From Methanococcoides orientis (GTDB lineage: Archaea > Halobacteriota > Methanosarcinia > Methanosarcinales > Methanosarcinaceae): a DNA stretch of 64,000 bases. Below, piece by piece: positions 1-64,000 of the stretch; position 1 is the stretch's first letter, and each line of letters opens with the position of its first letter. The notes beneath the pieces are model-generated. The model ran no database searches, was not told the origin of the DNA, and saw nothing but the letters and a program-made list of their open reading frames with translations. The DNA lies in contig NZ_CP073710.1 of assembly GCF_021184045.1 (NCBI RefSeq), positions 1,932,685 through 1,996,684 of the forward strand, written 5' to 3'. The translations under genes and the position numbers were made by a program.

Positions 1-725
1 CACCTGGTGATGAAAGGCTTTGTGGGTTCGAAAATATCGGACTTGAAAGGACAGATGTTCACCAGTGAATACTCAACATCCGGGAACCTTGTCTCAAAAA
101 GCTTTTTAGATATCTCGCATCCTACGAGCAAAGTACCGTCCTCAGTTATTGTATCGCAATCAAGGAACTTACCCTTAAGCCCGGAACAGGAACAAGGGAA
201 TACCGTCTTAGGACCTTCGAACTGGGAGAGGTCTATAACGTTCTCAGTAAAGCGCACTCCGAAGTCCCCGAATATGCCACTTGCCTCAAGCCTTCGTACC
301 ACGTGGGAAAGCCATGAAGGTTCCGGAGGGATCACATCAACGATCTCGATGTCTATGATCTCAGACAATGAGGGTTCATGCACGAACGTCACATGATTGT
401 CCACACCTGTGAATATGACGGTACTGACATCATCCTTGCAGAGGCCTGCAGCTATTTCAATAAGCTGTGCACGGTCCTTTATGTTCAGTTTTGCGTCATA
501 CTTTATGACCTGTTCGCCTGATGCAACGAGGTCAAGCTTTTCTACATCACGCAAAAGGTCATCGCCCTGCTTTGTTACATGATAGATGGAATATTCGATC
601 TCATCCTCAGTAACATGATCCTCAACGACCATGTATTCGGAAAGAAAATAGATGATGTTCTCCTCTGCATCATCTGGGTGTATCCCGGTCACACCCACAT
701 ACTTGTATTCATCTGGAAATATCAT
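1..725 (-). CDS. Conserved-looking protein of unknown function (3' end outside window)
   Basis: The reading frame is open for 241 codons from ATG at 723-725 and leaves the window. I do not recognise the family. The N-terminus starts MIFPDEYKYVGVTGIHPDD and the protein is soluble and acidic, with no membrane segment. Five cysteines (C178, C180, C190, C203, C225) include a CSC pair and could bind a metal or cluster. It starts 8 bases after the stop of the homoaconitase small subunit on the same strand, so the two are probably cotranscribed. A role connected with that enzyme or coenzyme B synthesis is only a guess. Confidence 0.8.
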   Translation of the reverse strand, partial: MIFPDEYKYVGVTGIHPDDAEENIIYFLSEYMVVEDHVTEDEIEYSIYHVTKQGDDLLRDVEKLDLVASGEQVIKYDAKLNIKDRAQLIEIAAGLCKDDVSTVIFTGVDNHVTFVHEPSLSEIIDIEIVDVIPPEPSWLSHVVRRLEASGIFGDFGVRFTENVIDLSQFEGPKTVFPCSCSGLKGKFLDCDTITEDGTLLVGCEISKKLFETRFPDVEYSLVNICPFKSDIFEPTKPFITR

Positions 726-733
726 GAGCCACT

Positions 734-1225
734 TTATTTGTCCTTTTCTTGTAAAGCCTTGCGATGTGCCACGAGGCCACCATCTGTGAGGATCTCAAGC
801 AGGAAATCCGGAAGTTTGTTGCCCTTGAAATCTTTCCCATTGACGCTGACGTTTCCTTCAAGCAAGTCAACTTCCACAGTGTCCCCTTCCTTGCATTCAA
901 TATCAGCTTCCATTAAGGGAAGTCCGACATTGATGGAATTACGGAAAAAGATGCGCCCGAATGATTTCGCGACGACACAGGAGACCCCTGCATACTTAAG
1001 GGCAAGAGCTGCCTGTTCCCTTGAGGAACCACAGCCGAAATTGTTCCCGCCGACCACAACGTCGCCCTTCTCGACCTTTTTAGAAAAATCAGGGTCAATG
1101 CCTTCCATTGCATGATCAGCAAATACCTGCATATCAGTGGTTCGGAGATATTTTCCCGGAATGATAACATCCGTGTCAATATCATCGCCAAAAATCCATG
1201 CCTTTCCTTTGATCTTACTTTCCAA
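734..1225 (-). CDS. hacB: Homoaconitase small subunit (LeuD/HacB family)
   Basis: Small (swivel-domain) subunit of an aconitase-family dehydratase, 163 residues, the normal length. [15 protein letters not shown] lies at residues 13-27 and GCGSSREQ at about 64-71. The substrate-recognition loop reads YLRT (26-29). In methanogens YLRT marks homoaconitase, which serves the 2-oxosuberate branch of coenzyme B synthesis, whereas isopropylmalate isomerase has YLVM. The frame stays open up to 1318, but I chose the TTG at 1223-1225: it follows an AGGTGA ribosome site by 5 bases, gives the family N-terminus, and sits about 17 bases below the start predicted from a TATA box. The large subunit is not in this window. 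Confidence 0.85.
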
Positions 1226-1263
1226 TGTTGTCACCTGTGATGTAGGTTTTACGCGATAATATT

Positions 1264-1271
1264 TGTATATA
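1264..1271 (-). promoter_or_regulatory. TATA box of the homoaconitase small subunit gene
   Basis: Reads TATATACA on the minus strand. Transcription would begin about 25 bases on, near 1242, leaving a 17-base leader that contains AGGTGA ahead of the TTG start. Confidence 0.5.
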
Positions 1272-1314
1272 GCGGAAAAAAGAAAAGAATTGTGTGACCG
1301 GAATGACTCAACGG

Positions 1315-2181
1315 TCACAGGTCCGGAATTGTCTTCAGGTATTCCCTTACCTGAGGACCGAAATCCTCACTGCAAAGTGCAAAATCGATAACTGCCTGTA
1401 CATATCCCAACTTATCACCGGTATCATATCTTCTACCTGCAAACTTGTGGGCATAGACCTTCTGCGTTTCATTGAGCATACGTATACCGTCGGTAAGCTG
1501 AATCTCACCACCGACACCTGTGCCAGCATCCCTGATGCAATCGAATATCTCAGGAGTGAACACATACCTGCCTATGGCACCGATGTTGGATGGAGCTTCT
1601 TCAATGGAAGGCTTTTCCACAATGTCCTCGAGGATACACAGTGACTCTTCCAATTGCTTACCCTTTATGATACCATAACTGCTGACCTTCTCCATTGGGA
1701 CCTCTTCAACTGCAATGGTAGAACACCTGTACTTTTGGAAGACCTCGATGAGCTGTCGGATACATGGTGTGTGGTTGACAATGATATCATCACCAAGGAG
1801 GACTGCAAAAGGATCCCCACTTATGTGCTTCTCTGCAGTCATAATAGCATCTCCAAGCCCCCTTGGCTCTTTCTGCCTGATGTAGTGGATATCCACCATG
1901 GAAGATATATCCTCCACCATTTTCAGAAGGTCGTCCTTATGTTTCTCCTTAAGGTGCATCTCCAGTTCAGGAGAGCCATCAAAATAGTCCTCAATGGAAC
2001 GCTTGCTCCTTCCTGTGACGAATATAATATCATCTATACCCGATGCAATTGCCTCCTCCACAACATAATGGATCACCGGCTTATCGATTATTGGAAGCAT
2101 TTCTTTTGGCATGGACTTGGTCACCGGCAGGAACCGGGTCCCAAGGCCTGCAGCAGGAATTACAGCTTTTTTAACATCCAT
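1315..2181 (-). CDS. galU: UTP-glucose-1-phosphate uridylyltransferase
   Basis: Makes UDP-glucose from UTP and glucose-1-phosphate, in the cytoplasm. The 288-residue length is typical of GalU. The nucleotide-binding signature [20 protein letters not shown] lies near residues 9-28, followed by [11 protein letters not shown] and a VLLGDD metal-binding segment near 125. The start has GAGG about 10 bases upstream. It lies between coenzyme B and AglB genes and probably supplies UDP-sugars for the glycan locus. Some archaeal homologues use other sugars, so the sugar is inferred from family only. Confidence 0.9.
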
Positions 2182-2314
2182 TTACAACATTCCTCATGAC
2201 GATCAAACACAGATTCTTATCGATCCTTCAATAAACATTCATTATCAAATTATAAGAGGCAAAACCACCAATAATTAATCCATCATTGGTGGGAGAATGC
2301 ACAGAAGCTGTGCA

Positions 2315-4771
2315 TCATACCTCTATCACATTTCCATCCAGTACGTCCCTTTCACTGACATCCACTTCTTCCTGAACAGTACCGTAGCTTATCTTGTAAG
2401 GTCCAACCGGCATGGTATCGAACTGGGTCTCGCCATCGATCGGGCCCTGTGTGGAATATGGTACCGTAAAGGAGTAAGTTCCATCCGAAACGCTTGACTG
2501 AGAATATACGAAGGTCCTGCCAATGTTGGTCAGAATGGTTACCGAAATTGTCACATCCTCACCTTTCGGTGCTTCGCCAACGACCTGTGCACCCTCAACA
2601 TACTCGAAGACCTTCACATATCCGGTATTTTCCAGAGCGATATTTCCTTCGAAAAGCGCATTGTAAATATTCTTGTAACCAGTCTCAGCAGAATTACCAG
2701 CAGGAGATTCGTGCACCATACGGTATTGTTCAAGGCCCCTCGCATCGAATATATGGAGCCGTGATTCCATGGAATTAAAATACCTTGGCCCCGGAACGGT
2801 CTGCATTCCCTGATCAGTCTGAACAGGAATGTAATAGTCTGCCGTATCAAGGGTCCATGCAGCCATGGCATAGAACTTACCGGTTGCCATCTCCACATCG
2901 GAAACGATGTATCTTGCACCGGCTTTCTCAGGGTCAGGATGGACTGCCTCAAGAACCGCAGTGGCCTCTTCTTCGGACTGTGCTGTGAAGAATGTGGATG
3001 CACCGGGTTTGTTCTCGTCCTCGATGCTGTTTCTTCTGCCACCAACTCCCTGCTGGAACGGATTTGCATTTGGAATACGATGGCCTATGACCTCGATCCA
3101 GTGACCATAATCCCACCAGGACATAACACCATATGCAGTATCAGGGTACTGGTAGCTCTCACCCTTTGCCGGAATCTCATAGCTTTCGTAATAATCCAGT
3201 CCCGGGTCAGGGGTGTTTGAATTCAGCCACATGGTAGATTCGATCCAGTAGCCGTTGGGACCGCCTGTGTACTGGGATTGCTGCATTGACATGTTGTAAC
3301 TTGGATACATGAAGACCAGTATGATCACAAGAACTGAGAGTACATGCCAGATCTTGATACTTTTTACGTCGAACTTATCCTTTAATTTGATGTCTTCAAA
3401 GAAGTCTTTCCAGCCTGCAAGCTCCAGGACCTTGATACCGATGTAAGCAGAGAGTATCGCAGCGTTCACCGAATAATAGTATGCGAAACGGTTCTGCTGG
3501 AGCATGGCCCAGATGATCATGAATGTCCACACCAGCAGGAATGTTCTTTCAGGGGTGTTGTTCTTCTTGAATGCTTCATAGCCAAGGAAGATAATTGCTA
3601 AGAGTGAAATGTATCCAAGGGTTGTGAAGTTACCCCAGAAGGGAGCGAGGGAGAACTGGCCGCCTGAGGAGAGGAGGGGGGAGGCTTCTGCGATGGTGAG
3701 GCCGCCGCCTGTTCTCATGAAATAGCTTGCTAAGCTGGCAATTAAGCCATAGATTGATGGTGAGAGTATCTTTGCGAGCATGATCGCTACAATGGACAGC
3801 GATGCTATTGAAATCGGGTAGTAATATTTTTTGAGATCTCTTTTGTTGAGTTCAATTGAAATAAGGGTGAAAATAGGAAATGCTATGATACCGGCGAAGA
3901 GACCTTTTATCAGGAGACCTTTGGAAGAAAGGTTCGGCACCATTAGTACCATTATTAAGGCAATACCAAAAAGGATCACGCCGCCTACTGCCAGATGATC
4001 GGTAGAGCGGTTGTGCATGTGATCTGTTATATGTTGCACTGTGATGTAGATACCAAGAATGAAACTGAAGAAAATTGCCCCGTACCATGCGAGTGAGTAA
4101 GCACCCAGTGACACTCCTGCAAGTATGAAATACGGGAGTGCAGGCCTTAATTCACCAAAGTTCCCGGCCCTGATGCTTTCAAAGGTAAAGGGGTGTTCAC
4201 GGCTAACCTTCAATGCCATTATCAGGAACATTGCCACAATAGTGGTGAGGAGGGTCTCTGCTATGTGATGGTCATTGAACCCAATCATAGACCTTGAGAG
4301 AAACTGCCCTGGTGCGATCGCTATTAGTAAAGCTGCAAGCAAACCAACCCTGCGATCGAACAGCCACTTGGCTACGAAATATGTTGGGATCACTACTATT
4401 GCGCCCAGAAATGCAGGATAATATGCACAAACCCTGTAGATCAGTTCCTGATCAGGGTTCCCAAAGCCGAGGAACCAGATGATCGAAGATAGTACCAGAT
4501 CGAACAGAGGTGCAAAAATCTGACGTGTGCCATTCGGATACTGTGTGTATGCATCGAACCACAATATATTCGGGAAATTATGCACAATGGATTCTACATT
4601 ACGCAAGTGGTACCAGGGATCATTACCGCCAAACCGTACGAAACCGTTTGACAGGAACACGCTTGCTTTGGGTATGGTTCTGATATATAATGCTATCAGG
4701 AATGAGATAATCAACCCTGCAATGTAAGGTAAGGAATTAGTAATTTGGTTTTTTTTGTTTTCACCGGTCAT
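2315..4771 (-). CDS. aglB: Oligosaccharyltransferase AglB (STT3 family)
   Basis: Transfers a lipid-linked (dolichyl phosphate) oligosaccharide to asparagine in N-X-S/T sequons on the outer membrane face. The N-terminal ~490 residues hold about a dozen membrane segments. The first-loop acidic motif GNDPWYHLR is near residue 48, with DHHIAETL further on. The soluble C-terminal part starts with the catalytic WWDYGHW near residue 551. I chose the ATG at 4769-4771, preceded by GAGTGA at good spacing, rather than the in-frame ATG at 4786, which has no ribosome site. It sits beside the glycan-building genes on the same strand, so it is the likely end user of their product. Confidence 0.95.
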   Translation of the reverse strand: MTGENKKNQITNSLPYIAGLIISFLIALYIRTIPKASVFLSNGFVRFGGNDPWYHLRNVESIVHNFPNILWFDAYTQYPNGTRQIFAPLFDLVLSSIIWFLGFGNPDQELIYRVCAYYPAFLGAIVVIPTYFVAKWLFDRRVGLLAALLIAIAPGQFLSRSMIGFNDHHIAETLLTTIVAMFLIMALKVSREHPFTFESIRAGNFGELRPALPYFILAGVSLGAYSLAWYGAIFFSFILGIYITVQHITDHMHNRSTDHLAVGGVILFGIALIMVLMVPNLSSKGLLIKGLFAGIIAFPIFTLISIELNKRDLKKYYYPISIASLSIVAIMLAKILSPSIYGLIASLASYFMRTGGGLTIAEASPLLSSGGQFSLAPFWGNFTTLGYISLLAIIFLGYEAFKKNNTPERTFLLVWTFMIIWAMLQQNRFAYYYSVNAAILSAYIGIKVLELAGWKDFFEDIKLKDKFDVKSIKIWHVLSVLVIILVFMYPSYNMSMQQSQYTGGPNGYWIESTMWLNSNTPDPGLDYYESYEIPAKGESYQYPDTAYGVMSWWDYGHWIEVIGHRIPNANPFQQGVGGRRNSIEDENKPGASTFFTAQSEEEATAVLEAVHPDPEKAGARYIVSDVEMATGKFYAMAAWTLDTADYYIPVQTDQGMQTVPGPRYFNSMESRLHIFDARGLEQYRMVHESPAGNSAETGYKNIYNALFEGNIALENTGYVKVFEYVEGAQVVGEAPKGEDVTISVTILTNIGRTFVYSQSSVSDGTYSFTVPYSTQGPIDGETQFDTMPVGPYKISYGTVQEEVDVSERDVLDGNVIEV

Positions 4772-4830
4772 ATGCTTCACTCGCATTTAGTGCATATTGA
4801 ATACTTCCACCATTGAAGGCATAGATAACA

Positions 4831-4840
4831 GTATATAAAG
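4831..4840 (-). promoter_or_regulatory. TATA box upstream of aglB
   Basis: Minus strand reads CTTTATATAC, a strong archaeal TATA box. The expected transcript start is near 4810, giving a leader of about 40 bases before the aglB start at 4771. Confidence 0.55.
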
Positions 4841-5221
4841 AGATTCGATTTTTATTTCAATTCCCGAACCATATAACCCTGCACATAAATTCAGATGATG
4901 AGCTCATATGTTGCAGATATAGCCTTAGTAATAATGTTATCTAAATGATGCCAAAGGAAACTTTCTTTTAATTTTGCAATGTATTAATTCATCATACAAT
5001 ATATAACTATTATCGAACAAACTTCCATTTATTTCAATTGTAATATTACAAATCAGATACCATGCCCTTTGGAATATACTCTGTCTTGATCAAAATGCAA
5101 CATATGTTGCAGATCAGAGATGGATCAAAAGCTCAAATGTTATTCTGGCGTCTTAAGTAAGATCTGAATTTATTGCCAGGCAGCGGCTCAAATACATGAT
5201 GATAATCCAAAATCAACAAAA
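4841..5221. other. AT-rich intergenic region with a 16-bp palindrome
   Basis: No credible gene here. A perfect 16-bp palindrome, TGCAACATATGTTGCA, lies at 5096-5111. A related single copy CATATGTTGCAGAT is at 4905-4918, and the same 14 bases recur at 5101-5114. It lies upstream of the aglB promoter and downstream of the glycosyltransferase ending at 5222. It could be a regulator site; nothing else was seen. Confidence 0.4.
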
Positions 5222-6088
5222 TTAAACATTCTTTTGTTTCAAAATAACGTTCTTTTTGTGAGAAATCCCGGTCACAAAACGTTTCCCAAAATTAACCAGA
5301 GATCTCGTGTTCTTATCTCCAAGTATCCTATTTAGAATTGGATAACAAATGGCCCATGCATACGATATGAGCCAGGGTATCGTGATAACCTTTAACCGAT
5401 GACTTCGCCTTGCCCTTGCCGTTTCCTTAACAAGATTTGTACAGTTGGCAGTGACCCCCCCGGTTTGCATCCCTGCTACTATCAGCCCATTCACAAAAAG
5501 AGCATCGCCACCATCCTTGAATGCCCTGATAAGTAATTCATAATCTCCTACGATCCTATAGGATTCATTGAACTTCCCATATATCTCAAACAGACTGCGG
5601 TGGTGAAACATTCCCTGATGCGTAAAAGTACACACCCCGTCCTCAATGATCCCATTCCATGTATAACCCCATGGATTGCCATCAACACAGCAGATCTCAT
5701 CAGCTTCTGTTACTCTTGCAACCTGCCCATAGACAAGTTTAATATTTTCGGATGAACCCTTCATCAGATGTGGTGCCATCTCCTGAAATACGCTGTTCTT
5801 CCAGAGGTAGTCGTCAGATCCCAAAAAGTATATCCATTCCCCACTTACATGTTCCAGTGCCTTATTCCAGGCATTGTAAATACCATTATCGGGCTCTGAC
5901 CTCCAGTAAGTGATCTTATCGTCATTGGTCATCAGGATATCTACTGTACCATCTGTGGACCCACCGTCAACAACGATAAGCTCTTTATTGGGATATGTCT
6001 GATCGAAAACACTATCGATACAGCGCTGTAAGGTCTTGTCGCCATTGTACACGGCCACAATTACGGAGATCAGGGGTTGTGAGATCAT
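5222..6088 (-). CDS. Family 2 glycosyltransferase
   Basis: A GT-A fold inverting glycosyltransferase of 288 residues, expected to move a sugar from a nucleotide donor onto a lipid-linked glycan at the cytoplasmic membrane face. The N-terminus SVIVAVYNGDKTLQRCIDS and VVDGGSTDGT (near 40) are the nucleotide-binding parts. FLGSDDYLW near 108 carries the DxD-like metal site and FTHQGMFHHR lies in the acceptor region. It resembles the WcaA/PgaC-like group. The donor sugar cannot be told. It stands alone between aglB and GDP-fucose synthase, on the same strand. Confidence 0.88.
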   Translation of the reverse strand: MISQPLISVIVAVYNGDKTLQRCIDSVFDQTYPNKELIVVDGGSTDGTVDILMTNDDKITYWRSEPDNGIYNAWNKALEHVSGEWIYFLGSDDYLWKNSVFQEMAPHLMKGSSENIKLVYGQVARVTEADEICCVDGNPWGYTWNGIIEDGVCTFTHQGMFHHRSLFEIYGKFNESYRIVGDYELLIRAFKDGGDALFVNGLIVAGMQTGGVTANCTNLVKETARARRSHRLKVITIPWLISYAWAICYPILNRILGDKNTRSLVNFGKRFVTGISHKKNVILKQKNV

Positions 6089-6178
6089 TTATTTCGCCAT
6101 TGGATCCTTATGAATGTTAGATCATCATTGAATATAGTATTGAATGTAGCATCATTTATTATGTACTATTATGCCGGG

Positions 6179-7114
6179 TCATTTCCCACTTTTGTACCAC
6201 TCATATGTTTCCGTAATTCCGTCCCTGAGCAATATCCTGGCTTCCCATCCGAGTCCGTTCAGCCTGCTGACATCCAGCAACTTCTGCGGAGTCCCATCCG
6301 GTTTTGAGGCGTCATAAACGATCTCACCCTCATATCCCACAATATCCCCTATGAGCTCAGCAAGCTCCTGAATGGTGATATCTTTTCCAACCCCGATATT
6401 AACGAACTCACCTACATTGGACTCATCGTAGTTCTCCATAAGATGAACGCAGGCATCTGCCATATCATCAACGTGCAGAAACTCACGCCTTGGTGAGCCT
6501 GTCCCCCAGATTATTATCTCCGGCTTATCCTCCATCTTTGCCTCATGGAACTTGCGGATAAGTGCAGGCATTACATGGGATGATTCAAGGTCAAAATTAT
6601 CATTCTGCCCGTAAAGGTTTGTGGGCATGACAGACATGAAGTTTGTTCCATATTGCTGATTATAGTGCTTGCAGAGTCTTATCCCGGCTATCTTTGCTAT
6701 TGCATATGCCTCGTTTGTAACTTCAAGTTCCCCGGTAAGCAGGTATTCTTCCTTCATAGGCTGGGGTGCAAACTTGGGATAGATGCAGGACGAACCAAGG
6801 AAAAGAAGTTTTTTGACACCATAGGTGTATGCAGCATGGATAACGTTTGCCTCGATCATGAGGTTCTGGTAGATAAACTCTGCAGGATACGTGCTGTTTG
6901 CGAGGATACCACCTACTTTAGCTGCTGCCAGGAAGACATATTCAGGTCTTTCAGTCTCGAAGAAATTGTTGACATCCTGTTGGTTTGTGAGGTCGAGCTC
7001 GCTGTGGGTGCGGGTTATGAGGTTTGTGTAACCTTTGGATTCAAGCTTTCTTTTTATGGCCGAGCCCACCATCCCGCGGTGACCTGCGACATAGATTTTG
7101 GATTTGAGTTTCAT
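6179..7114 (-). CDS. fcl: GDP-L-fucose synthase
   Basis: Converts GDP-4-keto-6-deoxy-D-mannose to GDP-L-fucose by epimerisation and NADPH reduction. Extended SDR of 311 residues, the normal length. [10 protein letters not shown] near 11 binds the dinucleotide. The active-site serine lies in [17 protein letters not shown] and the YxxxK pair in [11 protein letters not shown]. With ManC (28.6-29.9 kb) and Gmd (27.4-28.4 kb) in the same window, the whole route from mannose-1-phosphate to GDP-fucose is present. It could also make a related GDP-6-deoxy sugar, but the match to WcaG/Fcl is close. Confidence 0.92.
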
Positions 7115-7152
7115 ATTAAATCACTTTTTATTGGATTGAATAGCATATCCAA

Positions 7153-7791
7153 CTATTTCAACAATTCTGGTAATTCCCATAAATCTGATATAATCGGTAT
7201 ATCATATTCTTTGAATGGATTGTTGTTCTCATCAGAAAGTCTACCAATAAAAGGAACATCCGAATCAAGTGCACCATTTAAATCTGTAATTGCATCACCG
7301 ACAAAGACTACCTGATCTTTTGTATAATCTCCACCTGACAATATACGTTTTATCAAATTTCCTTTTGTCTCAGGTGACCCATACGTTCCTTTGAAGTATT
7401 TTTTGATGCTTTTCCTATTAACTATACTCTTTAATTCATCCTCTGGAGTGCCTGACACAATATACAAATCTATTTCTTGATAATACTCCTCAAGGAAATT
7501 TTTGGCACCAGAAACCCAAGGAGCATCTATAACATTCTGAATCACAAGATGTGAAAATCTCTCCCCCAGATCTTTACTAATTTCAGCGTTTAGATGTTTC
7601 CCAAGAAGTTTTTCATATATGTACTCGAATTTCTTATATCTTGAAACACCACCATTTGCTAAATGGTATTCTACAACTTGATCTACAATTTCTTTCCCTT
7701 CACTTTCGAAGAGCTTAGCAAATGCTTTAGTTTTGATATCAACAGACTCCACAAGTACACCATCAAAATCAAACAGTATTGCCTTTAACAT
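7153..7791 (-). CDS. HAD-family sugar-phosphate phosphatase (predicted)
   Basis: HAD-superfamily hydrolase of 212 residues. Motif I is FDFDGVLVES near residues 6-15, motif II the serine/threonine in YIVSGTPE, the lysine lies in GSPETKGN and motif IV is VFVGDAITD. The alpha-helical cap fits a phosphoglycolate-phosphatase-like enzyme acting on small phosphates. I chose ATG at 7789-7791, behind AGGTGT; it overlaps the end of the cyclase-family gene by 7 bases. It is the last of the overlapping acidic-sugar set, where it might dephosphorylate a sugar-acid phosphate before CMP activation (inference). Confidence 0.82.
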   Translation of the reverse strand: MLKAILFDFDGVLVESVDIKTKAFAKLFESEGKEIVDQVVEYHLANGGVSRYKKFEYIYEKLLGKHLNAEISKDLGERFSHLVIQNVIDAPWVSGAKNFLEEYYQEIDLYIVSGTPEDELKSIVNRKSIKKYFKGTYGSPETKGNLIKRILSGGDYTKDQVVFVGDAITDLNGALDSDVPFIGRLSDENNNPFKEYDIPIISDLWELPELLK

Positions 7792-8477
7792 CTTTTTACA
7801 CCTGCAACTACTGTGCAAGGAGCACCATCTGCACATTTTACTCTAATTGGTAGTGCACAGCAAGATAATATTTGCACATTATCTTCTAATATACTTAAGT
7901 CCATATCTTCAATCAGCAAGATGGGATTTCCGTAATCTTCCGGATTTAAAAATGATTGATGCGCTTTGCGACCCTCCTCTCTATTTTGCCAGGAGGATAT
8001 GGATATTGAATCTATTCCCACTGCACGAAGATCTGGATAATTCCTTCTCAAAAAGATCGCTAATTCAGAGGATAAGCCGGGATTTTCACGCCAGTACTTC
8101 GTTTCGTTTCTGTTTTTGCTAAATCCTGTATAAATAAGAAGTAGATCTGTTTCTTTTGATAAATTTTCAAATTTATCATCTACTTCTACACCCATCTTTT
8201 CATTTATTGTTGGTTCTTTTATTACCGAAATTTTTGAAAAAAACCAAAAATCCGGTGGAAAATCATCAATTGATTTGCCATTAGAAAAGAAATGATTTGG
8301 GGAATCGATATGTGTTCCGATATGATTTGTCAATTGCCAACGGGATGTATTGCAACTGTCACCTCTTGTTACGTTTTTTATACAATTGTTATTAAAACCC
8401 TCCCCATTTCCATATGAAGGAGTGGAAGTATCTAGAGGATAAGACAACCATACTAAATTATCGACATCCTCATTCAT
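7785..8477 (-). CDS. Cyclase-family metal-dependent hydrolase (kynurenine formamidase-like)
   Basis: Belongs to the cyclase family (PF04199) that includes kynurenine formamidase and polyketide cyclases, which use zinc or manganese. 230 residues. The signature H-x-G-T-H-x-D-x-P-x-H is present as HIGTHIDSPNHF near residues 52-63. No partner tryptophan-degradation genes are nearby. The gene overlaps the SDR upstream and the HAD gene downstream, so it is translationally coupled with sugar genes. It may hydrolyse an amide or lactone in acidic-sugar synthesis; that function is inferred from position only. Confidence 0.8.
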   Translation of the reverse strand: MNEDVDNLVWLSYPLDTSTPSYGNGEGFNNNCIKNVTRGDSCNTSRWQLTNHIGTHIDSPNHFFSNGKSIDDFPPDFWFFSKISVIKEPTINEKMGVEVDDKFENLSKETDLLLIYTGFSKNRNETKYWRENPGLSSELAIFLRRNYPDLRAVGIDSISISSWQNREEGRKAHQSFLNPEDYGNPILLIEDMDLSILEDNVQILSCCALPIRVKCADGAPCTVVAGVKRC

Positions 8478-9399
8478 TTTTCATTCCGTCCTCAATTAAA
8501 TACCCCATTTCTTCATGCACTTCTTTGTGAATCGAAGCAAATATTTCAGACATAATGCTCAGCAATCCTTGACCCATGTCTACGTAATAATTACTTGTAA
8601 GTTTTCTACCTATTCTTGGATTAAATGAATAGGGAGTCACCTGATAATGAGTCTCAGACTTTGAATTTTCATAAATGATTTCAACATCTCCGCCTGACAT
8701 TTCGTTGACCATATTTAGCAAATCTTTGTACTTCAATGTCTGGTTTCCAGTCAATATAACATGTTGATTTTCATATTCCGGATCAAGGACCTCTACACTG
8801 GATCTTGCTGCATCTTCTACGTGGATATATTCCCTTATCTCTTCGCCTGTTCCATGATATTCAATCTTTTTGGTTGTAAGGGCTTCTTTAATCAAGCGAT
8901 AAATGCTATTCCGATCGTCTGCGCGATTGCCATACAAGGAACCATAACGTAGAATTGTGTAGGGTAAATCGAACAACTTGTTATAATCTTCGATAAATGA
9001 TTCTGCAGATTGTTTGCTACTTCGATAAAAGGATCCTGTCTGACTATATACATAAACTGAACTGGAAAAAATGAATCGTTCTACTCCAGCATTTTTTGCC
9101 GCTTCAAGTACCATTGCATTGCCTAAAATATTATATCTAATCGTATCAATGGGCCTTCTTACGCATTCATCGATATCAGCAATTCCTGCTAAATTATATA
9201 CGACATCACAGCCATCTACCGCATTTTCAACTGATTCTTTATTAAGTATATCGCCAATGAACATCTCTTGTCCGGCTTTGAGGTATGGAGACGTTTTAAT
9301 GTCAAATATTCTTACCTGATAGCCACTTTGAGTAAGAGCATCTGCAATATGGCTTCCTAAAAACCCCGACCCACCAAAAACAACTACTTTTTTACTCAA
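8470..9399 (-). CDS. NAD-dependent epimerase/dehydratase (extended SDR)
   Basis: 309 residues. Nucleotide-binding motif VVVFGGSGFLGSHIADAL at the N-terminus, acidic residue D34 in RIFDIKTS, catalytic serine in FIFSSSVYVYS and YxxxK in FYRSSKQSAE. It resembles UDP-glucose 4-epimerases and dTDP-sugar dehydratases, but the substrate cannot be assigned. It overlaps the dehydrogenase upstream (4 bases, ATGA type) and the cyclase gene downstream (8 bases), so it works within the same pathway. It may epimerise or oxidise the sugar backbone that the aldolase extends. Confidence 0.85.
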   Translation of the reverse strand: MSKKVVVFGGSGFLGSHIADALTQSGYQVRIFDIKTSPYLKAGQEMFIGDILNKESVENAVDGCDVVYNLAGIADIDECVRRPIDTIRYNILGNAMVLEAAKNAGVERFIFSSSVYVYSQTGSFYRSSKQSAESFIEDYNKLFDLPYTILRYGSLYGNRADDRNSIYRLIKEALTTKKIEYHGTGEEIREYIHVEDAARSSVEVLDPEYENQHVILTGNQTLKYKDLLNMVNEMSGGDVEIIYENSKSETHYQVTPYSFNPRIGRKLTSNYYVDMGQGLLSIMSEIFASIHKEVHEEMGYLIEDGMKNE

Positions 9400-10364
9400 A
9401 ACAATACCTCATTTTTCAATTTTTCGTTACAGTTATATCGAATAATTTCTTCTGTAGCTTCCAATTCCATTCTTTGCCTGGATTCTCTTGTGCTAGCACC
9501 CATATGACATGTGAGTACCACTGATTCACATTGACTTAAAGGACCATCGTAAGGTTCATTCTCGAACACATCAATGGCTGCTCCGGCAATCATCCCCTCT
9601 TCCAATGCAGATAACAAAGCCAACTCGTCTACCACTGGCCCCCTTGCAGTATTAATCAACACTGCAGTAGACCTCATCTTTTTGAGTGCATTATCATCAA
9701 TTAAGTGGAATGTGCTTTCGGTGAGTGGTATGTTTAAAGAAACTACATCAGAATTCTCCAGTAGGCTATCTTTATCCACCCATTCAATCCCCATCATGTG
9801 ACCAAAGGCCATGTCCGGGTCTATATCATTAGCCAGTATGTTGACATTGAATGGTTGCAATAAGTGTACCAGTGTTTTCCCAATACGCCCCAAGCCAATA
9901 ATACCTACAGTCTTACCATATAGCAATCCACCCATGTGGCGATGCCATTTACCTTCTCTTAAGTGGCGATCTGTAGCAGTTATCCTTCGAAGACAATCAA
10001 GAATCAATCCCATACAGAGTTCTGCCACAGCCACTGTTGGTGCATCGGGAGTAAAGGCTACTTTCACATTACGCATTTTTGCAAGATCAAAATCAACCCC
10101 ATCCAGGCCAATCCCTACACGTGAGATCAATTTGAGATCCGGTGCATTTTCAAATACAGATGCATCGATTATCTCAGTACCAGCTATGAGGGCATCACAA
10201 TCTATTATCTGTGTAGCCAATTCTTGTGTCGTAATTTTGCGGCCATATGGATTGAGCTTGTAGCTTATTCCTTCTGCTTCCAGAAGATCAAGAGGCTCAG
10301 TAGAAATCTCACCAAATGGATGAGTTGATATGAACACTTTCTTTATAGATGTGGCTTTATCCAT
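9396..10364 (-). CDS. D-isomer 2-hydroxyacid dehydrogenase (SerA-like)
   Basis: NAD-dependent dehydrogenase of 322 residues, shorter than true SerA because it has no ACT or regulatory domain. Rossmann motif TVGIIGLGRIGKTL lies near 145-158, the catalytic arginine in NTARGPVVDE near 240, and the catalytic histidine in LTCHMGAS near 290. The family reduces 2-keto acids or oxidises D-2-hydroxy acids. It begins 4 bases after the aldolase gene ends and overlaps the SDR, which points to a 2-keto or 2-hydroxy sugar acid rather than serine synthesis. This is an inference. Confidence 0.85.
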   Translation of the reverse strand: MDKATSIKKVFISTHPFGEISTEPLDLLEAEGISYKLNPYGRKITTQELATQIIDCDALIAGTEIIDASVFENAPDLKLISRVGIGLDGVDFDLAKMRNVKVAFTPDAPTVAVAELCMGLILDCLRRITATDRHLREGKWHRHMGGLLYGKTVGIIGLGRIGKTLVHLLQPFNVNILANDIDPDMAFGHMMGIEWVDKDSLLENSDVVSLNIPLTESTFHLIDDNALKKMRSTAVLINTARGPVVDELALLSALEEGMIAGAAIDVFENEPYDGPLSQCESVVLTCHMGASTRESRQRMELEATEEIIRYNCNEKLKNEVLF

Positions 10365-10368
10365 AATA

Positions 10369-11133
10369 TCACAACTTTTTTATTTGCTCAATCGAATTTC
10401 TGCAACCTTCTCCCAAAAACAAGATGTCCAAACTATGTGCAATAAAACGATACCCTTCATCGACTTTTTCTTTAAACTCATCAAATGTTGGTGGAATCAC
10501 ATGAAAACCAGAAAGTGAATCGAGACGATTTGATACCTCTTTTACTTTTTCTAGTGCCTTCACAACATCAGGATGATCAAACTGCCCGGGAACGCCAAGT
10601 GAGCCTGAAAGATCATAAGGGCCTATAATAAAACCATCAACACCATCTACCGTTAATATTTCCTCCAAGTTTTCAACGGCTTCTATATGTTCCACCTGTA
10701 CGATTACAATACTCTCTTCATCGTTCCATTCTTTATATTCTTCAAATGATTCTCCATACCCCTGTGCACGGGCCAGGCCAACGCCGCGTATTCCTTTTGG
10801 CGGATACTTTACGGAAGACACGGCCTGTTCCGCATCCTCACGACAGTTTACCATCGGAACGATCACACCATGGGCACCAGCATCCATTACTCTTTTTATG
10901 AGATTTGGATCATTTTTGCCTACTCTGACAAGAGGCACACACCCTGCCAGTTCAATTACCTGAATCAACTGCTGTGCCTGGTGCAATGTGATCGCACTGT
11001 GTTCCATATCCACAGTAAGCCAATCATATCCTGCTCTAGCCATAATTTCAGCTATTGAGGGGTGCCCCAATGTGATCCAGGAACCAATTGTTAATTCTCT
11101 ATTTTTTAATTTTTCCTTCAGTGTCATTGTCAC
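10369..11133 (-). CDS. HpcH/HpaI-family class II aldolase
   Basis: Metal-dependent aldolase of 254 residues that usually joins or splits pyruvate and an aldehyde, giving 4-hydroxy-2-keto acids. GSWITLGHPSIAEIMARAG near 17, DWLTVDMEHS near 39-48 (catalytic histidine), VGKNDPNLIKRVMDAGAHG, the metal-ligand glutamate in VQVEHIEA and aspartate in IIGPYDLSGSLG are all present. It sits between a CMP-sugar synthetase/transferase pair and a 2-hydroxyacid dehydrogenase. It could therefore form the 3-deoxy-2-ulosonate skeleton that other sialic-like pathways make with a NeuB synthase. The start may instead be the ATG two codons in. Confidence 0.85.
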   Translation of the reverse strand: MTMTLKEKLKNRELTIGSWITLGHPSIAEIMARAGYDWLTVDMEHSAITLHQAQQLIQVIELAGCVPLVRVGKNDPNLIKRVMDAGAHGVIVPMVNCREDAEQAVSSVKYPPKGIRGVGLARAQGYGESFEEYKEWNDEESIVIVQVEHIEAVENLEEILTVDGVDGFIIGPYDLSGSLGVPGQFDHPDVVKALEKVKEVSNRLDSLSGFHVIPPTFDEFKEKVDEGYRFIAHSLDILFLGEGCRNSIEQIKKL

Positions 11134-12407
11134 TCCTCACAATTTTCTATTTGTCTCTTTTTTAATGCTGGTACATATGAAGATGTTAAAGAATAGTATT
11201 GAATTCCCATAGATTCTCCATATGAGATCAGTTTCTCAAGATACTTACAATGGGTTTCATAGTAATCCTTGTAATCTCTGTCTCTGAAAAACGAAGGATG
11301 GGTTTCAAAAGCTGTTTTCATAAGTTCATCATATTGGACAGAAGAACTGTGTTTCCAGAAATATTTTTCATTTGGTTCCCTCCCATCTGCACCAATAATG
11401 AACACTTTTTTGGCTACTGCAGAAGCAATAGGCAACATTAAGAAAGTCAAAATGTTAGAGGATTTTTTTACATGAAATTTATCAATCGAAGGTATGTTCA
11501 ACGATCTGCCAGAAGGCATCCCTATTAATTTACTTTTAAGTTCTGGATAATGTGCAATTAATAAAGGCATTGCCATGTCAGGAACCATCACATAGCATCC
11601 ATACTTTCGGACTACATCCAGAACATGATCCCTGAATTGAGATGAATATTCACATGGACTAAAATGGAAAACAGGATCCGCAAAAACAAGAATATCCGGT
11701 CCATTAACATATTCCAAAAAAGTATCATTTTTTACAGTACTATTACAGATCACTTTGAAACAATTGTTTCCATAATCAAATTCCCTGTATCGGTCAAAAG
11801 AAGGACCTGTTGCAAAACAACAAGCTTTATCCTTGTGCTTATTTTGCTTGAGAAGGGAAGAAAGATTTTGTTTTGAGATTGATCTGAATTGTTCAATTTC
11901 TTTTTTATCAAATGTCTTGTAATAGCCATCTTTCCATATGTTAGCTTCTTCAAAAGAGAAATAATATGGATCAATTATCATTGTTTTGTGCAATCTCAAA
12001 AATATAGCAGGATCATGAAAAGCTTCAGTTCTTGTAACAAGTATTAAACCGGAATCAAACTTTTTTCTTGCTTCATTTTCGTCAATTAAGACAACGTTGG
12101 TTAGGCTATTCAGATAAGACCGTTGGTTAGGCGTAGCAGATAGCAATTGAGGATCGATATCTTTCAAATTTTCAGATACCGTCACAAATATCGAAAGATT
12201 CTCCTTCGAAGGGAATCCCCATGCCAGCCGATTGAGATAGTCAGCTAATGTATTTTTATCACCAATTGCCGGATAGACTAAAATGGAATTTACAGACCTG
12301 TCAATAAATTGGTCAGCTACTATTCTAGTACCGGCATAAAGCAAGTAGGTCCTGAATTTTCTTTTAATAGCTGAGAGATCTCTTTTACCATACGCCACTT
12401 CACTCAT
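11130..12407 (-). CDS. Sialyltransferase/DUF115-like glycosyltransferase (predicted)
   Basis: 425 residues, no membrane segment. The core starts with CCFATGPSFDRYREFDYG near 197-214, a GNGPS-like nucleotide-binding loop, then VICNSTVKND and DILVFADPVFHF. This pattern is shared by GT42-type sialyltransferases and by the DUF115 (Maf, MptE) fold. KKVFIIGADGREPNEKYFWK near 340 is a second conserved-looking part. The N-terminal ~190 residues are unassigned. It overlaps the CMP-sugar synthetase gene by 4 bases and the aldolase by 4, so transfer of a CMP-activated acidic sugar is the best guess. A pterin pyrophosphokinase (MptE) is the alternative but fits the context poorly. Confidence 0.6.
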   Translation of the reverse strand: MSEVAYGKRDLSAIKRKFRTYLLYAGTRIVADQFIDRSVNSILVYPAIGDKNTLADYLNRLAWGFPSKENLSIFVTVSENLKDIDPQLLSATPNQRSYLNSLTNVVLIDENEARKKFDSGLILVTRTEAFHDPAIFLRLHKTMIIDPYYFSFEEANIWKDGYYKTFDKKEIEQFRSISKQNLSSLLKQNKHKDKACCFATGPSFDRYREFDYGNNCFKVICNSTVKNDTFLEYVNGPDILVFADPVFHFSPCEYSSQFRDHVLDVVRKYGCYVMVPDMAMPLLIAHYPELKSKLIGMPSGRSLNIPSIDKFHVKKSSNILTFLMLPIASAVAKKVFIIGADGREPNEKYFWKHSSSVQYDELMKTAFETHPSFFRDRDYKDYYETHCKYLEKLISYGESMGIQYYSLTSSYVPALKKRQIENCEE

Positions 12408-13084
12408 AATTTATCCCTTAATTGTTTGTAAAGTGTTTCAGCCAGTATAAAATCTTCCGGTTCATCTATGTCAATGGATTCAAGATTGTTCATTTCAAAC
12501 ATCTGCGGTTTCAAACCAATTCGGCGATTTCCAGCATTTTTGAACGATTCTCTGGAAAAGATATAGATGTTAGAATTTTCCTCAAACAAAGGAGGCAGAT
12601 CCTGTGTCCTGAGAAGTTCCTGAGGGTTGTGATTTACTGGTTCGCCGTTTTGCCAATAAAGACGTGTTTGCAAACGATTTACAGAAAACAAAGAATCGAA
12701 TTCACTCAAATTTTCAAAATATTCCTCTATGGCACGATCAATAGTATCTGCTGTCAACAGTGGATTAGTACTGTGGGTCTGAAGAAAATGTTCTCCTTCA
12801 AGTTTTGAGATATCATAGTCAATGATATCGTTCATAGCTACGATATCCCCCATAAGTTCTTCAGGACGTTCAATTATTCTTACATTGTCAAAATTGGATA
12901 TTGCATTCTCTGAAATCTGTTTGCTGTCAGTGTTGATGCAAACTTCTTTTATGTACTTAGATTGTGAAAGAGATTCCATAACCCGATGATAAAGCGGCTT
13001 ACCGGAGAAATCTCTCAGATTCTTGTTAGGGACCCTTTCTGAATGTTTTTTCATTGGAAGGAGAGCTATAATATTTTTGTCCAT
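12404..13084 (-). CDS. CMP-acidic-sugar synthetase (NeuA/KdsB-like cytidylyltransferase)
   Basis: Transfers CMP from CTP to a 2-keto-3-deoxy sugar acid such as a sialic acid-like nonulosonate. About 226 residues, usual for NeuA. ALLPMKKHSERVPNKNLRDF near 5-24 corresponds to the CTP-binding loop, although the usual ARxGSKR is changed to PMKKHSER. LQTHSTNPLLTADTID carries the conserved Q-x-T/S-P segment. I chose ATG at 13082-13084, preceded by GAGG, and not the upstream in-frame TTG. It starts 8 bases after the GT4 gene stop and overlaps the next gene by 4 bases. Confidence 0.85.
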   Translation of the reverse strand: MDKNIIALLPMKKHSERVPNKNLRDFSGKPLYHRVMESLSQSKYIKEVCINTDSKQISENAISNFDNVRIIERPEELMGDIVAMNDIIDYDISKLEGEHFLQTHSTNPLLTADTIDRAIEEYFENLSEFDSLFSVNRLQTRLYWQNGEPVNHNPQELLRTQDLPPLFEENSNIYIFSRESFKNAGNRRIGLKPQMFEMNNLESIDIDEPEDFILAETLYKQLRDKL

Positions 13085-13092
13085 TATATGCC

Positions 13093-14367
13093 TCAATTGA
13101 TTGTTTTGGAAATTTCGATCAATTCACCTGCAACATTTGACCAACTTTGTTCTTGTTTCATATTAGACAGGCCGATTTTGAAAGATTCGATCTCTTTTTT
13201 GTCCAGTTCAAAAAATCTCTCAATTGAATCTACAAAACTGTTGATATTTTCAGCTTCAAAAGTAAGCCCTAAATTGAATTTATTAATAAATTCACCAATC
13301 TGCCCATGTTCTGGTCCGATGACAGGCAGACCAAACTCCGCAGCATTTGCCAGAACGCCACTCGCCCCTATAAAAGTTTTGTTATAAGGTAGTACTAATA
13401 CATCTGCTGCAGAAAAATAATTCTGGAAATCTTCGTATGATGAATTATCTTCCAGTGATATTCGTTTGTAAGAATCATTCCAGCCAATAGAACTTATCAA
13501 TGAGTCAACATTGTAATCTAGAAGATGGGACATTGAGCCTGCAAGTAGAAAGAAATATTTTTTGTCATCCATTTTTTTCAAAGATTCAATTGTTAAATCA
13601 ATACCTTTGTCCTTTCGCATGGTTCCAATAAACAGAATGATTTTCTTATTCGTATCTATGTTTAAGCTTTTTAAGGCTACCTTTTTATCAATCGTTTCAC
13701 AATCAGTTGCCAAACCATATGGAACATAGAATAAGTTATCACGACTTAGTTTTATTTTATTTTCATAATAGTCATACAAAGCTTTGCTATGAAATAGAAT
13801 ATTTATTTTGTTTAGCATTATATGATAATAGATCTTATACAAAAAATTGGTATTTTTTGGTAGTTTTGTAGTACCATTTGTATAGACATGGATGTCTACT
13901 AATGTGTTCTTAGGAATTATTCTCAAAAGGGATGATATGAAAAGTCCAAAATTACGTGGAAAATCATGAATAAATATTAAATCATGCTTTTGTTGGTCTT
14001 TATTTAGTTTTAATGTAACAAAAACAAGAAGAATTTCAATACTTTCTTTTATTCTTAATGTAACATGTTTCAAAATTCTCAACACTTTTTTTGAAACATT
14101 CCCCGCGGGACCTATATTATTTAATATATTGTTTAGTTTTCCCATTTCATTTACAAAAAAAGGGAAAACGATATAATCAGAAATCTTTTTGTTCTTTAAG
14201 TTATATTCACCGATCCAATCGTGACCAGTATAACCATTATGTAACCCTTCATTAATCACACCCCCGATCTTGAGTTCTTTTACAACATTGTTTGAAAAAG
14301 AGGAATGATGACCGGGTAAATGTAATTGAGGCATTAAGTGGAATATTTTCGTCTTTTTCCCATTCAT
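13093..14367 (-). CDS. Family 4 glycosyltransferase
   Basis: GT-B fold retaining glycosyltransferase, 424 residues from the ATG at 14365-14367, chosen over an upstream TTG. The C-terminal half carries ILFIGTMRKDKGIDLTIES (the donor-domain start) and VLVLPYNKTFIGASGVLANA with ENEFGLPVI-type context; the usual E-x7-E motif is partly replaced (AAEFGLPVIG). The N-terminal half is lysine-rich and AT-rich in base use. First gene of the acidic-sugar operon in transcription order. The sugar donor is unknown. Confidence 0.82.
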   Translation of the reverse strand: MNGKKTKIFHLMPQLHLPGHHSSFSNNVVKELKIGGVINEGLHNGYTGHDWIGEYNLKNKKISDYIVFPFFVNEMGKLNNILNNIGPAGNVSKKVLRILKHVTLRIKESIEILLVFVTLKLNKDQQKHDLIFIHDFPRNFGLFISSLLRIIPKNTLVDIHVYTNGTTKLPKNTNFLYKIYYHIMLNKINILFHSKALYDYYENKIKLSRDNLFYVPYGLATDCETIDKKVALKSLNIDTNKKIILFIGTMRKDKGIDLTIESLKKMDDKKYFFLLAGSMSHLLDYNVDSLISSIGWNDSYKRISLEDNSSYEDFQNYFSAADVLVLPYNKTFIGASGVLANAAEFGLPVIGPEHGQIGEFINKFNLGLTFEAENINSFVDSIERFFELDKKEIESFKIGLSNMKQEQSWSNVAGELIEISKTIN

Positions 14368-14584
14368 GGTTAACAACTCACAATGTCTTGCTGGATGTTG
14401 AATTAATTTATGTATAAATTCATTTTTAGATTTTAATTGAGTGATAAAAGTATCATCTTGTTTAAGTATTTAATTAATAAGATTAATTAAATATATAGCG
14501 TTCTCATTAACATCGAGTGGGTAAGTTAATATTTGTACTCTTCAATTCAACTATTATAGAGATCCATAACTGTTTATTATAACC

Positions 14585-15817
14585 TCAAATCAAAATGTTA
14601 CTATAAATGTCAGAATACTTCATTGCTATCGCTTCAATCCCGAATCTATTTTCAAATTTTATTCTTGCATGTATAGATAAAGAATGCAGATTATCATCAT
14701 CTTCAAGTACCCAACTAATACCTCTGGCTAAATCATAAGTGTCAAAAGGTTGTGCCAAATAACCCGTTATCTTGTGGTCAACAATATCTTTGGGACCAGT
14801 GGCATCAAAAGCAACCACCGGAGTACCGCATGCCATAGCTTCAATTAGCGTTTTACCAAATGCTTCCTGAACCGATGGAGCAACAAAAACGTCTGCTGCA
14901 GAATAAGCAAGCCTTAAGGAAATACTATCTCTTAAAAACCCTAGTGCCTTATAATTAATTCCAAGAAGGTCTAAATCTTCATTATTAGTTCTACCAAAAA
15001 AAAGGAATAAATAGTCCTTGTTTAGGTGCTGAATTGCATCCCGGAACTTCCCGAAGCCCTTGTACATATCATGTATGTTAGTTGCACCGGCAAGCACTAT
15101 TTTTTTATCCTTTGGCAAACCCAGCACATCCCTAGCGATCTCCGGGCTAATTGGGAAAAAATCATTAGTATCAACTGCGTTAGGAACTACGTCTATATTA
15201 AAGCCATTGAACAAATAACTATTTTTAGCACACTCTGCTAACCAAGTGCTTATGGCTACAAGGTTCAAATTATCTGGATAACAGCGTTTTTTGCGTTTCA
15301 GAACATATCTTGAGAGATCATGTTTATAATTGCTCTTCAATTGAGGACAAAGACCGCATTCATTTTCATATCCTTTACATTCCATTGCATAATGACACCC
15401 CCCAGTCATTGGCCACATATCTCGCATTGTCCAAACTATTGGTTTATCAATTTTATTTAATAGATTTATATTGACCATACCACCATTAATCCAGTGTAAA
15501 TGGATAATATCAGCCCATTGATAAAAATCAGATTTCCTTATATCAAAACCAGTAATCCCTGTACTGAATATAAATTTTTCACGGTTGCGATATATCTTTG
15601 TCGGGATGATGTCAATTTGACTTCTAAGTAATTTTAATCCCTTCCCAATATCTGTTTGGGTAACGGCTTCAACTGTGGAATCAGTCCCATTATAATTTTG
15701 AACAACCATTCTTGATTCAATGCCATACCTCAATAGACCTTTATGAAGCCAATATGCACCTCGTGCAGCCCCTCCTGAAAGATCACCAGCAACGATATGA
15801 AGAACTTTGATGCTCAT
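14585..15817 (-). CDS. Family 4 glycosyltransferase
   Basis: 410 residues, GT-B fold. HIVAGDLSGGAARGAYWLHK near 7-26 forms the N-terminal acceptor domain loop. WTMRDMWPMTGGCHYAMEC and CGLCPQLK give a cysteine cluster (near 130-160) often seen in this subgroup of glycosyltransferases. The donor domain has VLAGATNIHDMYKGF, FVAPSVQEAFGKTLIEAMAC with the E-x7-E motif, and GTPVVAFDATG. It stands 208 bases upstream of the acidic-sugar operon in transcription order, so it may have its own promoter. The sugar is not known. Confidence 0.88.
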   Translation of the reverse strand: MSIKVLHIVAGDLSGGAARGAYWLHKGLLRYGIESRMVVQNYNGTDSTVEAVTQTDIGKGLKLLRSQIDIIPTKIYRNREKFIFSTGITGFDIRKSDFYQWADIIHLHWINGGMVNINLLNKIDKPIVWTMRDMWPMTGGCHYAMECKGYENECGLCPQLKSNYKHDLSRYVLKRKKRCYPDNLNLVAISTWLAECAKNSYLFNGFNIDVVPNAVDTNDFFPISPEIARDVLGLPKDKKIVLAGATNIHDMYKGFGKFRDAIQHLNKDYLFLFFGRTNNEDLDLLGINYKALGFLRDSISLRLAYSAADVFVAPSVQEAFGKTLIEAMACGTPVVAFDATGPKDIVDHKITGYLAQPFDTYDLARGISWVLEDDDNLHSLSIHARIKFENRFGIEAIAMKYSDIYSNILI

Positions 15818-16358
15818 ATGCTTGAATCCGACATAGGTATGTTTTAAATATTTGCTTATATATTAGATAATAAAATTCTGTTATGAAAGTTAATCTATAA
15901 ATCTTTTTGATATATGTCTCAATTGTTATTTTGAATTCTATTACAATATCTAATCCATATTATAAATATCTTGTTTTGATGACTCTATCCAAAACTTAGA
16001 GTATTAGCAATGTTTCGGCTCTGTAGAAATTATCTTAATATAAATCCATACCATAAAAAATTCACCAAAATTAAACATATTGTTCAAATGAAGTGTCGAC
16101 AGAAACGATTTATTCTTATTTATTCATCACATTTGTATCTAACTCTTGATGAAAGCACCACAATCATATATTGGTTTGCCAACTAATCAGAAGATAAAAT
16201 AATTATATCAAATGTGTATAAAATTTACCTCGAAGCAACTATTTAATAATAGTTGATAGTTCTTTATCGTAATACAATAAGAGATTATATGAAATATGCA
16301 TTAACAATATCAACATACTAAGTTATTATATAGACTATATAAAAATGAGGACAAATTT
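15818..16358. other. Very AT-rich intergenic region between divergent genes
   Basis: No open frame of note. It holds the start regions of two divergent glycosyltransferase genes. A TATA-like stretch TTATATAGACTATATAAAAA at about 16325-16344 precedes the plus-strand gene, but is too near its start to be read with certainty. An insertion-sequence-like end motif is at 16017-16030 and is listed separately. Confidence 0.5.
16017..16030 (+). repeat. Inverted repeat, left copy (IS-end-like)
   Basis: GGCTCTGTAGAAAT. Its reverse complement recurs with one change at 19791-19804, facing inward, and a weaker direct copy is at 17576. The form resembles terminal repeats of IS6-like elements (GGCTCTGTTGCAAA type), but no transposase gene is present. 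Confidence 0.4.
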
Positions 16359-17561
16359 ATGAATATAGCTTTTGTTGTTGGTCCCTTTCCAAAATTGTCT
16401 GAAACATTTATATTGAACCAAATTACAGGTCTTTTGGACATGGGACACAAAGTGGAAATATTTGCAGTATCAAACCCGAATGAAGAAGTTGTTAATGAAG
16501 ATGTGATAAGATACAATCTTATGGACCACGTTCACTATTCCCCTAAATATAATACAATTACACCTAAAGAAATTAAATCTTTATTTTTTAACTTTTTCAA
16601 GGATTGGAATAAAATATGCAAAGCACTTAATGTGTTTAAGTACGGAAGATCATCCATAAGATTGCTCTTTACCGTTTCAGAAATTATTGGAAATGATTAT
16701 GATTTTGATATAATCCATTGTCACTTTGGACCAAACGGAATTTTTGGGACGTATCTTGAAGACGTTGGTATTGAAGGGAAATATATTACAACTTTCCACG
16801 GCTTCGATGTAAACGTATATCCAAAAAGAAAAGGAGAAAATGTTTACCAAGAACTATTTGAAAAAGGAAATTACTTTACATGCAATACAACTTTCACAAA
16901 GAAAAGGCTTATTGGATTAGGTTGCAAAGAATCAAAAATTGTAGTATTACCAGTAGGCCTTAAAGTTGAATTTTTTACTCCAAAGAAAATAGATTATAAA
17001 AATAAACCTCTGCAAATTTTAACTGTTGCGCGGCTAGTTGAAGAAAAGGGGCATAAATATGCTATAAATGCAATCGCTAAACTAATTAAGATACATCCCA
17101 ACATTTTATACTTAATAGTAGGAGACGGTCCTTTAAAGAGAGAATTGGAAAATTTAGTATCAAGATTAGGAATTAATAAAAATGTAATCTTTTATGGAGC
17201 TGCTAACCATAGTAAAGTATTAAATTTATATATAGATTCCGATATATTTTTATTGCCAAGTGTAATAAGTAAAGATGGTGCTCAAGAAGCTCAAGGATTA
17301 GTGCTTCAAGAAGCTCAAGCAATGGGGCTTCCTTTAGTATCTACAAATATTGGTGGAATTCCAGAAGGGATTAATAATAAATCGGGTTTTATTGTACCAG
17401 AAAAAGATATTAATGCATTAATGGAAAAACTGGAATATCTTATAAGGAATCCAGAAATTTGGCCAGAAATGGGAGCAGAAGGTCGAAAATTCGTGAAAAA
17501 CAGATATGATATGCGCAAACTGAATAAACAACTTCTGGACGTATATGAGTCTGCACTATAA
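16359..17561 (+). CDS. Family 4 glycosyltransferase (WcaL/AmsK-like)
   Basis: 400 residues, GT-B fold. The N-terminus VVGPFPKLSETFILNQITGL is characteristic of colanic-acid/exopolysaccharide glycosyltransferases. IIHCHFGPNG and ITTFHGFDVN follow. The donor domain has LTVARLVEEKGHKYAI and the E-x7-E motif in QGLVLQEAQAMGLPLVSTNI. GAGGACA lies 8 bases before the ATG. It is on the plus strand, opposite to its neighbours, and begins the AT-rich island with the two sulfotransferases. That island may have been gained separately. The sugar is not known. Confidence 0.9.
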   Translation: MNIAFVVGPFPKLSETFILNQITGLLDMGHKVEIFAVSNPNEEVVNEDVIRYNLMDHVHYSPKYNTITPKEIKSLFFNFFKDWNKICKALNVFKYGRSSIRLLFTVSEIIGNDYDFDIIHCHFGPNGIFGTYLEDVGIEGKYITTFHGFDVNVYPKRKGENVYQELFEKGNYFTCNTTFTKKRLIGLGCKESKIVVLPVGLKVEFFTPKKIDYKNKPLQILTVARLVEEKGHKYAINAIAKLIKIHPNILYLIVGDGPLKRELENLVSRLGINKNVIFYGAANHSKVLNLYIDSDIFLLPSVISKDGAQEAQGLVLQEAQAMGLPLVSTNIGGIPEGINNKSGFIVPEKDINALMEKLEYLIRNPEIWPEMGAEGRKFVKNRYDMRKLNKQLLDVYESAL

Positions 17562-17575
17562 TGCAATAGGATTTT

Positions 17576-17589
17576 GGCTCTATAAAAAT
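17576..17589 (+). repeat. Weak extra copy of the 14-bp island repeat
   Basis: GGCTCTATAAAAAT, 12 of 14 bases equal to the left repeat at 16017, placed just after the glycosyltransferase stop. In such AT-rich DNA it could be chance. Confidence 0.2.
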
Positions 17590-17700
17590 AAATATTTTTA
17601 TGGAAAAAGAAAGATACACATAAATGTAATTGAGTAGTAATCAGTATTTTATTACGAAGTAATTAAAACTAGTTAAATTTTATACATAGGGGGTTAATTA

Positions 17701-18618
17701 ATGGAGTCTCCAATAATTCATATCGGATACCATAAAACAGGCACTACATGGTTTCAAAATAATTTTTACCCTAAGATAACAAACATACAATATATAGATA
17801 GAAATTTTGTACAAAATTTGTTCATTAAAGAGAGATCTTTTCATTTTGATGAAAATGAAGTTAAAAAAAATCTTTCAACAAATTTTATTAATAGTAAAAG
17901 AATTGTTTTGTGTGAAGAAGAGTTGTCAGGAAATATTCATTCTGGTGGCCTCCATGGATGTTTAACAAAAGAAATGAGCTATCGAATTAAAGCAGTTTTC
18001 CCAAACGGGAAAATAATTATTTTCATAAGAAATCAAATCGATATGATTACTTCAATATATCTTCAATATCTAAAAAAAGGTGGAAACTATAATATTAACG
18101 AATATTTATATCATACATATACTCATAATAATAGGTTCCCTTTGTTTTCATTTGAACATTTGAACTATATACAAATCATTACACACTATGAAACCCTTTT
18201 TGGTAAAGAAAATGTGCATGTGTATTTGTACGAAGATTTTTTAAAAGATAACGACCAGTTTATCAAAAATTTTGCAAGTGAGTTTAATTTAGAGTATAGT
18301 TTTAAAGATATGGACTTTAGTAAAAGGAATATAAAGTACAAAAGATGTACTTTTCATTTATCAAAATTACTAAACAGTTTTACTAAACATGACGTTCTAA
18401 ATAAGTATTATTTAATTAATGTACCATATTTATATGATATATCACGAACCATTTTAAAAAAATTAGATAAAGCGCTATATTTTGATAAAGCTGTAGACAA
18501 TGAAAGTGTATTAGGAAATGGTAATATTAAATACATCAAGAAATACTACAAATTGTGTAATAATGAATTAAAAAGTAAATATAAACTTGATTTGGATTAC
18601 TATGATTATCCCTTATAA
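17701..18618 (+). CDS. Sulfotransferase, PAPS-dependent
   Basis: Moves a sulfate group from PAPS to a hydroxyl, probably on a glycan. 305 residues. The 5'-phosphosulfate loop is HIGYHKTGTTWFQNNF near residues 6-21. The 3'-phosphate-binding part is IIIFIRNQIDMITSIYLQYL near 103-122, with R and S in the expected places. No signal or membrane segment, so it acts in the cytoplasm on lipid-linked precursors. Base use is extremely AT-rich. GGGGG lies before the ATG. CysD, CysN and CysC at 23.6-26.6 kb can supply its donor. Confidence 0.85.
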   Translation: MESPIIHIGYHKTGTTWFQNNFYPKITNIQYIDRNFVQNLFIKERSFHFDENEVKKNLSTNFINSKRIVLCEEELSGNIHSGGLHGCLTKEMSYRIKAVFPNGKIIIFIRNQIDMITSIYLQYLKKGGNYNINEYLYHTYTHNNRFPLFSFEHLNYIQIITHYETLFGKENVHVYLYEDFLKDNDQFIKNFASEFNLEYSFKDMDFSKRNIKYKRCTFHLSKLLNSFTKHDVLNKYYLINVPYLYDISRTILKKLDKALYFDKAVDNESVLGNGNIKYIKKYYKLCNNELKSKYKLDLDYYDYPL

Positions 18619-18644
18619 GTTTATATTTTATCTAGGTGGTATTA

Positions 18645-19595
18645 ATGCAATATAACAAGAGCAATTGCCCTATATTCTTAAGCAAAATATACAATAGGGC
18701 AAAATGTTTAAAAGGTATTTTTTTCCCAAAATATAAAGTTAATGATGAAATAAATGATCTAAGTTGCAACCCATTTTTCATAATCGGATCAGGAAGGTCA
18801 GGTAATACTTTATTAAGAGCGATATTAACCAATCATTCTAAAGTCTCTATACCACCAGAATCTTATGTACTCCCAAATACCGTTAGAAAATTTCAAATAT
18901 ATAATTTTTTACCATGGGAAGAATTAGTTAAATTAATTTTAGGAGAATTCGAATCACATGACCAATTTACTATGTGGGAAATTAATATACATGACGTTTA
19001 TGAGAGAGTATTAAATCTCGAAGAAAATAATAGATCGCTTGCAAAAATTATTGATGAGGTATATTGTTATTATTCTGAACAAAAGTTTCCAGGTTTTGAA
19101 ATCTGGGGTGACAAAACCCCAGGCAACACTTTAAGCTTGGGTTGGATTGATCTTCTATATAATGATGCAAAATATATACATATTATAAGAGATGGCAGAG
19201 ATGTTGTGAGTTCTTATTTAAAAATGGGAAGATACAATAATATAAAAGATGCCTGTGAAAGGTGGAATGACAGTATTAATGTGGCCACATCTTTTGGAAG
19301 AATGAAGGGGTCAGATAAATACATTGAAATTATATATGAAGACCTCGTATCCAATCCAAAAAAAGAAATTATTAAAATTTGTGAATTTATCGGGATTGAG
19401 TTTGAAGAAAAAATGTTCACGTATCATCAAGAAATCAATAGGCTTGGGGATACTAAGTTATCCCATCATGGTAATTTAACTAATCCTATTAACATATCTT
19501 CAATTGGGAAATGGAAAAACAATTTATCAAAAGAAGATATCGATGAAATGAATCTATTGATCAACACTAATTTGAGCAAATTGGGTTACATATAA
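18645..19595 (+). CDS. Sulfotransferase, PAPS-dependent
   Basis: 316 residues, from a different subgroup than its neighbour. FIIGSGRSGNTLLRAIL near 45-61 is the 5'-phosphosulfate loop. YIHIIRDGRDVVSSYLKMGR near 174-193 is the 3'-phosphate site, closely matching the sulfotransferase family (Sulfotransfer_3 type). I chose the ATG at 18645-18647 because AGGTGG lies at 18634-18639; the frame is open from a GTG at 18636. It starts 26 bases after the first sulfotransferase and probably shares its transcript. Two different enzymes suggest sulfation at two positions or on two sugars. Confidence 0.87.
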   Translation: MQYNKSNCPIFLSKIYNRAKCLKGIFFPKYKVNDEINDLSCNPFFIIGSGRSGNTLLRAILTNHSKVSIPPESYVLPNTVRKFQIYNFLPWEELVKLILGEFESHDQFTMWEINIHDVYERVLNLEENNRSLAKIIDEVYCYYSEQKFPGFEIWGDKTPGNTLSLGWIDLLYNDAKYIHIIRDGRDVVSSYLKMGRYNNIKDACERWNDSINVATSFGRMKGSDKYIEIIYEDLVSNPKKEIIKICEFIGIEFEEKMFTYHQEINRLGDTKLSHHGNLTNPINISSIGKWKNNLSKEDIDEMNLLINTNLSKLGYI

Positions 19596-20048
19596 CATTG
19601 ATATTTGAATTCCAAAAACGTTGGTAAAAGCAGATACGAGAGAAATCATTGTTACTTGAATGCTACGTCGATGAGCATTAAGTAGTTGTCAGACAAAACA
19701 CAAGCATCCACTTGTGTTTGTGGTACAAACTTACACAAGGGGTTTCTTATTATTAAACATAGAGATGATCAAATAGGTATAGAGAAGAGGATTTCTACAG
19801 AACCAGTATGTAAGCTAATTGGTTACACATTTTTTGCATTTAATTAATTTTTCGATAGACTTAGTATCTAATAACAATCATAGAAAGACGTAAGAACGTT
19901 AGCTTACTTTTTACTCTCAAATCGGGACTTCACTTTCATAAGATTGAAAAAGACGTTGAATTTGTTGCACAACCCAACTTTCGACATAAATATATATTTG
20001 TTGAACTTTTCACATATTTCTATTATAGCATCTTAAAAGGTTTACTAG
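19596..20048. other. Intergenic region, possible insertion-sequence remains
   Basis: No intact gene. A perfect 9-bp stem with a 6-base loop (AAACACAAG / CTTGTGTTT, 19696-19719) follows the sulfotransferase gene; it lacks a T-run and so is not a typical terminator. The right copy of the island repeat is at 19791-19804. Broken frames are seen throughout, but I could not identify a transposase. Confidence 0.4.
19791..19804 (-). repeat. Inverted repeat, right copy (IS-end-like)
   Basis: Reads GGTTCTGTAGAAAT on the minus strand, 13 of 14 bases equal to the copy at 16017 and in inverted orientation. The pair brackets exactly the plus-strand glycosyltransferase and sulfotransferase genes. Confidence 0.4.
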
Positions 20049-21494
20049 TCAAATTTCAAAGATGTTTCTGAAAAATTCAAGTTCATACTTGTTAAACCCT
20101 TTAAGTAGCATAAGTATTAAAAAATACAAAACTACGCATATACCAATCATTATGATAATACTAAATAAACCTACAGGGTTCCAAAATATGATTAAGACAG
20201 ACATCAGAAACGAGGAAAATACGCTTTTTAATATAAACCCGAGATTCATATCAAATCTCAAAAACCTTAGAGAATAATACGCCATTAGGGCAAGGCTAAC
20301 CATAAAGGACAGCAATGTTGTAACTGCCGCAGCTATAATCCCTATGTAAGGTATCAGCAATAAGTTAAGCCCTAGATTAATAACCGCTGCTACAAGCCAT
20401 ATCGTACCCATGATATGGGTTTTTTTCACAAGCATTGCCACTTTCTGGAATACGACAAATACACCGAACAATAGTGCACTCAATGCTACAAAGGGTGTTA
20501 TAAGATAACTGTGCTCTGCTATCTCGGGCGTAGATAAGATCTCAAGCAATTCCTTTGAGAGTAATGAGAGTCCGAAGACTCCAGGTATAGCAACAGCTAG
20601 GAAGTACTTCAAGGAATAGCTAAGATACTTTTTTACTTCGTCGAGGTTTCCCTCATCGTAATGTTTCGATAGTATCATTGGTAGCATGAAGTTCAAAGGA
20701 GCTATGAACGCCTGCAAGATATTACCTAGAGCATAGCCTGGTGAATAGTATCCAACAGCAGATGTTCCTAAAAAGCCCCCAATTACATAGCGGTCACTGG
20801 AGTCCAAGATCCATTTGGACATGTTCCCTGGGACGGTGGGTATCCCATATTTCAGATAACTTTTAAGGTTTCTAAACTTTGGTATCCTCAACCCAAGCTG
20901 CGATACAATAATGACGGTAGAAATCAAAAATACAATGATGGACTTGACCAGCAAAGCCTCTAATGCCCCCATAAGCCCCCTTCCCAGAAGTACAAAAATT
21001 ACAACAAGAGCCATGAGAAGTAATTCCTTCAAGGACTGTAGCGTGGAGTGTTTCTTTATTTGCTGGGTAGCTCTGAAGTAATCGAAGAAAATTCTGTCTA
21101 GAGTCTCAAAGAAGATGATAAGCGAAAGAATCTCTACAATAACTTTGTTGCCGCCAAAGAGCATGTCTGCAATAGACTCTGATAGCAAGTATACTCCAAA
21201 AGCTGCGAACATGCCAGTTACGGTCACAACAGAGAGGAATGAATAGAAAATATCCTGAAATTCCTCTCGGTTCTTTACAGAAGGCAGGAATCTGGCCATA
21301 GCCGCAGGAAGACCCAGAATCATAAGGCTTGGAACGATTCCAATTGTCACCATGACCTGTGCCCAGACCCCATAATCCTCTATGGGAAGGTTTTTTGTAA
21401 GGATTGGCAGAAGTATAATTCCTTTGAAATGGCTGATGAAATTAGTTAAGCTAACCAACCCAATTCTCTGGGCAAAAAGTTTATATTCCTGCAT
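20049..21494 (-). CDS. Polysaccharide flippase (Wzx/RfbX, MATE-like)
   Basis: Integral membrane protein of 481 residues with about 14 membrane segments, expected to flip lipid-linked glycans across the membrane. EYKLFAQRIGLVSLTNF at the N-terminus and LPILTKNLPIEDYGVWAQVM are typical of archaeal members, as is GIPTVPGNMSKWILDSSDRY near 225-244. The frame is open up to 21575, but the extra 27 residues are not usual for the family, so I chose ATG at 21492-21494. The glycan made here would need such a flippase before AglB or cell-surface export. Confidence 0.88.
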   Translation of the reverse strand: MQEYKLFAQRIGLVSLTNFISHFKGIILLPILTKNLPIEDYGVWAQVMVTIGIVPSLMILGLPAAMARFLPSVKNREEFQDIFYSFLSVVTVTGMFAAFGVYLLSESIADMLFGGNKVIVEILSLIIFFETLDRIFFDYFRATQQIKKHSTLQSLKELLLMALVVIFVLLGRGLMGALEALLVKSIIVFLISTVIIVSQLGLRIPKFRNLKSYLKYGIPTVPGNMSKWILDSSDRYVIGGFLGTSAVGYYSPGYALGNILQAFIAPLNFMLPMILSKHYDEGNLDEVKKYLSYSLKYFLAVAIPGVFGLSLLSKELLEILSTPEIAEHSYLITPFVALSALLFGVFVVFQKVAMLVKKTHIMGTIWLVAAVINLGLNLLLIPYIGIIAAAVTTLLSFMVSLALMAYYSLRFLRFDMNLGFILKSVFSSFLMSVLIIFWNPVGLFSIIIMIGICVVLYFLILMLLKGFNKYELEFFRNIFEI

Positions 21495-21682
21495 ATTTAA
21501 ACCAGACAGTTTACTTAAAATATAGACACTTAAAAGAAAGAATGATATATGATTCTTTTCGTTTTGAATTCTCATTCGTTCGTGAAGAAATCTAAAGTTT
21601 CTTTAGCAATCATTCTATGTCAGAGCAATATTGAGTTGTAAAATATTCATTTGCAAGAATTAATAAAATAAAAAATTCAAGA

Positions 21683-22129
21683 TTATATAATACGTATATT
21701 GGAAATGCCTTTTCTCTTCAACTTCATTGCTATATTATCGACATTTTCGGTAACCACTAAATCAACCTTATGTATCTCTGCAATGTCAGCAACACTCTCA
21801 ACAAAATGCCCTTTCATCTTCACAGTCTCAAACTCAATACCACGTTTTTCAGCTTCATTCTCGATCATGCCCAATCGACTTGTAATTAACTCATCCCTAT
21901 CCTTTTTGATGTCCTCTGCCAGCTTCTCAACGAAATCTTTCCCAAGAAAACCATGGTCCTTTGTAACCTTTGCAACCATTTGAGCCACATTTCTATCACG
22001 CACGCTCAGAATGATCAGTTTTGCATCATTTTCCTCTGCCAGATCAAGAGCTGCTTTTGCAAGCTTCTTGCGTATTGAGGTTGCTGAAAAGGCCACAAGC
22101 ACGGCATTTATTTTGTCCATGATATTCAT
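21683..22129 (-). CDS. UspA-family universal stress protein
   Basis: 148 residues. The fold starts INAVLVAFSATSIRKKLAKA and ends with VDLVVTENVDNIAMKLKRKG. The ATP-binding loop G-2x-G-9x-GS/T of some UspA proteins is not clear, so it may not bind ATP. It begins 15 bases after the SLC13 transporter stop, a common pairing in which Usp proteins are thought to modulate transporters. The start could also be three codons later (MDKINAV). Confidence 0.75.
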   Translation of the reverse strand: MNIMDKINAVLVAFSATSIRKKLAKAALDLAEENDAKLIILSVRDRNVAQMVAKVTKDHGFLGKDFVEKLAEDIKKDRDELITSRLGMIENEAEKRGIEFETVKMKGHFVESVADIAEIHKVDLVVTENVDNIAMKLKRKGISNIRII

Positions 22130-22144
22130 CGCTGCTTTTTATGA

Positions 22145-23536
22145 TTATGTCAAACTTATTCCTACTAAAGGCCAGTATGTAAGCGCCATCAGGATGAAGA
22201 CTATCCATGATGTTAGATTTAAAATTAACCCCGGAAGCAGTATATCCTTTATTTCATAGTATCCCGAGGAATATGCTATGGCGTTTGGTGGCGTTCCCAT
22301 TGGCAAGATGAATGCAAGACCTGCGGGGACTGCGATCATATAGACCATTGCTATGGGGTTGATACCTATCACATCACCAAGGCTGAAACCTATCGGAAGA
22401 AGGATGGCCACAGCAGCTGAATTGCTTATGCATTCGGTGAGGAATATTGAAACGAATGATATGGCAAGTAACATGATCAGTGGAGTAAGGTGTCCATTCT
22501 CGAGAACAAGGTTTGCAATCCATTCTGCTGCTCCTGTCTTAGCCAGTGCAGATCCCATGGCAATTGCACCCCCGTACATGAGGATGATTCCCCAGTTAAC
22601 GTTGGATTCCACATCGTCCCAATCGATCACGTTAAGAATGAACAACGATACTGCTGAAATAATTGCGATGACGGCAAGCCCAAGTATATTTCCAAGGAAT
22701 ATCCAGGCAAGGACTGTAAGAAACAGAACCATTCCTGTCTTCTTTTCATGGATATCCATCTTGCCCATCCTTTCCAGATGCCTTTCAAGGACTTTTTTTG
22801 CAGAACTGACATCATCCACATCTATCCTGAAAAATAGGTTGAGTACAACAAATCCGACTGCAAGCATCACAAACACAATTGGTATGATCGCAACACACCA
22901 TTCGAAAAAAGTGATAGTAAGGCCCACGTTCTCTTCCAGAAGTCCAATTGCAAGGGGATTCCTGGCACCCCCGAGCAAGGTTCCCACACCACCGATGATC
23001 GCTCCCCATGCCATTGAAAGGAAAAGGAGAGTTCCATACTTACTGTTCAGGGGCTCAAGATCGAGACTGTCTGCAATTGCGGACACCACAGGAAACATCA
23101 TTGCAGCAACTGCATGTTCGGGCATTATGAATGAAAGCATGGCAGAGGATAACATGATGCAGCACAAAAGCCTTCTTGGCGTTCCATCGAATCTGCTGAG
23201 CATCAAAAGAGCAATTCTTTTACTGATGCCGGTTTTCATCATGGCTGCTGCCAGGATGAAGGCACCCAGGATAAAAAATACTGCCTTGTTACCAAAGAGG
23301 GAAAAGGCTTCCTTGCTGGACATCACGTTGAGCAAGGGTAACAGAGCTATCACAAAGAGACCGGTTACGGAAAGAGGAAGAGCACTCGTTGCCCATAGGA
23401 TAATAGCTGCAATAAATATCCCCAAGGCGTTCTTGCCCTCAATGGACAGTCCATCAGGCGCAGGAAGAAGGTAAATGGCTGCCAGAACTATTAAGCTCAG
23501 CAGTATGACCCAGTAGTTTGGCTTATCATTTGCCAT
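22145..23536 (-). CDS. SLC13/DASS-family sodium:anion symporter, probably for sulfate
   Basis: 463 residues, about 12 membrane segments. Two substrate/sodium sites of the family are visible: ECISNSAAVAILLPIGFSL near 365-383 and ILPMGTPPNAIAYSSGY near 415-431. GNKAVFFILGAFILAAAMMK is an early membrane part. The family carries dicarboxylates, phosphate or sulfate. Sulfate is likely because cysN starts the next gene group upstream on the same strand and the cluster consumes sulfate as PAPS. That assignment rests on context. Confidence 0.82.
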   Translation of the reverse strand: MANDKPNYWVILLSLIVLAAIYLLPAPDGLSIEGKNALGIFIAAIILWATSALPLSVTGLFVIALLPLLNVMSSKEAFSLFGNKAVFFILGAFILAAAMMKTGISKRIALLMLSRFDGTPRRLLCCIMLSSAMLSFIMPEHAVAAMMFPVVSAIADSLDLEPLNSKYGTLLFLSMAWGAIIGGVGTLLGGARNPLAIGLLEENVGLTITFFEWCVAIIPIVFVMLAVGFVVLNLFFRIDVDDVSSAKKVLERHLERMGKMDIHEKKTGMVLFLTVLAWIFLGNILGLAVIAIISAVSLFILNVIDWDDVESNVNWGIILMYGGAIAMGSALAKTGAAEWIANLVLENGHLTPLIMLLAISFVSIFLTECISNSAAVAILLPIGFSLGDVIGINPIAMVYMIAVPAGLAFILPMGTPPNAIAYSSGYYEIKDILLPGLILNLTSWIVFILMALTYWPLVGISLT

Positions 23537-23576
23537 TTATACCCACATCCAATATTAAATTAAGAGAAATCCAACT

Positions 23577-25127
23577 TCAAGATCGGTCATTAAAACATTC
23601 CGAGCATAAAACAACCGATACGCCTGATCTTGTTACAATATTGCACAGATTCTCAATTGTGTTGGAATATTTCTCACTATCAACTGGAACTCCTTTGCAA
23701 AGGCCTTCAAATAACACATCATCATCCACATAGATACAATGTGTACCTTGCATGGAAAGGCGGTCATAATTAGCCTGTGCCTCTGCCTTCTTATCTCCTG
23801 GATACCTGATAACCCTGGCTTTTACAGATTCACATGCTTTGTCAGGAGACACCTGCTTGTATTTTGAGATCATTCCGGCAGCAGCAGTCTGGTTGGTGTG
23901 AGGGTCAATTATAATAAATGAACCTGTGGATTTGTTCTCGGAATAAATATCGGCAAATATTGGGGTCTTCAATTCAATACTAACTTTCCCAATATCATTT
24001 AACTTCAGGAAATCCGCAGGTTTCCTGTGGATGTCTTCCGGATCGAACATATAAACTACTTCTGTAAATTGTCCTTTAATTGTGTTGGTCGTATGCTTGA
24101 TCAGATAATCTTTGCCGATCTCCATGGGTTCAGCATCCATCCAGACCAAATTTGCTTCCATACTTCCAACAATTGCAGGCAGATTATGTGCCCTTGCAAT
24201 GACATCACTGCGGCTGATGTCAATATCATCCTTAAGACAAAGTGTTACTGCCATTGGAGCAAAGGCATAATCAAGATCTCCTTCGTACGTTACGATCCTT
24301 GAAATTTCGCTTGTCTTTCCTGAAGGAAGAACCCTCACTTTTTCTCCTTTACGGATCACACCTGAAGAGATTGTTCCACAATAGCCTCTGAAATCATTGC
24401 CACTCCAGTTAACATACTGTACAGGGAACCTGAAATCAATAAGATTGCGACCACCGGATACATTGACGTTCTCCAGATAATCAAGTAGTGTCGATCCCTG
24501 ATACCAAGGCATATTGTCGCTTCTTTCGATTACATTATCGCCTTTAAGAGCACTTAGGGGAATAAAATAAATTGATTCTGCAGACAATTTATCAGTAAAT
24601 GTGTTGTATTCATTTACAATACTATCAAAAACCTCTTCTGAATAGTCAACAAGATCCATTTTATTGACCGCAACCACAAAATGCCGGATACCAAGTAATG
24701 ATGATATGAAAGTATGCCTTCTTGTTTGTGTCATAACACCATTCCTAGCATCAATGAGGATCAATGCAAGGGATGCATTCGATGCTCCTGTGGCCATATT
24801 TCTCGTATATTGTTCATGACCCGGAGTATCAGCAATAATAAAACGCCTTTTCGGAGTTGAATAGAATCGGTATGCAACATCAATTGTAATTCCCTGCTCC
24901 CTTTCAGACTTGAGACCATCGGTAACCAGAGAATAATCAATATCCTGATCTCGATGAGCTTTTGAATAGTTCTTAATGGAATTCAGCTGGTCTTCAAATA
25001 TTGATTTTGAATCATATAGTAACCTGCCGATAAGTGTTGATTTCCCATCATCTACACTACCTGCGGTAGCAAACCTTAACAGGTCAATATTCTGATTTTG
25101 TTCGATCAAAGACTCAGATCCTTTCAA
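23577..25127 (-). CDS. cysN: Sulfate adenylyltransferase subunit 1 with an extra C-terminal domain
   Basis: GTPase subunit of ATP sulfurylase; it drives APS formation from ATP and sulfate together with Cys[21 protein letters not shown] near 16-35 is the P-loop, [17 protein letters not shown] the G3 region and [10 protein letters not shown] the G4 site, followed by EF-Tu-like domains 2 and 3 to about residue 425. The last ~85 residues are extra: [11 protein letters not shown] and the segment that follows resemble the middle of APS kinase but lack its P-loop. It looks like a decayed CysC fusion. The start overlaps the cysD stop by 4 bases. Confidence 0.92.
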
Positions 25128-26032
25128 AAATATCCCTCCCTCTTCTTTTGTTCCATTGAACTGTCCTGATCATGATCGATCACCCTCGTAATACGCTCGG
25201 AATGGCGGGCAACCATCATCTCCTCAATGATCTTTGGCATAGTATCTGCCTCTGACCTCACCGCACCAGTACAGTAATGGCAACCAAGGGTTCTGAAGCG
25301 GCACATGACCTCTTTGGCCTCTTCCTCGTGTTCATCCGTATAAACCGGAATTAATCGACCATTCTTTTCAATAACCTTTCTTTTATTTGCAAAATAAAGG
25401 GGCACGGTCTCAATGTTTTCATGGTATATGTATGTCCAGATATCAAGTTCGGTCCAGTTTGAGAGCGGAAATACCCTTATGGATTCTCCTGGATCGATTT
25501 TCGAATTAAAGAGGTTCCAAAGTTCAGGTTTCTGGTCCTTTGGATTCCATTGACCATGCTTATCCCTGAAGGAAAAGATCCTTTCCTTTGCCCTTGATTT
25601 CTCTTCATCCCTCCGGGCACCACCAAATGCAGCATCATAGCCACCTTCATTTAATGCATCAAGAAGAGCTTTTGTCTTAAGTTCAGCACAGCATTTGACC
25701 GTACCTACAAAGAGGGGATTTATTCCTTTTCGGAGAGCTTCTTCGTTCCTGTGAACTTTCAGGTAGAGGTTATTCTCCTTTGTATAGTAATCCCTGAATT
25801 CATACATTTCGGGAAATTTATATCCGGTATCAACATGCAATAAAGGGAAAGGTACTTTTTTAGGATAAAAGGCCTTGATCGCCAGATGTGCCATCACCGA
25901 AGAGTCCTTACCTACCGAATATAGCATAACTGGATTTTCGAACTCTGCAGCGACTTCCCTGATAATGCCTATGCTTTCTGCTTCAAGTGTTTTTAGATTT
26001 GAAAGTCGATAAGACTCTTCTTCACTGGCCAT
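25124..26032 (-). CDS. cysD: Sulfate adenylyltransferase subunit 2
   Basis: Catalytic subunit of ATP sulfurylase, a PP-loop ATP pyrophosphatase of 302 residues, the usual size. The PP-loop is [20 protein letters not shown] near 36-55. [20 protein letters not shown] near 140-159 and [16 protein letters not shown] near 190 match the family closely. It lies 9 bases after cysC and overlaps cysN, so cysQ-cysC-cysD-cysN form one transcript. Methanogens usually assimilate sulfide, so these genes are more likely for sulfation than for sulfur assimilation; no APS or PAPS reductase is seen here. Confidence 0.95.
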
Positions 26033-26041
26033 ATTTAGTCC

Positions 26042-26572
26042 TCAAATAAGCCCATTTTTATCAAGATATTCAATGACTTCCCCTATTGATTCATTGATAT
26101 CTTCTTTTGAAGTATCAAGAACTACCTCAGGGTTCATAGGTTCTTCATATGGAGCACTGATACCCGTAAAGTCAGAGATCTCATTATCAAGTGCTTTTTT
26201 ATAAAGGCCCTTTACATCCCTTTCAATCAATGTATCTCGATCACATTTAACGTAAACTTCAATGAAATTGTGACACTTACATCTTGCATGATCTCTTAAA
26301 GCCCTATATGGAGAGATGAATGAAACAAGTGTTGCAACACCATTTTTTGATAATAGTTCTGCTACAAATGTTGCTCTTTTGATATTTTCATTTCTATCTT
26401 CTTTTGAAAAACCCAGGTCACTGCAAAGTACTTCTCTGACAATATCACCATCAAGTCTTTGAACATAACCAAAGTTCCTCTTTTTTAGTTCTTCCTCGAG
26501 AGCCATTGCAAGTGTCGTTTTTCCTGCACCTGACCAACCTGTGAACCATACTGTAAATCCTTTCTTTGACAT
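26042..26572 (-). CDS. cysC: Adenylylsulfate kinase
   Basis: Phosphorylates APS at the 3' position to give PAPS, the sulfotransferase donor. 176 residues, usual length. Walker A is WFTGWSGAGKTTLAMALEEE near 9-28, RLDGDIVREVL near 39 binds APS, DLGFSKEDRNENIKRA follows and SFISPYRALRDHAR closes the lid. ATG at 26570-26572 has GAGGGG directly upstream; the in-frame ATG four codons earlier lacks a site. It lies 8 bases after the cysQ stop. Unlike the CysN tail it keeps all catalytic parts. Confidence 0.95.
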   Translation of the reverse strand: MSKKGFTVWFTGWSGAGKTTLAMALEEELKKRNFGYVQRLDGDIVREVLCSDLGFSKEDRNENIKRATFVAELLSKNGVATLVSFISPYRALRDHARCKCHNFIEVYVKCDRDTLIERDVKGLYKKALDNEISDFTGISAPYEEPMNPEVVLDTSKEDINESIGEVIEYLDKNGLI

Positions 26573-26580
26573 AAAACCCC

Positions 26581-27387
26581 TCATGACATCTCTGGTATAT
26601 CTATAGAAGAGATATCTATTCCAGGACCAAAAGTAATGAAATAATTATTTAGTAGTGACTCTTTATTATATTCTGGTTCTTTCATTGTCTTAAGATCCAA
26701 CAATTTGCAACCTGCTTCTTTTGCAATAATATGTCCTGCAGCAATATCCCATTCCATGGAACCCTGGAACCTTGGATATAGGTGAGCGTGTCCCATAGCC
26801 ACTTTGCAAAATTTAAGTGAAGAACCGGCAGGAACCACTTGGTCAACGTTATTCATTTGCATAAATTCGGAGTCTAGGGATGTCGCATGTTTTCTACTCC
26901 CGGTTGCGGTAAGGATATCAGATTTTGTTTCACAAAGTGGCAGTTCCTTGATACCCTCAGGATCTTCCATATACGAACCAAAATCTTCTGCCGCAAAAAA
27001 AGTAGTTTTGGTAACAGGAGTATAGATCACTCCCATAACAGGCTTGTTATTTTTTACATATGCAATGTTAACTGTAAATTCCCCGTTTCCTTCAATAAAT
27101 TCTTTAGTTCCATCCAGAGGATCAACAAAGAAAAGATCAGTGTAGTCTTTTCTGACATTGTGATCAGGATAGTTTTCTTCAGAAACTATTGGAATGTCGT
27201 ACAATTCCTTAAGTCTGGTAGCTATGTATTTGTCAGACTCCAGATCTGCTTTGGTTAAAGGGGAGTTGTCTTCTTTTATTTCAATGCATTTTCTGGAATC
27301 ATTATAATAATTCAAAATGATTTTTCCTGCATTTCTTGAAATGTCTATCAGTTCAACCAGCATTTTCGGAAATGTATTTTCATCCAT
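26581..27387 (-). CDS. cysQ: 3'(2'),5'-bisphosphate nucleotidase
   Basis: Removes the 3'-phosphate of PAP, the by-product of PAPS-dependent sulfation, preventing product inhibition. Inositol monophosphatase fold, about 268 residues. Metal-binding residues lie in VSEEN near 74, in FVDPLDGTKEFIEGNGEF near 91-108 and in MEWDIAAGH near 220. The start may be ATG at 27385-27387, 10 bases after GAGGGG, or the ATG at 27396 just behind it. It overlaps or abuts the gmd stop at 27402, linking PAP recycling to GDP-fucose synthesis. Confidence 0.9.
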   Translation of the reverse strand: MDENTFPKMLVELIDISRNAGKIILNYYNDSRKCIEIKEDNSPLTKADLESDKYIATRLKELYDIPIVSEENYPDHNVRKDYTDLFFVDPLDGTKEFIEGNGEFTVNIAYVKNNKPVMGVIYTPVTKTTFFAAEDFGSYMEDPEGIKELPLCETKSDILTATGSRKHATSLDSEFMQMNNVDQVVPAGSSLKFCKVAMGHAHLYPRFQGSMEWDIAAGHIIAKEAGCKLLDLKTMKEPEYNKESLLNNYFITFGPGIDISSIDIPEMS

Positions 27388-27401
27388 GCTTTGCATGCCC
27401 C

Positions 27402-28433
27402 TCATTTATCCATATCTTCTTTAACCATCAATTTTACGAGCTCATCTAATCCAACATTGGATTCCCATCCCAATTTCTCTTTAGCCTTAGTCGGATCACC
27501 AATAAGTATCTCCACTTCAGTTGGCCTGTAATACCTTGGGTCGATCTCAATCAAAACTTTGCCAGTGTTACTGTCCACTCCAACCTCATCCACACCTTTA
27601 CCTTGCCACTCGATCTCGACATCCACCTCCCTGAATGCAAGCTCCACAAACTCCCTCACGGAATGCGTCTCACCTGTTGCGATCACATAGTCATCAGGCT
27701 TATCCTGCTGAAGCATCAACCACATGGCCTCCACATAGTCCCCTGCAAATCCCCAGTCCCTCTTTGCATCCAGGTTACCAAGATAAAGTTTGTCCTGACA
27801 CCCCTTTTTGATATTTGCAACCGCCATTGTGATCTTCCTTGTGACGAATGTCTCACCACGGATTGGGGATTCATGATTGAACAGTATACCGTTGCATGCA
27901 AACATTTCATAGGCTTCGCGGTAATTCACAGTTATCCAGTAGGCGTATAACTTAGCTGCTGCATAAGGGCTCCTTGGGTAGAATGGAGTTGTCTCCTTTT
28001 GGGGGATCTCCTGCACCTTTCCATATAGTTCGCTGGTCGAGGCTTGGTAGAACCTGGTTTTCTTTTCCAGACCAAGTATGCGTATGGCTTCCAGCAAACG
28101 TAGGGTTCCAATTGCATCCGAATTGGCCGTGTATTCCGGGGTTTCGAACGAGACCTGCACGTGGCTCTGGGCTGCAAGGTTGTATATTTCGTCAGGCTGT
28201 GTTTCCTGTATGATCCTTATCAGGTTTGTGGAATCTGTCAGGTCGCCGTAGTGCATGAAGAAGTTCACGTTCCGCTCATGTGGGTCCTTGTAGAGATGGT
28301 CGATACGTGCAGTATTGAATGAGGATGATCTTCTTTTAATGCCGTGTACGATATATCCCTTGTCAAGTAGGAACTCTGCAAGATATGCTCCATCCTGACC
28401 TGTGATACCGGTGATTAAAGCTGTTTTTGCCAT
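27402..28433 (-). CDS. gmd: GDP-mannose 4,6-dehydratase
   Basis: Makes GDP-4-keto-6-deoxy-D-mannose, the precursor of GDP-L-fucose. 343 residues, as expected. [20 protein letters not shown] at the N-terminus binds [22 protein letters not shown] near 32-49 is the Gmd-specific region, the active-site threonine/serine lies in [12 protein letters not shown] and YxxxK in [12 protein letters not shown]. Codon use is richer in G+C than in the 13-20 kb part. It is first in the gmd-cysQ-cysC-cysD-cysN run. Confidence 0.95.
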
Positions 28434-28565
28434 TTTATTGCCCCGATCGTTATAAATTTGATAAATGATATTATTATGTGACTAAATAGTTTCTTCATAT
28501 TAAAATAATTGTAAGATTTTGGATGGTGAATTAAGCTATAACGAAGTAGAGTTCAGTCCTTTCTT

Positions 28566-29933
28566 TTACTGTCTCCCATACTCATCATCAAACCGAACAA
28601 TATCATCCTCTCCAACATACTCCCCAAGCTGCACCTCGATGATCTCAAGAGGCAGCTTCCCCGGATTCGATAACCTGTGCCTGATACCAGCCTTGATGAA
28701 CGTACTCTCCCCCTGCCTCAGGAAATACTTCTCGCCATCATTCTCAACGCAGGCCATCCCTTCAACAACAACCCAGTGTTCGCTCCTGTGGTGGTGCATT
28801 TGAAGACTCAGTTTCTTGTGTGGGAATACAATTATGTTCTTGATCTTATGCCTTTCCGAATTTTCCAGGATCGTATATGAACCCCAGGGCCTGTATACGG
28901 TCTGGTGTAGCTGTACCCTCTCATCTTCCTCATCCTTGAGAGCAGATACGACCTCTTTCACCTTCTGGCTGCTTTCCCTCGGGCAAACAAGCAGTGCATC
29001 CGGAGTGTCCACAACAACCATGTCTTTGACATCGATCATTGAAACAATCTTTTTGGGTTTTGAATAAATGAGATTGTCAGTAGAATTGAGCAGCATGTCG
29101 TCACAGTTGTAGATAACATTGCCATTTTCATCCTTGTCAAATTCATTGTAGATCGCATCGAAGTTTCCGAGATCGTTCCACCTGTGATCGAGCTTTACAG
29201 TAGCCACACGATCTGACTTTTCCATGATACCATAATCAATTGATATCGATGGCACTTTGCCATAGATCTCCTGTACATCCTCTGAGTTCTCAAATGCATC
29301 AGAGACTTCAGGAGCATGAGCTTTCAGTTCATTAAAGAAAACTTCTGTATCAAAGAGGAACATCCCGCTGTTCCAGAGGCAGCCCTCTTTGATGTATTTT
29401 TCAGCAACCTCAATATCGGGTTTTTCCTTGAACTCCGATACCTTATATCCGACCCCAAGAGAATCACCTGGTTTGATGTAGCCATACCCTGTTTGTGGAG
29501 ATGTTGGAGAAATGCCAAAAGTAATAAGGTACTCGGATGCAAGGTCTTCTGCGCTTGCAATGGTTTCCATCGCCCTGGTATCGAGAACATGATCCGATGA
29601 GAAAATGCCAACAACAGATCTTCCGAACTTCTTAGTGATCTCCTGCATCCCATAACATATCGCAGGAAGGGTGTTCTTGCCCCGGGGTTCGAGAAGGAGA
29701 TTTTCAAGAGGAAGCTCATAACCCAGTTCTTCAATCTGCCCGATAACGAAGAACTTTTGTGATTCATTTGTTACTACGAATATCTCGGAGATATCGGATA
29801 CTTCAAGGCATCTGAGGACTGTGTCCTGGAAAAGGGAAGCATCGTTCAACTTTAAGAACTGTTTTGGATATTTTTCGCGGCTTAATGGCCAGAGGCGTGT
29901 TCCTGAACCGCCTGCCAAGATGATGGATCTTAT
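28566..29933 (-). CDS. manC: Mannose-1-phosphate guanylyltransferase / mannose-6-phosphate isomerase
   Basis: Bifunctional type II enzyme giving GDP-mannose, the precursor for Gmd. About 455 residues. The N-terminal transferase has LAGGSGTRLWPLSREKYPKQ; FSSDHVL is near 110. The C-terminal cupin carries the isomerase motif LQMHHHRSEHWVVVEGMA near 385. The start is odd: no ATG, GTG or TTG precedes the first beta strand. The family start position is occupied by ATA (29931-29933) with GGAG 8 bases upstream. The first usual codon is TTG at 29916-29918, which would remove the strand before AGGSGTR. Confidence 0.92.
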   Translation of the reverse strand: MRSIILAGGSGTRLWPLSREKYPKQFLKLNDASLFQDTVLRCLEVSDISEIFVVTNESQKFFVIGQIEELGYELPLENLLLEPRGKNTLPAICYGMQEITKKFGRSVVGIFSSDHVLDTRAMETIASAEDLASEYLITFGISPTSPQTGYGYIKPGDSLGVGYKVSEFKEKPDIEVAEKYIKEGCLWNSGMFLFDTEVFFNELKAHAPEVSDAFENSEDVQEIYGKVPSISIDYGIMEKSDRVATVKLDHRWNDLGNFDAIYNEFDKDENGNVIYNCDDMLLNSTDNLIYSKPKKIVSMIDVKDMVVVDTPDALLVCPRESSQKVKEVVSALKDEEDERVQLHQTVYRPWGSYTILENSERHKIKNIIVFPHKKLSLQMHHHRSEHWVVVEGMACVENDGEKYFLRQGESTFIKAGIRHRLSNPGKLPLEIIEVQLGEYVGEDDIVRFDDEYGRQ

Positions 29934-30165
29934 GTTCTCAGCTCCGTGATCGAACCATGTTTGATGGAATCGATTTGATTAACATCATAATAATGACTGA
30001 ATTTAGTGTTAATTAATAGAATAACACATATTAAGTTCTTTTGTGCTAATGCTCATTTGAGAACAAAAAAATCAGTCCAAAATGAGAAGAAAACAGATTC
30101 TACAACTGAATTAAAAGGATTTCCAGAAATCAAAAAGGTAATACTGGAGTTCACAACGAAACTTG

Positions 30166-30558
30166 TTACAACGATCCGATCCCCAGCAACTGCAGAATCC
30201 CGAAATTCCCCCAGATGACCATCAAATTGTTAACAACAAGGAACACACCGACAAAAGTGATAACTCCCCTGACCATTGGCCACATCTCGGATACCTTTGA
30301 ATCGTAAGACATGAGGTCCTTGTAAAACCAGTATACTACAAAGACAAAAGCGACCTTCAGCACAAAGAATGCCCACACTCCGAACTCTGCGATGATCAAA
30401 GCCAGAAAACCGTTCTCTTCAATTCCGACATTCAATGCCTGTGCTGTCGTGATGAAATCACCGAGTACGTAGAATAGCAGAATGTATCTAATATCGTAAA
30501 GGAAGCTATTGAACTCCCTGAGAGAATACCAATTCTGTGTGGAAAACTCCTGCTGCAT
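30166..30558 (-). CDS. Small integral membrane protein, unknown function
   Basis: 130 residues with about four hydrophobic segments: YILLFYVLGDFITTAQAL near 26-43, then two in the centre around WAFFVLKVAFVFVVYWFY, and VITFVGVFLVVNNLMVIWG near the end. The charged loop KDLMSYDSKVSEMW separates them. I do not recognise the family; similar small four-helix membrane proteins occur in haloarchaea and methanogens. It lies 232 bases upstream of manC (same strand) and divergent from the M24 peptidase, so it is probably expressed on its own. Confidence 0.75.
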   Translation of the reverse strand: MQQEFSTQNWYSLREFNSFLYDIRYILLFYVLGDFITTAQALNVGIEENGFLALIIAEFGVWAFFVLKVAFVFVVYWFYKDLMSYDSKVSEMWPMVRGVITFVGVFLVVNNLMVIWGNFGILQLLGIGSL

Positions 30559-30721
30559 AAATAATAATATCCGTGTACATTGTTATGTATGAAATGTCCA
30601 CATAAATTCGTTTTATGTACACACGTAACCTCAAGCCGTCTGGTGGCAACGAGATACAGGAACATCACTCAAAAAAGAATTGTCATGTAAACTTATGTAG
30701 TAGAATAACAAATCCAATTAC

Positions 30722-31897
30722 ATGAAACAAGACAAGAACACGATCGACATTACCTCATCACTTTCTGACAACAACTGTGATGCATACCTGATGATAGGGA
30801 ACTCGAACAATGCAGACATATACTACTCAACACATTTTCTTGCGGGAGACCCTTTCACATACATCCAGACAAAGCAGGGAGAAGAAATCCTCATTGTCTC
30901 CACAATGGAGTTGAACAGGGCAAAGATGGAATCACGGGTGTCCAACATACATACCATGCAGGAATACGGATTCATGGAAAAAATGAAAGCAAGGAAGGAC
31001 GGGGAGCTTGCTTACTGTGACTGTCTTGCCGAACTTTTCCAGAAAAAAGGGGCCAAACACATAATGGTGCCACATGATTTCCCGCTTTTCACCGCACAGA
31101 CGCTGAAGGAAGAGGGATTCTCAGTGATTCCTGCGAAGAGCCCTTTCAAGGAAATGAGAAAACAAAAGGCTTCTGATGAGATCGAGAATATCAGAGCATC
31201 ACAGCAGGCCTGTGAGAAGGCAATGGAAACTGCCATCGGGCTGATCGCTGATGCCAGGGTGGAGAATGGAATTCTTTACTCAGGAGAGGAAATACTCACC
31301 TCGGAAGCCATCCGTGCGGCAATAGAGCATACCCTTCTTGACCATGGATGTGAAGCTGAAAGCACCATCGTGGCCTGTGGATTAAAGTCATCAAACCCTC
31401 ACTGGGAGGGAGAAGGAGAAATTACCGTCGACCAACCAATAGTCATCGACATATTCCCGCGCAGTAAGAGGAGCAGGTACTTTGCAGACATGACGAGGAC
31501 CGTGCTTAAAGGGGAAGCTTCGAAGGAACTGATGGACATGTACGAGGCAGTGCATGCTGCACAGGAAGCAGCTTTTGCAGTACTGAAGCCCGGAGCGCTC
31601 TATAGCGAGGTCCATAATGCTGTCTGCGATGAGTTCGAAAAACGAGGTTATGATACCATCAGGAAGAACTCTGAAGTAGGATTCATACACTCCACCGGGC
31701 ATGGCGTGGGGCTGGACATCCATGAGCAACCATCTGTAGCTATGCAGGACGGGAAAGTCGAGGTCGGCCATGTGGTCACTATTGAACCAGGACTTTACTA
31801 TCCGGAACTTGGCGGGATTCGCCTTGAGGACATGGTCGTGATCACAAAGGACGGATTTGACAATCTAACAAAAATGGAAAAGGAATTTGTAGTTTAA
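30722..31897 (+). CDS. pepQ: M24-family Xaa-Pro aminopeptidase
   Basis: Metallopeptidase that releases residues before proline; cytoplasmic. 391 residues. The N-terminal creatinase-like domain spans about 1-150. The catalytic pita-bread domain has the metal ligands in VIDIFPRSKRSRYFADMTRT (two aspartates near 240-251), HSTGHGVGLDIHE (histidine near 320), TIEPGLYYPELGGIRLEDMV (two glutamates). No clear ribosome site precedes ATG. The methionine aminopeptidase, another M24 enzyme, follows 42 bases after the stop, and both could be on one transcript. Confidence 0.92.
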   Translation: MKQDKNTIDITSSLSDNNCDAYLMIGNSNNADIYYSTHFLAGDPFTYIQTKQGEEILIVSTMELNRAKMESRVSNIHTMQEYGFMEKMKARKDGELAYCDCLAELFQKKGAKHIMVPHDFPLFTAQTLKEEGFSVIPAKSPFKEMRKQKASDEIENIRASQQACEKAMETAIGLIADARVENGILYSGEEILTSEAIRAAIEHTLLDHGCEAESTIVACGLKSSNPHWEGEGEITVDQPIVIDIFPRSKRSRYFADMTRTVLKGEASKELMDMYEAVHAAQEAAFAVLKPGALYSEVHNAVCDEFEKRGYDTIRKNSEVGFIHSTGHGVGLDIHEQPSVAMQDGKVEVGHVVTIEPGLYYPELGGIRLEDMVVITKDGFDNLTKMEKEFVV

Positions 31898-31939
31898 GCC
31901 TACTAAGACCAATTATATACCTAAAGCTGGTGCAAATAT

Positions 31940-32833
31940 ATGGCAGATAAACTTCATGAAATCGAAGAGATAATCGGAAAGTACAGGAAAGCCGGAGAGA
32001 TCCTCTCTACAGTGAGAAGTGAGGCGAAGGATAAGATCAAGGTCGGAGCAAACCTTCTGGAAGTTGCAGACCATGTGGAGCAGAGGACCATCGAGCTTGG
32101 AGGATTCCCTGCATTCCCATGCAACATTTCAAGAAATGATGAAGCTGCACATGCAACACCACTTTTAGGAGATGAAACGGTTTTCGCTGAAGATGTCGTT
32201 AAACTTGACCTTGGAGTTCATGTTGATGGCTATATTGCAGATTCTGCCCTTACAGTGGACCTCACAAATGAGAATGGAGACCTTGTAAAGGCATCAGAGG
32301 CCGCATTATATGCAGCCATCGACACAGTAAGAAGTGGTGTGAACACTGCAGAACTTGGATCTGTCATTGAAGACACCATCCATGAGCATGGTTTCAAGCC
32401 GATAGTTAATCTCACAGGTCACGGCGTCGGACAATATCTCGCACATGTGCCGCCTAGCATCCCGAACAGGCACATCGATCACGGTGCAGTACTTGAGACA
32501 GGAGACATCATTGCCATTGAGCCTTTTGCCACGGACGGAGCAGGCATAATCTCTGACGGGGCACTGACTGAGATATTCTCACTTGTCGGGAAAAAGCCAA
32601 TACGCTTACCTGCAGCTAGAAAGGTGCTAAAAGAGATCGAACCTTACAGGACACTTCCTTTCGCAAGAAGGTGGCTCACTTCAGACAAACTGGACTATTC
32701 CCTTATGCAGCTTGAAAAAGCAGGGATCATCACATCATACCCTGTTCTCAAGGAAATAGAGGGCGGTCTGGTCTCCCAGGCAGAACATACCGTCATTGTC
32801 ACCGATGATGGCTGTGAGATAACCACCAAATGA
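31940..32833 (+). CDS. map: Methionine aminopeptidase, type II
   Basis: Removes the initiator methionine from new proteins. 297 residues, the archaeal type with the helical insertion. Metal ligands: aspartates in VVKLDLGVHVDGYIADSAL near 82-100, histidine in TGHGVGQYLAHVPPSIPN near 155, glutamates in IAIEPFATDGAG near 190 and SQAEHTVIVTDDG near the end. SRNDEAAHATP carries the substrate-binding histidine. GGTG precedes the ATG. Followed 12 bases later by a secreted protein gene. Confidence 0.95.
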   Translation: MADKLHEIEEIIGKYRKAGEILSTVRSEAKDKIKVGANLLEVADHVEQRTIELGGFPAFPCNISRNDEAAHATPLLGDETVFAEDVVKLDLGVHVDGYIADSALTVDLTNENGDLVKASEAALYAAIDTVRSGVNTAELGSVIEDTIHEHGFKPIVNLTGHGVGQYLAHVPPSIPNRHIDHGAVLETGDIIAIEPFATDGAGIISDGALTEIFSLVGKKPIRLPAARKVLKEIEPYRTLPFARRWLTSDKLDYSLMQLEKAGIITSYPVLKEIEGGLVSQAEHTVIVTDDGCEITTK

Positions 32834-32845
32834 AGGACTTGTAAA

Positions 32846-33472
32846 ATGAGATCTGCACTGATACTGGCATTGGCAATTGTATGCATCATGGCCGTTGTAC
32901 CTACCTCATCCGCATATTCATGGACCAATGAGATCGTCCTGGAAGAAGATGGGATGTCATGGGACTACACTGAGGGTTACACTGGCCAGGTGGCTACAGC
33001 ATACAGAAGCTTTATCGATTCCGAGGTTGGGAATGACGATGACCATGTCAGTGCATGGGAACTCATGAAAGTAGATCATATCACAAGGAACCGGTTCAAG
33101 GAATCCCTTATGGAAGAACTGGATGTCACATTTGACAGCAGCTCAGAGGACGTACATGTTACAGATGTGGATGCGGAGATCTCACTGGACGTCCTGGGAA
33201 GCACATCCAAGACAGACGGCATCACCAACATGTATTTTGTGACTTACAGTTTTGACAGGAACTTCTTTGACATGGGCAGTAGCATGGTCTTTGACGGGGA
33301 ACCGGAAACAGAGGTCGCCATCACCCTGCCAGCAGGTGCAAAACTGCTGTCATACGATGGGATAAAGATCAAAACAATTGATACAAAGGACAACAGGACA
33401 GTCATCAATGGTTTCTTTGAAGAAGAGGGAAAGGTCACCATCGATTTTACCAGGGACGAAGTTGAAGCTTAA
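32846..33472 (+). CDS. Secreted protein of unknown function
   Basis: 208 residues with a clear signal peptide: MRSALILALAIVCIMAVVP followed by TSSAYS, a likely cleavage after A-X-A-like SAY. The mature part is acidic and predicted to be mostly beta structure, without further membrane segments or cysteines. AAGGA stands upstream of ATG. I do not recognise the family. It starts only 12 bases after map, so it may be cotranscribed with it, although no functional link is evident. Confidence 0.8.
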   Translation: MRSALILALAIVCIMAVVPTSSAYSWTNEIVLEEDGMSWDYTEGYTGQVATAYRSFIDSEVGNDDDHVSAWELMKVDHITRNRFKESLMEELDVTFDSSSEDVHVTDVDAEISLDVLGSTSKTDGITNMYFVTYSFDRNFFDMGSSMVFDGEPETEVAITLPAGAKLLSYDGIKIKTIDTKDNRTVINGFFEEEGKVTIDFTRDEVEA

Positions 33473-33568
33473 AACGAGGTTGAAACGAAGCTGTAACTGA
33501 AGTCGATGAAGCAGCCGAATGAGAAAGTCCTGAAAACATTAATATAAAGTGAAAGATTCCTTTTGTTC

Positions 33569-33856
33569 ATGATAATAGAACAGATACCACTTGAAAATGG
33601 CACTGCTATTGGACTGAAGCTCGATATGCATAACGCCCCCCTTCTCGTCATAAGAGCTGACAAGGGGTTTGTCATGTGCGGTTACCTCGATACCGAGATG
33701 GCAAATAAGCTAGGCGATGTTGCAGCAAAGGTCAGAGGAGTGAATGATCTCGAGGATGTGCTCCACGCTGAAGTGCTGGATGTCTCAAACCACGCAAAAG
33801 CCCTTGGCGTCAAAGCCGGCATGAAGGGACATGAAGCACTTGAAATGATGTTCTGA
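33569..33856 (+). CDS. DUF1805-type small protein
   Basis: 95 residues. The composition and the segment APLLVIRADKGFVMCGYLDT followed by EMANKLGDVAAKVRGVNDL match small proteins of the DUF1805 family found across archaea and bacilli. Function unknown. I chose ATG at 33569-33571; the frame extends two codons further to a TTG. It lies 17 bases upstream of the tRNA methyltransferase gene and probably shares its transcript. Confidence 0.7.
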   Translation: MIIEQIPLENGTAIGLKLDMHNAPLLVIRADKGFVMCGYLDTEMANKLGDVAAKVRGVNDLEDVLHAEVLDVSNHAKALGVKAGMKGHEALEMMF

Positions 33857-33873
33857 GAACATCTTATTTTTAC

Positions 33874-34914
33874 ATGTTATACGCATTTGAACTGTCAGGC
33901 GAGCATGAAGACCTGCCACGAGCAGAAGTTCTTGCCTGCCTTGACCTTGTAGAACTTGAATATGAAGAGAGTGACTACTTTGACCAGTGTCTTGTTGTGG
34001 ACATTGAAGGCGACCCACAGGAAGTGAGAAAGAAACTCGATTACGTCGCCGAACGTGTTGCAATGGCACACCACATACTGAAGGTCATTGAGGTCTGCCC
34101 TGCTGATGTAGATACTATTCTTGAGGTCGCTGAAAAGGCTGATGTATCCGATCACATAAATCAGGATCAGAAATATGTAGTACGTGCAAAGCGCATCAAG
34201 CACAATTCCACCATCGTCTGTGCGGACATGGAAAGAAGTGTTGGCGGTGCCATCTACAGGAAAGGCTTCAATGCGAACCTGAAAGAACCCGATGTAGAGT
34301 TCAGGCTTATCCTTTCCGAAAAATGCGTCTTTGGTTCTGTCATCGCATCTGTGGACCGCAGTGCCTATGAAGCACGTGCGCCCCACAAAAAGCCATTCTT
34401 CTACCCCGGCGTGCTCCGACCTCGCGTGGCGCGTGCACTTGTGAACATGGCCATGGTCAAAGAAAAGGACGTTGTGTTCGACCCTTTCTGTGGCACTGCC
34501 GGAATACTTGTGGAAGCGGGTCTTGTCGGTGCTAAAGTTATAGGACTGGAGGTTCGCTACAAGATCGCTGTCGGCGCACACATGAACCTGCAGCATTTCA
34601 ATACCGACCACACCATGATCCTTGGAGATGCCTGCAGAGTGCCTCTTGTGGACGCATCGGTCGATGCTGTCATCGCAGACCCGCCTTACGGGCGCTCAGC
34701 AAGGATCGAGGCAGAATCACTTCACCATCTCTACGATGTATCTTTTGCTGAGATGTACCGGGTACTGAAACCAGGCGGTACAACCATAATCGTCTCAGAG
34801 ATAGATATTGCCGAGTTTGTAGAAGATGCAGGCTTCGTCACTAAAGCTCAGTATTTACAAAGGGTGCACAAGAGCCTGACTCGGAAGATCACTGTACTTC
34901 AAAAACCTGAATGA
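33874..34914 (+). CDS. trmG10: tRNA (guanine(10)-N2)-dimethyltransferase
   Basis: Methylates G10 of tRNA using S-adenosylmethionine. 346 residues: an N-terminal THUMP-type RNA-binding region to about 155, then a Rossmann methyltransferase. VFDPFCGTAGILVEAGLVGA near 200-219 binds SAM and ADPPYGRSARIEA near 268 is the catalytic D-P-P-Y motif of amino-methyltransferases. EMYRVLKPGGTTIIVSEI follows. The short spacing from the DUF1805 gene suggests one transcript. Archaeal length and layout are normal. Confidence 0.92.
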   Translation: MLYAFELSGEHEDLPRAEVLACLDLVELEYEESDYFDQCLVVDIEGDPQEVRKKLDYVAERVAMAHHILKVIEVCPADVDTILEVAEKADVSDHINQDQKYVVRAKRIKHNSTIVCADMERSVGGAIYRKGFNANLKEPDVEFRLILSEKCVFGSVIASVDRSAYEARAPHKKPFFYPGVLRPRVARALVNMAMVKEKDVVFDPFCGTAGILVEAGLVGAKVIGLEVRYKIAVGAHMNLQHFNTDHTMILGDACRVPLVDASVDAVIADPPYGRSARIEAESLHHLYDVSFAEMYRVLKPGGTTIIVSEIDIAEFVEDAGFVTKAQYLQRVHKSLTRKITVLQKPE

Positions 34915-34993
34915 TCGAAGTATAGTTATTATTCAAACCAAATGATTTTGTGCAAAAAACATTTTCATACAAAGGGTCAATTATCGTGCACCC

Positions 34994-35563
34994 TCATTTC
35001 GGCACAGAATCCCGTATCAGGTACCAGTAAGCTGAAAGCTCCTTATCATAGTGGCTTCGGTCCCCGAACCTGGAATCGATCATCTGCCAGAAACGTGGGC
35101 TGTGCCTTAATTCTATAAGATGTGCCATTTCGTGGAACACCACATACTCGACAAGATATTCAGGCAGGTGCATCAAATGCCTATTGAAGTTCAGCCGGCC
35201 AGCGGAACTGCAACTTCCCCATTTTGTCTTCATTTTCCGAAAGGTCACTTTCTCAGGGCTAACTCCAAGCTCATCGGCGATCTTAGTGGTAAAAGAAAGA
35301 ACAAGTTCCCTAAACTCAGCATCATGCCTTTCTACAAGTTTTTTGGAAGCAGCATTCTCAATGGTTGCCAGTGAATCCGTGTAACGCCTGTATACCCACA
35401 GCCTGTGCCGCAGGATAAGTTGTTCATGGTCCGGAAAGCTTTTTGGAACAACGACGTTCAGCATTCCTGCCCTAAATTCCAGTCTTGCCCGCTTAACCTT
35501 GCGATGGCTAAGGGTGTAAGGGACATCAATTCCATTGATACCAATGTGATGGCCTGAGTTCAT
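34994..35563 (-). CDS. YgjP-like (M48-type) metallopeptidase
   Basis: 189 residues of the YgjP/DUF45 family, zinc-dependent peptidases whose substrates are poorly known. The HExxH motif is in VFHEMAHLIELRHSPRFW near 138-155, with the third-ligand histidine in RHSPRFW. KMKTKWGSCSSAGRLNFN near 108-125 is the other hallmark of the family. It overlaps truA by 4 bases at its start, so it is translated from the truA transcript. Confidence 0.9.
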   Translation of the reverse strand: MNSGHHIGINGIDVPYTLSHRKVKRARLEFRAGMLNVVVPKSFPDHEQLILRHRLWVYRRYTDSLATIENAASKKLVERHDAEFRELVLSFTTKIADELGVSPEKVTFRKMKTKWGSCSSAGRLNFNRHLMHLPEYLVEYVVFHEMAHLIELRHSPRFWQMIDSRFGDRSHYDKELSAYWYLIRDSVPK

Positions 35564-36387
35564 AATTCATCGGAAGGCGGAATTATTGGAAGGAGATGCT
35601 CCAGTACATCGGCCATGACCCTGTAGCGTACAAGATGGTCGTGGACACGCTCATGAGCCCTGCGTATGGCATAACCGTCCTCCATCCAGTCAATAGCTAT
35701 TGGATAGTGCACATCCATGAAAACAAGGCCGTACGCATGTGCAGGTTCCAGACCTTCCTCATAAGAATCAGGGTCAAGCATCTGTTCCAGCCATTCTTCA
35801 TCGCGAACTCCGCTTCCCACCATCATTAAGGCAGTTACTATCTTGCGGATCATGTTCCACAGGAAACTGTTCGCCTCAACATCGATGCGTGTCAGGTTAC
35901 CACTTACCCTCACATCTATACGTTCAACTTTCCTGACAGTGGTTCTGCCTGGAGCGGTCGTACAGAAATTAGCAAAATCATGACTTCCGATCAGAAGTTT
36001 TGAAGCAGAACGGATCTTTGAGATGTCATATTGCTCCCCGCACATGATGTAACGGTAGCTTCGACTTACAGCATGCCTGCGAGGATCGAAATTATCAGGC
36101 ACCAGTGAATGTGCCCATGCCCAGATGGTTCCCGGGAGCTTTGAGTTGATCACACGGGGTATCGCCAGATTGGGTACATCAGTGTCAAAGGCAATTATCT
36201 GCCCCATGGCATGTACTCCGGCATCGGTTCGTCCGGAACTGATAAAATTAGCTGACTTTGGATCTTTTATTATCTCCAGCTCTTTCAATACTTTGAAAAG
36301 CTCACCCTCTATGGTTGGAGCCTGGGGCTGGACCTGAGATCCCTTGTAATTTGATCCGATATATGCAATTTTAAGCGCAACTCTCAT
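35560..36387 (-). CDS. truA: tRNA pseudouridine synthase TruA
   Basis: Forms pseudouridine at positions 38-40 of the anticodon arm. 275 residues, normal size. The catalytic aspartate lies in SSGRTDAGVHAMGQI near 50-64. YIGSNYKGSQVQP is the N-terminal RNA-binding strand and FLWNMIRKIVTALMMVGSG near 172-190 is the conserved helix. It is followed by, and overlaps, the YgjP-type peptidase gene, and is divergent from purP. Confidence 0.95.
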   Translation of the reverse strand: MRVALKIAYIGSNYKGSQVQPQAPTIEGELFKVLKELEIIKDPKSANFISSGRTDAGVHAMGQIIAFDTDVPNLAIPRVINSKLPGTIWAWAHSLVPDNFDPRRHAVSRSYRYIMCGEQYDISKIRSASKLLIGSHDFANFCTTAPGRTTVRKVERIDVRVSGNLTRIDVEANSFLWNMIRKIVTALMMVGSGVRDEEWLEQMLDPDSYEEGLEPAHAYGLVFMDVHYPIAIDWMEDGYAIRRAHERVHDHLVRYRVMADVLEHLLPIIPPSDEL

Positions 36388-36578
36388 TGAATCACTGATG
36401 CCACATATAGACCTCTATCTATAATATGATTACCATAATTCCACACATAGTCGAGCACATAGAATAACAATCTGAATATATTTTTTTATGTTCTATAAAA
36501 AGAGAAATACTTTTATCTTCATGCCACAAGTTTAAATACCAGATAATACAATCTAATCTAAATTTTTGAGGCGAAACT

Positions 36579-37649
36579 ATGATATCAAAACAACAGATCT
36601 CTGAGATAATAAGCAAGTACGATCAAGATGATCTTGCTATTGCAACCGTCTGCTCACACTCAAGCCTCCAGATCTTTGATGGAGCCCGTAAAGAGGGATT
36701 AAAGACAATCGGGATCTGCGTAGGCCAGCCTCCGCGTTTTTATGATGCTTTCCCAAAAGCAAAACCTGACGAATATATCGTTGTTGAGAGCTATGCCGAC
36801 ATTCCAAAGATCGCACAGGAACTTGTCGATAAGAATGCGATCATAATCCCACACGGTTCTTTTGTAGAATACATGGGTGCTACGAACTTCGCAGAGCTTC
36901 CGGTCCCAACCTTTGGTAACCGCGCGGTCCTTGAGTGGGAATCCGACAGGGAAAAGGAGAGGGAATGGCTTGAGGGTGCAGGCATTCACATGCCAAAAAA
37001 TATCCCGGACCCAAAGGATATTGACGGAGCTGTGATGGTAAAGTACTACGGTGCAAAGGGAGGAAGAGGTTTCTTCATCGCCAAGACATATGAAGAGTTC
37101 ATGGAGAACATTGATCCCAATGAGAAATTCACCATACAGGAATTCATACTGGGAACAAGATACTACCTGCACTACTTCTATTCACCACTTGAGAACGAAG
37201 GTTACAAGTTAAGTGAGGGAACCCTGGAGATGCTGAGCATGGACAGAAGGGTTGAGTCAAATGCAGATGAGATCTTCAGGCTTGGCTCACCAAGAGAACT
37301 TGAAGAAGCCGGTATACACCCCACATACGTGGTTACCGGAAACGTACCACTCGTTGCAAGGGAATCCCTATTGCCACTGATATTCTCTCTTGGAGAACAA
37401 GTGGTCGAAGAATCCATCAAGCTCTTTGGCGGTATGATCGGTCCATTCTGTCTTGAGACAGTTTTCACAGACAAACTCGAAATAAAGGTTTTCGAGATAT
37501 CCGCACGTATCGTTGCCGGAACAAACTTCTACATATCAGGTTCACCATATGCAGACCTGGTAGAATCCGGACTCTCCACTGGCAAAAGAATAGCGCAGGA
37601 GATCAAACAGGCAAAGGACGCGGGCCAGCTGGATAAGATCTTATCCTAA
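36579..37649 (+). CDS. purP: 5-formaminoimidazole-4-carboxamide ribonucleotide synthetase
   Basis: Archaeal enzyme that makes FAICAR from AICAR, formate and ATP, the ninth step of purine synthesis. ATP-grasp ligase of 356 residues. TVCSHSSLQIFDGARKEG near 22 and KYYGAKGGRGFFIAKTYEEF near 155-174 (ATP loop) are characteristic; EISARIVAGTNFYISGSPY near 308-326 binds metal and substrate. The TATA box GTTTAAATAC is at about 36530-36539 and GAGG lies 8 bases before ATG. A hairpin terminator follows the stop. Confidence 0.95.
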   Translation: MISKQQISEIISKYDQDDLAIATVCSHSSLQIFDGARKEGLKTIGICVGQPPRFYDAFPKAKPDEYIVVESYADIPKIAQELVDKNAIIIPHGSFVEYMGATNFAELPVPTFGNRAVLEWESDREKEREWLEGAGIHMPKNIPDPKDIDGAVMVKYYGAKGGRGFFIAKTYEEFMENIDPNEKFTIQEFILGTRYYLHYFYSPLENEGYKLSEGTLEMLSMDRRVESNADEIFRLGSPRELEEAGIHPTYVVTGNVPLVARESLLPLIFSLGEQVVEESIKLFGGMIGPFCLETVFTDKLEIKVFEISARIVAGTNFYISGSPYADLVESGLSTGKRIAQEIKQAKDAGQLDKILS

Positions 37650-37674
37650 ATACCCCGCTGCGAATGTATTATAT

Positions 37675-37710
37675 GGGTGCGGAGGTTGTCCCGTACCCAA
37701 CACTTTTTTT
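37675..37710 (+). terminator. Hairpin terminator after purP
   Basis: An 8-bp stem with one G-T pair (GGGTGCGG at 37675-37682, CCGTACCC at 37691-37698) is followed by a run of seven T at 37704-37710. That T-run merges into a TATA-like TTTTATATAT. Confidence 0.6.
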
Positions 37711-37731
37711 ATATATCCCAGATGAGGCTGC

Positions 37732-37872
37732 ATGGCAGAACATTGGGAAGAACTCTCAGGCGAACCGATGGACCAATCTATTTGCAACAAGAAACGATAG
37801 CTGGTGATCAAGGAAGAGCGCGAACGTTTCGACCAACGGAATACTTACGGACCGTATACTAAGAACTACTAA
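37732..37872 (+). CDS. Possible 46-residue mini-gene with one in-frame TAG (pyrrolysine or decay)
   Basis: From ATG at 37732 the frame runs 22 codons to TAG (37798-37800), then continues open for 23 more codons to TAA at 37870-37872. The peptide before the TAG ends ICNKKR; after it comes LVIKEERERFDQRNTYGPYT. A TATA-like box lies at 37706-37716, which would give an almost leaderless message. Methanococcoides-like methanogens can read TAG as pyrrolysine, but a frame this short can also arise by chance. No family recognised; the frame lies between purP and cstA. Confidence 0.25.
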
Positions 37873-37959
37873 ATAATATTGTTCTGATCTGAATGATCCA
37901 TTGCGAAAAGAAAAGCCCCTACAAAAGAGGGAAAACGGAAAGATTTGGTCAAAGGAGAA

Positions 37960-39387
37960 TCATACAGTTTCGAGTACATCTTCCGGGACCAATGCAATGG
38001 AGCGCTTCTTCGCCAGAAAGATTGCAAAGCAAAGAGCTGCTGAGACAAAACCTATTGCAGTCGAGAAGCCAAGAGGCAGCCCGAAACCGATCCCTGCATA
38101 GGAGATATACGTCATGACAACCGCAGTCATAAAGAGTGCGGGCGCCGTTGCGATCCAGTGGAACTTGCAGTGTTTTGCCAAGTAAGCCGCTGCAGACCAA
38201 AGGACAATGGATGCCATGGTCTGGTTAGCCCAACCGAAGTAACGCCAGATGATCTCGAAGTCAACCCGAGAGATAAGAAATCCGAGGACGAAGAGAGGGA
38301 TGGCCAGAGACAAGCGCTTGAGGAGCTCTTTCTGAGAGAGGTTAATGATGTCAGCGATGATCAGGCGAGCACTTCGAAAGGCGGTGTCACCCGAAGAGAT
38401 AGGCAGGATGATAACCCCGATGATAGCCAGGAGACCACCGAGAGGACCAAGCAAGGTGGTGGATATTTCGTTCACCACGTAGGCAGGACCGCCTTGCCCC
38501 AGAGCTGTATTCAAAGCGCTGGAGCCATTGTAAAAGGACATGCCCAGAGTCGCCCAGATCAGAGCAATGATTCCTTCGCCGATCATTGAGCCGTAGAACA
38601 GAGGATACCCGTATTTTTCATTGGTGATACAGCGGGCCATCAGGGGCGATTGAGTTGCATGAAAACCACTGATGGCGCCACATGCAATGGTGATGAACAT
38701 CAGAGGCCACATGGGCAGATCTTTCGGGTGTAAGTTCGACAGGGTCAGTTCGGGGAAGAAACTGTAGCCTTTAAAGATCAGGGCGGTGATCAGCCCGACG
38801 CCCATAAAGATCAGGACGGCACCGAACAGGGGATAGATCCGGCCGATTATCCTGTCCACGGGCAGAACGGTGGCCAGAAAGTAGTAGCAGAAAATAACCG
38901 CCACCCAGAATGGAACAGCCAGCCCTGTCAGGTTGCCTAACAGCTCGGCAGGACCAAGGACGAAGACCACGCCTACCAAGAGTAGCAGGACAATGGAGAA
39001 CAGGTGCATGAAATATTTGAAACCGTTCCCCAGTTCGTACCCAACCACATCCGGGATGCTGCGTCCATCGGAACGGAGAGAGAGCATTCCAGAGAAATAG
39101 TCATGAACCGCACCGCCAAAGATGGAACCTATCACAATCCATATCAGGGCAGATGGTCCGTACAGGGCACCGAGGATCGGGCCGAAAATGGGACCAATCC
39201 CTGCGATGTTCAGTAGCTGGATGAGAAAAACCTTTTTTGGTGACATCTCCACATAGTCAACCCCATCTGCGAGTGTTGTGGCAGGGGTGAGACGGTTGGG
39301 GTCAGATCCAAAGATATGATCAACGACCTTTCCATAGGAGAAATACCCGGCTACAAGAAGACCAACGCACGTGAAAAAATATAACAT
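37960..39387 (-). CDS. cstA: CstA-family carbon starvation transporter
   Basis: Membrane protein of 475 residues with many hydrophobic segments, of the CstA family of peptide/pyruvate transporters. DPNRLTPATTLADGVDYVEM near 34-53 and LLNIAGIGPIFGPILGALYG near 65-84 are strongly conserved in the family, and GAISGFHATQSPLMAR near 260 is another mark. It is the short form; enterobacterial CstA is about 700 residues. Its DNA looks richer in G+C than neighbouring genes, and this family is mainly bacterial, so gain by transfer is possible. No YbdD-type partner gene was found. Confidence 0.9.
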   Translation of the reverse strand: MLYFFTCVGLLVAGYFSYGKVVDHIFGSDPNRLTPATTLADGVDYVEMSPKKVFLIQLLNIAGIGPIFGPILGALYGPSALIWIVIGSIFGGAVHDYFSGMLSLRSDGRSIPDVVGYELGNGFKYFMHLFSIVLLLLVGVVFVLGPAELLGNLTGLAVPFWVAVIFCYYFLATVLPVDRIIGRIYPLFGAVLIFMGVGLITALIFKGYSFFPELTLSNLHPKDLPMWPLMFITIACGAISGFHATQSPLMARCITNEKYGYPLFYGSMIGEGIIALIWATLGMSFYNGSSALNTALGQGGPAYVVNEISTTLLGPLGGLLAIIGVIILPISSGDTAFRSARLIIADIINLSQKELLKRLSLAIPLFVLGFLISRVDFEIIWRYFGWANQTMASIVLWSAAAYLAKHCKFHWIATAPALFMTAVVMTYISYAGIGFGLPLGFSTAIGFVSAALCFAIFLAKKRSIALVPEDVLETV

Positions 39388-39595
39388 TGTTACCTCGATC
39401 GACAGATACAGACCATATTAGATAAAATATATGGCAATGTCAGGAGAGAGCTTTATGACCTCATTTTTAACAATGTTAGCTCTTTTTGATATTGCAGGAA
39501 TATCCATGAGACAGTCCGTTTACATTTGAGAAAGTAACGGTATGATACATCCTTTGCGCGGTATTGCAACCAGTGGTATACTTTTTGGAACCCAC

Positions 39596-40084
39596 TCAGG
39601 ATTCCTGCTCCGCCATATAGGAGACATCATTGATCAGTTCAGAGGTCTCATTCATAAGCTCAATGGTCCTTTCGATAGCTTCGAAATCAATTTCCTGAGA
39701 ATTTGTTTCCACGAACTCACCAAATTCATACGAGCGCTGCAGGAAATCTGCATACTTTGTTGCAACATCCTCGACCGAAGGAGACAACGAAAACCCTTCA
39801 AGCTCCTCAAGATACATTTCGGAATCTTCCCTGAGCTTTATCCCGCCCTCCTCCAGCATGACACCATCCCTTTCAGAAGATGCAACCTTGATAGCTTCAT
39901 AATCATCAAGCAGGACCTCAGCAGAATCCGCCGTCCAGCGCAGGAAATCAATGTCTTCCATTGTCTGTGATATCGAACCTTCGATCCCATTTACACCGTT
40001 CTCAATATCTTCGCAGCCTGCAACTGACAATGAGAGGAATACCATTAACAATACGAGAAGGTTCCGATAAAAGGTTAGTTTCAT
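39596..40084 (-). CDS. Predicted lipoprotein, unknown function
   Basis: 162 residues. Signal segment NLLVLLMVFLSLSVAGCEDI ends in a lipobox-like VAGC with C24, so the mature protein would be lipid-anchored outside the cell. The rest is strongly acidic and mostly helical (SEMYLEELEGFSLSPSVEDV), consistent with a coiled or helical bundle. I do not recognise the family. It lies 62 bases downstream of the dolichol/diacylglycerol-kinase-like gene on the same strand. Confidence 0.75.
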   Translation of the reverse strand: MKLTFYRNLLVLLMVFLSLSVAGCEDIENGVNGIEGSISQTMEDIDFLRWTADSAEVLLDDYEAIKVASSERDGVMLEEGGIKLREDSEMYLEELEGFSLSPSVEDVATKYADFLQRSYEFGEFVETNSQEIDFEAIERTIELMNETSELINDVSYMAEQES

Positions 40085-40145
40085 GATCTGTTTCCCATCA
40101 ATTCAATAAATGTACACCATAAATAGGTGAATTGCAGCAATATAT

Positions 40146-40766
40146 TCAGGCAGTTATCGATATATAAGTATTGACCAGGAACTTCATAACAAGCATACCA
40201 AGAAGAGCTGCAAATGGAACAGCCAGGTTGTCTGAACTACCAGATCTTGCCTCCACATACATGCCAGCAACCCCACCTGCGATCGACAGGGGGCCTGCAA
40301 ATGGAAAGCCACATAGTATTGCCCCGAGGAGGCCTGCAGCGGTTCCCTCAATTGTCTTCGATGAATTACCATAGCACATCTTGCCGTGAATGCCTATGAT
40401 CGTGGCAAGACCATCACCCACTGCAAGCACAACGATGGAAGCATAACATATACCCTCATCCAGCCTGTAGGATAACAACAGAAGTACCAGTATTGAGATC
40501 AAATAAAGTAAAGGTGCTGAAGCAAATTCGTTGTACTCGTTCTTTCTCCAGAGGATCTTGAAAAGTGAATAAGACCTTATTTTTGGTTTTATCAGCTCCA
40601 TACCCAGAAAGAGAAAAGTGAGGAACGTCACAATCCCTACTGCGATCTCCTTTCCGAAATAGACCGCCATCAGCGGAAAAAGAGCACCGGATAGGTGTAT
40701 AACTTTTCTTAATGGCAGATAGGAAAGGGAGCGCGGGACCGTACATGCAAAGTTTTTCAGCACCAT
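40146..40766 (-). CDS. Dolichol kinase / phosphatidate cytidylyltransferase-like membrane protein
   Basis: 206 residues with about six membrane segments, of the SEC59/DGK1 family. The CTP-using signature is visible as VVLAVGDGLATIIGIHGK near 110-127, KTIEGTAAGLLGA near 136-148 and SGSSDNLAVPFAA near 175. Members phosphorylate dolichol or diacylglycerol with CTP, or related prenyl lipids. In archaea such a protein could make the dolichyl phosphate on which AglB glycans are built, but it lies far from aglB. GGTGA stands 4 bases before the ATG. Confidence 0.8.
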   Translation of the reverse strand: MVLKNFACTVPRSLSYLPLRKVIHLSGALFPLMAVYFGKEIAVGIVTFLTFLFLGMELIKPKIRSYSLFKILWRKNEYNEFASAPLLYLISILVLLLLSYRLDEGICYASIVVLAVGDGLATIIGIHGKMCYGNSSKTIEGTAAGLLGAILCGFPFAGPLSIAGGVAGMYVEARSGSSDNLAVPFAALLGMLVMKFLVNTYISITA

Positions 40767-40815
40767 TTGTTCACCGGTGAAAAATCATATATGCATAGTT
40801 ATTGATTAGAACTAA

Positions 40816-42099
40816 ATGATAAACCTAAAGGATGATGTTCAAGCCGGCGTGGTCAAAAAACGCTATATACTCGGCAGAAGGGACGAGAACGAAGAGGGAG
40901 TGCTTCATATTGGCAGATACCTTGCGCTTGACAGGTCTTCAGGCTCACATGTCGCCATTGATGCACTAAAACCACATGCCATCCTCATATGCGGGAAAAG
41001 AGGGTATGGTAAATCCTATACCATGGGAACCCTCATTGAGGAGATCTCACTTTTGCCCCGGGAGATCAGGCAGAATGTCGCATCCCTTGTCATCGATACA
41101 ATGGGAATATTCTGGACACTTGGAAGAGGCAATGACCCCCAGGCAGAGTTACTGCAGGAATGGAACATGGAACCGGCAGGCTTCGATGCAGAGGTCTTTG
41201 TACCTGCAGGCCATGTGGATGAATATAAGGAGAGGCATATCGAAGTGAAGCCTTTCTCGATACCTGTGGCTCATTTACATGGTTATGACTGGTGTGAACT
41301 TTTCAACATAGAAGTAACATCCCCACTGGGAGTGCTTCTGGTCAGGATAATAGAGGACATGCGGGAAAATGAAGGAAACTTTTCCTTCGAAGATATCATT
41401 ACCAGGATCAACACGGACGACAAGTCCGATGATGTTACGAAAATGGCTGCTGAGAACTATCTCAGGACCGCTTCCTCATGGGGAGTTTTTGAGAAGGATG
41501 CCTGTGGAATTTCCGAACTTATCAAAAGCGGATGCACATCAGTACTTGATGTGAGCGCTATCGAAAATAAGATAGTACGCTCTGCAGTAGTGGGCATAAT
41601 TGCAAGAGATACCTATAACAGAAGACTGCAGGAAAGGCGTTCTTATGAGAGAATGATCATGGGTGATGAAGAGATCGAACAGAAGATGCCTATGGTCTGG
41701 ATGTTCATCGATGAAGCCCATCTGTTCGTGCCTTCAAAAGGAGAGACAATGGCATCAGACGTCCTTATCAACGAGTGGGTGCGACAGGGAAGACAACCGG
41801 GACTATCAATAATCTTTGCAACCCAGCGACCTGCGGCACTGCACCCGGACATTATATCCCAGTCCGACATTGTGATATGCCACAGGCTCACTGCAAGAGA
41901 TGACATTGAGGCACTGGAAGCCATCCGTCCGACATACATGAAAGAGACCATCGGGGCCGCCATCAGGAAGATGGGACTGGAAAGGGGCATAGCATTCGTG
42001 GTGGATGATACGTCAGAGAGCACACACCTTGTGAAGATCAGGCCAAGATACAGCTGGCATGGCGGGAACGAGCCAAGTGCATTGAATGAAAGGAGATGA
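40816..42099 (+). CDS. HerA/DUF87-type ATPase
   Basis: 427 residues. Walker A is ILICGKRGYGKSYTMGTLIE near 54-73, Walker B VWMFIDEAHLFVP near 294-306, and an arginine/sensor region follows in FATQRPAALHPDIISQSDIV near 334. The family includes HerA-like hexameric DNA translocases with NurA partners; no NurA gene is adjacent, so the role is open. A TATA-like CATATATGCATAG at about 40786-40798 places transcription near 40816, making the message nearly leaderless. The stop overlaps the ribosome site of the next gene. Confidence 0.85.
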   Translation: MINLKDDVQAGVVKKRYILGRRDENEEGVLHIGRYLALDRSSGSHVAIDALKPHAILICGKRGYGKSYTMGTLIEEISLLPREIRQNVASLVIDTMGIFWTLGRGNDPQAELLQEWNMEPAGFDAEVFVPAGHVDEYKERHIEVKPFSIPVAHLHGYDWCELFNIEVTSPLGVLLVRIIEDMRENEGNFSFEDIITRINTDDKSDDVTKMAAENYLRTASSWGVFEKDACGISELIKSGCTSVLDVSAIENKIVRSAVVGIIARDTYNRRLQERRSYERMIMGDEEIEQKMPMVWMFIDEAHLFVPSKGETMASDVLINEWVRQGRQPGLSIIFATQRPAALHPDIISQSDIVICHRLTARDDIEALEAIRPTYMKETIGAAIRKMGLERGIAFVVDDTSESTHLVKIRPRYSWHGGNEPSALNERR

Positions 42100-42104
42100 G
42101 AATA

Positions 42105-43046
42105 ATGGATATTAAGAGAAGTGCAGACATGGTGATCAACACCTGCATGGGTGCAAAGAAAGGAGAAACTGTGCTTATCGTTACTGATACATGCACTGAC
42201 GAGAAGATCACAAAGGCACTGTATGCCTCTGCGGTCGAAGCGGGATGCGAGGCCCTTATGTTGACAATGGAACCAAGGGAACAACACGGTGCGGAACCAC
42301 CTGTAATTGTTGAAGAGGCAATGAAAAGCTCTGATGTACTGCTTGCTCCGGCATCAAAGTCACTTACGCATACACAGGCACGCAAACATGCATCCGAAAA
42401 CGGTACCCGAACCGCCACAATGCCGGGAATTACCATCGGCATGATGAAGGAAGGTGGCTTGAACGCTGATTATGAGAAGATAAACAGCTTAGCAGAGGAA
42501 TTGCTTGAAACTCTCAAGGGATCAAAGGAAGTCCGCATTACCACTGAACTGGGAACTGACCTTGTCATTGATGTGGATGGAGGAGAGTGGATGGCAGACA
42601 CAGGTATGTGCCACGAGAAAGGTACGACTACCAACCTGCCTGCAGGAGAGATGTATATCGCTCCGAAAAATGTGAATGGCAAAGCTGTGATCGATGGGTC
42701 CATGGGAGGTATAGGGTTGCTTGAAGAGCCACTGGTTATCGATATCAAGAACAGGAAGGCAGTAAGCTTTGAAGGTGAAGGTGCTGAAAAGCTTGAACGG
42801 ATGGTGAACGATGTCGGGCCGGACGGCCGCAACATTGCAGAGCTGGGGATCGGCATCAATCCGGCTGCAATGCTTATCGGAGTCATCCTTGAGGATGAGA
42901 AGGTCGGTGGCACGATCCATATAGCACTGGGAGACAATTCCACTTTTGGAGGTGATGTTACCGTTGACCTCCATCTGGATGGTATTATCACGAAGCCGAA
43001 GGTGGTTGTTGACGGCATTGACCTGAATGTCGAACGTTTTGCATGA
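42105..43046 (+). CDS. M29-like aminopeptidase (leucyl aminopeptidase/AmpS type)
   Basis: 313 residues. Predicted metallo-aminopeptidase: metal-ligand candidates lie in LPAGEMYIAPKNVNGKAVID near 180-199 (glutamate) and in HIALGDNSTFGGDV near 285 (histidine, aspartate). The N-terminal Rossmann-like half contains GETVLIVTDTCTDEKI. Members of this archaeal group are often labelled leucyl aminopeptidase, but the substrate is not known. I chose ATG at 42105, 9 bases after GGAG; the ATG at 42096 overlaps that site. Confidence 0.8.
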   Translation: MDIKRSADMVINTCMGAKKGETVLIVTDTCTDEKITKALYASAVEAGCEALMLTMEPREQHGAEPPVIVEEAMKSSDVLLAPASKSLTHTQARKHASENGTRTATMPGITIGMMKEGGLNADYEKINSLAEELLETLKGSKEVRITTELGTDLVIDVDGGEWMADTGMCHEKGTTTNLPAGEMYIAPKNVNGKAVIDGSMGGIGLLEEPLVIDIKNRKAVSFEGEGAEKLERMVNDVGPDGRNIAELGIGINPAAMLIGVILEDEKVGGTIHIALGDNSTFGGDVTVDLHLDGIITKPKVVVDGIDLNVERFA

Positions 43047-43178
43047 GATCCTCTAATATTGTGCCGAAGTTATATGTTGACACGGAAATATTATTCCGGT
43101 AGAAAGTACTTAAATAACTGAAAGATATAATCAGAGCATAGATTTCACACTTACTTGAAAATATCACCGGTGATTATA

Positions 43179-43661
43179 ATGAAAGGAAGAGTATGGAAAT
43201 TCGGAGATGACGTTGACACTGATGCAGTCATCCCTGGAAGATACCTCATAATGAACACTCCTGAGGAACTGGCGCCGTATACTTTTATCGGAGTACGCCC
43301 GGATTTTGCTGAGAACGTTAAGGAAAACGACATTGTTGTTGCAGGCAACAACTTCGGATGTGGCTCATCAAGAGAACATGCACCAATCGCCCTTAAAGGA
43401 TCAAAGGTCGGATGCGTTATCGCAAAGTCATTTGCAAGGATCTTCTTCAGGAACGCTATCAACATTGGTGTTGCACTCCTTGAGTGCCCTGACACCGACA
43501 AGATCGATGATGGAGATGAGATCTCCGTAGACTTTGAATCCGGTACTATCGAGAACCTCACAAAAGGTGAGAAGTACCAGGCTACACCTTTACCTGATTT
43601 TGTCCGCGGTATCGTAGATGCCGGCGGATTAAAGGAATACACAAGGAAGATCATTGATTGA
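43179..43661 (+). CDS. leuD: 3-isopropylmalate dehydratase small subunit
   Basis: Swivel-domain subunit for isomerising 2- to 3-isopropylmalate in leucine synthesis. 160 residues. FGDDVDTDAVIPGRYLIM near 7-24, GCGSSREHAPIALKGSKVG near 59-77 and KSFARIFFRNAINIGV are typical. Its recognition loop YLIM is close to the YLVM of isopropylmalate isomerases, in contrast to YLRT in the paralogue at 0.7-1.2 kb. I chose ATG at 43179, 5 bases after GGTGA. A TATA-like ACTTAAATAAC lies near 43105. The isopropylmalate dehydrogenase gene follows at 103 bases. Confidence 0.9.
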   Translation: MKGRVWKFGDDVDTDAVIPGRYLIMNTPEELAPYTFIGVRPDFAENVKENDIVVAGNNFGCGSSREHAPIALKGSKVGCVIAKSFARIFFRNAINIGVALLECPDTDKIDDGDEISVDFESGTIENLTKGEKYQATPLPDFVRGIVDAGGLKEYTRKIID

Positions 43662-43763
43662 TCTTACCTTTCCTTTTTGTTCTTACGTTGATACATATCA
43701 ACGTTCATGCTGACTGAATAAAATATGAAAATTTAACCTGGAATAACTATTGGAGGAAATTTT

Positions 43764-44891
43764 ATGGCACAATATAAAGTACCAGTCCTGCCTGGTGACG
43801 GGATCGGCCCTGAGATCATAGCTGAGGGTAAGAAAGTCATCGATGCAGCTGGAGAAAAGTTCGGATTCGATGTTGACTGGATAGAATACCCACACGGTGC
43901 AGACCACTATCTTGAAACAGGTGAGTTGATATCCGAAGATTCACTTAAAGAGCTTTCAGCCTACGAGGCAATCTACCTCGGTTCTATCGGAGATGACAGG
44001 ATCGCACCTGGTGTACTTGAGAAAGGTATCCTGCTTGCCGCAAGGTTCTACTTTGACCAGTACATCAACCTGCGTCCTATCAAGCTTCTTGAAGGCGTAT
44101 GGTGCCCCCTCAAGGACAAGACACCCAAGGACATTGATTTCGTTGTTGTCAGGGAGAACACCGAGGACTTCTACATCGGTATCGGTGGACGTGCACAGAG
44201 CGGCAGGAGCAAGGACCTGCTTGAGGTCAACAGGACACTCTACAACGCAAAGTTCGGACTTGACATCGAGACCGACAGCGAGGAGATCGCATACCAGATC
44301 GGTATGATCTCAAAGGAAGGTACACAGAGGGTCATGAACTACTCCTTCGACCTTGCTGAGACCAGGAACAAGCACGTTTCATCAGTTGACAAGGCAAACG
44401 TCCTTTCAGACATTTACGGATTCTGGAGAGAGGAATTCAACACAATTGCAGCAAACCACCCTGATGTTAAGACCGACTTCAACTTCGTTGACGCTATCAC
44501 CATGTGGTTCGTCAAGAACCCTGAGTGGTTCGATGTGGTCGTTACCCCTAACATGTTCGGTGACATCATCACTGACCTTGGCGCAATGGTACAGGGCGGT
44601 CTCGGACTCGCACCTGGTGGAAACATCAACCCGAACGGTACAAGCATGTTCGAGCCTATCCACGGTTCAGCACCAAAGTACAAGGGCCAGAACAAGGTCA
44701 ACCCTATCGCAACCATCTGGGCAGGCGCAATGCTCATCGAGCAGCTCGGGGAGAAGGAAGCTGCAGACTCCATCGTCTCCGCTATCGAGAAGAACATCCT
44801 CGAAGCAAAGGTCCAGACCTACGACATGGGCGGCTCAAACACTACTACCGATGTTGGTGACGACATCGCAAGGATCCTGCTCGAGATGTAA
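43764..44891 (+). CDS. leuB: 3-isopropylmalate dehydrogenase-family enzyme
   Basis: Beta-decarboxylating dehydrogenase of 375 residues, NAD-dependent. [20 protein letters not shown] near 6-25, [16 protein letters not shown] near 126, [19 protein letters not shown] near 238-256 and [19 protein letters not shown] near 257-275 are family signatures; [16 protein letters not shown] binds the adenine. GGAGG stands ahead of ATG. Placed after leuD, it most likely acts in leucine synthesis, but the same family also serves the homoisocitrate step of coenzyme B synthesis. Strong codon bias suggests high expression. Confidence 0.9.
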
Positions 44892-45195
44892 TTTCGGAAC
44901 TAACTTTTTCTTTTTTGCCTTCACGTCTGAAAAGGCGTGGAGGAACTTTGAATTTTAAGATTTCATATTATTGATTGTATCCGGTTAGCTGTAAGTTTAA
45001 TCTCATCTACCAATGAGTACAACATCAATGTGCAACCATAATACGACCAATATAGCATCTGCCCCCATCCTGATCTGAAAATCCCGCAGCCCAAAAAAGG
45101 AAACTATATATGAGCAGGAACAAGATATATTATAATGGGCACAATTCGTGTGCCATTGATACAAATTGACAAAAGGGGCTATCGCGGGGAAGAAC
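44892..45195. other. Intergenic: T-tract terminator and promoter region
   Basis: A T-rich tract (44906-44917) after leuB is a typical archaeal terminator. Further on, two TATA-like stretches (ACTATATATG near 45103 and AGATATATTATAATGG near 45123) could start transcription of the ATPase/DUF4435 pair. No gene seen. Confidence 0.45.
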
Positions 45196-46551
45196 ATGAA
45201 GATCAAGAGAATAGTAGTAAACAACCTTTTTGGGACGTTCGACCATGATATCCCGCTGAACATCGATGAACACATAACAATTCTTCATGGACCCAATGGC
45301 ATCGGTAAGACCGTGCTGCTCCAGATGCTCAATTCCCTTTTCCGTTCTAACTACTTCGAACTTTATCGCATTCCTTTCAGCAAACTGACAGTTGAATTCA
45401 GCGACAGGAGCAAGCTTGTTGTGAAGAAAAAGCTGCATCTGGAGGAAAATGCCCCGCATAGCCCGGAAGATAGCACCTATCGGGAATTGGCATTTGAATT
45501 ATTAAGACCAGGCAAGAAAAAACAGCACTACACTGTCAAACCTATTGACATAGAGGAAGTGTTCTCGTCTTTTAAGGTCGAGCACATGATACCTGAGCTT
45601 GAGAGGATCGATGACAACACATGGGTCCATTTCACAACACAGGAAAAACTAACTTCTGAAGAAGTGATGAACCTATTCAGCGACCGTTTGCCACAGAAAA
45701 GGAAAGACGAACCTGCATGGCTCAAGAACGCACTGGCCTCGATCAATATCTGCTTCATCAAGACGCAGCGTCTTTTGAGCATCTCATACTCACAACCTGT
45801 AGAAACAGAGAGAAAAACATCGGTAACCCCTTCCGTGATCAGTTATTCCGGAGAGCTGGCAAACCTGATGCAGCATAAACTTGCAGAGTATGCAACACTT
45901 TCACAATCCCTTGACCGTTCATTCCCAGGCCGGATGCTAAAGAACGGAGAACACCCTGAAACATCCATAGAGGACCTAAAAGAAGAATTAAAGAACCTGG
46001 AGCAGAAACGCAAATGCCTCATCGATGCAGGATTCATTGATCCTGAAGAAGGAATTGACGTTGGTGAGTTCAAGGAGATAGATGAGAAGAACAAGAACTT
46101 CCTGCAGCTATACATTAAGGATGTTGAACAAAAGCTCAGTGTCTTTGATGAGCTTACCCGGAGGATAGACCTTCTTATCAAGATCATAAATTGCAGGTTC
46201 CTTTACAAGAAATTATCCGTAAATAAAAAAGACGGTTTCATATTCACGACATCAGAGGACATGCGCCTTTCTCCCACCAAACTATCATCCGGAGAACAAC
46301 AGGAACTTGTATTATTCTATGAGCTGTTGTTCCATGTCGACCCCGAATCCCTTATACTCATTGACGAACCTGAGATCTCACTGCATGTCCTGTGGCAGCA
46401 GCAATTCCTCAGGGACCTGCAGTCAATAACAGAACTGGCTGGCTTCGACATCCTCATTGCTACGCATTCGCCACAGATCATACATGACCGCTGGGACCTC
46501 ACCGTCGAACTTAGAGGACGTGACGATGAAGAAATACCTGACAGCCGATGA
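45196..46551 (+). CDS. AAA_15/ABC-type ATPase, AriA-like (PARIS candidate)
   Basis: 451 residues. ABC-ATPase head split by a helical insertion. Walker A is ILHGPNGIGKTVLLQMLNSL near 31-50, the signature is LSSGEQQELVLFYELLFH near 367-384, Walker B LILIDEPEISLH near 391-402 and the switch histidine lies in ILIATHSPQII near 423. Residues about 250-340 are charged and likely coiled coil. I chose ATG at 45196, following GGGGA. The next gene, a DUF4435 protein, overlaps its end by 26 bases. This ATPase plus DUF4435 pair is the layout of AriA-AriB in the PARIS phage-defence system. Confidence 0.85.
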   Translation: MKIKRIVVNNLFGTFDHDIPLNIDEHITILHGPNGIGKTVLLQMLNSLFRSNYFELYRIPFSKLTVEFSDRSKLVVKKKLHLEENAPHSPEDSTYRELAFELLRPGKKKQHYTVKPIDIEEVFSSFKVEHMIPELERIDDNTWVHFTTQEKLTSEEVMNLFSDRLPQKRKDEPAWLKNALASINICFIKTQRLLSISYSQPVETERKTSVTPSVISYSGELANLMQHKLAEYATLSQSLDRSFPGRMLKNGEHPETSIEDLKEELKNLEQKRKCLIDAGFIDPEEGIDVGEFKEIDEKNKNFLQLYIKDVEQKLSVFDELTRRIDLLIKIINCRFLYKKLSVNKKDGFIFTTSEDMRLSPTKLSSGEQQELVLFYELLFHVDPESLILIDEPEISLHVLWQQQFLRDLQSITELAGFDILIATHSPQIIHDRWDLTVELRGRDDEEIPDSR

Positions 46552-47377
46552 TATAGCCAATAGCGCCAGAATGATGCGTACCCAGTATAGTGGGAGCATC
46601 GTGATAATCGAAGGCAGCACCGACATGAGGCTATACAAGCGCTTTGTGGATGACAGGAAATGCAGGCTTATTCCTGCCAATGGTAAGGAGAACGCTATCA
46701 AGGTTGTCAAAATCCTCGAAAGCTCTAATTTTAAAGGCATATTAACAATAGTTGACGCTGACTTCTGGCGCCTTGACGGTATCGAGGGCAAAGAAAAGAA
46801 TGTGCTTGCCACCGATACACATGATCTTGAAACAATGCTTATAGCATCAGAAGCTCTCGACAGGCTTCTGGAAGAGTTCGCAGCACCTTTCAAGCTACAA
46901 AAAATGAGGACACCAGTACGTGAATTGCTTCTTGATGCTGCCATGCCCATAGGACTTTTCAGATGGCTTTCATCGTCCTCAAAAGACAAACTCTCACTCA
47001 GGTTCAAGGACATGCATTTCGATAATTTCATGCAAAAATTTCCATTATCGGTCAATATCAAACACCTGATAAGGGAAGTCAAGGAAAACTCGAACGAATA
47101 CTCCCTTAGTGAAAAGAACATAAAGAGAAAAATGATCACCCTCCTGAAAGAAGAGCATGATCCCTGGCAGACATGCTCAGGTCACGACATCGTAGAAATA
47201 CTGGCATTTGGGCTGCGTGAGGTTTTCGGAAATTCCGATTCCCGATATGTTACCGAAGGCATCATTGACAGAAGTCTGAGGCTTGCCTATGACATCACAA
47301 TGTTCAGGGAAACCGACCTTTATACTTCGATACAGGAATGGGAAGACAGAAACCCGACCTTTGTAGTGCTCCAATAA
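46526..47377 (+). CDS. DUF4435 Toprim-like nuclease, AriB-like (PARIS candidate)
   Basis: 283 residues. The Toprim core is visible: catalytic glutamate in IVIIEGSTDMRLYKRFVDD near 25-43, conserved LIPANGKENAIKVVKIL, the D-x-D in LTIVDADFWRLDG near 76, and TDTHDLETML near 97 as in DUF4435 proteins. In PARIS, AriB is held by AriA and, once released, cleaves tRNA. ATG at 46526 lies inside the ATPase gene, 11 bases after GAGG, so the two are translationally coupled. Length and order match known AriB. Target in this organism is unknown. Confidence 0.85.
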   Translation: MKKYLTADDIANSARMMRTQYSGSIVIIEGSTDMRLYKRFVDDRKCRLIPANGKENAIKVVKILESSNFKGILTIVDADFWRLDGIEGKEKNVLATDTHDLETMLIASEALDRLLEEFAAPFKLQKMRTPVRELLLDAAMPIGLFRWLSSSSKDKLSLRFKDMHFDNFMQKFPLSVNIKHLIREVKENSNEYSLSEKNIKRKMITLLKEEHDPWQTCSGHDIVEILAFGLREVFGNSDSRYVTEGIIDRSLRLAYDITMFRETDLYTSIQEWEDRNPTFVVLQ

Positions 47378-47437
47378 AAATATAGAGATGAAATGTAAGC
47401 TGAAATACAGGATGAAATGAAAGCCTAAATGGAAAGA

Positions 47438-48412
47438 TCAAAGTTTCGACATTTCACTATAATCAAGCACCATCGAAACAGGAGATGTGTCAACCGGAAT
47501 ACCTGCTTCCTCGACTGCAGCTACAAGATTCACACCTACGGCCACCAGAATGCCGGCCATTCCTTCATCTACAGGAGCGCCGACCATAGCATCTGAAGAG
47601 TCACCAATACTCAATACCCCGCCAATCCCTGAATCTTCCAGATATTTCAGCACTTCTTTTGTCTTTTCAACTGCTGAAGAGGGTATGTTTCGCATGTTGG
47701 CAAGGATACGGCCATTGCCTGTGTCCAGGACATCCAGAACCGATGTCTCATGGCGCATCATGAATATCTTGACAGGGTCTATCGAGGTTCCCGAATATGA
47801 TATCATATCAAGGAACTGTATCGGATCATTGTGTTCCATCTCTATGATGCCGCCATAAGCAGGTTTGATAGGAATACCGCTTTTGAGAAGAAGACCATCG
47901 AATGTGATACTGCAAACAGTTGCTATATTAACACAGCCAGGAGGCACATATATACGTGGATCCGAGTCCTCTTCGAATACCTTTATGTTAGGACTTATGC
48001 TGATGTCCCCTGATGATGCGTATTTCATAACATCTATGGCATTATCAAAATCATCCTTGTCCACAGTGGAAAGGTTCACAATGACATTGCCTTTCTTTGA
48101 GAACGGGTCGTAGTCGGTCTTATAGATAAGTTCCTCGATCCTCGTAATAACAAAGTCAAGTCTGTCCCCGATCAGAGCATCGTCCAGTTCCTTCCTGCCG
48201 GAAACAGTAATGGTACGACCGTTGTAGCCGTGTTTTTCAGTAAATCCCCTCTCATCAAGGATCCTGAGGTGATAACGAACAGCACGCTCCCCCAGATTGT
48301 AACCGCGATTCTGCAACTCATCTGCAATATTCCTCGCACCTATGGGCTTATCGCTTTCGCTGATAACACGCATTATTTCAATGAGCTTACGTTCTATCTG
48401 GGGATCGGTCAT
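47438..48412 (-). CDS. nrpR: NrpR-type nitrogen regulator
   Basis: Represses nitrogen-assimilation genes in methanogens and is released by 2-oxoglutarate. 324 residues: an N-terminal winged helix (IGARNIADELQNRGYNLGER near 21-40, and RAVRYHLRILDERGFTEKHG) followed by one NrpR (DUF128) domain with VNIATVCSITFDGLLLKSGI and GGIIEMEHNDPIQFLDMISY. This single-domain form with a DNA-binding head matches NrpRI of Methanosarcinaceae. No nitrogen-fixation or glutamine synthetase genes lie nearby. The known operator type is GGAA-N6-TTCC; none was found in the flanking DNA. Confidence 0.88.
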   Translation of the reverse strand: MTDPQIERKLIEIMRVISESDKPIGARNIADELQNRGYNLGERAVRYHLRILDERGFTEKHGYNGRTITVSGRKELDDALIGDRLDFVITRIEELIYKTDYDPFSKKGNVIVNLSTVDKDDFDNAIDVMKYASSGDISISPNIKVFEEDSDPRIYVPPGCVNIATVCSITFDGLLLKSGIPIKPAYGGIIEMEHNDPIQFLDMISYSGTSIDPVKIFMMRHETSVLDVLDTGNGRILANMRNIPSSAVEKTKEVLKYLEDSGIGGVLSIGDSSDAMVGAPVDEGMAGILVAVGVNLVAAVEEAGIPVDTSPVSMVLDYSEMSKL

Positions 48413-48524
48413 CTCTCAGCACCTGATATTATCAAAAAATTAATGGTTTAATTTGGAAATACTGCCTATTCAGAATAAGCAACGTATGTACACCGGATAT
48501 TAATTTATAATTTGCTATTGCCGG

Positions 48525-50204
48525 TTATATCTTTCCTGTTTTTAGTATATAAAGCATAAGCCATATTCCCATGAATGCAGCTATGACGAATCCCGCAACT
48601 CCAAAAAGAGGAACATCGCCAATATAAGGCTGCATCCCAGTCTGGATGATGAGAGAAGAACCTAAAATGATAGAAGAGATAATTAAACTGAATGCTAACC
48701 GGTTGCTCGCCGCATTGATCTCAGCAACAATACGGTCCATCCCATGATGTTCGAACTTTAAGTTCAGATAACCTTTCTCTGCCACTCCCAGTATATGCGA
48801 GATCTGCAACGGTGCCTTATGCAGCATTCGTGCCGTATACCACATGTCTGTGTAAAAAGTATCTGCAATATTGCGAGGCTTGAGGCGGTTATGCATGATC
48901 CCTCTGGCATAAGGCTCAGCAACTACGTTCACATTGAAATCCGGCACCATCTGAAGAGCGAAACCACTTACGGTCATTACACCCTTAAAGAGCAATGCGA
49001 TATTTGGAGGTATCCTTATCTTGAACTTCCTTAGCAGTGTCATCATTTCTGCTATCATTAGCGGAGTATCAAGCTGCTTTAATGACCTGCCATAATATTT
49101 GTTCAAAATGTGTTCGTAATCGATCTTAAAAGCATGCACATCAATTTCTGCAGGCACCATTCCGAAGTCTTTCAATACTTCAAGGTACTGGTTTACGTCA
49201 CCTCTGGTAATAGCGATCAGTGCATCGATCAACAGGTTCCTTATCTCTTTGGATATATGCCCGACCATACCGAAATCAAGGAGGGCTATCCTGCCATCTT
49301 CCAGGATCAGGACATTCCCGGAATGCATATCCGCATGAAAGAAACCATCCTCGAATATCTGCTTCATGAAGGCCTCTGTACCATATTCTGCGAGCTTGTT
49401 CCTGTCCAGTCCAAGCTCATCGATCTTTTCAAAATTATCACTCTTGATACCATCGATATAATCAAGGGTCAGGACTCTACGACTGCTGTATTGCCAATAA
49501 ACGCCCGGTATGATTATGTTCGGATCATCCTTGAGATTGCTCTGGAAACGCTCGATATTACGAGCCTCCTGAGTATAATCCATCTCCGCGTATATGGACC
49601 TTTGAAGTTCGTCCACTACTTCCACAGGACTGTAAAGCTTTGCTTCCTCCACATGCTCTTCCGCAAACCCGGCTATACTATAAAGAATATCGAGATCTGA
49701 ATCAATAACCTTCCTTATACCGGGCCTCTGGACCTTTACAACAACATCCGCCCCGCCGTGAAGCTTTGCACGGTGTACCTGTCCAATAGATGCCGCAGCA
49801 ATAGGTTCTTTGTCAAATGACAGGAAAAGGTTGTCTACCTTATCACCCAATTCTTCTTCAATGACCCTTTCAACTTCCGAGCACTCGAATGGCGGCACAT
49901 CGTTCTGGAGTTTGACAAACTCTTCTGCATACTCTTTTGGGATAAGGTCCTGACGCATGCTCATAAGCTGGCCAAACTTAACGTAGGTGGGACCAAGCTC
50001 TTCAAGTACCATACGTGCCCTTGCAGGACCAGTTCTGGGTTGGTTCCCTTTGCCTAAGCGATCCTTGAATCTGGACCTGAAGGACCCAAGGGACCTTATA
50101 CCCATCTGGTCCACAAAATACCCGAAGCCATACTTGATGAGCGTATCAATGATTATCCCATAGCGTTTCACCATGGAATACCTGCGTACAATATTGGAAG
50201 CCAT
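48525..50204 (-). CDS. ABC1/UbiB-family protein kinase-like ATPase
   Basis: 559 residues. Family marks: KFGQLMSMRQDLIPKEYAEE near 72-91 (the KxGQ motif), AAASIGQVHRAKLHGGADVV near 134-153 (alanine-rich nucleotide loop), FFHADMHSGNVLILEDGRIA near 288-307 (catalytic loop) and LLDFGMVGHIS (metal DFG). Two membrane helices at the C-terminus, IIGSSLIIQTG region and VAGFVIAAFMGIWLML, anchor it. In bacteria UbiB supports ubiquinone synthesis; in methanogens a role with methanophenazine or membrane lipids is possible but unproven. Confidence 0.9.
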   Translation of the reverse strand: MASNIVRRYSMVKRYGIIIDTLIKYGFGYFVDQMGIRSLGSFRSRFKDRLGKGNQPRTGPARARMVLEELGPTYVKFGQLMSMRQDLIPKEYAEEFVKLQNDVPPFECSEVERVIEEELGDKVDNLFLSFDKEPIAAASIGQVHRAKLHGGADVVVKVQRPGIRKVIDSDLDILYSIAGFAEEHVEEAKLYSPVEVVDELQRSIYAEMDYTQEARNIERFQSNLKDDPNIIIPGVYWQYSSRRVLTLDYIDGIKSDNFEKIDELGLDRNKLAEYGTEAFMKQIFEDGFFHADMHSGNVLILEDGRIALLDFGMVGHISKEIRNLLIDALIAITRGDVNQYLEVLKDFGMVPAEIDVHAFKIDYEHILNKYYGRSLKQLDTPLMIAEMMTLLRKFKIRIPPNIALLFKGVMTVSGFALQMVPDFNVNVVAEPYARGIMHNRLKPRNIADTFYTDMWYTARMLHKAPLQISHILGVAEKGYLNLKFEHHGMDRIVAEINAASNRLAFSLIISSIILGSSLIIQTGMQPYIGDVPLFGVAGFVIAAFMGIWLMLYILKTGKI

Positions 50205-50302
50205 CCGACATTCTGCCTGCCATTAAATTCTATATGGCAACCTATGCAACAAATAAAACACCTAAGGTATTACAAAAATAAATGGAAGAAAGGATCAAAA
50301 GA

Positions 50303-50614
50303 TCATTCTTCTTTGTTCTTTTCCTTTAGCAGCTCTTCCAGATCTTCGATCTTCTTTTGAAGGGATTCTATTTCTTCCTTGGTAGCAAGATCAGACTTGC
50401 CAAAGACTTCCTGGACCTTTGAAGAGATTTTGTCTTCCAGATCTTCCTGCTGTTGCTTTCGCTTTTCGATCATGTCCTCTACAAACTTCTTGCCTTCTTC
50501 CTTGTTGAAATCACCATTCTCAACAAGTTCTTTCACATACTCATCGATCTTCTCTTCTGTAATAGCATACATGCCCAGGCCAAAAAGTCCTAACTTCTTC
50601 ATAGTGTCTATCAT
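50303..50614 (-). CDS. Phasin-like coiled-coil protein
   Basis: 103 residues, very rich in K and E. The N-terminus KKLGLFGLGMYAITEEKIDE near 6-25 is followed by LVENGDFNKEEGKKFVEDMI and a long helix that ends in a leucine/glutamate-rich coiled coil. The pattern resembles small polyhydroxyalkanoate-granule phasin-like proteins common next to UbiB/AarF kinases; function in methanogens is unknown. I chose ATG at 50614, 9 bases after GGAGGT. It lies 99 bases upstream of the kinase gene (same strand). Confidence 0.8.
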   Translation of the reverse strand: MIDTMKKLGLFGLGMYAITEEKIDEYVKELVENGDFNKEEGKKFVEDMIEKRKQQQEDLEDKISSKVQEVFGKSDLATKEEIESLQKKIEDLEELLKEKNKEE

Positions 50615-50722
50615 CAAAATTAAACCTCCCGTAATAGAAGTTAACTTTTTTAGGATATATACTTTATGAAAAATCATTTAAAAAAAGAATAGCGGAACGG
50701 TCTTCATGACCCCTGGCCGATA

Positions 50723-52450
50723 TCAGTTCACTGATTCTGCGATCTCTTCGAGAGTATGCTCAAGGTATCTTGCATCACTCATCTCGATGAATTTCTGGCA
50801 GACATCCCGTGCATCGCCATCCATTATAATGGAACCATTATCGAAAAGAACAGCCCTGTGTGCCACTTCCTTGACGAAGTCCATGTGATGGCTCACAAGC
50901 ACTATAGTTGTGCCGAAAGTTGCATTGATCCTCTTCAGGGAATTTGTCACATCCCTTAATGTTACAGGATCAAGATCACCAAACGGTTCATCCAGCATGA
51001 GGATCTCAGGGGATGTTGAGAGTGCAAGTGCTATGTAAGCCCTTACATGTTCGCCACCGCTTATCTGGTCGGGTTTCTTGTCAAGAATATCCAATGGAAG
51101 ATCCAGTGCCTCAAAAATAGGTATTGCGTATTTGTCCACATCTGTGCTCAACACAGATGGGAATAGCTGCGGAAAGATATCCATTGAAAGACGCATCTGG
51201 TTAAGTGCCCGTGCCCTCTCATCCTCGCCCATATCCGGAAGCTTGTAAATGATATCCAGCATCTCGTAGGAGATATCCATTTCCTCTGCTTTCTTTCTTG
51301 CATGTTCAATTGCGCCATGCATCTTCATGCTTAACCTGAAACCTATCTGCTGACGTATGGTCGAGTGAGGTGAAAGGGAGAACTCCTGATGCATTATACT
51401 GATCTTTCTCCACAGTTCCAGACGCTGTTTGGTAAAATTGGACATGTCAACCCATTCGCCTTCATGATGGAAGGTAACATAACCTTCTTTTGGAATAGTC
51501 AGGCCTTCCATTATCTTCAAAAATGTGGTCTTACCTGCGCCTGATGAACCGATGAAACTTATGATCTCTCCTTTGTTGATCTCAAGGGATTGGTCTTTGA
51601 TGTTAAGGACCTCACCTACACGCATCAGTACCAGCCTTTTTGAGATATTGGTCGCCCTTATACAAGGGACCTTTTCCTTTAGTTCGGTCAGGTCCACCCT
51701 TGGATTCAGGTCTTTGAGGAAATTCTTCAGAACCACTCTGGGTTCACCATCTTCAACTACCTTGGCATCCTCGATATAGATGACACGATCTGCAAGGTAT
51801 GTATGAACCTCAGGAAGATGGGATACTACGATGATAGGTATGTTTAGCCGGTCCTTAAGCTTCAGGATGACATCCATGACCTCCTGCTTGGTATCAGGAC
51901 CTGTCATTGTAACAGGCTCATCAAGAAGTAAAAGACGTGGCTGGGCTGCAAGCTGGCGGGCAACGATCAAACGCTGCTTTTCACCACCGCTCAGCAGGTT
52001 AGATGAATGAAGCGCTTTTTTTTCAAGACCCACAAGACGCATATATGCCATGGATCTCTCGTAAAGTTCATCATAACTAGGAGCATCCGGCTCAGGAAGA
52101 GCTTCATACCCGGTATAATGACTGTTCAGCCTGCGTATAATGTTCTCGATCGCCGGACCGTTCCACAGACCGAAATTACGCTGAAGATGAATAGCAGTGC
52201 CCCTGCCAAGAAGTTTTGAGCCATCAATGCCGGAATCACTGGTGATCAGTGAACCGTCCAGCTCGATACTACCGCCATTGAAAGGTTCAACTCCCCTTAA
52301 TATCTTGAGAAGGGTAGTTTTTCCACTACCGCTTTTACCCGTGATACCGAGGATCTCGCCATCGGCTACTTCAAAACTGACACCATCCAGAACACGCAAA
52401 TTGCCTGAACCTGTCTCATAATCTTTTACAATATCGGAAACCCTGAGCAT
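50723..52450 (-). CDS. atwA: Methyl-coenzyme M reductase activation protein A2
   Basis: Twin ABC ATPase, 575 residues, that powers reductive activation of the nickel F430 enzyme methyl-CoM reductase. First ATPase half: ILGITGKSGSGKTTLLKILR near 36-55, LLSGGEKQRLIVARQLA near 154, LLLLDEPVTM. Second half: ISFIGSSGAGKTTFLKIMEG near 304-323, ISGGEHVRAYIALALS near 455 and ILMLDEPFGDLDPVTL near 476. There are no membrane segments. ATG at 52448-52450 follows GGGGGT. The gene abuts GGGP synthase, possibly as one transcript with it and L40e. Confidence 0.88.
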   Translation of the reverse strand: MLRVSDIVKDYETGSGNLRVLDGVSFEVADGEILGITGKSGSGKTTLLKILRGVEPFNGGSIELDGSLITSDSGIDGSKLLGRGTAIHLQRNFGLWNGPAIENIIRRLNSHYTGYEALPEPDAPSYDELYERSMAYMRLVGLEKKALHSSNLLSGGEKQRLIVARQLAAQPRLLLLDEPVTMTGPDTKQEVMDVILKLKDRLNIPIIVVSHLPEVHTYLADRVIYIEDAKVVEDGEPRVVLKNFLKDLNPRVDLTELKEKVPCIRATNISKRLVLMRVGEVLNIKDQSLEINKGEIISFIGSSGAGKTTFLKIMEGLTIPKEGYVTFHHEGEWVDMSNFTKQRLELWRKISIMHQEFSLSPHSTIRQQIGFRLSMKMHGAIEHARKKAEEMDISYEMLDIIYKLPDMGEDERARALNQMRLSMDIFPQLFPSVLSTDVDKYAIPIFEALDLPLDILDKKPDQISGGEHVRAYIALALSTSPEILMLDEPFGDLDPVTLRDVTNSLKRINATFGTTIVLVSHHMDFVKEVAHRAVLFDNGSIIMDGDARDVCQKFIEMSDARYLEHTLEEIAESVN

Positions 52451-52477
52451 AATTAAACCCCCAACAGTATCCACGTA

Positions 52478-53221
52478 TTATTTCTTGATAGCTGATACAA
52501 GTTCTTCTATCTTATTCCTGACATCATCAGTCTCTTCAACGATCGTACCTGTCACGATCATATCAGCACCGGCATCGGCACAGATCTTTGCAGTCTTGCC
52601 ATCGCGGATACCACCACCGACAATTAGCTTATTGTCTCCGAGAACGTGTTTTACCGCACCGATCGTAGCGGGAGTCACCGGCTGGTCTGCACCTGAACCG
52701 GCTTCAAGATAAGTGTAATGCATTCCCATGTATTTTCCCGCAAGGGAATATGCCACTGCTAGCTCCGGTTTGTTGCGTGGGATAAGTTTTGCATCGCCTA
52801 CCCATCCAACAGTACCTCCGGGCTCAGTTATGATATATGCCATGGAAATAGGTTCAATCCCGTACTTGTAAACAAGTGGAGCCCCCATTGCCTGATTCGT
52901 TGTGACATAATTGATGTCACGTGAATTCAGCAGGCTCATAAAAAGGACGGCATCGGCATAAATGCTTAAGCCGCCAGCATTTCCCGGGAAAAGAATAGTA
53001 GGAACATCGATCTGTTCCTTTATCTTTAACAAGGTCTGATCTAATGCCAAACCTCCGGCTCCAGTGGAACCACCGATCATGATAGCATCTGTACCCCCAT
53101 CCACTGCAGCTTTTGCAATATCTGCAGCAACTTCGGGGGGCTGGGATGCCGGATCGATAAGGGTTAAGTGAACTGTACCTTCGCGTTCTGCGATTCCGTT
53201 GAGGTACTCTTCCACTTTCAT
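52478..53221 (-). CDS. Geranylgeranylglyceryl phosphate synthase
   Basis: Makes the first ether bond of archaeal lipids, joining geranylgeranyl diphosphate to glycerol-1-phosphate. TIM-barrel PcrB/GGGPS family, 247 residues, group II-like. TVHLTLIDPASQPPEVAADI near 16-35 holds the metal aspartate, IMIGGSTGAGGLALDQTLLK near 48-67, YTYLEAGSGADQPVTPATIG region near 169 and LIVGGGIRDGKTAK near 199 bind the phosphate. It lies just upstream of atwA and 7 bases downstream of the L40e gene. Confidence 0.92.
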   Translation of the reverse strand: MKVEEYLNGIAEREGTVHLTLIDPASQPPEVAADIAKAAVDGGTDAIMIGGSTGAGGLALDQTLLKIKEQIDVPTILFPGNAGGLSIYADAVLFMSLLNSRDINYVTTNQAMGAPLVYKYGIEPISMAYIITEPGGTVGWVGDAKLIPRNKPELAVAYSLAGKYMGMHYTYLEAGSGADQPVTPATIGAVKHVLGDNKLIVGGGIRDGKTAKICADAGADMIVTGTIVEETDDVRNKIEELVSAIKK

Positions 53222-53228
53222 ATATAGA

Positions 53229-53378
53229 TCAGCTATTCCTAGCTTCCTTGGATTTTACACGCAGGTTACTGTAACCGCATTTTCTGCACCTTGTTGCTCT
53301 TATAGCATTTCGTGCACTGCACTTCATACAGATCTTTTTATTAAGGATCCTTTCCTCTGCTTCTGGGAATCTTGCCAT
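53229..53378 (-). CDS. rpl40e: Ribosomal protein L40e
   Basis: 49 residues, translated from ATG at 53376-53378. Starts [20 protein letters not shown] and has the zinc ribbon with CMKC near 17-20 and CRKC near 31-34, followed by [15 protein letters not shown]. Length and layout are normal for archaeal L40e. It begins the L40e-GGGPS-AtwA gene run; a structured RNA candidate and a terminator lie upstream of it. Confidence 0.92.
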
Positions 53379-53502
53379 GTTCTCACCTGATTGATTAATA
53401 GTATAATATAATGTGTTATTTGGAACTGATAGTCATCAGTAATACAGGCTGGCTACATGCATTTCAAAACATATAACTGTTTTGGGATAGGAAATCCACA
53501 TT

Positions 53503-53530
53503 AAAAAACGGTTCTAAAAAAATTAGAACC
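53503..53530 (-). terminator. Hairpin terminator on the minus strand
   Basis: Perfect 8-bp stem (GGTTCTAA / TTAGAACC, 53510-53517 and 53523-53530) followed on the minus strand by GTTTTTT. It would end the candidate RNA at 53.6-53.8 kb or read-through from gatB before the L40e gene. Confidence 0.6.
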
Positions 53531-53613
53531 CGGCGAAAGCAAAAATAAAGCCTTTGCTTGTCGAAAGTGAATGAAAATGAATAATAGGACTAATAGTAGA
53601 ACAGTAATTTAAA

Positions 53614-53788
53614 GGCAGTGATCAGGGATCGATCTGCCGACCTTATTGGACGACATATCTTTGGGCGACCCTTACCCCCGATGTCCTCCCCATCTCAGGT
53701 CGACCTAAAGGATTTACGAATGCCAGACAAAACTTGAATGGTTATGGGTTTTTACACCCAATGGTTTCCTACCTTCTGATTCACTGCC
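53614..53788 (-). ncRNA. Candidate structured non-coding RNA, about 175 nt
   Basis: No open frame fits, yet base pairing is dense. A terminal helix joins 53614-53625 with 53776-53788 (12 pairs, one bulged base). Inside it, 53638-53643 pairs with 53697-53702, enclosing 53648-53656 with 53681-53689 (8 pairs, one mismatch), and 53745-53749 with 53756-53760 forms a small hairpin. Minus-strand reading is favoured: a TATA-like TTTTAAAACATA lies near 53826-53837 and a hairpin/T-run terminator is downstream. A further 6-bp hairpin (53791-53812) may belong to its 5' end. I could not match it to RNase P, SRP or a known riboswitch. Confidence 0.55.
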
Positions 53789-53939
53789 ACACCGTACCAT
53801 TTGTGATACGGTAATAGAGAATATGTTTTAAAATTAGTAGTGAATTTTGATATACAATCTGATAACAAAAAAGAGTTAGAATTTCAAAAAGAAAAGTAAG
53901 AAAGATAATAAAAAGCGAAAAAGGACAAGATCGAGGATC

Positions 53940-55361
53940 TTAGTCCTTAAGAGCAGCAATAAGCAGCTCACGGGCCTGACGTGCATCTGCACGGCCCTTT
54001 GTTTTCTTCATGACCTGACCCACAAGGAAATTGAGGGATTTCTCAGTTCCTCCAAGGTAGTCCTGAACAGCTTCCCCGTTCTCCGCGATGGTCTCGGAGA
54101 CTGCCTGTGTCACAATATCCCCTTCGACCTTCAGGAGGCCTTTCTCCTTTACGACATCCATAGGACTTCCACCGACATCAAGGATAGTTCTGATAACATC
54201 CACTGCACTCTTTTCAGTGATCTTTTCCTCCACTACAAGACCGATGATCTCAATGATATCCTCGGTGGTGAAGGAAGTGATAGGCAGATCCCTGTAGTTC
54301 AACTCACCCCTGAGCACATCGGAAACCCATGTACCTGCTGCATGAGGATCGACCTTGGAAGCAACGACCTCGAAGAAGTCCGCCACGCGGATATCCGAGG
54401 TAAGTGCCTTTGCGTGCATCTCCGTAATGCCGTATTGTGAGATAAAGCGCTCACGTTTCGTATCAGGCAGTTCCGGCAACGTTGCTGCAACAGCAGGCAC
54501 TCGGTCTGCAACCCTCATTGGCATAAGATCAGGTTCCGGGAAATAACGATAGTCATTCTCAGTTTCCTTTGTACGCATAGAAAGAGTAACTCCCCTTGCC
54601 TCGTCAAAATGCCGGGTTTCCAGAGTGATCTCTCCACCACGGCGGATCAGATTTTTCTGCCTCATTATTTCATAGAGCAGAGCTCGCTCAGCTCCCTTAA
54701 AAGAGGAAATATTCTTGACCTCAACGCGCTCCCCCATAAAGACAGAAACATTAGCATCCACCCTCATAGCGCCCTCAAGATCACCATTAAAAACATCAAG
54801 GTAATCAAGAATGCTCCTGAGCTTGTCCAAATATCTCCTTGCTTCCTTTGGACTTCTCATATCCGGTTCACTGACAATTTCGATAAGTGTCATGCCTGAA
54901 CGGTTGTAATTGATAAGTGTGCCCTTTGATTTCTCAATGGTTCCCATGTGCATCAGACGACCAGGGTCCTCTTCCATGTGCGCACGGGTGATCCTCACCA
55001 CATGCTCCCCGTCCTCGCCCTCAATAACGACCTTTCCGTCACCAGCTATTGGAAAATCGTACTGTGTGGTCTGGAACCCTTTTGGAAGATCAGGATAATA
55101 GTAATTCTTCCTGTGGAACTGGGTCTGTTCAACAATGTCACAGCCAAGTGCAAGTCCGATCTTCATTGCATACTCCACAGCCTTTTCATTGATAACTGGC
55201 AATGCGCCGGGCAACCCCAGACACACAGGACACACGTGAGTGTTCGGTTCAGAATCATGGTAATCCGTGGAACATCCACAGAAAAGCTTTGTGTTGAGCT
55301 TGTTCAACTGAACGTGGACCTCAAGTCCGATCCTTACACCATCCGGATTTTCATATACCAT
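53940..55361 (-). CDS. gatB: Asp/Glu-tRNA amidotransferase subunit B
   Basis: tRNA-binding and kinase subunit of GatCAB, which in archaea turns Asp-tRNA(Asn) into Asn-tRNA(Asn). 473 residues. VRIGLEVHVQLNKLNTKLFC near 9-28 starts the catalytic domain, with zinc-site cysteines in CGCSTDYHDSE and CPVCLGLPG. YNRSGMTLIEIVSEPDMRS near 152-170 and MRVDANVSV are the phosphorylation region. The C-terminal YqeY-like tail ends in RADARQARELLIAALKD. It begins directly after gatA. Confidence 0.95.
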   Translation of the reverse strand: MVYENPDGVRIGLEVHVQLNKLNTKLFCGCSTDYHDSEPNTHVCPVCLGLPGALPVINEKAVEYAMKIGLALGCDIVEQTQFHRKNYYYPDLPKGFQTTQYDFPIAGDGKVVIEGEDGEHVVRITRAHMEEDPGRLMHMGTIEKSKGTLINYNRSGMTLIEIVSEPDMRSPKEARRYLDKLRSILDYLDVFNGDLEGAMRVDANVSVFMGERVEVKNISSFKGAERALLYEIMRQKNLIRRGGEITLETRHFDEARGVTLSMRTKETENDYRYFPEPDLMPMRVADRVPAVAATLPELPDTKRERFISQYGITEMHAKALTSDIRVADFFEVVASKVDPHAAGTWVSDVLRGELNYRDLPITSFTTEDIIEIIGLVVEEKITEKSAVDVIRTILDVGGSPMDVVKEKGLLKVEGDIVTQAVSETIAENGEAVQDYLGGTEKSLNFLVGQVMKKTKGRADARQARELLIAALKD

Positions 55362-56789
55362 TTAGACCACCTCTGCAGGACGTGCTTTATTATGATCGGT
55401 ATTTTTCTCGAACGAATATGCTGCACGGATAAGGGTTGCCTCGTCGAAATGATTTCCTATGATCTGTAAGCCTACCGGCAGACCATCAGAAGAGCCACAT
55501 GGAACCGAGATACACGGAACTCCTGCAAGATTCATTGGGACAGTGTTCACATCGGCCAGGTATTGGGACAATGGGTCCTCGATCTTCTCACCGATCTTAA
55601 ATGCAGGCATTGGCATTGTCGGGCCCATCAGGACATCCACATTGGATAATGCTTTATCAAAGTCCTGCTTGACAAGGGTGCGCACTTTCAGTGCCTTGAG
55701 ATAGTACTTGTCCTGGTATCCGGCAGAGAGAGCGTATGTTCCAAGCAGGATCCTGCGCTGAACTTCTTTTCCGAAGAATTCGGCACGTGTTCTTGATGCC
55801 ATCACATGCCAGTTTTCACCATCGTTCCTTGGACCATAGCGTGTACCATCAAACCTCGCAAGGTTGGATGATGCTTCGCTCATGGCAATTGTATAGTAAG
55901 CTGCAAGAGCGTATTTTGTGTTGGGCATGGAAACCTTCTCCCATGTTGCACCCATTTCCTCGTACTTGCTGATAGCGTCCCAGACGGATTTCTCAACTCC
56001 GCTGTCAACACCTTCCCCGAAGTACTCATCAGGAACACCGATCTTCAGACCCTTGACATCGTCAACAAGTGCATCACGATAGCCGATCTCCCGATTAATG
56101 GAAGTACTGTCACGCGGATCGTATCCGCCTATTACATCCATGACAGTAGCAATATCCTCAACAGATGTTGCCATTGGGCCGATCTGCTCAAGGGAGTTAG
56201 CATAGGAAATAAGACCGTAACGCGAGACAGCGCCGTATGTTGGCTTGAGTCCCACAACACCGCAGAATGCGGCAGGACAGCGAACTGAACCGCCTGTATC
56301 GGAACCAAGTGAGATCGGAGCCTCGCCTGCTGCCACAACAGCAGCACTGCCACCGGATGAACCACCAGGCACTCTCTCGAGGTCCCATGGGTTCATTGTA
56401 ACACCGTAGCAGCTTGATTCAGTGGATGTCCCCATTGCGAACTCATCCATGTTCGTCTTACCGAGTATGACAGCACCTTCTGCCTTCAACCGCTCAATGA
56501 CATGTGCATCATAAGGTGGCACATAGCCTTCCAGTATCTTTGAGCTGCATGTCGTTGCAAGTCCCTTTGTAGAAATGTTATCCTTGATAGCAATAGGTAC
56601 ACCGGCAAGCAGTCCTTCACCCTCGCCCTTATCGGCCATTTTTGCCATCTCAAGTGCACCGTCATAGGTACACGTGTAACCATTGATCCTGCTCTTTCCG
56701 ATCGTTTCAAGATATGCAGCTGTAACCTCTTCTGCAGAACTCTCGGAGATCTTCCTTTTAACATCTGATATGCTCAACCATTCAGCCAT
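55362..56789 (-). CDS. gatA: Asp/Glu-tRNA amidotransferase subunit A
   Basis: Amidase subunit that releases ammonia from glutamine or asparagine. 475 residues. The Ser-cisSer-Lys triad is visible: lysine in [20 protein letters not shown] near 66-85, the two serines in [20 protein letters not shown] near 140-159 with [17 protein letters not shown]. It sits between gatC (10 bases upstream) and gatB (abutting), so the full GatCAB complex is made from one transcript. Confidence 0.95.
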
Positions 56790-56799
56790 TCATTCCACC

Positions 56800-57081
56800 T
56801 CAAATGATCCTCGGTGCCTTGATGTAACCATCTTTCTCGGCTGCAGTGTTCTCAAGCACATCCTTCTGGTCAAGGGATGGTGTGACAACATCTTCCCTGA
56901 AGACGTTCATTATATCTGCCACATGATAGGTAGGCTCGACACCTTCAGTGTCCACCTCATCCAGCTGACCGAAATAATCCAATACAGAACTTAACTTCAC
57001 AGCGTAGTCCTCGGCGTCCGCATCATCGATCTCGATGCGAGCAAGCCACCCTACGTGTTCTACCTCGTCTTTAGTGATCAT
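56800..57081 (-). CDS. gatC: Asp/Glu-tRNA amidotransferase subunit C
   Basis: Small linker subunit that stabilises GatA-GatB. 93 residues from ATG at 57079-57081, preceded by GAGG at 8 bases; the frame is open further to a TTG but the family begins here. VEHVGWLARIEIDDADAEDY near 7-26 and FGQLDEVDTEGVEPTYHV near 37-54 are characteristic, and VFREDVVTPSLDQKDVLENT ends the conserved part. First gene of the gatCAB operon. Confidence 0.93.
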   Translation of the reverse strand: MITKDEVEHVGWLARIEIDDADAEDYAVKLSSVLDYFGQLDEVDTEGVEPTYHVADIMNVFREDVVTPSLDQKDVLENTAAEKDGYIKAPRII

Positions 57082-57127
57082 TATAGGTTCCTCAGATAAT
57101 TGGGATAATAACATAGTGTATTCTAAT

Positions 57128-57307
57128 ATGACTGATAGAAATCAAGTACTTAATATTAATATGTTGGGTTGTCCCAGCAGCTCAACATGTACTGGTTGTG
57201 GAAAGACAAAGATGAAGGCAAAAAAGAGAGGGAACTCCACAAGGGATGGGATGTGCAGTAGAGGAAATGATGGCACCCTTGTGGAGACAAAAAGGAAGAA
57301 AATTTGA
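57128..57307 (+). CDS. Small cysteine-containing protein, unknown
   Basis: 59 residues from ATG at 57128. After a short lead it reads LGCPSSSTCTGCGKTKMKAK, giving C-x5-C-x2-C in a small span, then a basic tail with one more cysteine. The four cysteines could bind zinc or a cluster. It lies alone between gatC (divergent) and the flavin-binding protein gene (convergent). No clear ribosome site, and the start might be the ATG at 57161. I do not recognise the family; it could be a chance frame. Confidence 0.4.
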   Translation: MTDRNQVLNINMLGCPSSSTCTGCGKTKMKAKKRGNSTRDGMCSRGNDGTLVETKRKKI

Positions 57308-57308
57308 T

Positions 57309-57713
57309 TTAAAGCAGCTTTTCTCCTGCATTCGGACCCGGGGAGCAGTCATAGACATCTGTGATCTTCATAACAAGAAGACTTTTTGCCGGAGCCTGTA
57401 CCATTTTGGAATGAACGATCTCCTGCATCTTCTCAAACTCCGGTCCGCTTGTCTTTAATTCGACATCGCCTTTGATCTGGAAAGAGCCTTTTGTCTTTGG
57501 ACCCCAGATATATATAGAGACTTTTGGATTCTCCATGACATTTGAAAGTGATTTTTTCATGAAGTTGTCTGCGATCCAGATAGTACTGTCATCGACCAAG
57601 GAGACAAAACCGATCGGAACAACGTTTGGAACTCCCTCTTTTGAGGCAGTGGCAACAGGAAATACCTGTATTGTACTGATTGCTTCTTTCATGTCTTCTG
57701 TAAGTGTTACCAT
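57309..57713 (-). CDS. Pyridoxamine 5'-phosphate oxidase-related flavin protein
   Basis: 134 residues of the split-barrel flavin-binding fold. FPVATASKEGVPNVVPIGFV near 18-37 and WIADNFMKKSLSNVMENPKV near 46-65 are typical of this family, whose members bind FMN or F420 and reduce varied substrates. GGTGA lies 5 bases before ATG at 57711-57713; an upstream in-frame start is possible but not needed. It is convergent with the small cysteine protein and divergent from the regulator gene at 57.8 kb. The substrate is unknown. Confidence 0.85.
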   Translation of the reverse strand: MVTLTEDMKEAISTIQVFPVATASKEGVPNVVPIGFVSLVDDSTIWIADNFMKKSLSNVMENPKVSIYIWGPKTKGSFQIKGDVELKTSGPEFEKMQEIVHSKMVQAPAKSLLVMKITDVYDCSPGPNAGEKLL

Positions 57714-57842
57714 GTTGATCACCACAGATACTTAATACATGTATATTAATATAGTAGACCGTTAGAAAACTATACTAACAATCATCGAAGTACACATTTC
57801 TAACCAGCCACAGAACAGATCCATCCTGGAGAGCATGAAATA

Positions 57843-58604
57843 ATGAGCGAGAAAAAATTGATAGCAGAAGAGATTACCCTGCTCCATGAAGAAATTGCAG
57901 GGCTTCGCAGTGAACTAAACCGTTTCAGAGGCGAAGTTGCGGGAAGTCAGACCAATTCACTATTCAATGAGTTCAGGAACCAATGCGCTGTAGAGATGAT
58001 CAATGGATCTTTGGAAAACGCCTACGAGCTCATCGGGAACGAAGAGAAGGAATGCCCTATGCAGACAAAATGCATTCCACATCTAGTTCATTTTTTTGAA
58101 GAGTTGGGTGACTATACCAGAACTGGACAGGTGACTGAGGATAATATCGAAAAGATGCGCAGTAACTTTGATAAAGTGAAGAAGATGGCACCATTCGATC
58201 ACTGTTCCAACTGTATAGGGAAGGCTCAAGGATACTTCGACCAGCAGATAGGGATGCTGCAGACAATAGGAGTATACAAAAATGAGACCGACATGCAATT
58301 GCAGGTGCGGGACCTCCATGAAGAACAGGTATCCAACCTGATCGGTGATCCGTTAAGCAGCGCAGTACGTGTCAGGATCTTAAAGTCATTATACAATGGA
58401 GGAAGATCATTCACCGAACTTTCGAAGCTCACCGAACTCCGCGGCGGAAATCTCCTTTTCCATCTGGAAAAACTGCAGAGTAAGGGGGTGATCAGGCAAC
58501 GCGGTGAACGGGGCGAATACCAGATCAGTGTGCAGGGTTATGAGACACTCAATGCAATGGCTGAACTTGTGGGAAAATTAGGTGTCAACTATAGCAAGAC
58601 ATGA
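57843..58604 (+). CDS. Winged-helix regulator with a cysteine-containing sensor region
   Basis: 253 residues. An N-terminal coiled coil (LHEEIAGLRSELNRFRGEVA near 14-33) precedes a helical region with two cysteine pairs, CPMQTKC near 65-71 and HCSNCIGKAQG near 119-129, able to bind a metal or respond to redox. The C-terminal winged helix is ArsR-like: SAVRVRILKSLYNGGRSFTE near 174-193 and GGNLLFHLEKLQSKGVIRQR near 205-224. It may regulate the divergent flavin-binding gene. It is not MsvR, since no V4R domain is visible. Ligand unknown. Confidence 0.8.
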   Translation: MSEKKLIAEEITLLHEEIAGLRSELNRFRGEVAGSQTNSLFNEFRNQCAVEMINGSLENAYELIGNEEKECPMQTKCIPHLVHFFEELGDYTRTGQVTEDNIEKMRSNFDKVKKMAPFDHCSNCIGKAQGYFDQQIGMLQTIGVYKNETDMQLQVRDLHEEQVSNLIGDPLSSAVRVRILKSLYNGGRSFTELSKLTELRGGNLLFHLEKLQSKGVIRQRGERGEYQISVQGYETLNAMAELVGKLGVNYSKT

Positions 58605-58939
58605 TCTGGCTGACCATCTATCAACAAGAGAATTTTTGTGTCAGGGCAAATTTCACAATTAAAAGGGGAAAAGGGAAAAGAATTGGACCATAATACGTTT
58701 TTACAGCAAATGTCCTGTTAATACCCAGATAACACCCTGCTTTTTAGCTACCTTTTTTGAGATTATCCGGACTTTCATATCCTGTAAAAATCGAGCCCAT
58801 GAAATACAATTTATACTTGCGCAAATTGAATATAAAGATAAATATACATTATGAGTAAACGTATTTCTTTTTTATTGCGGGTCATATATAAATACAATAA
58901 TAACCAATTTGTAATTGGGAATAAAAGAAGGTGGTACAA
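58605..58939. other. Intergenic region with promoter of a 34-codon gene
   Basis: No further gene seen. CATATATAAATA at 58883-58894 is a strong TATA box. An inverted repeat CCAATT-TGT-AATTGG (58904-58918) lies over the predicted transcript start, as an operator would. The ribosome site AAGGTGG is at 58928-58934. Confidence 0.5.
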
Positions 58940-59044
58940 ATGAGACGAAGTTCAAACTTCAGGTTGGAACTCTCAAGCTCACCATGGGGAACGATATCAA
59001 TGGACTTTGTGGAGATTGATGATGATCCCGAAAAGCCCCCATAA
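58940..59044 (+). CDS. Small protein of 34 residues, unknown
   Basis: Reads MRRSSNFRLELSSSPWGTIS followed by MDFVEIDDDPEKPP: basic start, acidic end. Its own TATA box, a good ribosome site (AAGGTGG, 6 bases before ATG) and a hairpin terminator downstream make it a convincing small gene. No membrane segment or cysteine. I do not recognise it. Confidence 0.65.
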   Translation: MRRSSNFRLELSSSPWGTISMDFVEIDDDPEKPP

Positions 59045-59064
59045 CGAATAGTTGTTTTGAAAAG

Positions 59065-59106
59065 GTCAGCCTGATCAACAGGTTGGCTAAAGATTTACTC
59101 TTTTTC
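59065..59106 (+). terminator. Hairpin and T-tract after the 34-codon gene
   Basis: A 9-bp stem with two G-T pairs (59065-59073 with 59079-59087, loop ATCAA) is followed by a T-rich tract to 59106. Confidence 0.5.
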
Positions 59107-59212
59107 CGCGTCCTTCATTAGATTTTCACGCCATACCATCTTGAATTGCTAAACCTTAAGTTATTCAATATTTACTATAAAATTAAAGATCTAACAAAAA
59201 AACAACAGATAT

Positions 59213-59240
59213 ATCCATTCAGGGGAGTTCCTGAATGGAT
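59213..59240 (-). terminator. Hairpin terminator of the small paralogous genes
   Basis: Perfect 11-bp stem (59213-59223 with 59230-59240, 6-base loop). On the minus strand it is followed by a T-rich run that includes seven T, about 37 bases after the stop of the 47-codon gene. Confidence 0.55.
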
Positions 59241-59276
59241 GGTTCCACAGGATGAATTTTAAAAAATAATGGAGGA

Positions 59277-59420
59277 TCAGGAATTATCCTGTTTGTTCAT
59301 ATCCAGTGTTAACAGTTTACTGCTGTCAATCTTGCCATCAGCACTAATGCTGATAGAAAATGCAATTGCAGAGGAATCCTCAGCATTTGGCTGTACATAG
59401 AGCAAAGTTGTATCTTCCAT
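59277..59420 (-). CDS. Small protein of 47 residues, paralogue of the next gene
   Basis: Reads MEDTTLLYVQPNAEDSSAIA and continues FSISISADGKIDSSKLLTLD. ATG at 59418-59420 has GAGGT 6 bases upstream. The middle (YVQPNAEDSSAIAFSISISA) aligns with LFKPQKGNDPAVVFSSIVND of the gene 54 bases upstream, including the following D-G-x-I. Predicted as a small beta structure. Unknown function; probably cotranscribed with its paralogue. Confidence 0.7.
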   Translation of the reverse strand: MEDTTLLYVQPNAEDSSAIAFSISISADGKIDSSKLLTLDMNKQDNS

Positions 59421-59474
59421 TATTATACCTCATTTATTCCAAATTTTATCTTTTAAGCTATCTATCCTGAAATA

Positions 59475-59669
59475 TCAGTTAGGTCGGTTATACCCGTGTC
59501 CGGAATATATCCGATAAAGACGCCTTCGTTTGATGGTTCCATCATCATTCACTATCGAAGAGAAAACGACAGCAGGGTCATTTCCCTTCTGTGGTTTGAA
59601 TAAAACCATGTTGCTCAAAAGATATTGATACTTATACGCATCTACCAGATTTTCAGGTGTATCTGCCAT
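59475..59669 (-). CDS. Small protein of 64 residues, paralogue of the previous gene
   Basis: Starts MADTPENLVDAYKYQYLLSN and contains LFKPQKGNDPAVVFSSIVND, then DGTIKRRRLYRIYSGHGYNR. I chose ATG at 59667-59669, 9 bases after GGGGA, over the ATG five codons earlier. The shared core with the 47-residue neighbour suggests a tandem duplication. No cysteines or membrane parts; unknown function. Confidence 0.7.
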   Translation of the reverse strand: MADTPENLVDAYKYQYLLSNMVLFKPQKGNDPAVVFSSIVNDDGTIKRRRLYRIYSGHGYNRPN

Positions 59670-59895
59670 ATTCTTAGTCCCCAAATATTACACATTATAT
59701 TCTTTAAGTCAGACCGATGCATGCCAGCAAATGGAAATCTTTAATTGAGAAAACCCAACCGTACCCCACCTGCAACCCCCATACATTGCCCTTGCTACTA
59801 TGTTGTTATTTTAAGTATAAATAATATTGTATATGGCTAACTTATGTAATCTTTGTAGCTAACCGTGGCTGTTCAGATATTGAAATCTTCGATGT

Positions 59896-60741
59896 TCACA
59901 AAGAGATCAATACAATCGCAGTCAAAGCAAGTATAACCCCTATCCATTGCATTGATGAGAGACGTTCTTTCAGGATGATCCATGCAAGTAGAACTGTGCT
60001 TCCAGGGTACAGAGATGCGATCACGGTCGCAATATCAAGTCTGCCCACCTGCGAAGCCAGTGCAAAGAAAAGGTTCCCTGTAGCATCAAAAACTCCTGCA
60101 AGTATTATTAAAGGGAGGACTGCCTTTGAAGGTAAAGTTGCTGATTTTCTGAGCATGGCAAATCCCAGGATAACCACAACAGCAGAGATCTTTGCAACCG
60201 TAAGAGGCCAGAAAACTGCCGATTCACTGAAAAGGTCGACAGATATGAAGAAGAGACCAAATCCAACACCTGCCAGCAACGGATAGACCAGGTCCTGTCT
60301 TTTGATAGCCCCTTTCTCGCCGGTACTGCCGATAAGCCACATGGCTGCAATAGCCAACACAAAACCTGCTATCTGGTGCCCTGCAGGCAAACCTTCATTG
60401 ATAGCACCATAGATCACGGGCAAAGCAACGGTCACCACGGCAGATACCGGGGCTGCGACTCCCATCTTGCCCATGGAAAGCGCATGATAGAGTGCCAGAA
60501 GACCAAAACTCCCGGCAACACCTGCAACAAATCCCCAGAACATACCATTCATTGGCGGGAACTCTTCTGAGAAATATAATGCAAGAAATGGCAAAAGAAC
60601 AAGACCTACTGCCTGTGTTATTATTACAACAGAATAGACACTGGCACGTTTTGTCGCAAAACCACCACCAAAATCCGCAGCACCCCAGGTTGCAGCTGCT
60701 GCAAGGCTGAAGAAGACGACAAGGATCTCAGGAGATATCAT
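59896..60741 (-). CDS. EamA/DMT-superfamily transporter
   Basis: 281 residues with ten hydrophobic segments in two EamA repeats. FSLAAAATWGAADFGGGFAT near 11-30 opens the first repeat and VIASLYPGSTVLLAWIILKE near 240-259 is the conserved end of the second. The superfamily exports or imports amino acids, nucleotide sugars or small metabolites; the substrate is not predictable here. It is divergent from hcp. Confidence 0.85.
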   Translation of the reverse strand: MISPEILVVFFSLAAAATWGAADFGGGFATKRASVYSVVIITQAVGLVLLPFLALYFSEEFPPMNGMFWGFVAGVAGSFGLLALYHALSMGKMGVAAPVSAVVTVALPVIYGAINEGLPAGHQIAGFVLAIAAMWLIGSTGEKGAIKRQDLVYPLLAGVGFGLFFISVDLFSESAVFWPLTVAKISAVVVILGFAMLRKSATLPSKAVLPLIILAGVFDATGNLFFALASQVGRLDIATVIASLYPGSTVLLAWIILKERLSSMQWIGVILALTAIVLISL

Positions 60742-60873
60742 ATTGTTTGCTCCGAAACAAAAATAGGATCATTTTCGGGTAGATTTGTTCATTTCTATAA
60801 ATAGGTTCTCACAAGGATGAAAACATCGCTTCATGAAAACTTGTTTTGATAGCAGGTATCCAACAAGAAACTG

Positions 60874-60921
60874 GGGATATATATACGAGTATCTTTAATG
60901 TACTTAATATCCTAAAGATAC
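60874..60921 (+). promoter_or_regulatory. Promoter of hcp with a 9-bp inverted repeat
   Basis: A TATA box GATATATATA is near 60876-60885. Over the predicted transcript start and leader lies a perfect inverted repeat, GTATCTTTA (60889-60897) and TAAAGATAC (60913-60921), spaced by 15 bases. It may be a regulator site or a leader stem. Confidence 0.45.
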
Positions 60922-60961
60922 CAACCATCCAATCATTACAACAAAAAGGAGAGATCAAAAA

Positions 60962-62650
60962 ATGTATTGCTATCAATGTGAAGAAACCGTAGGCGGACAG
61001 GCATGTACCAAAACAGGAGCATGTGGTAAGAAACCGGAAGTTGCAGACCTTCAGGACCAGCTAACCTACATCCTAAAAGGTATTGCATACTACAATGCAA
61101 AAGCACGTGACAACGGAATCACCGATGAGAAAGTAGATCAGTTCATCATGAACGGGCTTTTCTCAACCATCACTAATGTAAACTTCAGCGCAAAGGACTT
61201 CCAGAAATACATCAGGGAAGGACTTGAGATCAGGGATGGAGTCAAGCGTAATCTTGTTACAAGGAACATCGACCTTGGAGAAGCAAAGGATCTTTCATTC
61301 GGTGACAAGGTCAAAGCCACACTCGGCATGTCTGATCCGGAGACCAGATTTGAGATCCCGGGTGCCGCGATCGTCACTCCTGAAGTCCTCAGGACCACGA
61401 ACACAGGCATCCTTGCGACACAGAACGAAGACATAAGGTCGTTGCGGGAAATACTCACCTACGGGCTTAAAGGTCTTGCAGCCTATGCACACCATGCTAA
61501 CGTACTTGGTTACAGCGATGACAAGATCTTTGCATTCACAGAAAGAGCACTTGCTGCAACCCTTGACGATACCCTTTCAGTTGACCAACTTGTCGGACTG
61601 GTCCTAGAATGTGGAGAATACGGTGTAAAGGTCATGGCATTGCTGGACGAGGCAAACACAACAACCTACGGCAATCCTGAACCTACCGAGGTCTATCTTG
61701 GCGTCAAGGACAATCCGGGAATCCTCATCAGTGGACATGACCTCAAGGATATGGAACAGCTCCTCAAGCAGACCAAGGGAACAGGCGTTGATGTCTACAC
61801 CCATGGTGAGATGCTGCCTGCAAATTACTACCCTGCATTCAAGAAATATGATAACTTCGTCGGAAACTATGGCGGTTCATGGTGGGCACAAAAGAGCGAG
61901 TTCGAAAAGTTCAACGGTCCTATACTGATGACAACCAACTGTATCGTCCCTCCAAAGGAAAGCTACATTGACAGGATCTATACTACCAGTATTGTCGGTT
62001 TTGATGGTGTAAAACACATCGATGCAGATGAGAACGGTGCAAAGGACTTCTCTGCCCTCATCGAGCAGGCAAAGAAGTGCAAGTCTCCGGAACAACTGGA
62101 AGATGGTACCCTGATCGGAGGATTTGCCCACAGTGCAGCTCTCTCTGTCGCAGACAAGATCGTAGAAGCTGTAAAGGGCGGAAAGATCACACGTTTCGTA
62201 GTTATGGCAGGTTGTGACGGAAGGCACAAAGAAAGGGATTACTACACCAAATTCGCAGAAGCTCTCCCCGAAAGTGCGGTCATCCTGACAGCAGGTTGTG
62301 CAAAATACCGCTACAACAAGCTTGACCTTGGAGATATCGATGGAATTCCAAGAGTACTCGACGCAGGACAGTGTAATGACTCATACTCCCTTGTGGTCAT
62401 CGCACAGAAGCTTGCCGAAGCTTTCGGACTTGAGGACATCAATGAACTGCCGGTCTCATACAACATCGCATGGTATGAACAAAAAGCAGTCCTGGTATTG
62501 CTCGCACTGCTGCACCTTGGTGTCAAGAACATAACACTTGGTCCAACGCTTCCGGCATTCGTCTCTCCGAATGTCCTGAACGTCCTTGTTGAGAACTTCA
62601 ACATCGCACCAAATACAACCGTCGATGAGGATCTGGAAAGGCTGCTCTAA
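60962..62650 (+). CDS. hcp: Hybrid cluster protein (hydroxylamine/NO reductase)
   Basis: Iron-sulfur protein that reduces hydroxylamine and, in bacteria, nitric oxide or protein S-nitrosothiols. 562 residues. The N-terminal cluster site is [20 protein letters not shown] with cysteines at 3, 6, 15 and 21. Hybrid-cluster ligands lie in [11 protein letters not shown] near 329, [20 protein letters not shown] near 416-435, [11 protein letters not shown] near 446 and [10 protein letters not shown] near 471. GGAGAG stands before ATG. It has its own promoter with an inverted repeat. High expression is suggested by codon choice. Confidence 0.95.
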
Positions 62651-62809
62651 AGCCTTTCCTTCCCCTCCCTTCATCCCCCTTTTTCCCACATTCCATCCCC
62701 GTTCGTTTCATCCATGTGTAACCATTTTTTTTCTTTTTCCGGTCTGAATTCTGACAATAGAACAAGTTGCTAAAAATTCTTTTATAGCATCATCGAACAA
62801 CATATTATT

Positions 62810-63160
62810 GTGGAATATACAAGGAATGGGACCAAAGGCGATCAGAACAAGGTTTGGAAAATACTGCTTCCAGTTGTAGCAACCATTTTCCTGACAATTG
62901 CCGTTTCAATGATAGTATTTTATCAGAATTACTACACCGGAACACTATATCTGATCACTTCGATATTGTACTTCAGCTCTGCATATCTTATTACCACTGG
63001 CAGGGTCAACATGATGAAAAGCTCATTAAATGAGCAGGGAACTCTGGCACTGGGCTTTATCCTGCTCGCAATAGCATTGGCCTTGAACGGGCTTTTTTGG
63101 GGATTGGGATTCGTACTGTTCTTGGCAGGCATACTCTCGATCCGCAAAAAGAGTGAGTAA
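62810..63160 (+). CDS. Small integral membrane protein, unknown
   Basis: 116 residues with four hydrophobic segments: ILLPVVATIFLTIAVSMIVF near 18-37, a second around TLYLITSILYFSSAYLIT, then LGFILLAIALALNGLFWGLG and FVLFLAGILSIRK. GTG at 62810 is the start; there is no ribosome site, and a TTTTATAG TATA-like box about 28 bases upstream suggests a leaderless message. I do not recognise the family. Confidence 0.65.
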   Translation: MEYTRNGTKGDQNKVWKILLPVVATIFLTIAVSMIVFYQNYYTGTLYLITSILYFSSAYLITTGRVNMMKSSLNEQGTLALGFILLAIALALNGLFWGLGFVLFLAGILSIRKKSE

Positions 63161-63278
63161 TTGAATCCAGAAAGTGGCAAAATATACCGGAAAGAAGCAT
63201 ATATAATAGGCAAATGGTAATTTGTCATCTATACATAATTAAGATCCAAATTGATATCCGGAAAAAGATGGAGATATG

Positions 63279-64000
63279 ATGAGACCAGAAACAAAAGCCG
63301 AGCTTATTGCCGTGGGTAGCCTTGATATAGAACCATCCCTGCTGGGGAAGATCACAGTCCCGACCGCAGGGCCGGGAGCAGGTAAGACAGCATTTTTCTT
63401 CCGCTCCGGTGACCAGAGAGTCAGGCTTGCCCTGAACAAGGAATCACCTCTCAAAGCAGTTGCCGATGGAGATGACATCGTTATAATGAGAGATGGTAAG
63501 GAGATCGCAAGGGGAGAGATCGAGGAAGAGCTTATCCATTGCCCTGACCAGGCTTATATAAACATGACAGAGAAATGTATCTTCGATTGTAAGTTCTGTC
63601 CGGTTCCAAAGCTCAACGGCAAGGTCAAGACCATTGAAGAGGTCGTAAATCTGATCGGTGAGGCAAACGCCACCGGCAAGATGAAAGCCATATCCATCAC
63701 CACCGGTGTTGATGAATCAGTGGAGAAAGAGCTTGAAAGAGCCCTCACGGTAGTCAATGCTGTGAAGAAATACGGCGTTCCTATTGGTGTTGCAGTGTAT
63801 CCAACCCCTGATTCGAACAGGCTTCTAAAAGAAGCAGGTGCTGACGAGATCAAGTACAACGTTGAAACGATGGACAGGGAACTCTACAAAGAGGTCTGCC
63901 CAGGACAGGACATGGAAGAGATATTACAGGCACTTAAGGGAGCCGTCGAGGTTTTCGGCAAGAACAAAGTATGTGCCAATTTCATCATCGGCCTGGGAGA
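63279..64000 (+). CDS. Radical SAM protein (3' end outside window)
   Basis: The frame is open for 240 codons to the window edge. A roughly 90-residue N-terminal part is unassigned. The radical SAM cluster motif C-x3-C-x2-C is in MTEKCIFDCKFCPVPK near 96-111, SAM-binding strands follow with ISITTGVDES near 139. KYNVETMDRELYKEVCPGQD near 190 resembles biotin-synthase/lipoyl-type enzymes. GGAG is 5 bases before ATG 63279; ATG at 63276 is also in frame. Exact reaction unknown. Confidence 0.85.
   Translation, partial: MRPETKAELIAVGSLDIEPSLLGKITVPTAGPGAGKTAFFFRSGDQRVRLALNKESPLKAVADGDDIVIMRDGKEIARGEIEEELIHCPDQAYINMTEKCIFDCKFCPVPKLNGKVKTIEEVVNLIGEANATGKMKAISITTGVDESVEKELERALTVVNAVKKYGVPIGVAVYPTPDSNRLLKEAGADEIKYNVETMDRELYKEVCPGQDMEEILQALKGAVEVFGKNKVCANFIIGLG

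Follow-up and report, generated by a model that had tools for sequence, protein, structure and literature searches.

How might a CMP-activated acidic sugar be made by a gene cluster that combines a CMP-sugar synthetase with a pyruvate-type aldolase and two NAD-type oxidoreductases, but contains no PEP-dependent synthase of the NeuB or KdsA type? The question arises from an operon in a 64,000-nucleotide stretch of the Methanococcoides orientis genome, hereafter the window. We consider it reasonably probable that this operon serves to make and attach a CMP-activated 2-keto sugar acid (ulosonic acid) without such a synthase.

A seven-gene operon in a surface-glycan locus

The operon occupies the minus strand between positions 7153 and 13084, where adjacent genes overlap by 4–8 bases or are separated by 4. 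Coordinates and Pfam matches bore out the compact arrangement and the gene families proposed in the initial annotation. The genes are listed below in order of transcription, followed by the surrounding glycan genes.

12404–13084, minus strand: CMP-sugar synthetase (PF02348, 97 bits)
11130–12407, minus strand: 425-residue putative CMP-ulosonate transferase (predicted Maf/GT42 fold)
10369–11133, minus strand: HpcH/HpaI aldolase, class II pyruvate-type (PF03328, 137 bits)
9396–10364, minus strand: NAD-dependent D-2-hydroxyacid dehydrogenase (PF00389/PF02826)
8470–9399, minus strand: extended SDR, NAD-type (PF01370)
7785–8477, minus strand: cyclase-family metal hydrolase (PF04199)
7153–7791, minus strand: HAD phosphatase (PF13419)
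13093–14376, minus strand: GT4-type glycosyltransferase (PF00534)
6179–7114, minus strand: GDP-L-fucose synthase, an adjoining glycan gene outside the core (NF047922, above cut-off)
5222–6088, minus strand: GT2-type glycosyltransferase, an adjoining glycan gene (PF00535)
2315–4786, minus strand: AglB oligosaccharyltransferase, the N-glycosylation context (PF02516, PF18079, PF22627)

The CMP-synthetase starts with the ATG at 13084 (the open reading frame list gives a TTG at 13096), and the likely start of the HAD phosphatase is the ATG at 7791, the first in-frame start being at 7836. The GT4 gene ends 8 bases upstream of the CMP-synthetase and is probably on the same transcript. A second Methanococcoides species (G024, L005) retains the complete gene order, GT4 included. 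AglB, glycosyltransferases, and sulfation genes give the window its surface-glycan surroundings.

The CMP-synthetase defines a widespread subfamily

The CMP-synthetase scores below the NCBIfam cut-offs for PseF and KdsB; with 85 bits against a PseF cut-off of 206, it is not a PseF equivalog. Identity within its group is 49–91%, compared with at most 37% to the next group, and by these sequence measures it is a subfamily of its own, distinct from the NeuA, PseF, and KdsB equivalogs. We found the subfamily at 88 sampled loci, which span archaea as well as 11 or more bacterial phyla; cultured carriers include Polaribacter glomeratus and Seleniivibrio. The sample was drawn from the best 80 PF02348 hits, and it was built around the CMP-synthetase, which is hence constant by construction. 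The commonest partner is the 2-hydroxyacid dehydrogenase (78 of 88 loci), and the aldolase is found at 66. Aldolase, dehydrogenase, extended SDR, and cyclase occur together at 36 of the 88 loci, the window included, and 35 of these also carry the HAD phosphatase. The operon thus recurs widely as a gene set far beyond chance, which supports the earlier proposal of a single functional unit. NeuB lies within 1.5 kb at 13 of 17 more distant archaeal PF02348 loci taken as a negative control, and the operon-type aldolase, dehydrogenase, and cyclase are absent from all 17; in the same comparison, none of the eight loci of the operon's subfamily has a NeuB that close.

Most carriers of the system are bacteria and its occurrence among archaea is patchy, so it was probably acquired horizontally. 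Gene-tree distances between the operon families correlate weakly to moderately (0.15–0.54), suggesting that genes have probably been exchanged between operons, and we do not count these correlations as strong support. The earlier reading of an archaeal ulosonate pathway for a surface glycan is supported as regards the class of CMP-activated acid, the GT42/DUF115-type transferase, and the glycan context; the operon itself is not confined to archaea. No description of the operon was found in the literature.

No PEP-dependent synthase in the genome

The source genome is a single contig of 2.49 Mb, 99.99% complete, and the lack of a PEP-dependent synthase noted for the cluster extends to all of it: neither NeuB (PF03102) nor a KdsA/DAHP synthase (PF00793; control positive in 11 of 14) was found. 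The operon's CMP-synthetase is the sole full-length PF02348 gene of the genome, and the cluster genes include no hydrolysing 2-epimerase (NeuC/PseG/LegG). NeuB is also absent from six of 29 other carrier genomes, four of the six being named isolates.

The operon shares a PF02348 CMP-synthetase, a sialyltransferase-fold transferase, and a surface-glycan locus with the NeuB-type pathways for sialic, legionaminic, and pseudaminic acids, such as that for legionaminic acid in Halorubrum sp. PV6 (PMC6137143). Unlike them, it lacks the PEP-dependent synthase and the amino-sugar enzymes, and instead has aldolase, 2-hydroxyacid dehydrogenase, and lactonase-type genes. With the Kdo pathway (KdsD-KdsA-KdsC-KdsB) it has in common a HAD phosphatase, CMP activation by an enzyme of the same fold, and presumably a phosphorylated precursor, whereas KdsA is missing, the HAD belongs to a different subfamily, and there are additional oxidoreductases and a probable lactonase.

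A putative transferase with a sialyltransferase-like fold

The 425-residue protein has no Pfam match above cut-off; the MptE-like family (PF01973) reaches 12.6 bits against a cut-off of 34.6 (E 0.12). Its AlphaFold model (pLDDT 89.6) comprises an N-terminal Rossmann-like domain and a C-terminal domain with the Maf/GT42 sialyltransferase fold, matching Maf (5mu5, Z 13.3), Cst-I (Z 12.2), Cst-II (Z 11.7), and ST8SiaIII (Z 9.2). The model supports the initial GT42/DUF115-like assignment. C221-N222 is invariant and a GPS motif near-invariant (A3). The protein shares the fold of its C-terminal domain with the Maf flagellin glycosyltransferase and with Cst-I and Cst-II of GT42, but differs in the additional N-terminal domain and in scoring under the MptE-like cut-off. 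On the strength of the model, we regard it as a putative CMP-ulosonate transferase.

The oxidoreductases, the phosphatase, and a probable lactonase

The D-2-hydroxyacid dehydrogenase resembles phosphoglycerate dehydrogenase (PGDH), glyoxylate reductase, and 2-ketogluconate reductase. R241, E270, H287, and D180 are conserved across 77 homologues, and the Arg/Glu/His triad together with the NAD-binding domain places it in this class. The extended SDR conserves D33, S113/S114, Y125, and K129, and is proposed to be a sugar (phosphate) C1 dehydrogenase or an epimerase. A model built to distinguish the two has UDP-sugar 4-epimerases as its closest folds (Z about 34), which favours an epimerase-like fold without deciding the function. 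The HAD phosphatase keeps its DxD motif, K158, D181, and D185, and is present at 47 of the 51 loci with the extended SDR compared with two of the 37 other loci.

No obvious role had been seen for the cyclase-family gene, and a plausible one now emerges. Its metal motif at residues 52–62, HxGTHxDxPxH, fits the HxG[T/A]HxDxPxH pattern of PF04199, shared by isatin hydrolase, which opens a cyclic amide (PMC6117287). Among the 51 extended-SDR loci, 36 have only the cyclase, seven have only a 6-phosphogluconolactonase (TIGR01198, above cut-off), and none has both; the known lactonase takes the cyclase's slot in these seven operons, a replacement that the tree traces to no more than two events, perhaps to a single one. 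A recognised lactonase is missing from eight of the 51 loci. Two plasmid clusters without the cyclase carry an SMP-30/gluconolactonase, although not at the cyclase's position. On this pattern, the cyclase-family hydrolase is probably a sugar lactonase that opens a sugar lactone.

A proposed route by aldonate oxidation

The predicted enzymology draws on gene content, conservation, the lack of PEP synthases in the genome, catalytic residues, folds, co-occurrence, and the replacement pattern. The NAD-dependent SDR would oxidise C1 of a sugar phosphate, producing a lactone, which the cyclase-family hydrolase would open to the aldonate, as suggested by its exchange with 6-phosphogluconolactonase and the gluconolactonase in related clusters. 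The HAD, strictly co-occurring with the extended SDR type, might then remove the phosphate. From its family, catalytic residues, and NAD-type Asp, the D-2-hydroxyacid dehydrogenase would oxidise C2 to give the 2-keto acid. In the aldolase-bearing form of the operon, pyruvate or this 2-keto acid might be joined to an aldehyde to yield the final ulosonate, a step whose nature and order are the least certain of the scheme. The PF02348 enzyme, as its family suggests, would use CTP to place CMP on the anomeric hydroxyl, and the 425-residue protein, judging from its fold, would attach the sugar to a glycan of the cell surface. The product may be a 3-deoxy sugar. Counting against this seven-step scheme, the aldolase fits awkwardly behind a C1/C2 oxidation route, and 23 of the 29 other carriers have a NeuB elsewhere; the first step could instead be a nucleotide-sugar epimerisation, the SDR fold being nearest to UDP-sugar 4-epimerases.

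A 4-deoxy-2-hexulosonic acid present in the E. coli K3 capsule, according to a reference in PMC10433991, was considered as a known product and set aside for want of a link: that paper places K3 with the serotypes whose locus had yet to be determined, and its relevant passages do not mention such genes.

The aldolase and other explanations

The initial annotation gave the aldolase the central place, from which its distribution removes it: it is absent from 22 of the 88 loci, among them all 16 of a second operon form. This form consists of cyclase, CMP-synthetase, 2-hydroxyacid dehydrogenase, and a classical SDR resembling aldose/glucose-1-dehydrogenases, and also lacks the HAD phosphatase. A PF03328 match and a His/Arg/Glu/Asp active site place the aldolase in the HpcH/HpaI family; H45, R70, E148, D174, and an unusual H149 are kept by 65 homologues, and pyruvate-type aldol condensation is proposed on this basis. 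Viral contigs yielded no matches to it.

Alternatively, the aldolase alone might condense pyruvate with an aldose (phosphate) to give a 3-deoxy-ulosonate, in place of NeuB, with the HAD dephosphorylating and the dehydrogenase, SDR, and hydrolase preparing the aldehyde or tailoring the product. The active site is intact, the family members GarL, YfaU, and HpaI condense pyruvate with aldehydes, and the aldolase is present at 50 of the 51 extended-SDR loci and nine of ten AroB-type loci. DUF386 genes, found at 21 loci, accompany it at 20, a pattern that also speaks for the proposed seven-step scheme. The sialate anomerase YhcH belongs to DUF386 and serves an aldolase (PMC8141875), so that some related loci recall the NanA/YhcH pair, although the operon's aldolase is of the HpcH/HpaI family rather than NanA and no DUF386 gene was seen in the window's cluster. 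However, the second form retains the CMP-synthetase and the 2-hydroxyacid dehydrogenase at each of its 16 loci without any aldolase, and such a route has no need for a lactonase and two NAD-type oxidoreductases. We regard it as rather unlikely.

It is improbable that the genes form a catabolic or salvage module for hexuronic or hexaric acids (uronate dehydrogenase, lactonase, GarL-type aldolase, hydroxyacid dehydrogenase) and only happen to lie inside a glycan locus. Among named aldolase families, GarL and HpaI come closest, uronate oxidation employs an SDR and a lactonase, and the 2-hydroxyacid dehydrogenase chemistry is likewise shared. In most loci, however, the other genes overlap or adjoin the CMP-synthetase amid glycosyltransferases, coupling them to CMP activation, and neither a transporter nor a dehydratase of such pathways recurs among the neighbours.

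CMP activation of a phosphonate or another non-ulosonate acid is very improbable: phosphonate tailoring often involves nucleotidyl activation (PMC6697681), but no PEP-mutase-type gene was recognised in the cluster or among recurrent neighbour families, and by its fold the transferase groups with sialyltransferases. A conventional nonulosonic acid pathway with NeuB elsewhere in the genome is scarcely credible, and is rejected for the source genome, because, even though 23 of the 29 other carriers have NeuB, the complete sequence has neither NeuB nor PF00793, and the NeuB of G017 has its own CMP gene in addition to the operon-type cluster.

Implications

Returning to the route by aldonate oxidation, we tentatively suggest that it might represent a third general route to CMP-ulosonates, present in archaea and in no fewer than 11 bacterial phyla. 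Such a route would obtain the 2-keto acid by oxidising an aldonate, whether or not an aldolase extension follows, and not by PEP condensation. Its products might be surface sugars that no gene cluster has yet been linked to, perhaps ulosonates that are not 3-deoxy. NeuB is a common marker gene in surveys of microbial sialic-acid-like sugars. If NeuB-free synthesis of CMP-ulosonates is true, such surveys would overlook acidic surface sugars of a widespread class. The proposal would also give a candidate role to proteins annotated as cyclase family protein, acylneuraminate cytidylyltransferase family protein, and phosphoglycerate dehydrogenase, and it predicts a great many sialyltransferase-fold enzymes beyond those now recognised.

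The seven-gene operon and its surroundings

The seven genes that the initial annotation had placed at window positions 7153–13084 lie exactly there, with 4–8-base overlaps or 4-base gaps between them; the end coordinate, 13084, marks the CMP-synthetase gene's ATG. Another species of the genus (G024) preserves the identical gene order.

CMP-synthetase, minus strand, PF02348
425-aa protein, minus strand, no Pfam family above cut-off
Aldolase, 10369–11133, minus strand, PF03328
D-2-hydroxyacid dehydrogenase, minus strand
Extended SDR, minus strand
Cyclase-family hydrolase, minus strand, PF04199
HAD phosphatase, minus strand
Upstream by 8 bases: GT4 gene
Downstream: GDP-L-fucose synthase, GT2 gene, AglB

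A sulfation island (17701–27405) adjoins the operon, with two sulfotransferase-family genes, one sulfate symporter-family gene, APS kinase, an inositol-phosphatase-family (CysQ-like) gene, and a GTPase and PAPS-reductase-domain pair resembling CysN/CysD. The surface glycan may be sulfated in addition to acidic.

Absence of a PEP-dependent synthase

The M. orientis genome (single contig, 2.49 Mb, 99.99% complete) contains neither NeuB (PF03102) nor KdsA/DAHP synthase (PF00793), each of which the same search detected in most of 14 control genomes. The operon's CMP-synthetase is the only full-length PF02348 gene in the genome. In archaea its subfamily has 8 loci (49–100% identity; next sequences at most 37%), none with NeuB within 1.5 kb. 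Among 17 more distant archaeal PF02348 loci serving as controls, 13 have NeuB at most 1.5 kb away, and none has an operon-type aldolase, dehydrogenase or cyclase. NeuB is present in 23 of 29 carrier genomes. In G017 a NeuB with its own CMP gene exists besides a seven-gene-type cluster. The six NeuB-less carriers include Maribacter sp. 4G9, Facilibium subflavum, Polaribacter glomeratus and Mucilaginibacter segetis, all four of them named isolates.

Distribution and operon forms

Within the host family Methanosarcinaceae the cluster is patchy, since the 425-aa protein occurs in just 3 of 112 genomes. The neighbourhood recurs in other genomes, as a scan of ~85,000 species genomes with the CMP-synthetase revealed. 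We searched the best 80 of 487 loci plus the 8 archaeal loci with home-made profiles, and found the dehydrogenase in 78 of these 88 loci, aldolase in 66, extended SDR in 51, classical SDR in 25, cyclase in 53, 6-phosphogluconolactonase in 7 and HAD in 49. Because the sample is skewed to close relatives and its loci are phylogenetically non-independent, Fisher values for co-occurrence are descriptive only.

Form A (51/88) combines CMP-synthetase, aldolase, dehydrogenase, extended SDR, cyclase or phosphogluconolactonase, and HAD; its hosts, among the matches listed, are archaea, Bacteroidota, Thermodesulfobacteriota, Campylobacterota, Deferribacterota, Bdellovibrionota, Chloroflexota, Pseudomonadota, Spirochaetota, Balneolota and Bacillota. 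Form B (16/88) has CMP-synthetase, dehydrogenase, classical SDR and often cyclase, with aldolase in 0/16. Form C (10/88; L053, L081, L096–L098, L105, L107, L109, L110, L116) places related CMP-synthetases next to an AroB-related cyclizing phospholyase (TIGR04425), together with a GmhA-like isomerase and a GFO/IDH oxidoreductase; most of these loci also have the aldolase. It is apparently another, uncharacterised CMP-sugar pathway.

Possible roles of the enzymes

The aldolase, initially given the central place, is not constant: its absence from form B in this best-80-plus-8 sample makes it an add-on rather than core. Its active-site residues are kept in 65 homologues. H149, directly after the metal-binding Glu, is highly conserved in the subfamily (this gene and 64 homologues); YfaU and GarL carry Ser at this position. 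DUF386 (YhcH/NanQ anomerase family) genes lie near the CMP-synthetase in 21 of the 88 loci (L040, L042, L043, L050, L057, L066–L068, L071, L075, L082, L086–L089, L096, L098, L100, L105, L109, L110), 20 of them with aldolase. YhcH provides open-chain sialate for an aldolase (PMC8141875), and the co-occurrence supports a putative action of the operon aldolase on an ulosonate.

The dehydrogenase retains R241, E270, H287 and the NAD-type Asp D180, and the extended SDR retains D33 and YxxxK; the NAD-type residues of both would fit oxidations. The nearest NCBIfam models to the form B SDR are aldose and glucose-1-dehydrogenases, none above its own cut-off. As the form A SDR model (pLDDT 88) is nearest in fold to UDP-sugar 4-epimerases (Z ~34), its C1 oxidation is putative.

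The cyclase-family gene had seemed to have no obvious role, and a substitution pattern now points to lactone opening. In 7 form A operons of the same sample that have no cyclase, a 6-phosphogluconolactonase gene (TIGR01198/PF01182; the single representative that was scanned scored above cut-off) adjoins the SDR in the same slot; the two never occur together in the 51 loci with the extended SDR, 8 of which have no recognised lactonase. The exchange corresponds to one or two changes on the SDR tree. Thalassovita and Sulfitobacter plasmid clusters, in which no cyclase was found, combine the operon-type CMP-synthetase and dehydrogenase with a PF08450 SMP-30/gluconolactonase and SDR within ~7 kb. 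Since three unrelated lactonase-like families occur in one context, lactone opening is the best reading for the predicted hydrolase. The PF04199 metal motif, at least 93% conserved in 53 homologues, is shared with isatin hydrolase, which opens a cyclic amide (PMC6117287).

The C-terminal domain of the 425-aa model (pLDDT 89.6) matches Maf (Z 13.3), Cst-I (12.2), Cst-II (11.7) and human ST8SiaIII (9.2), and also MjHPPK (12.2), which is no glycosyltransferase; fold by itself demonstrates no function. The neighbouring genes and the CMP-synthetase, beside the fold, make a CMP-sugar transferase likely. G024 encodes a second such protein (L005:13725–14993), with 57% identity, just ahead of the cluster on its upstream side; it may use a different acceptor.

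The exact reaction order that we propose is tentative and may well need revision. We found no published description of this operon in the literature searched, and as far as our searches reach, it is undescribed. The operon is real and widespread, and on balance we favour its production of a CMP-activated sugar acid in M. orientis, whose genome has no PEP synthase.
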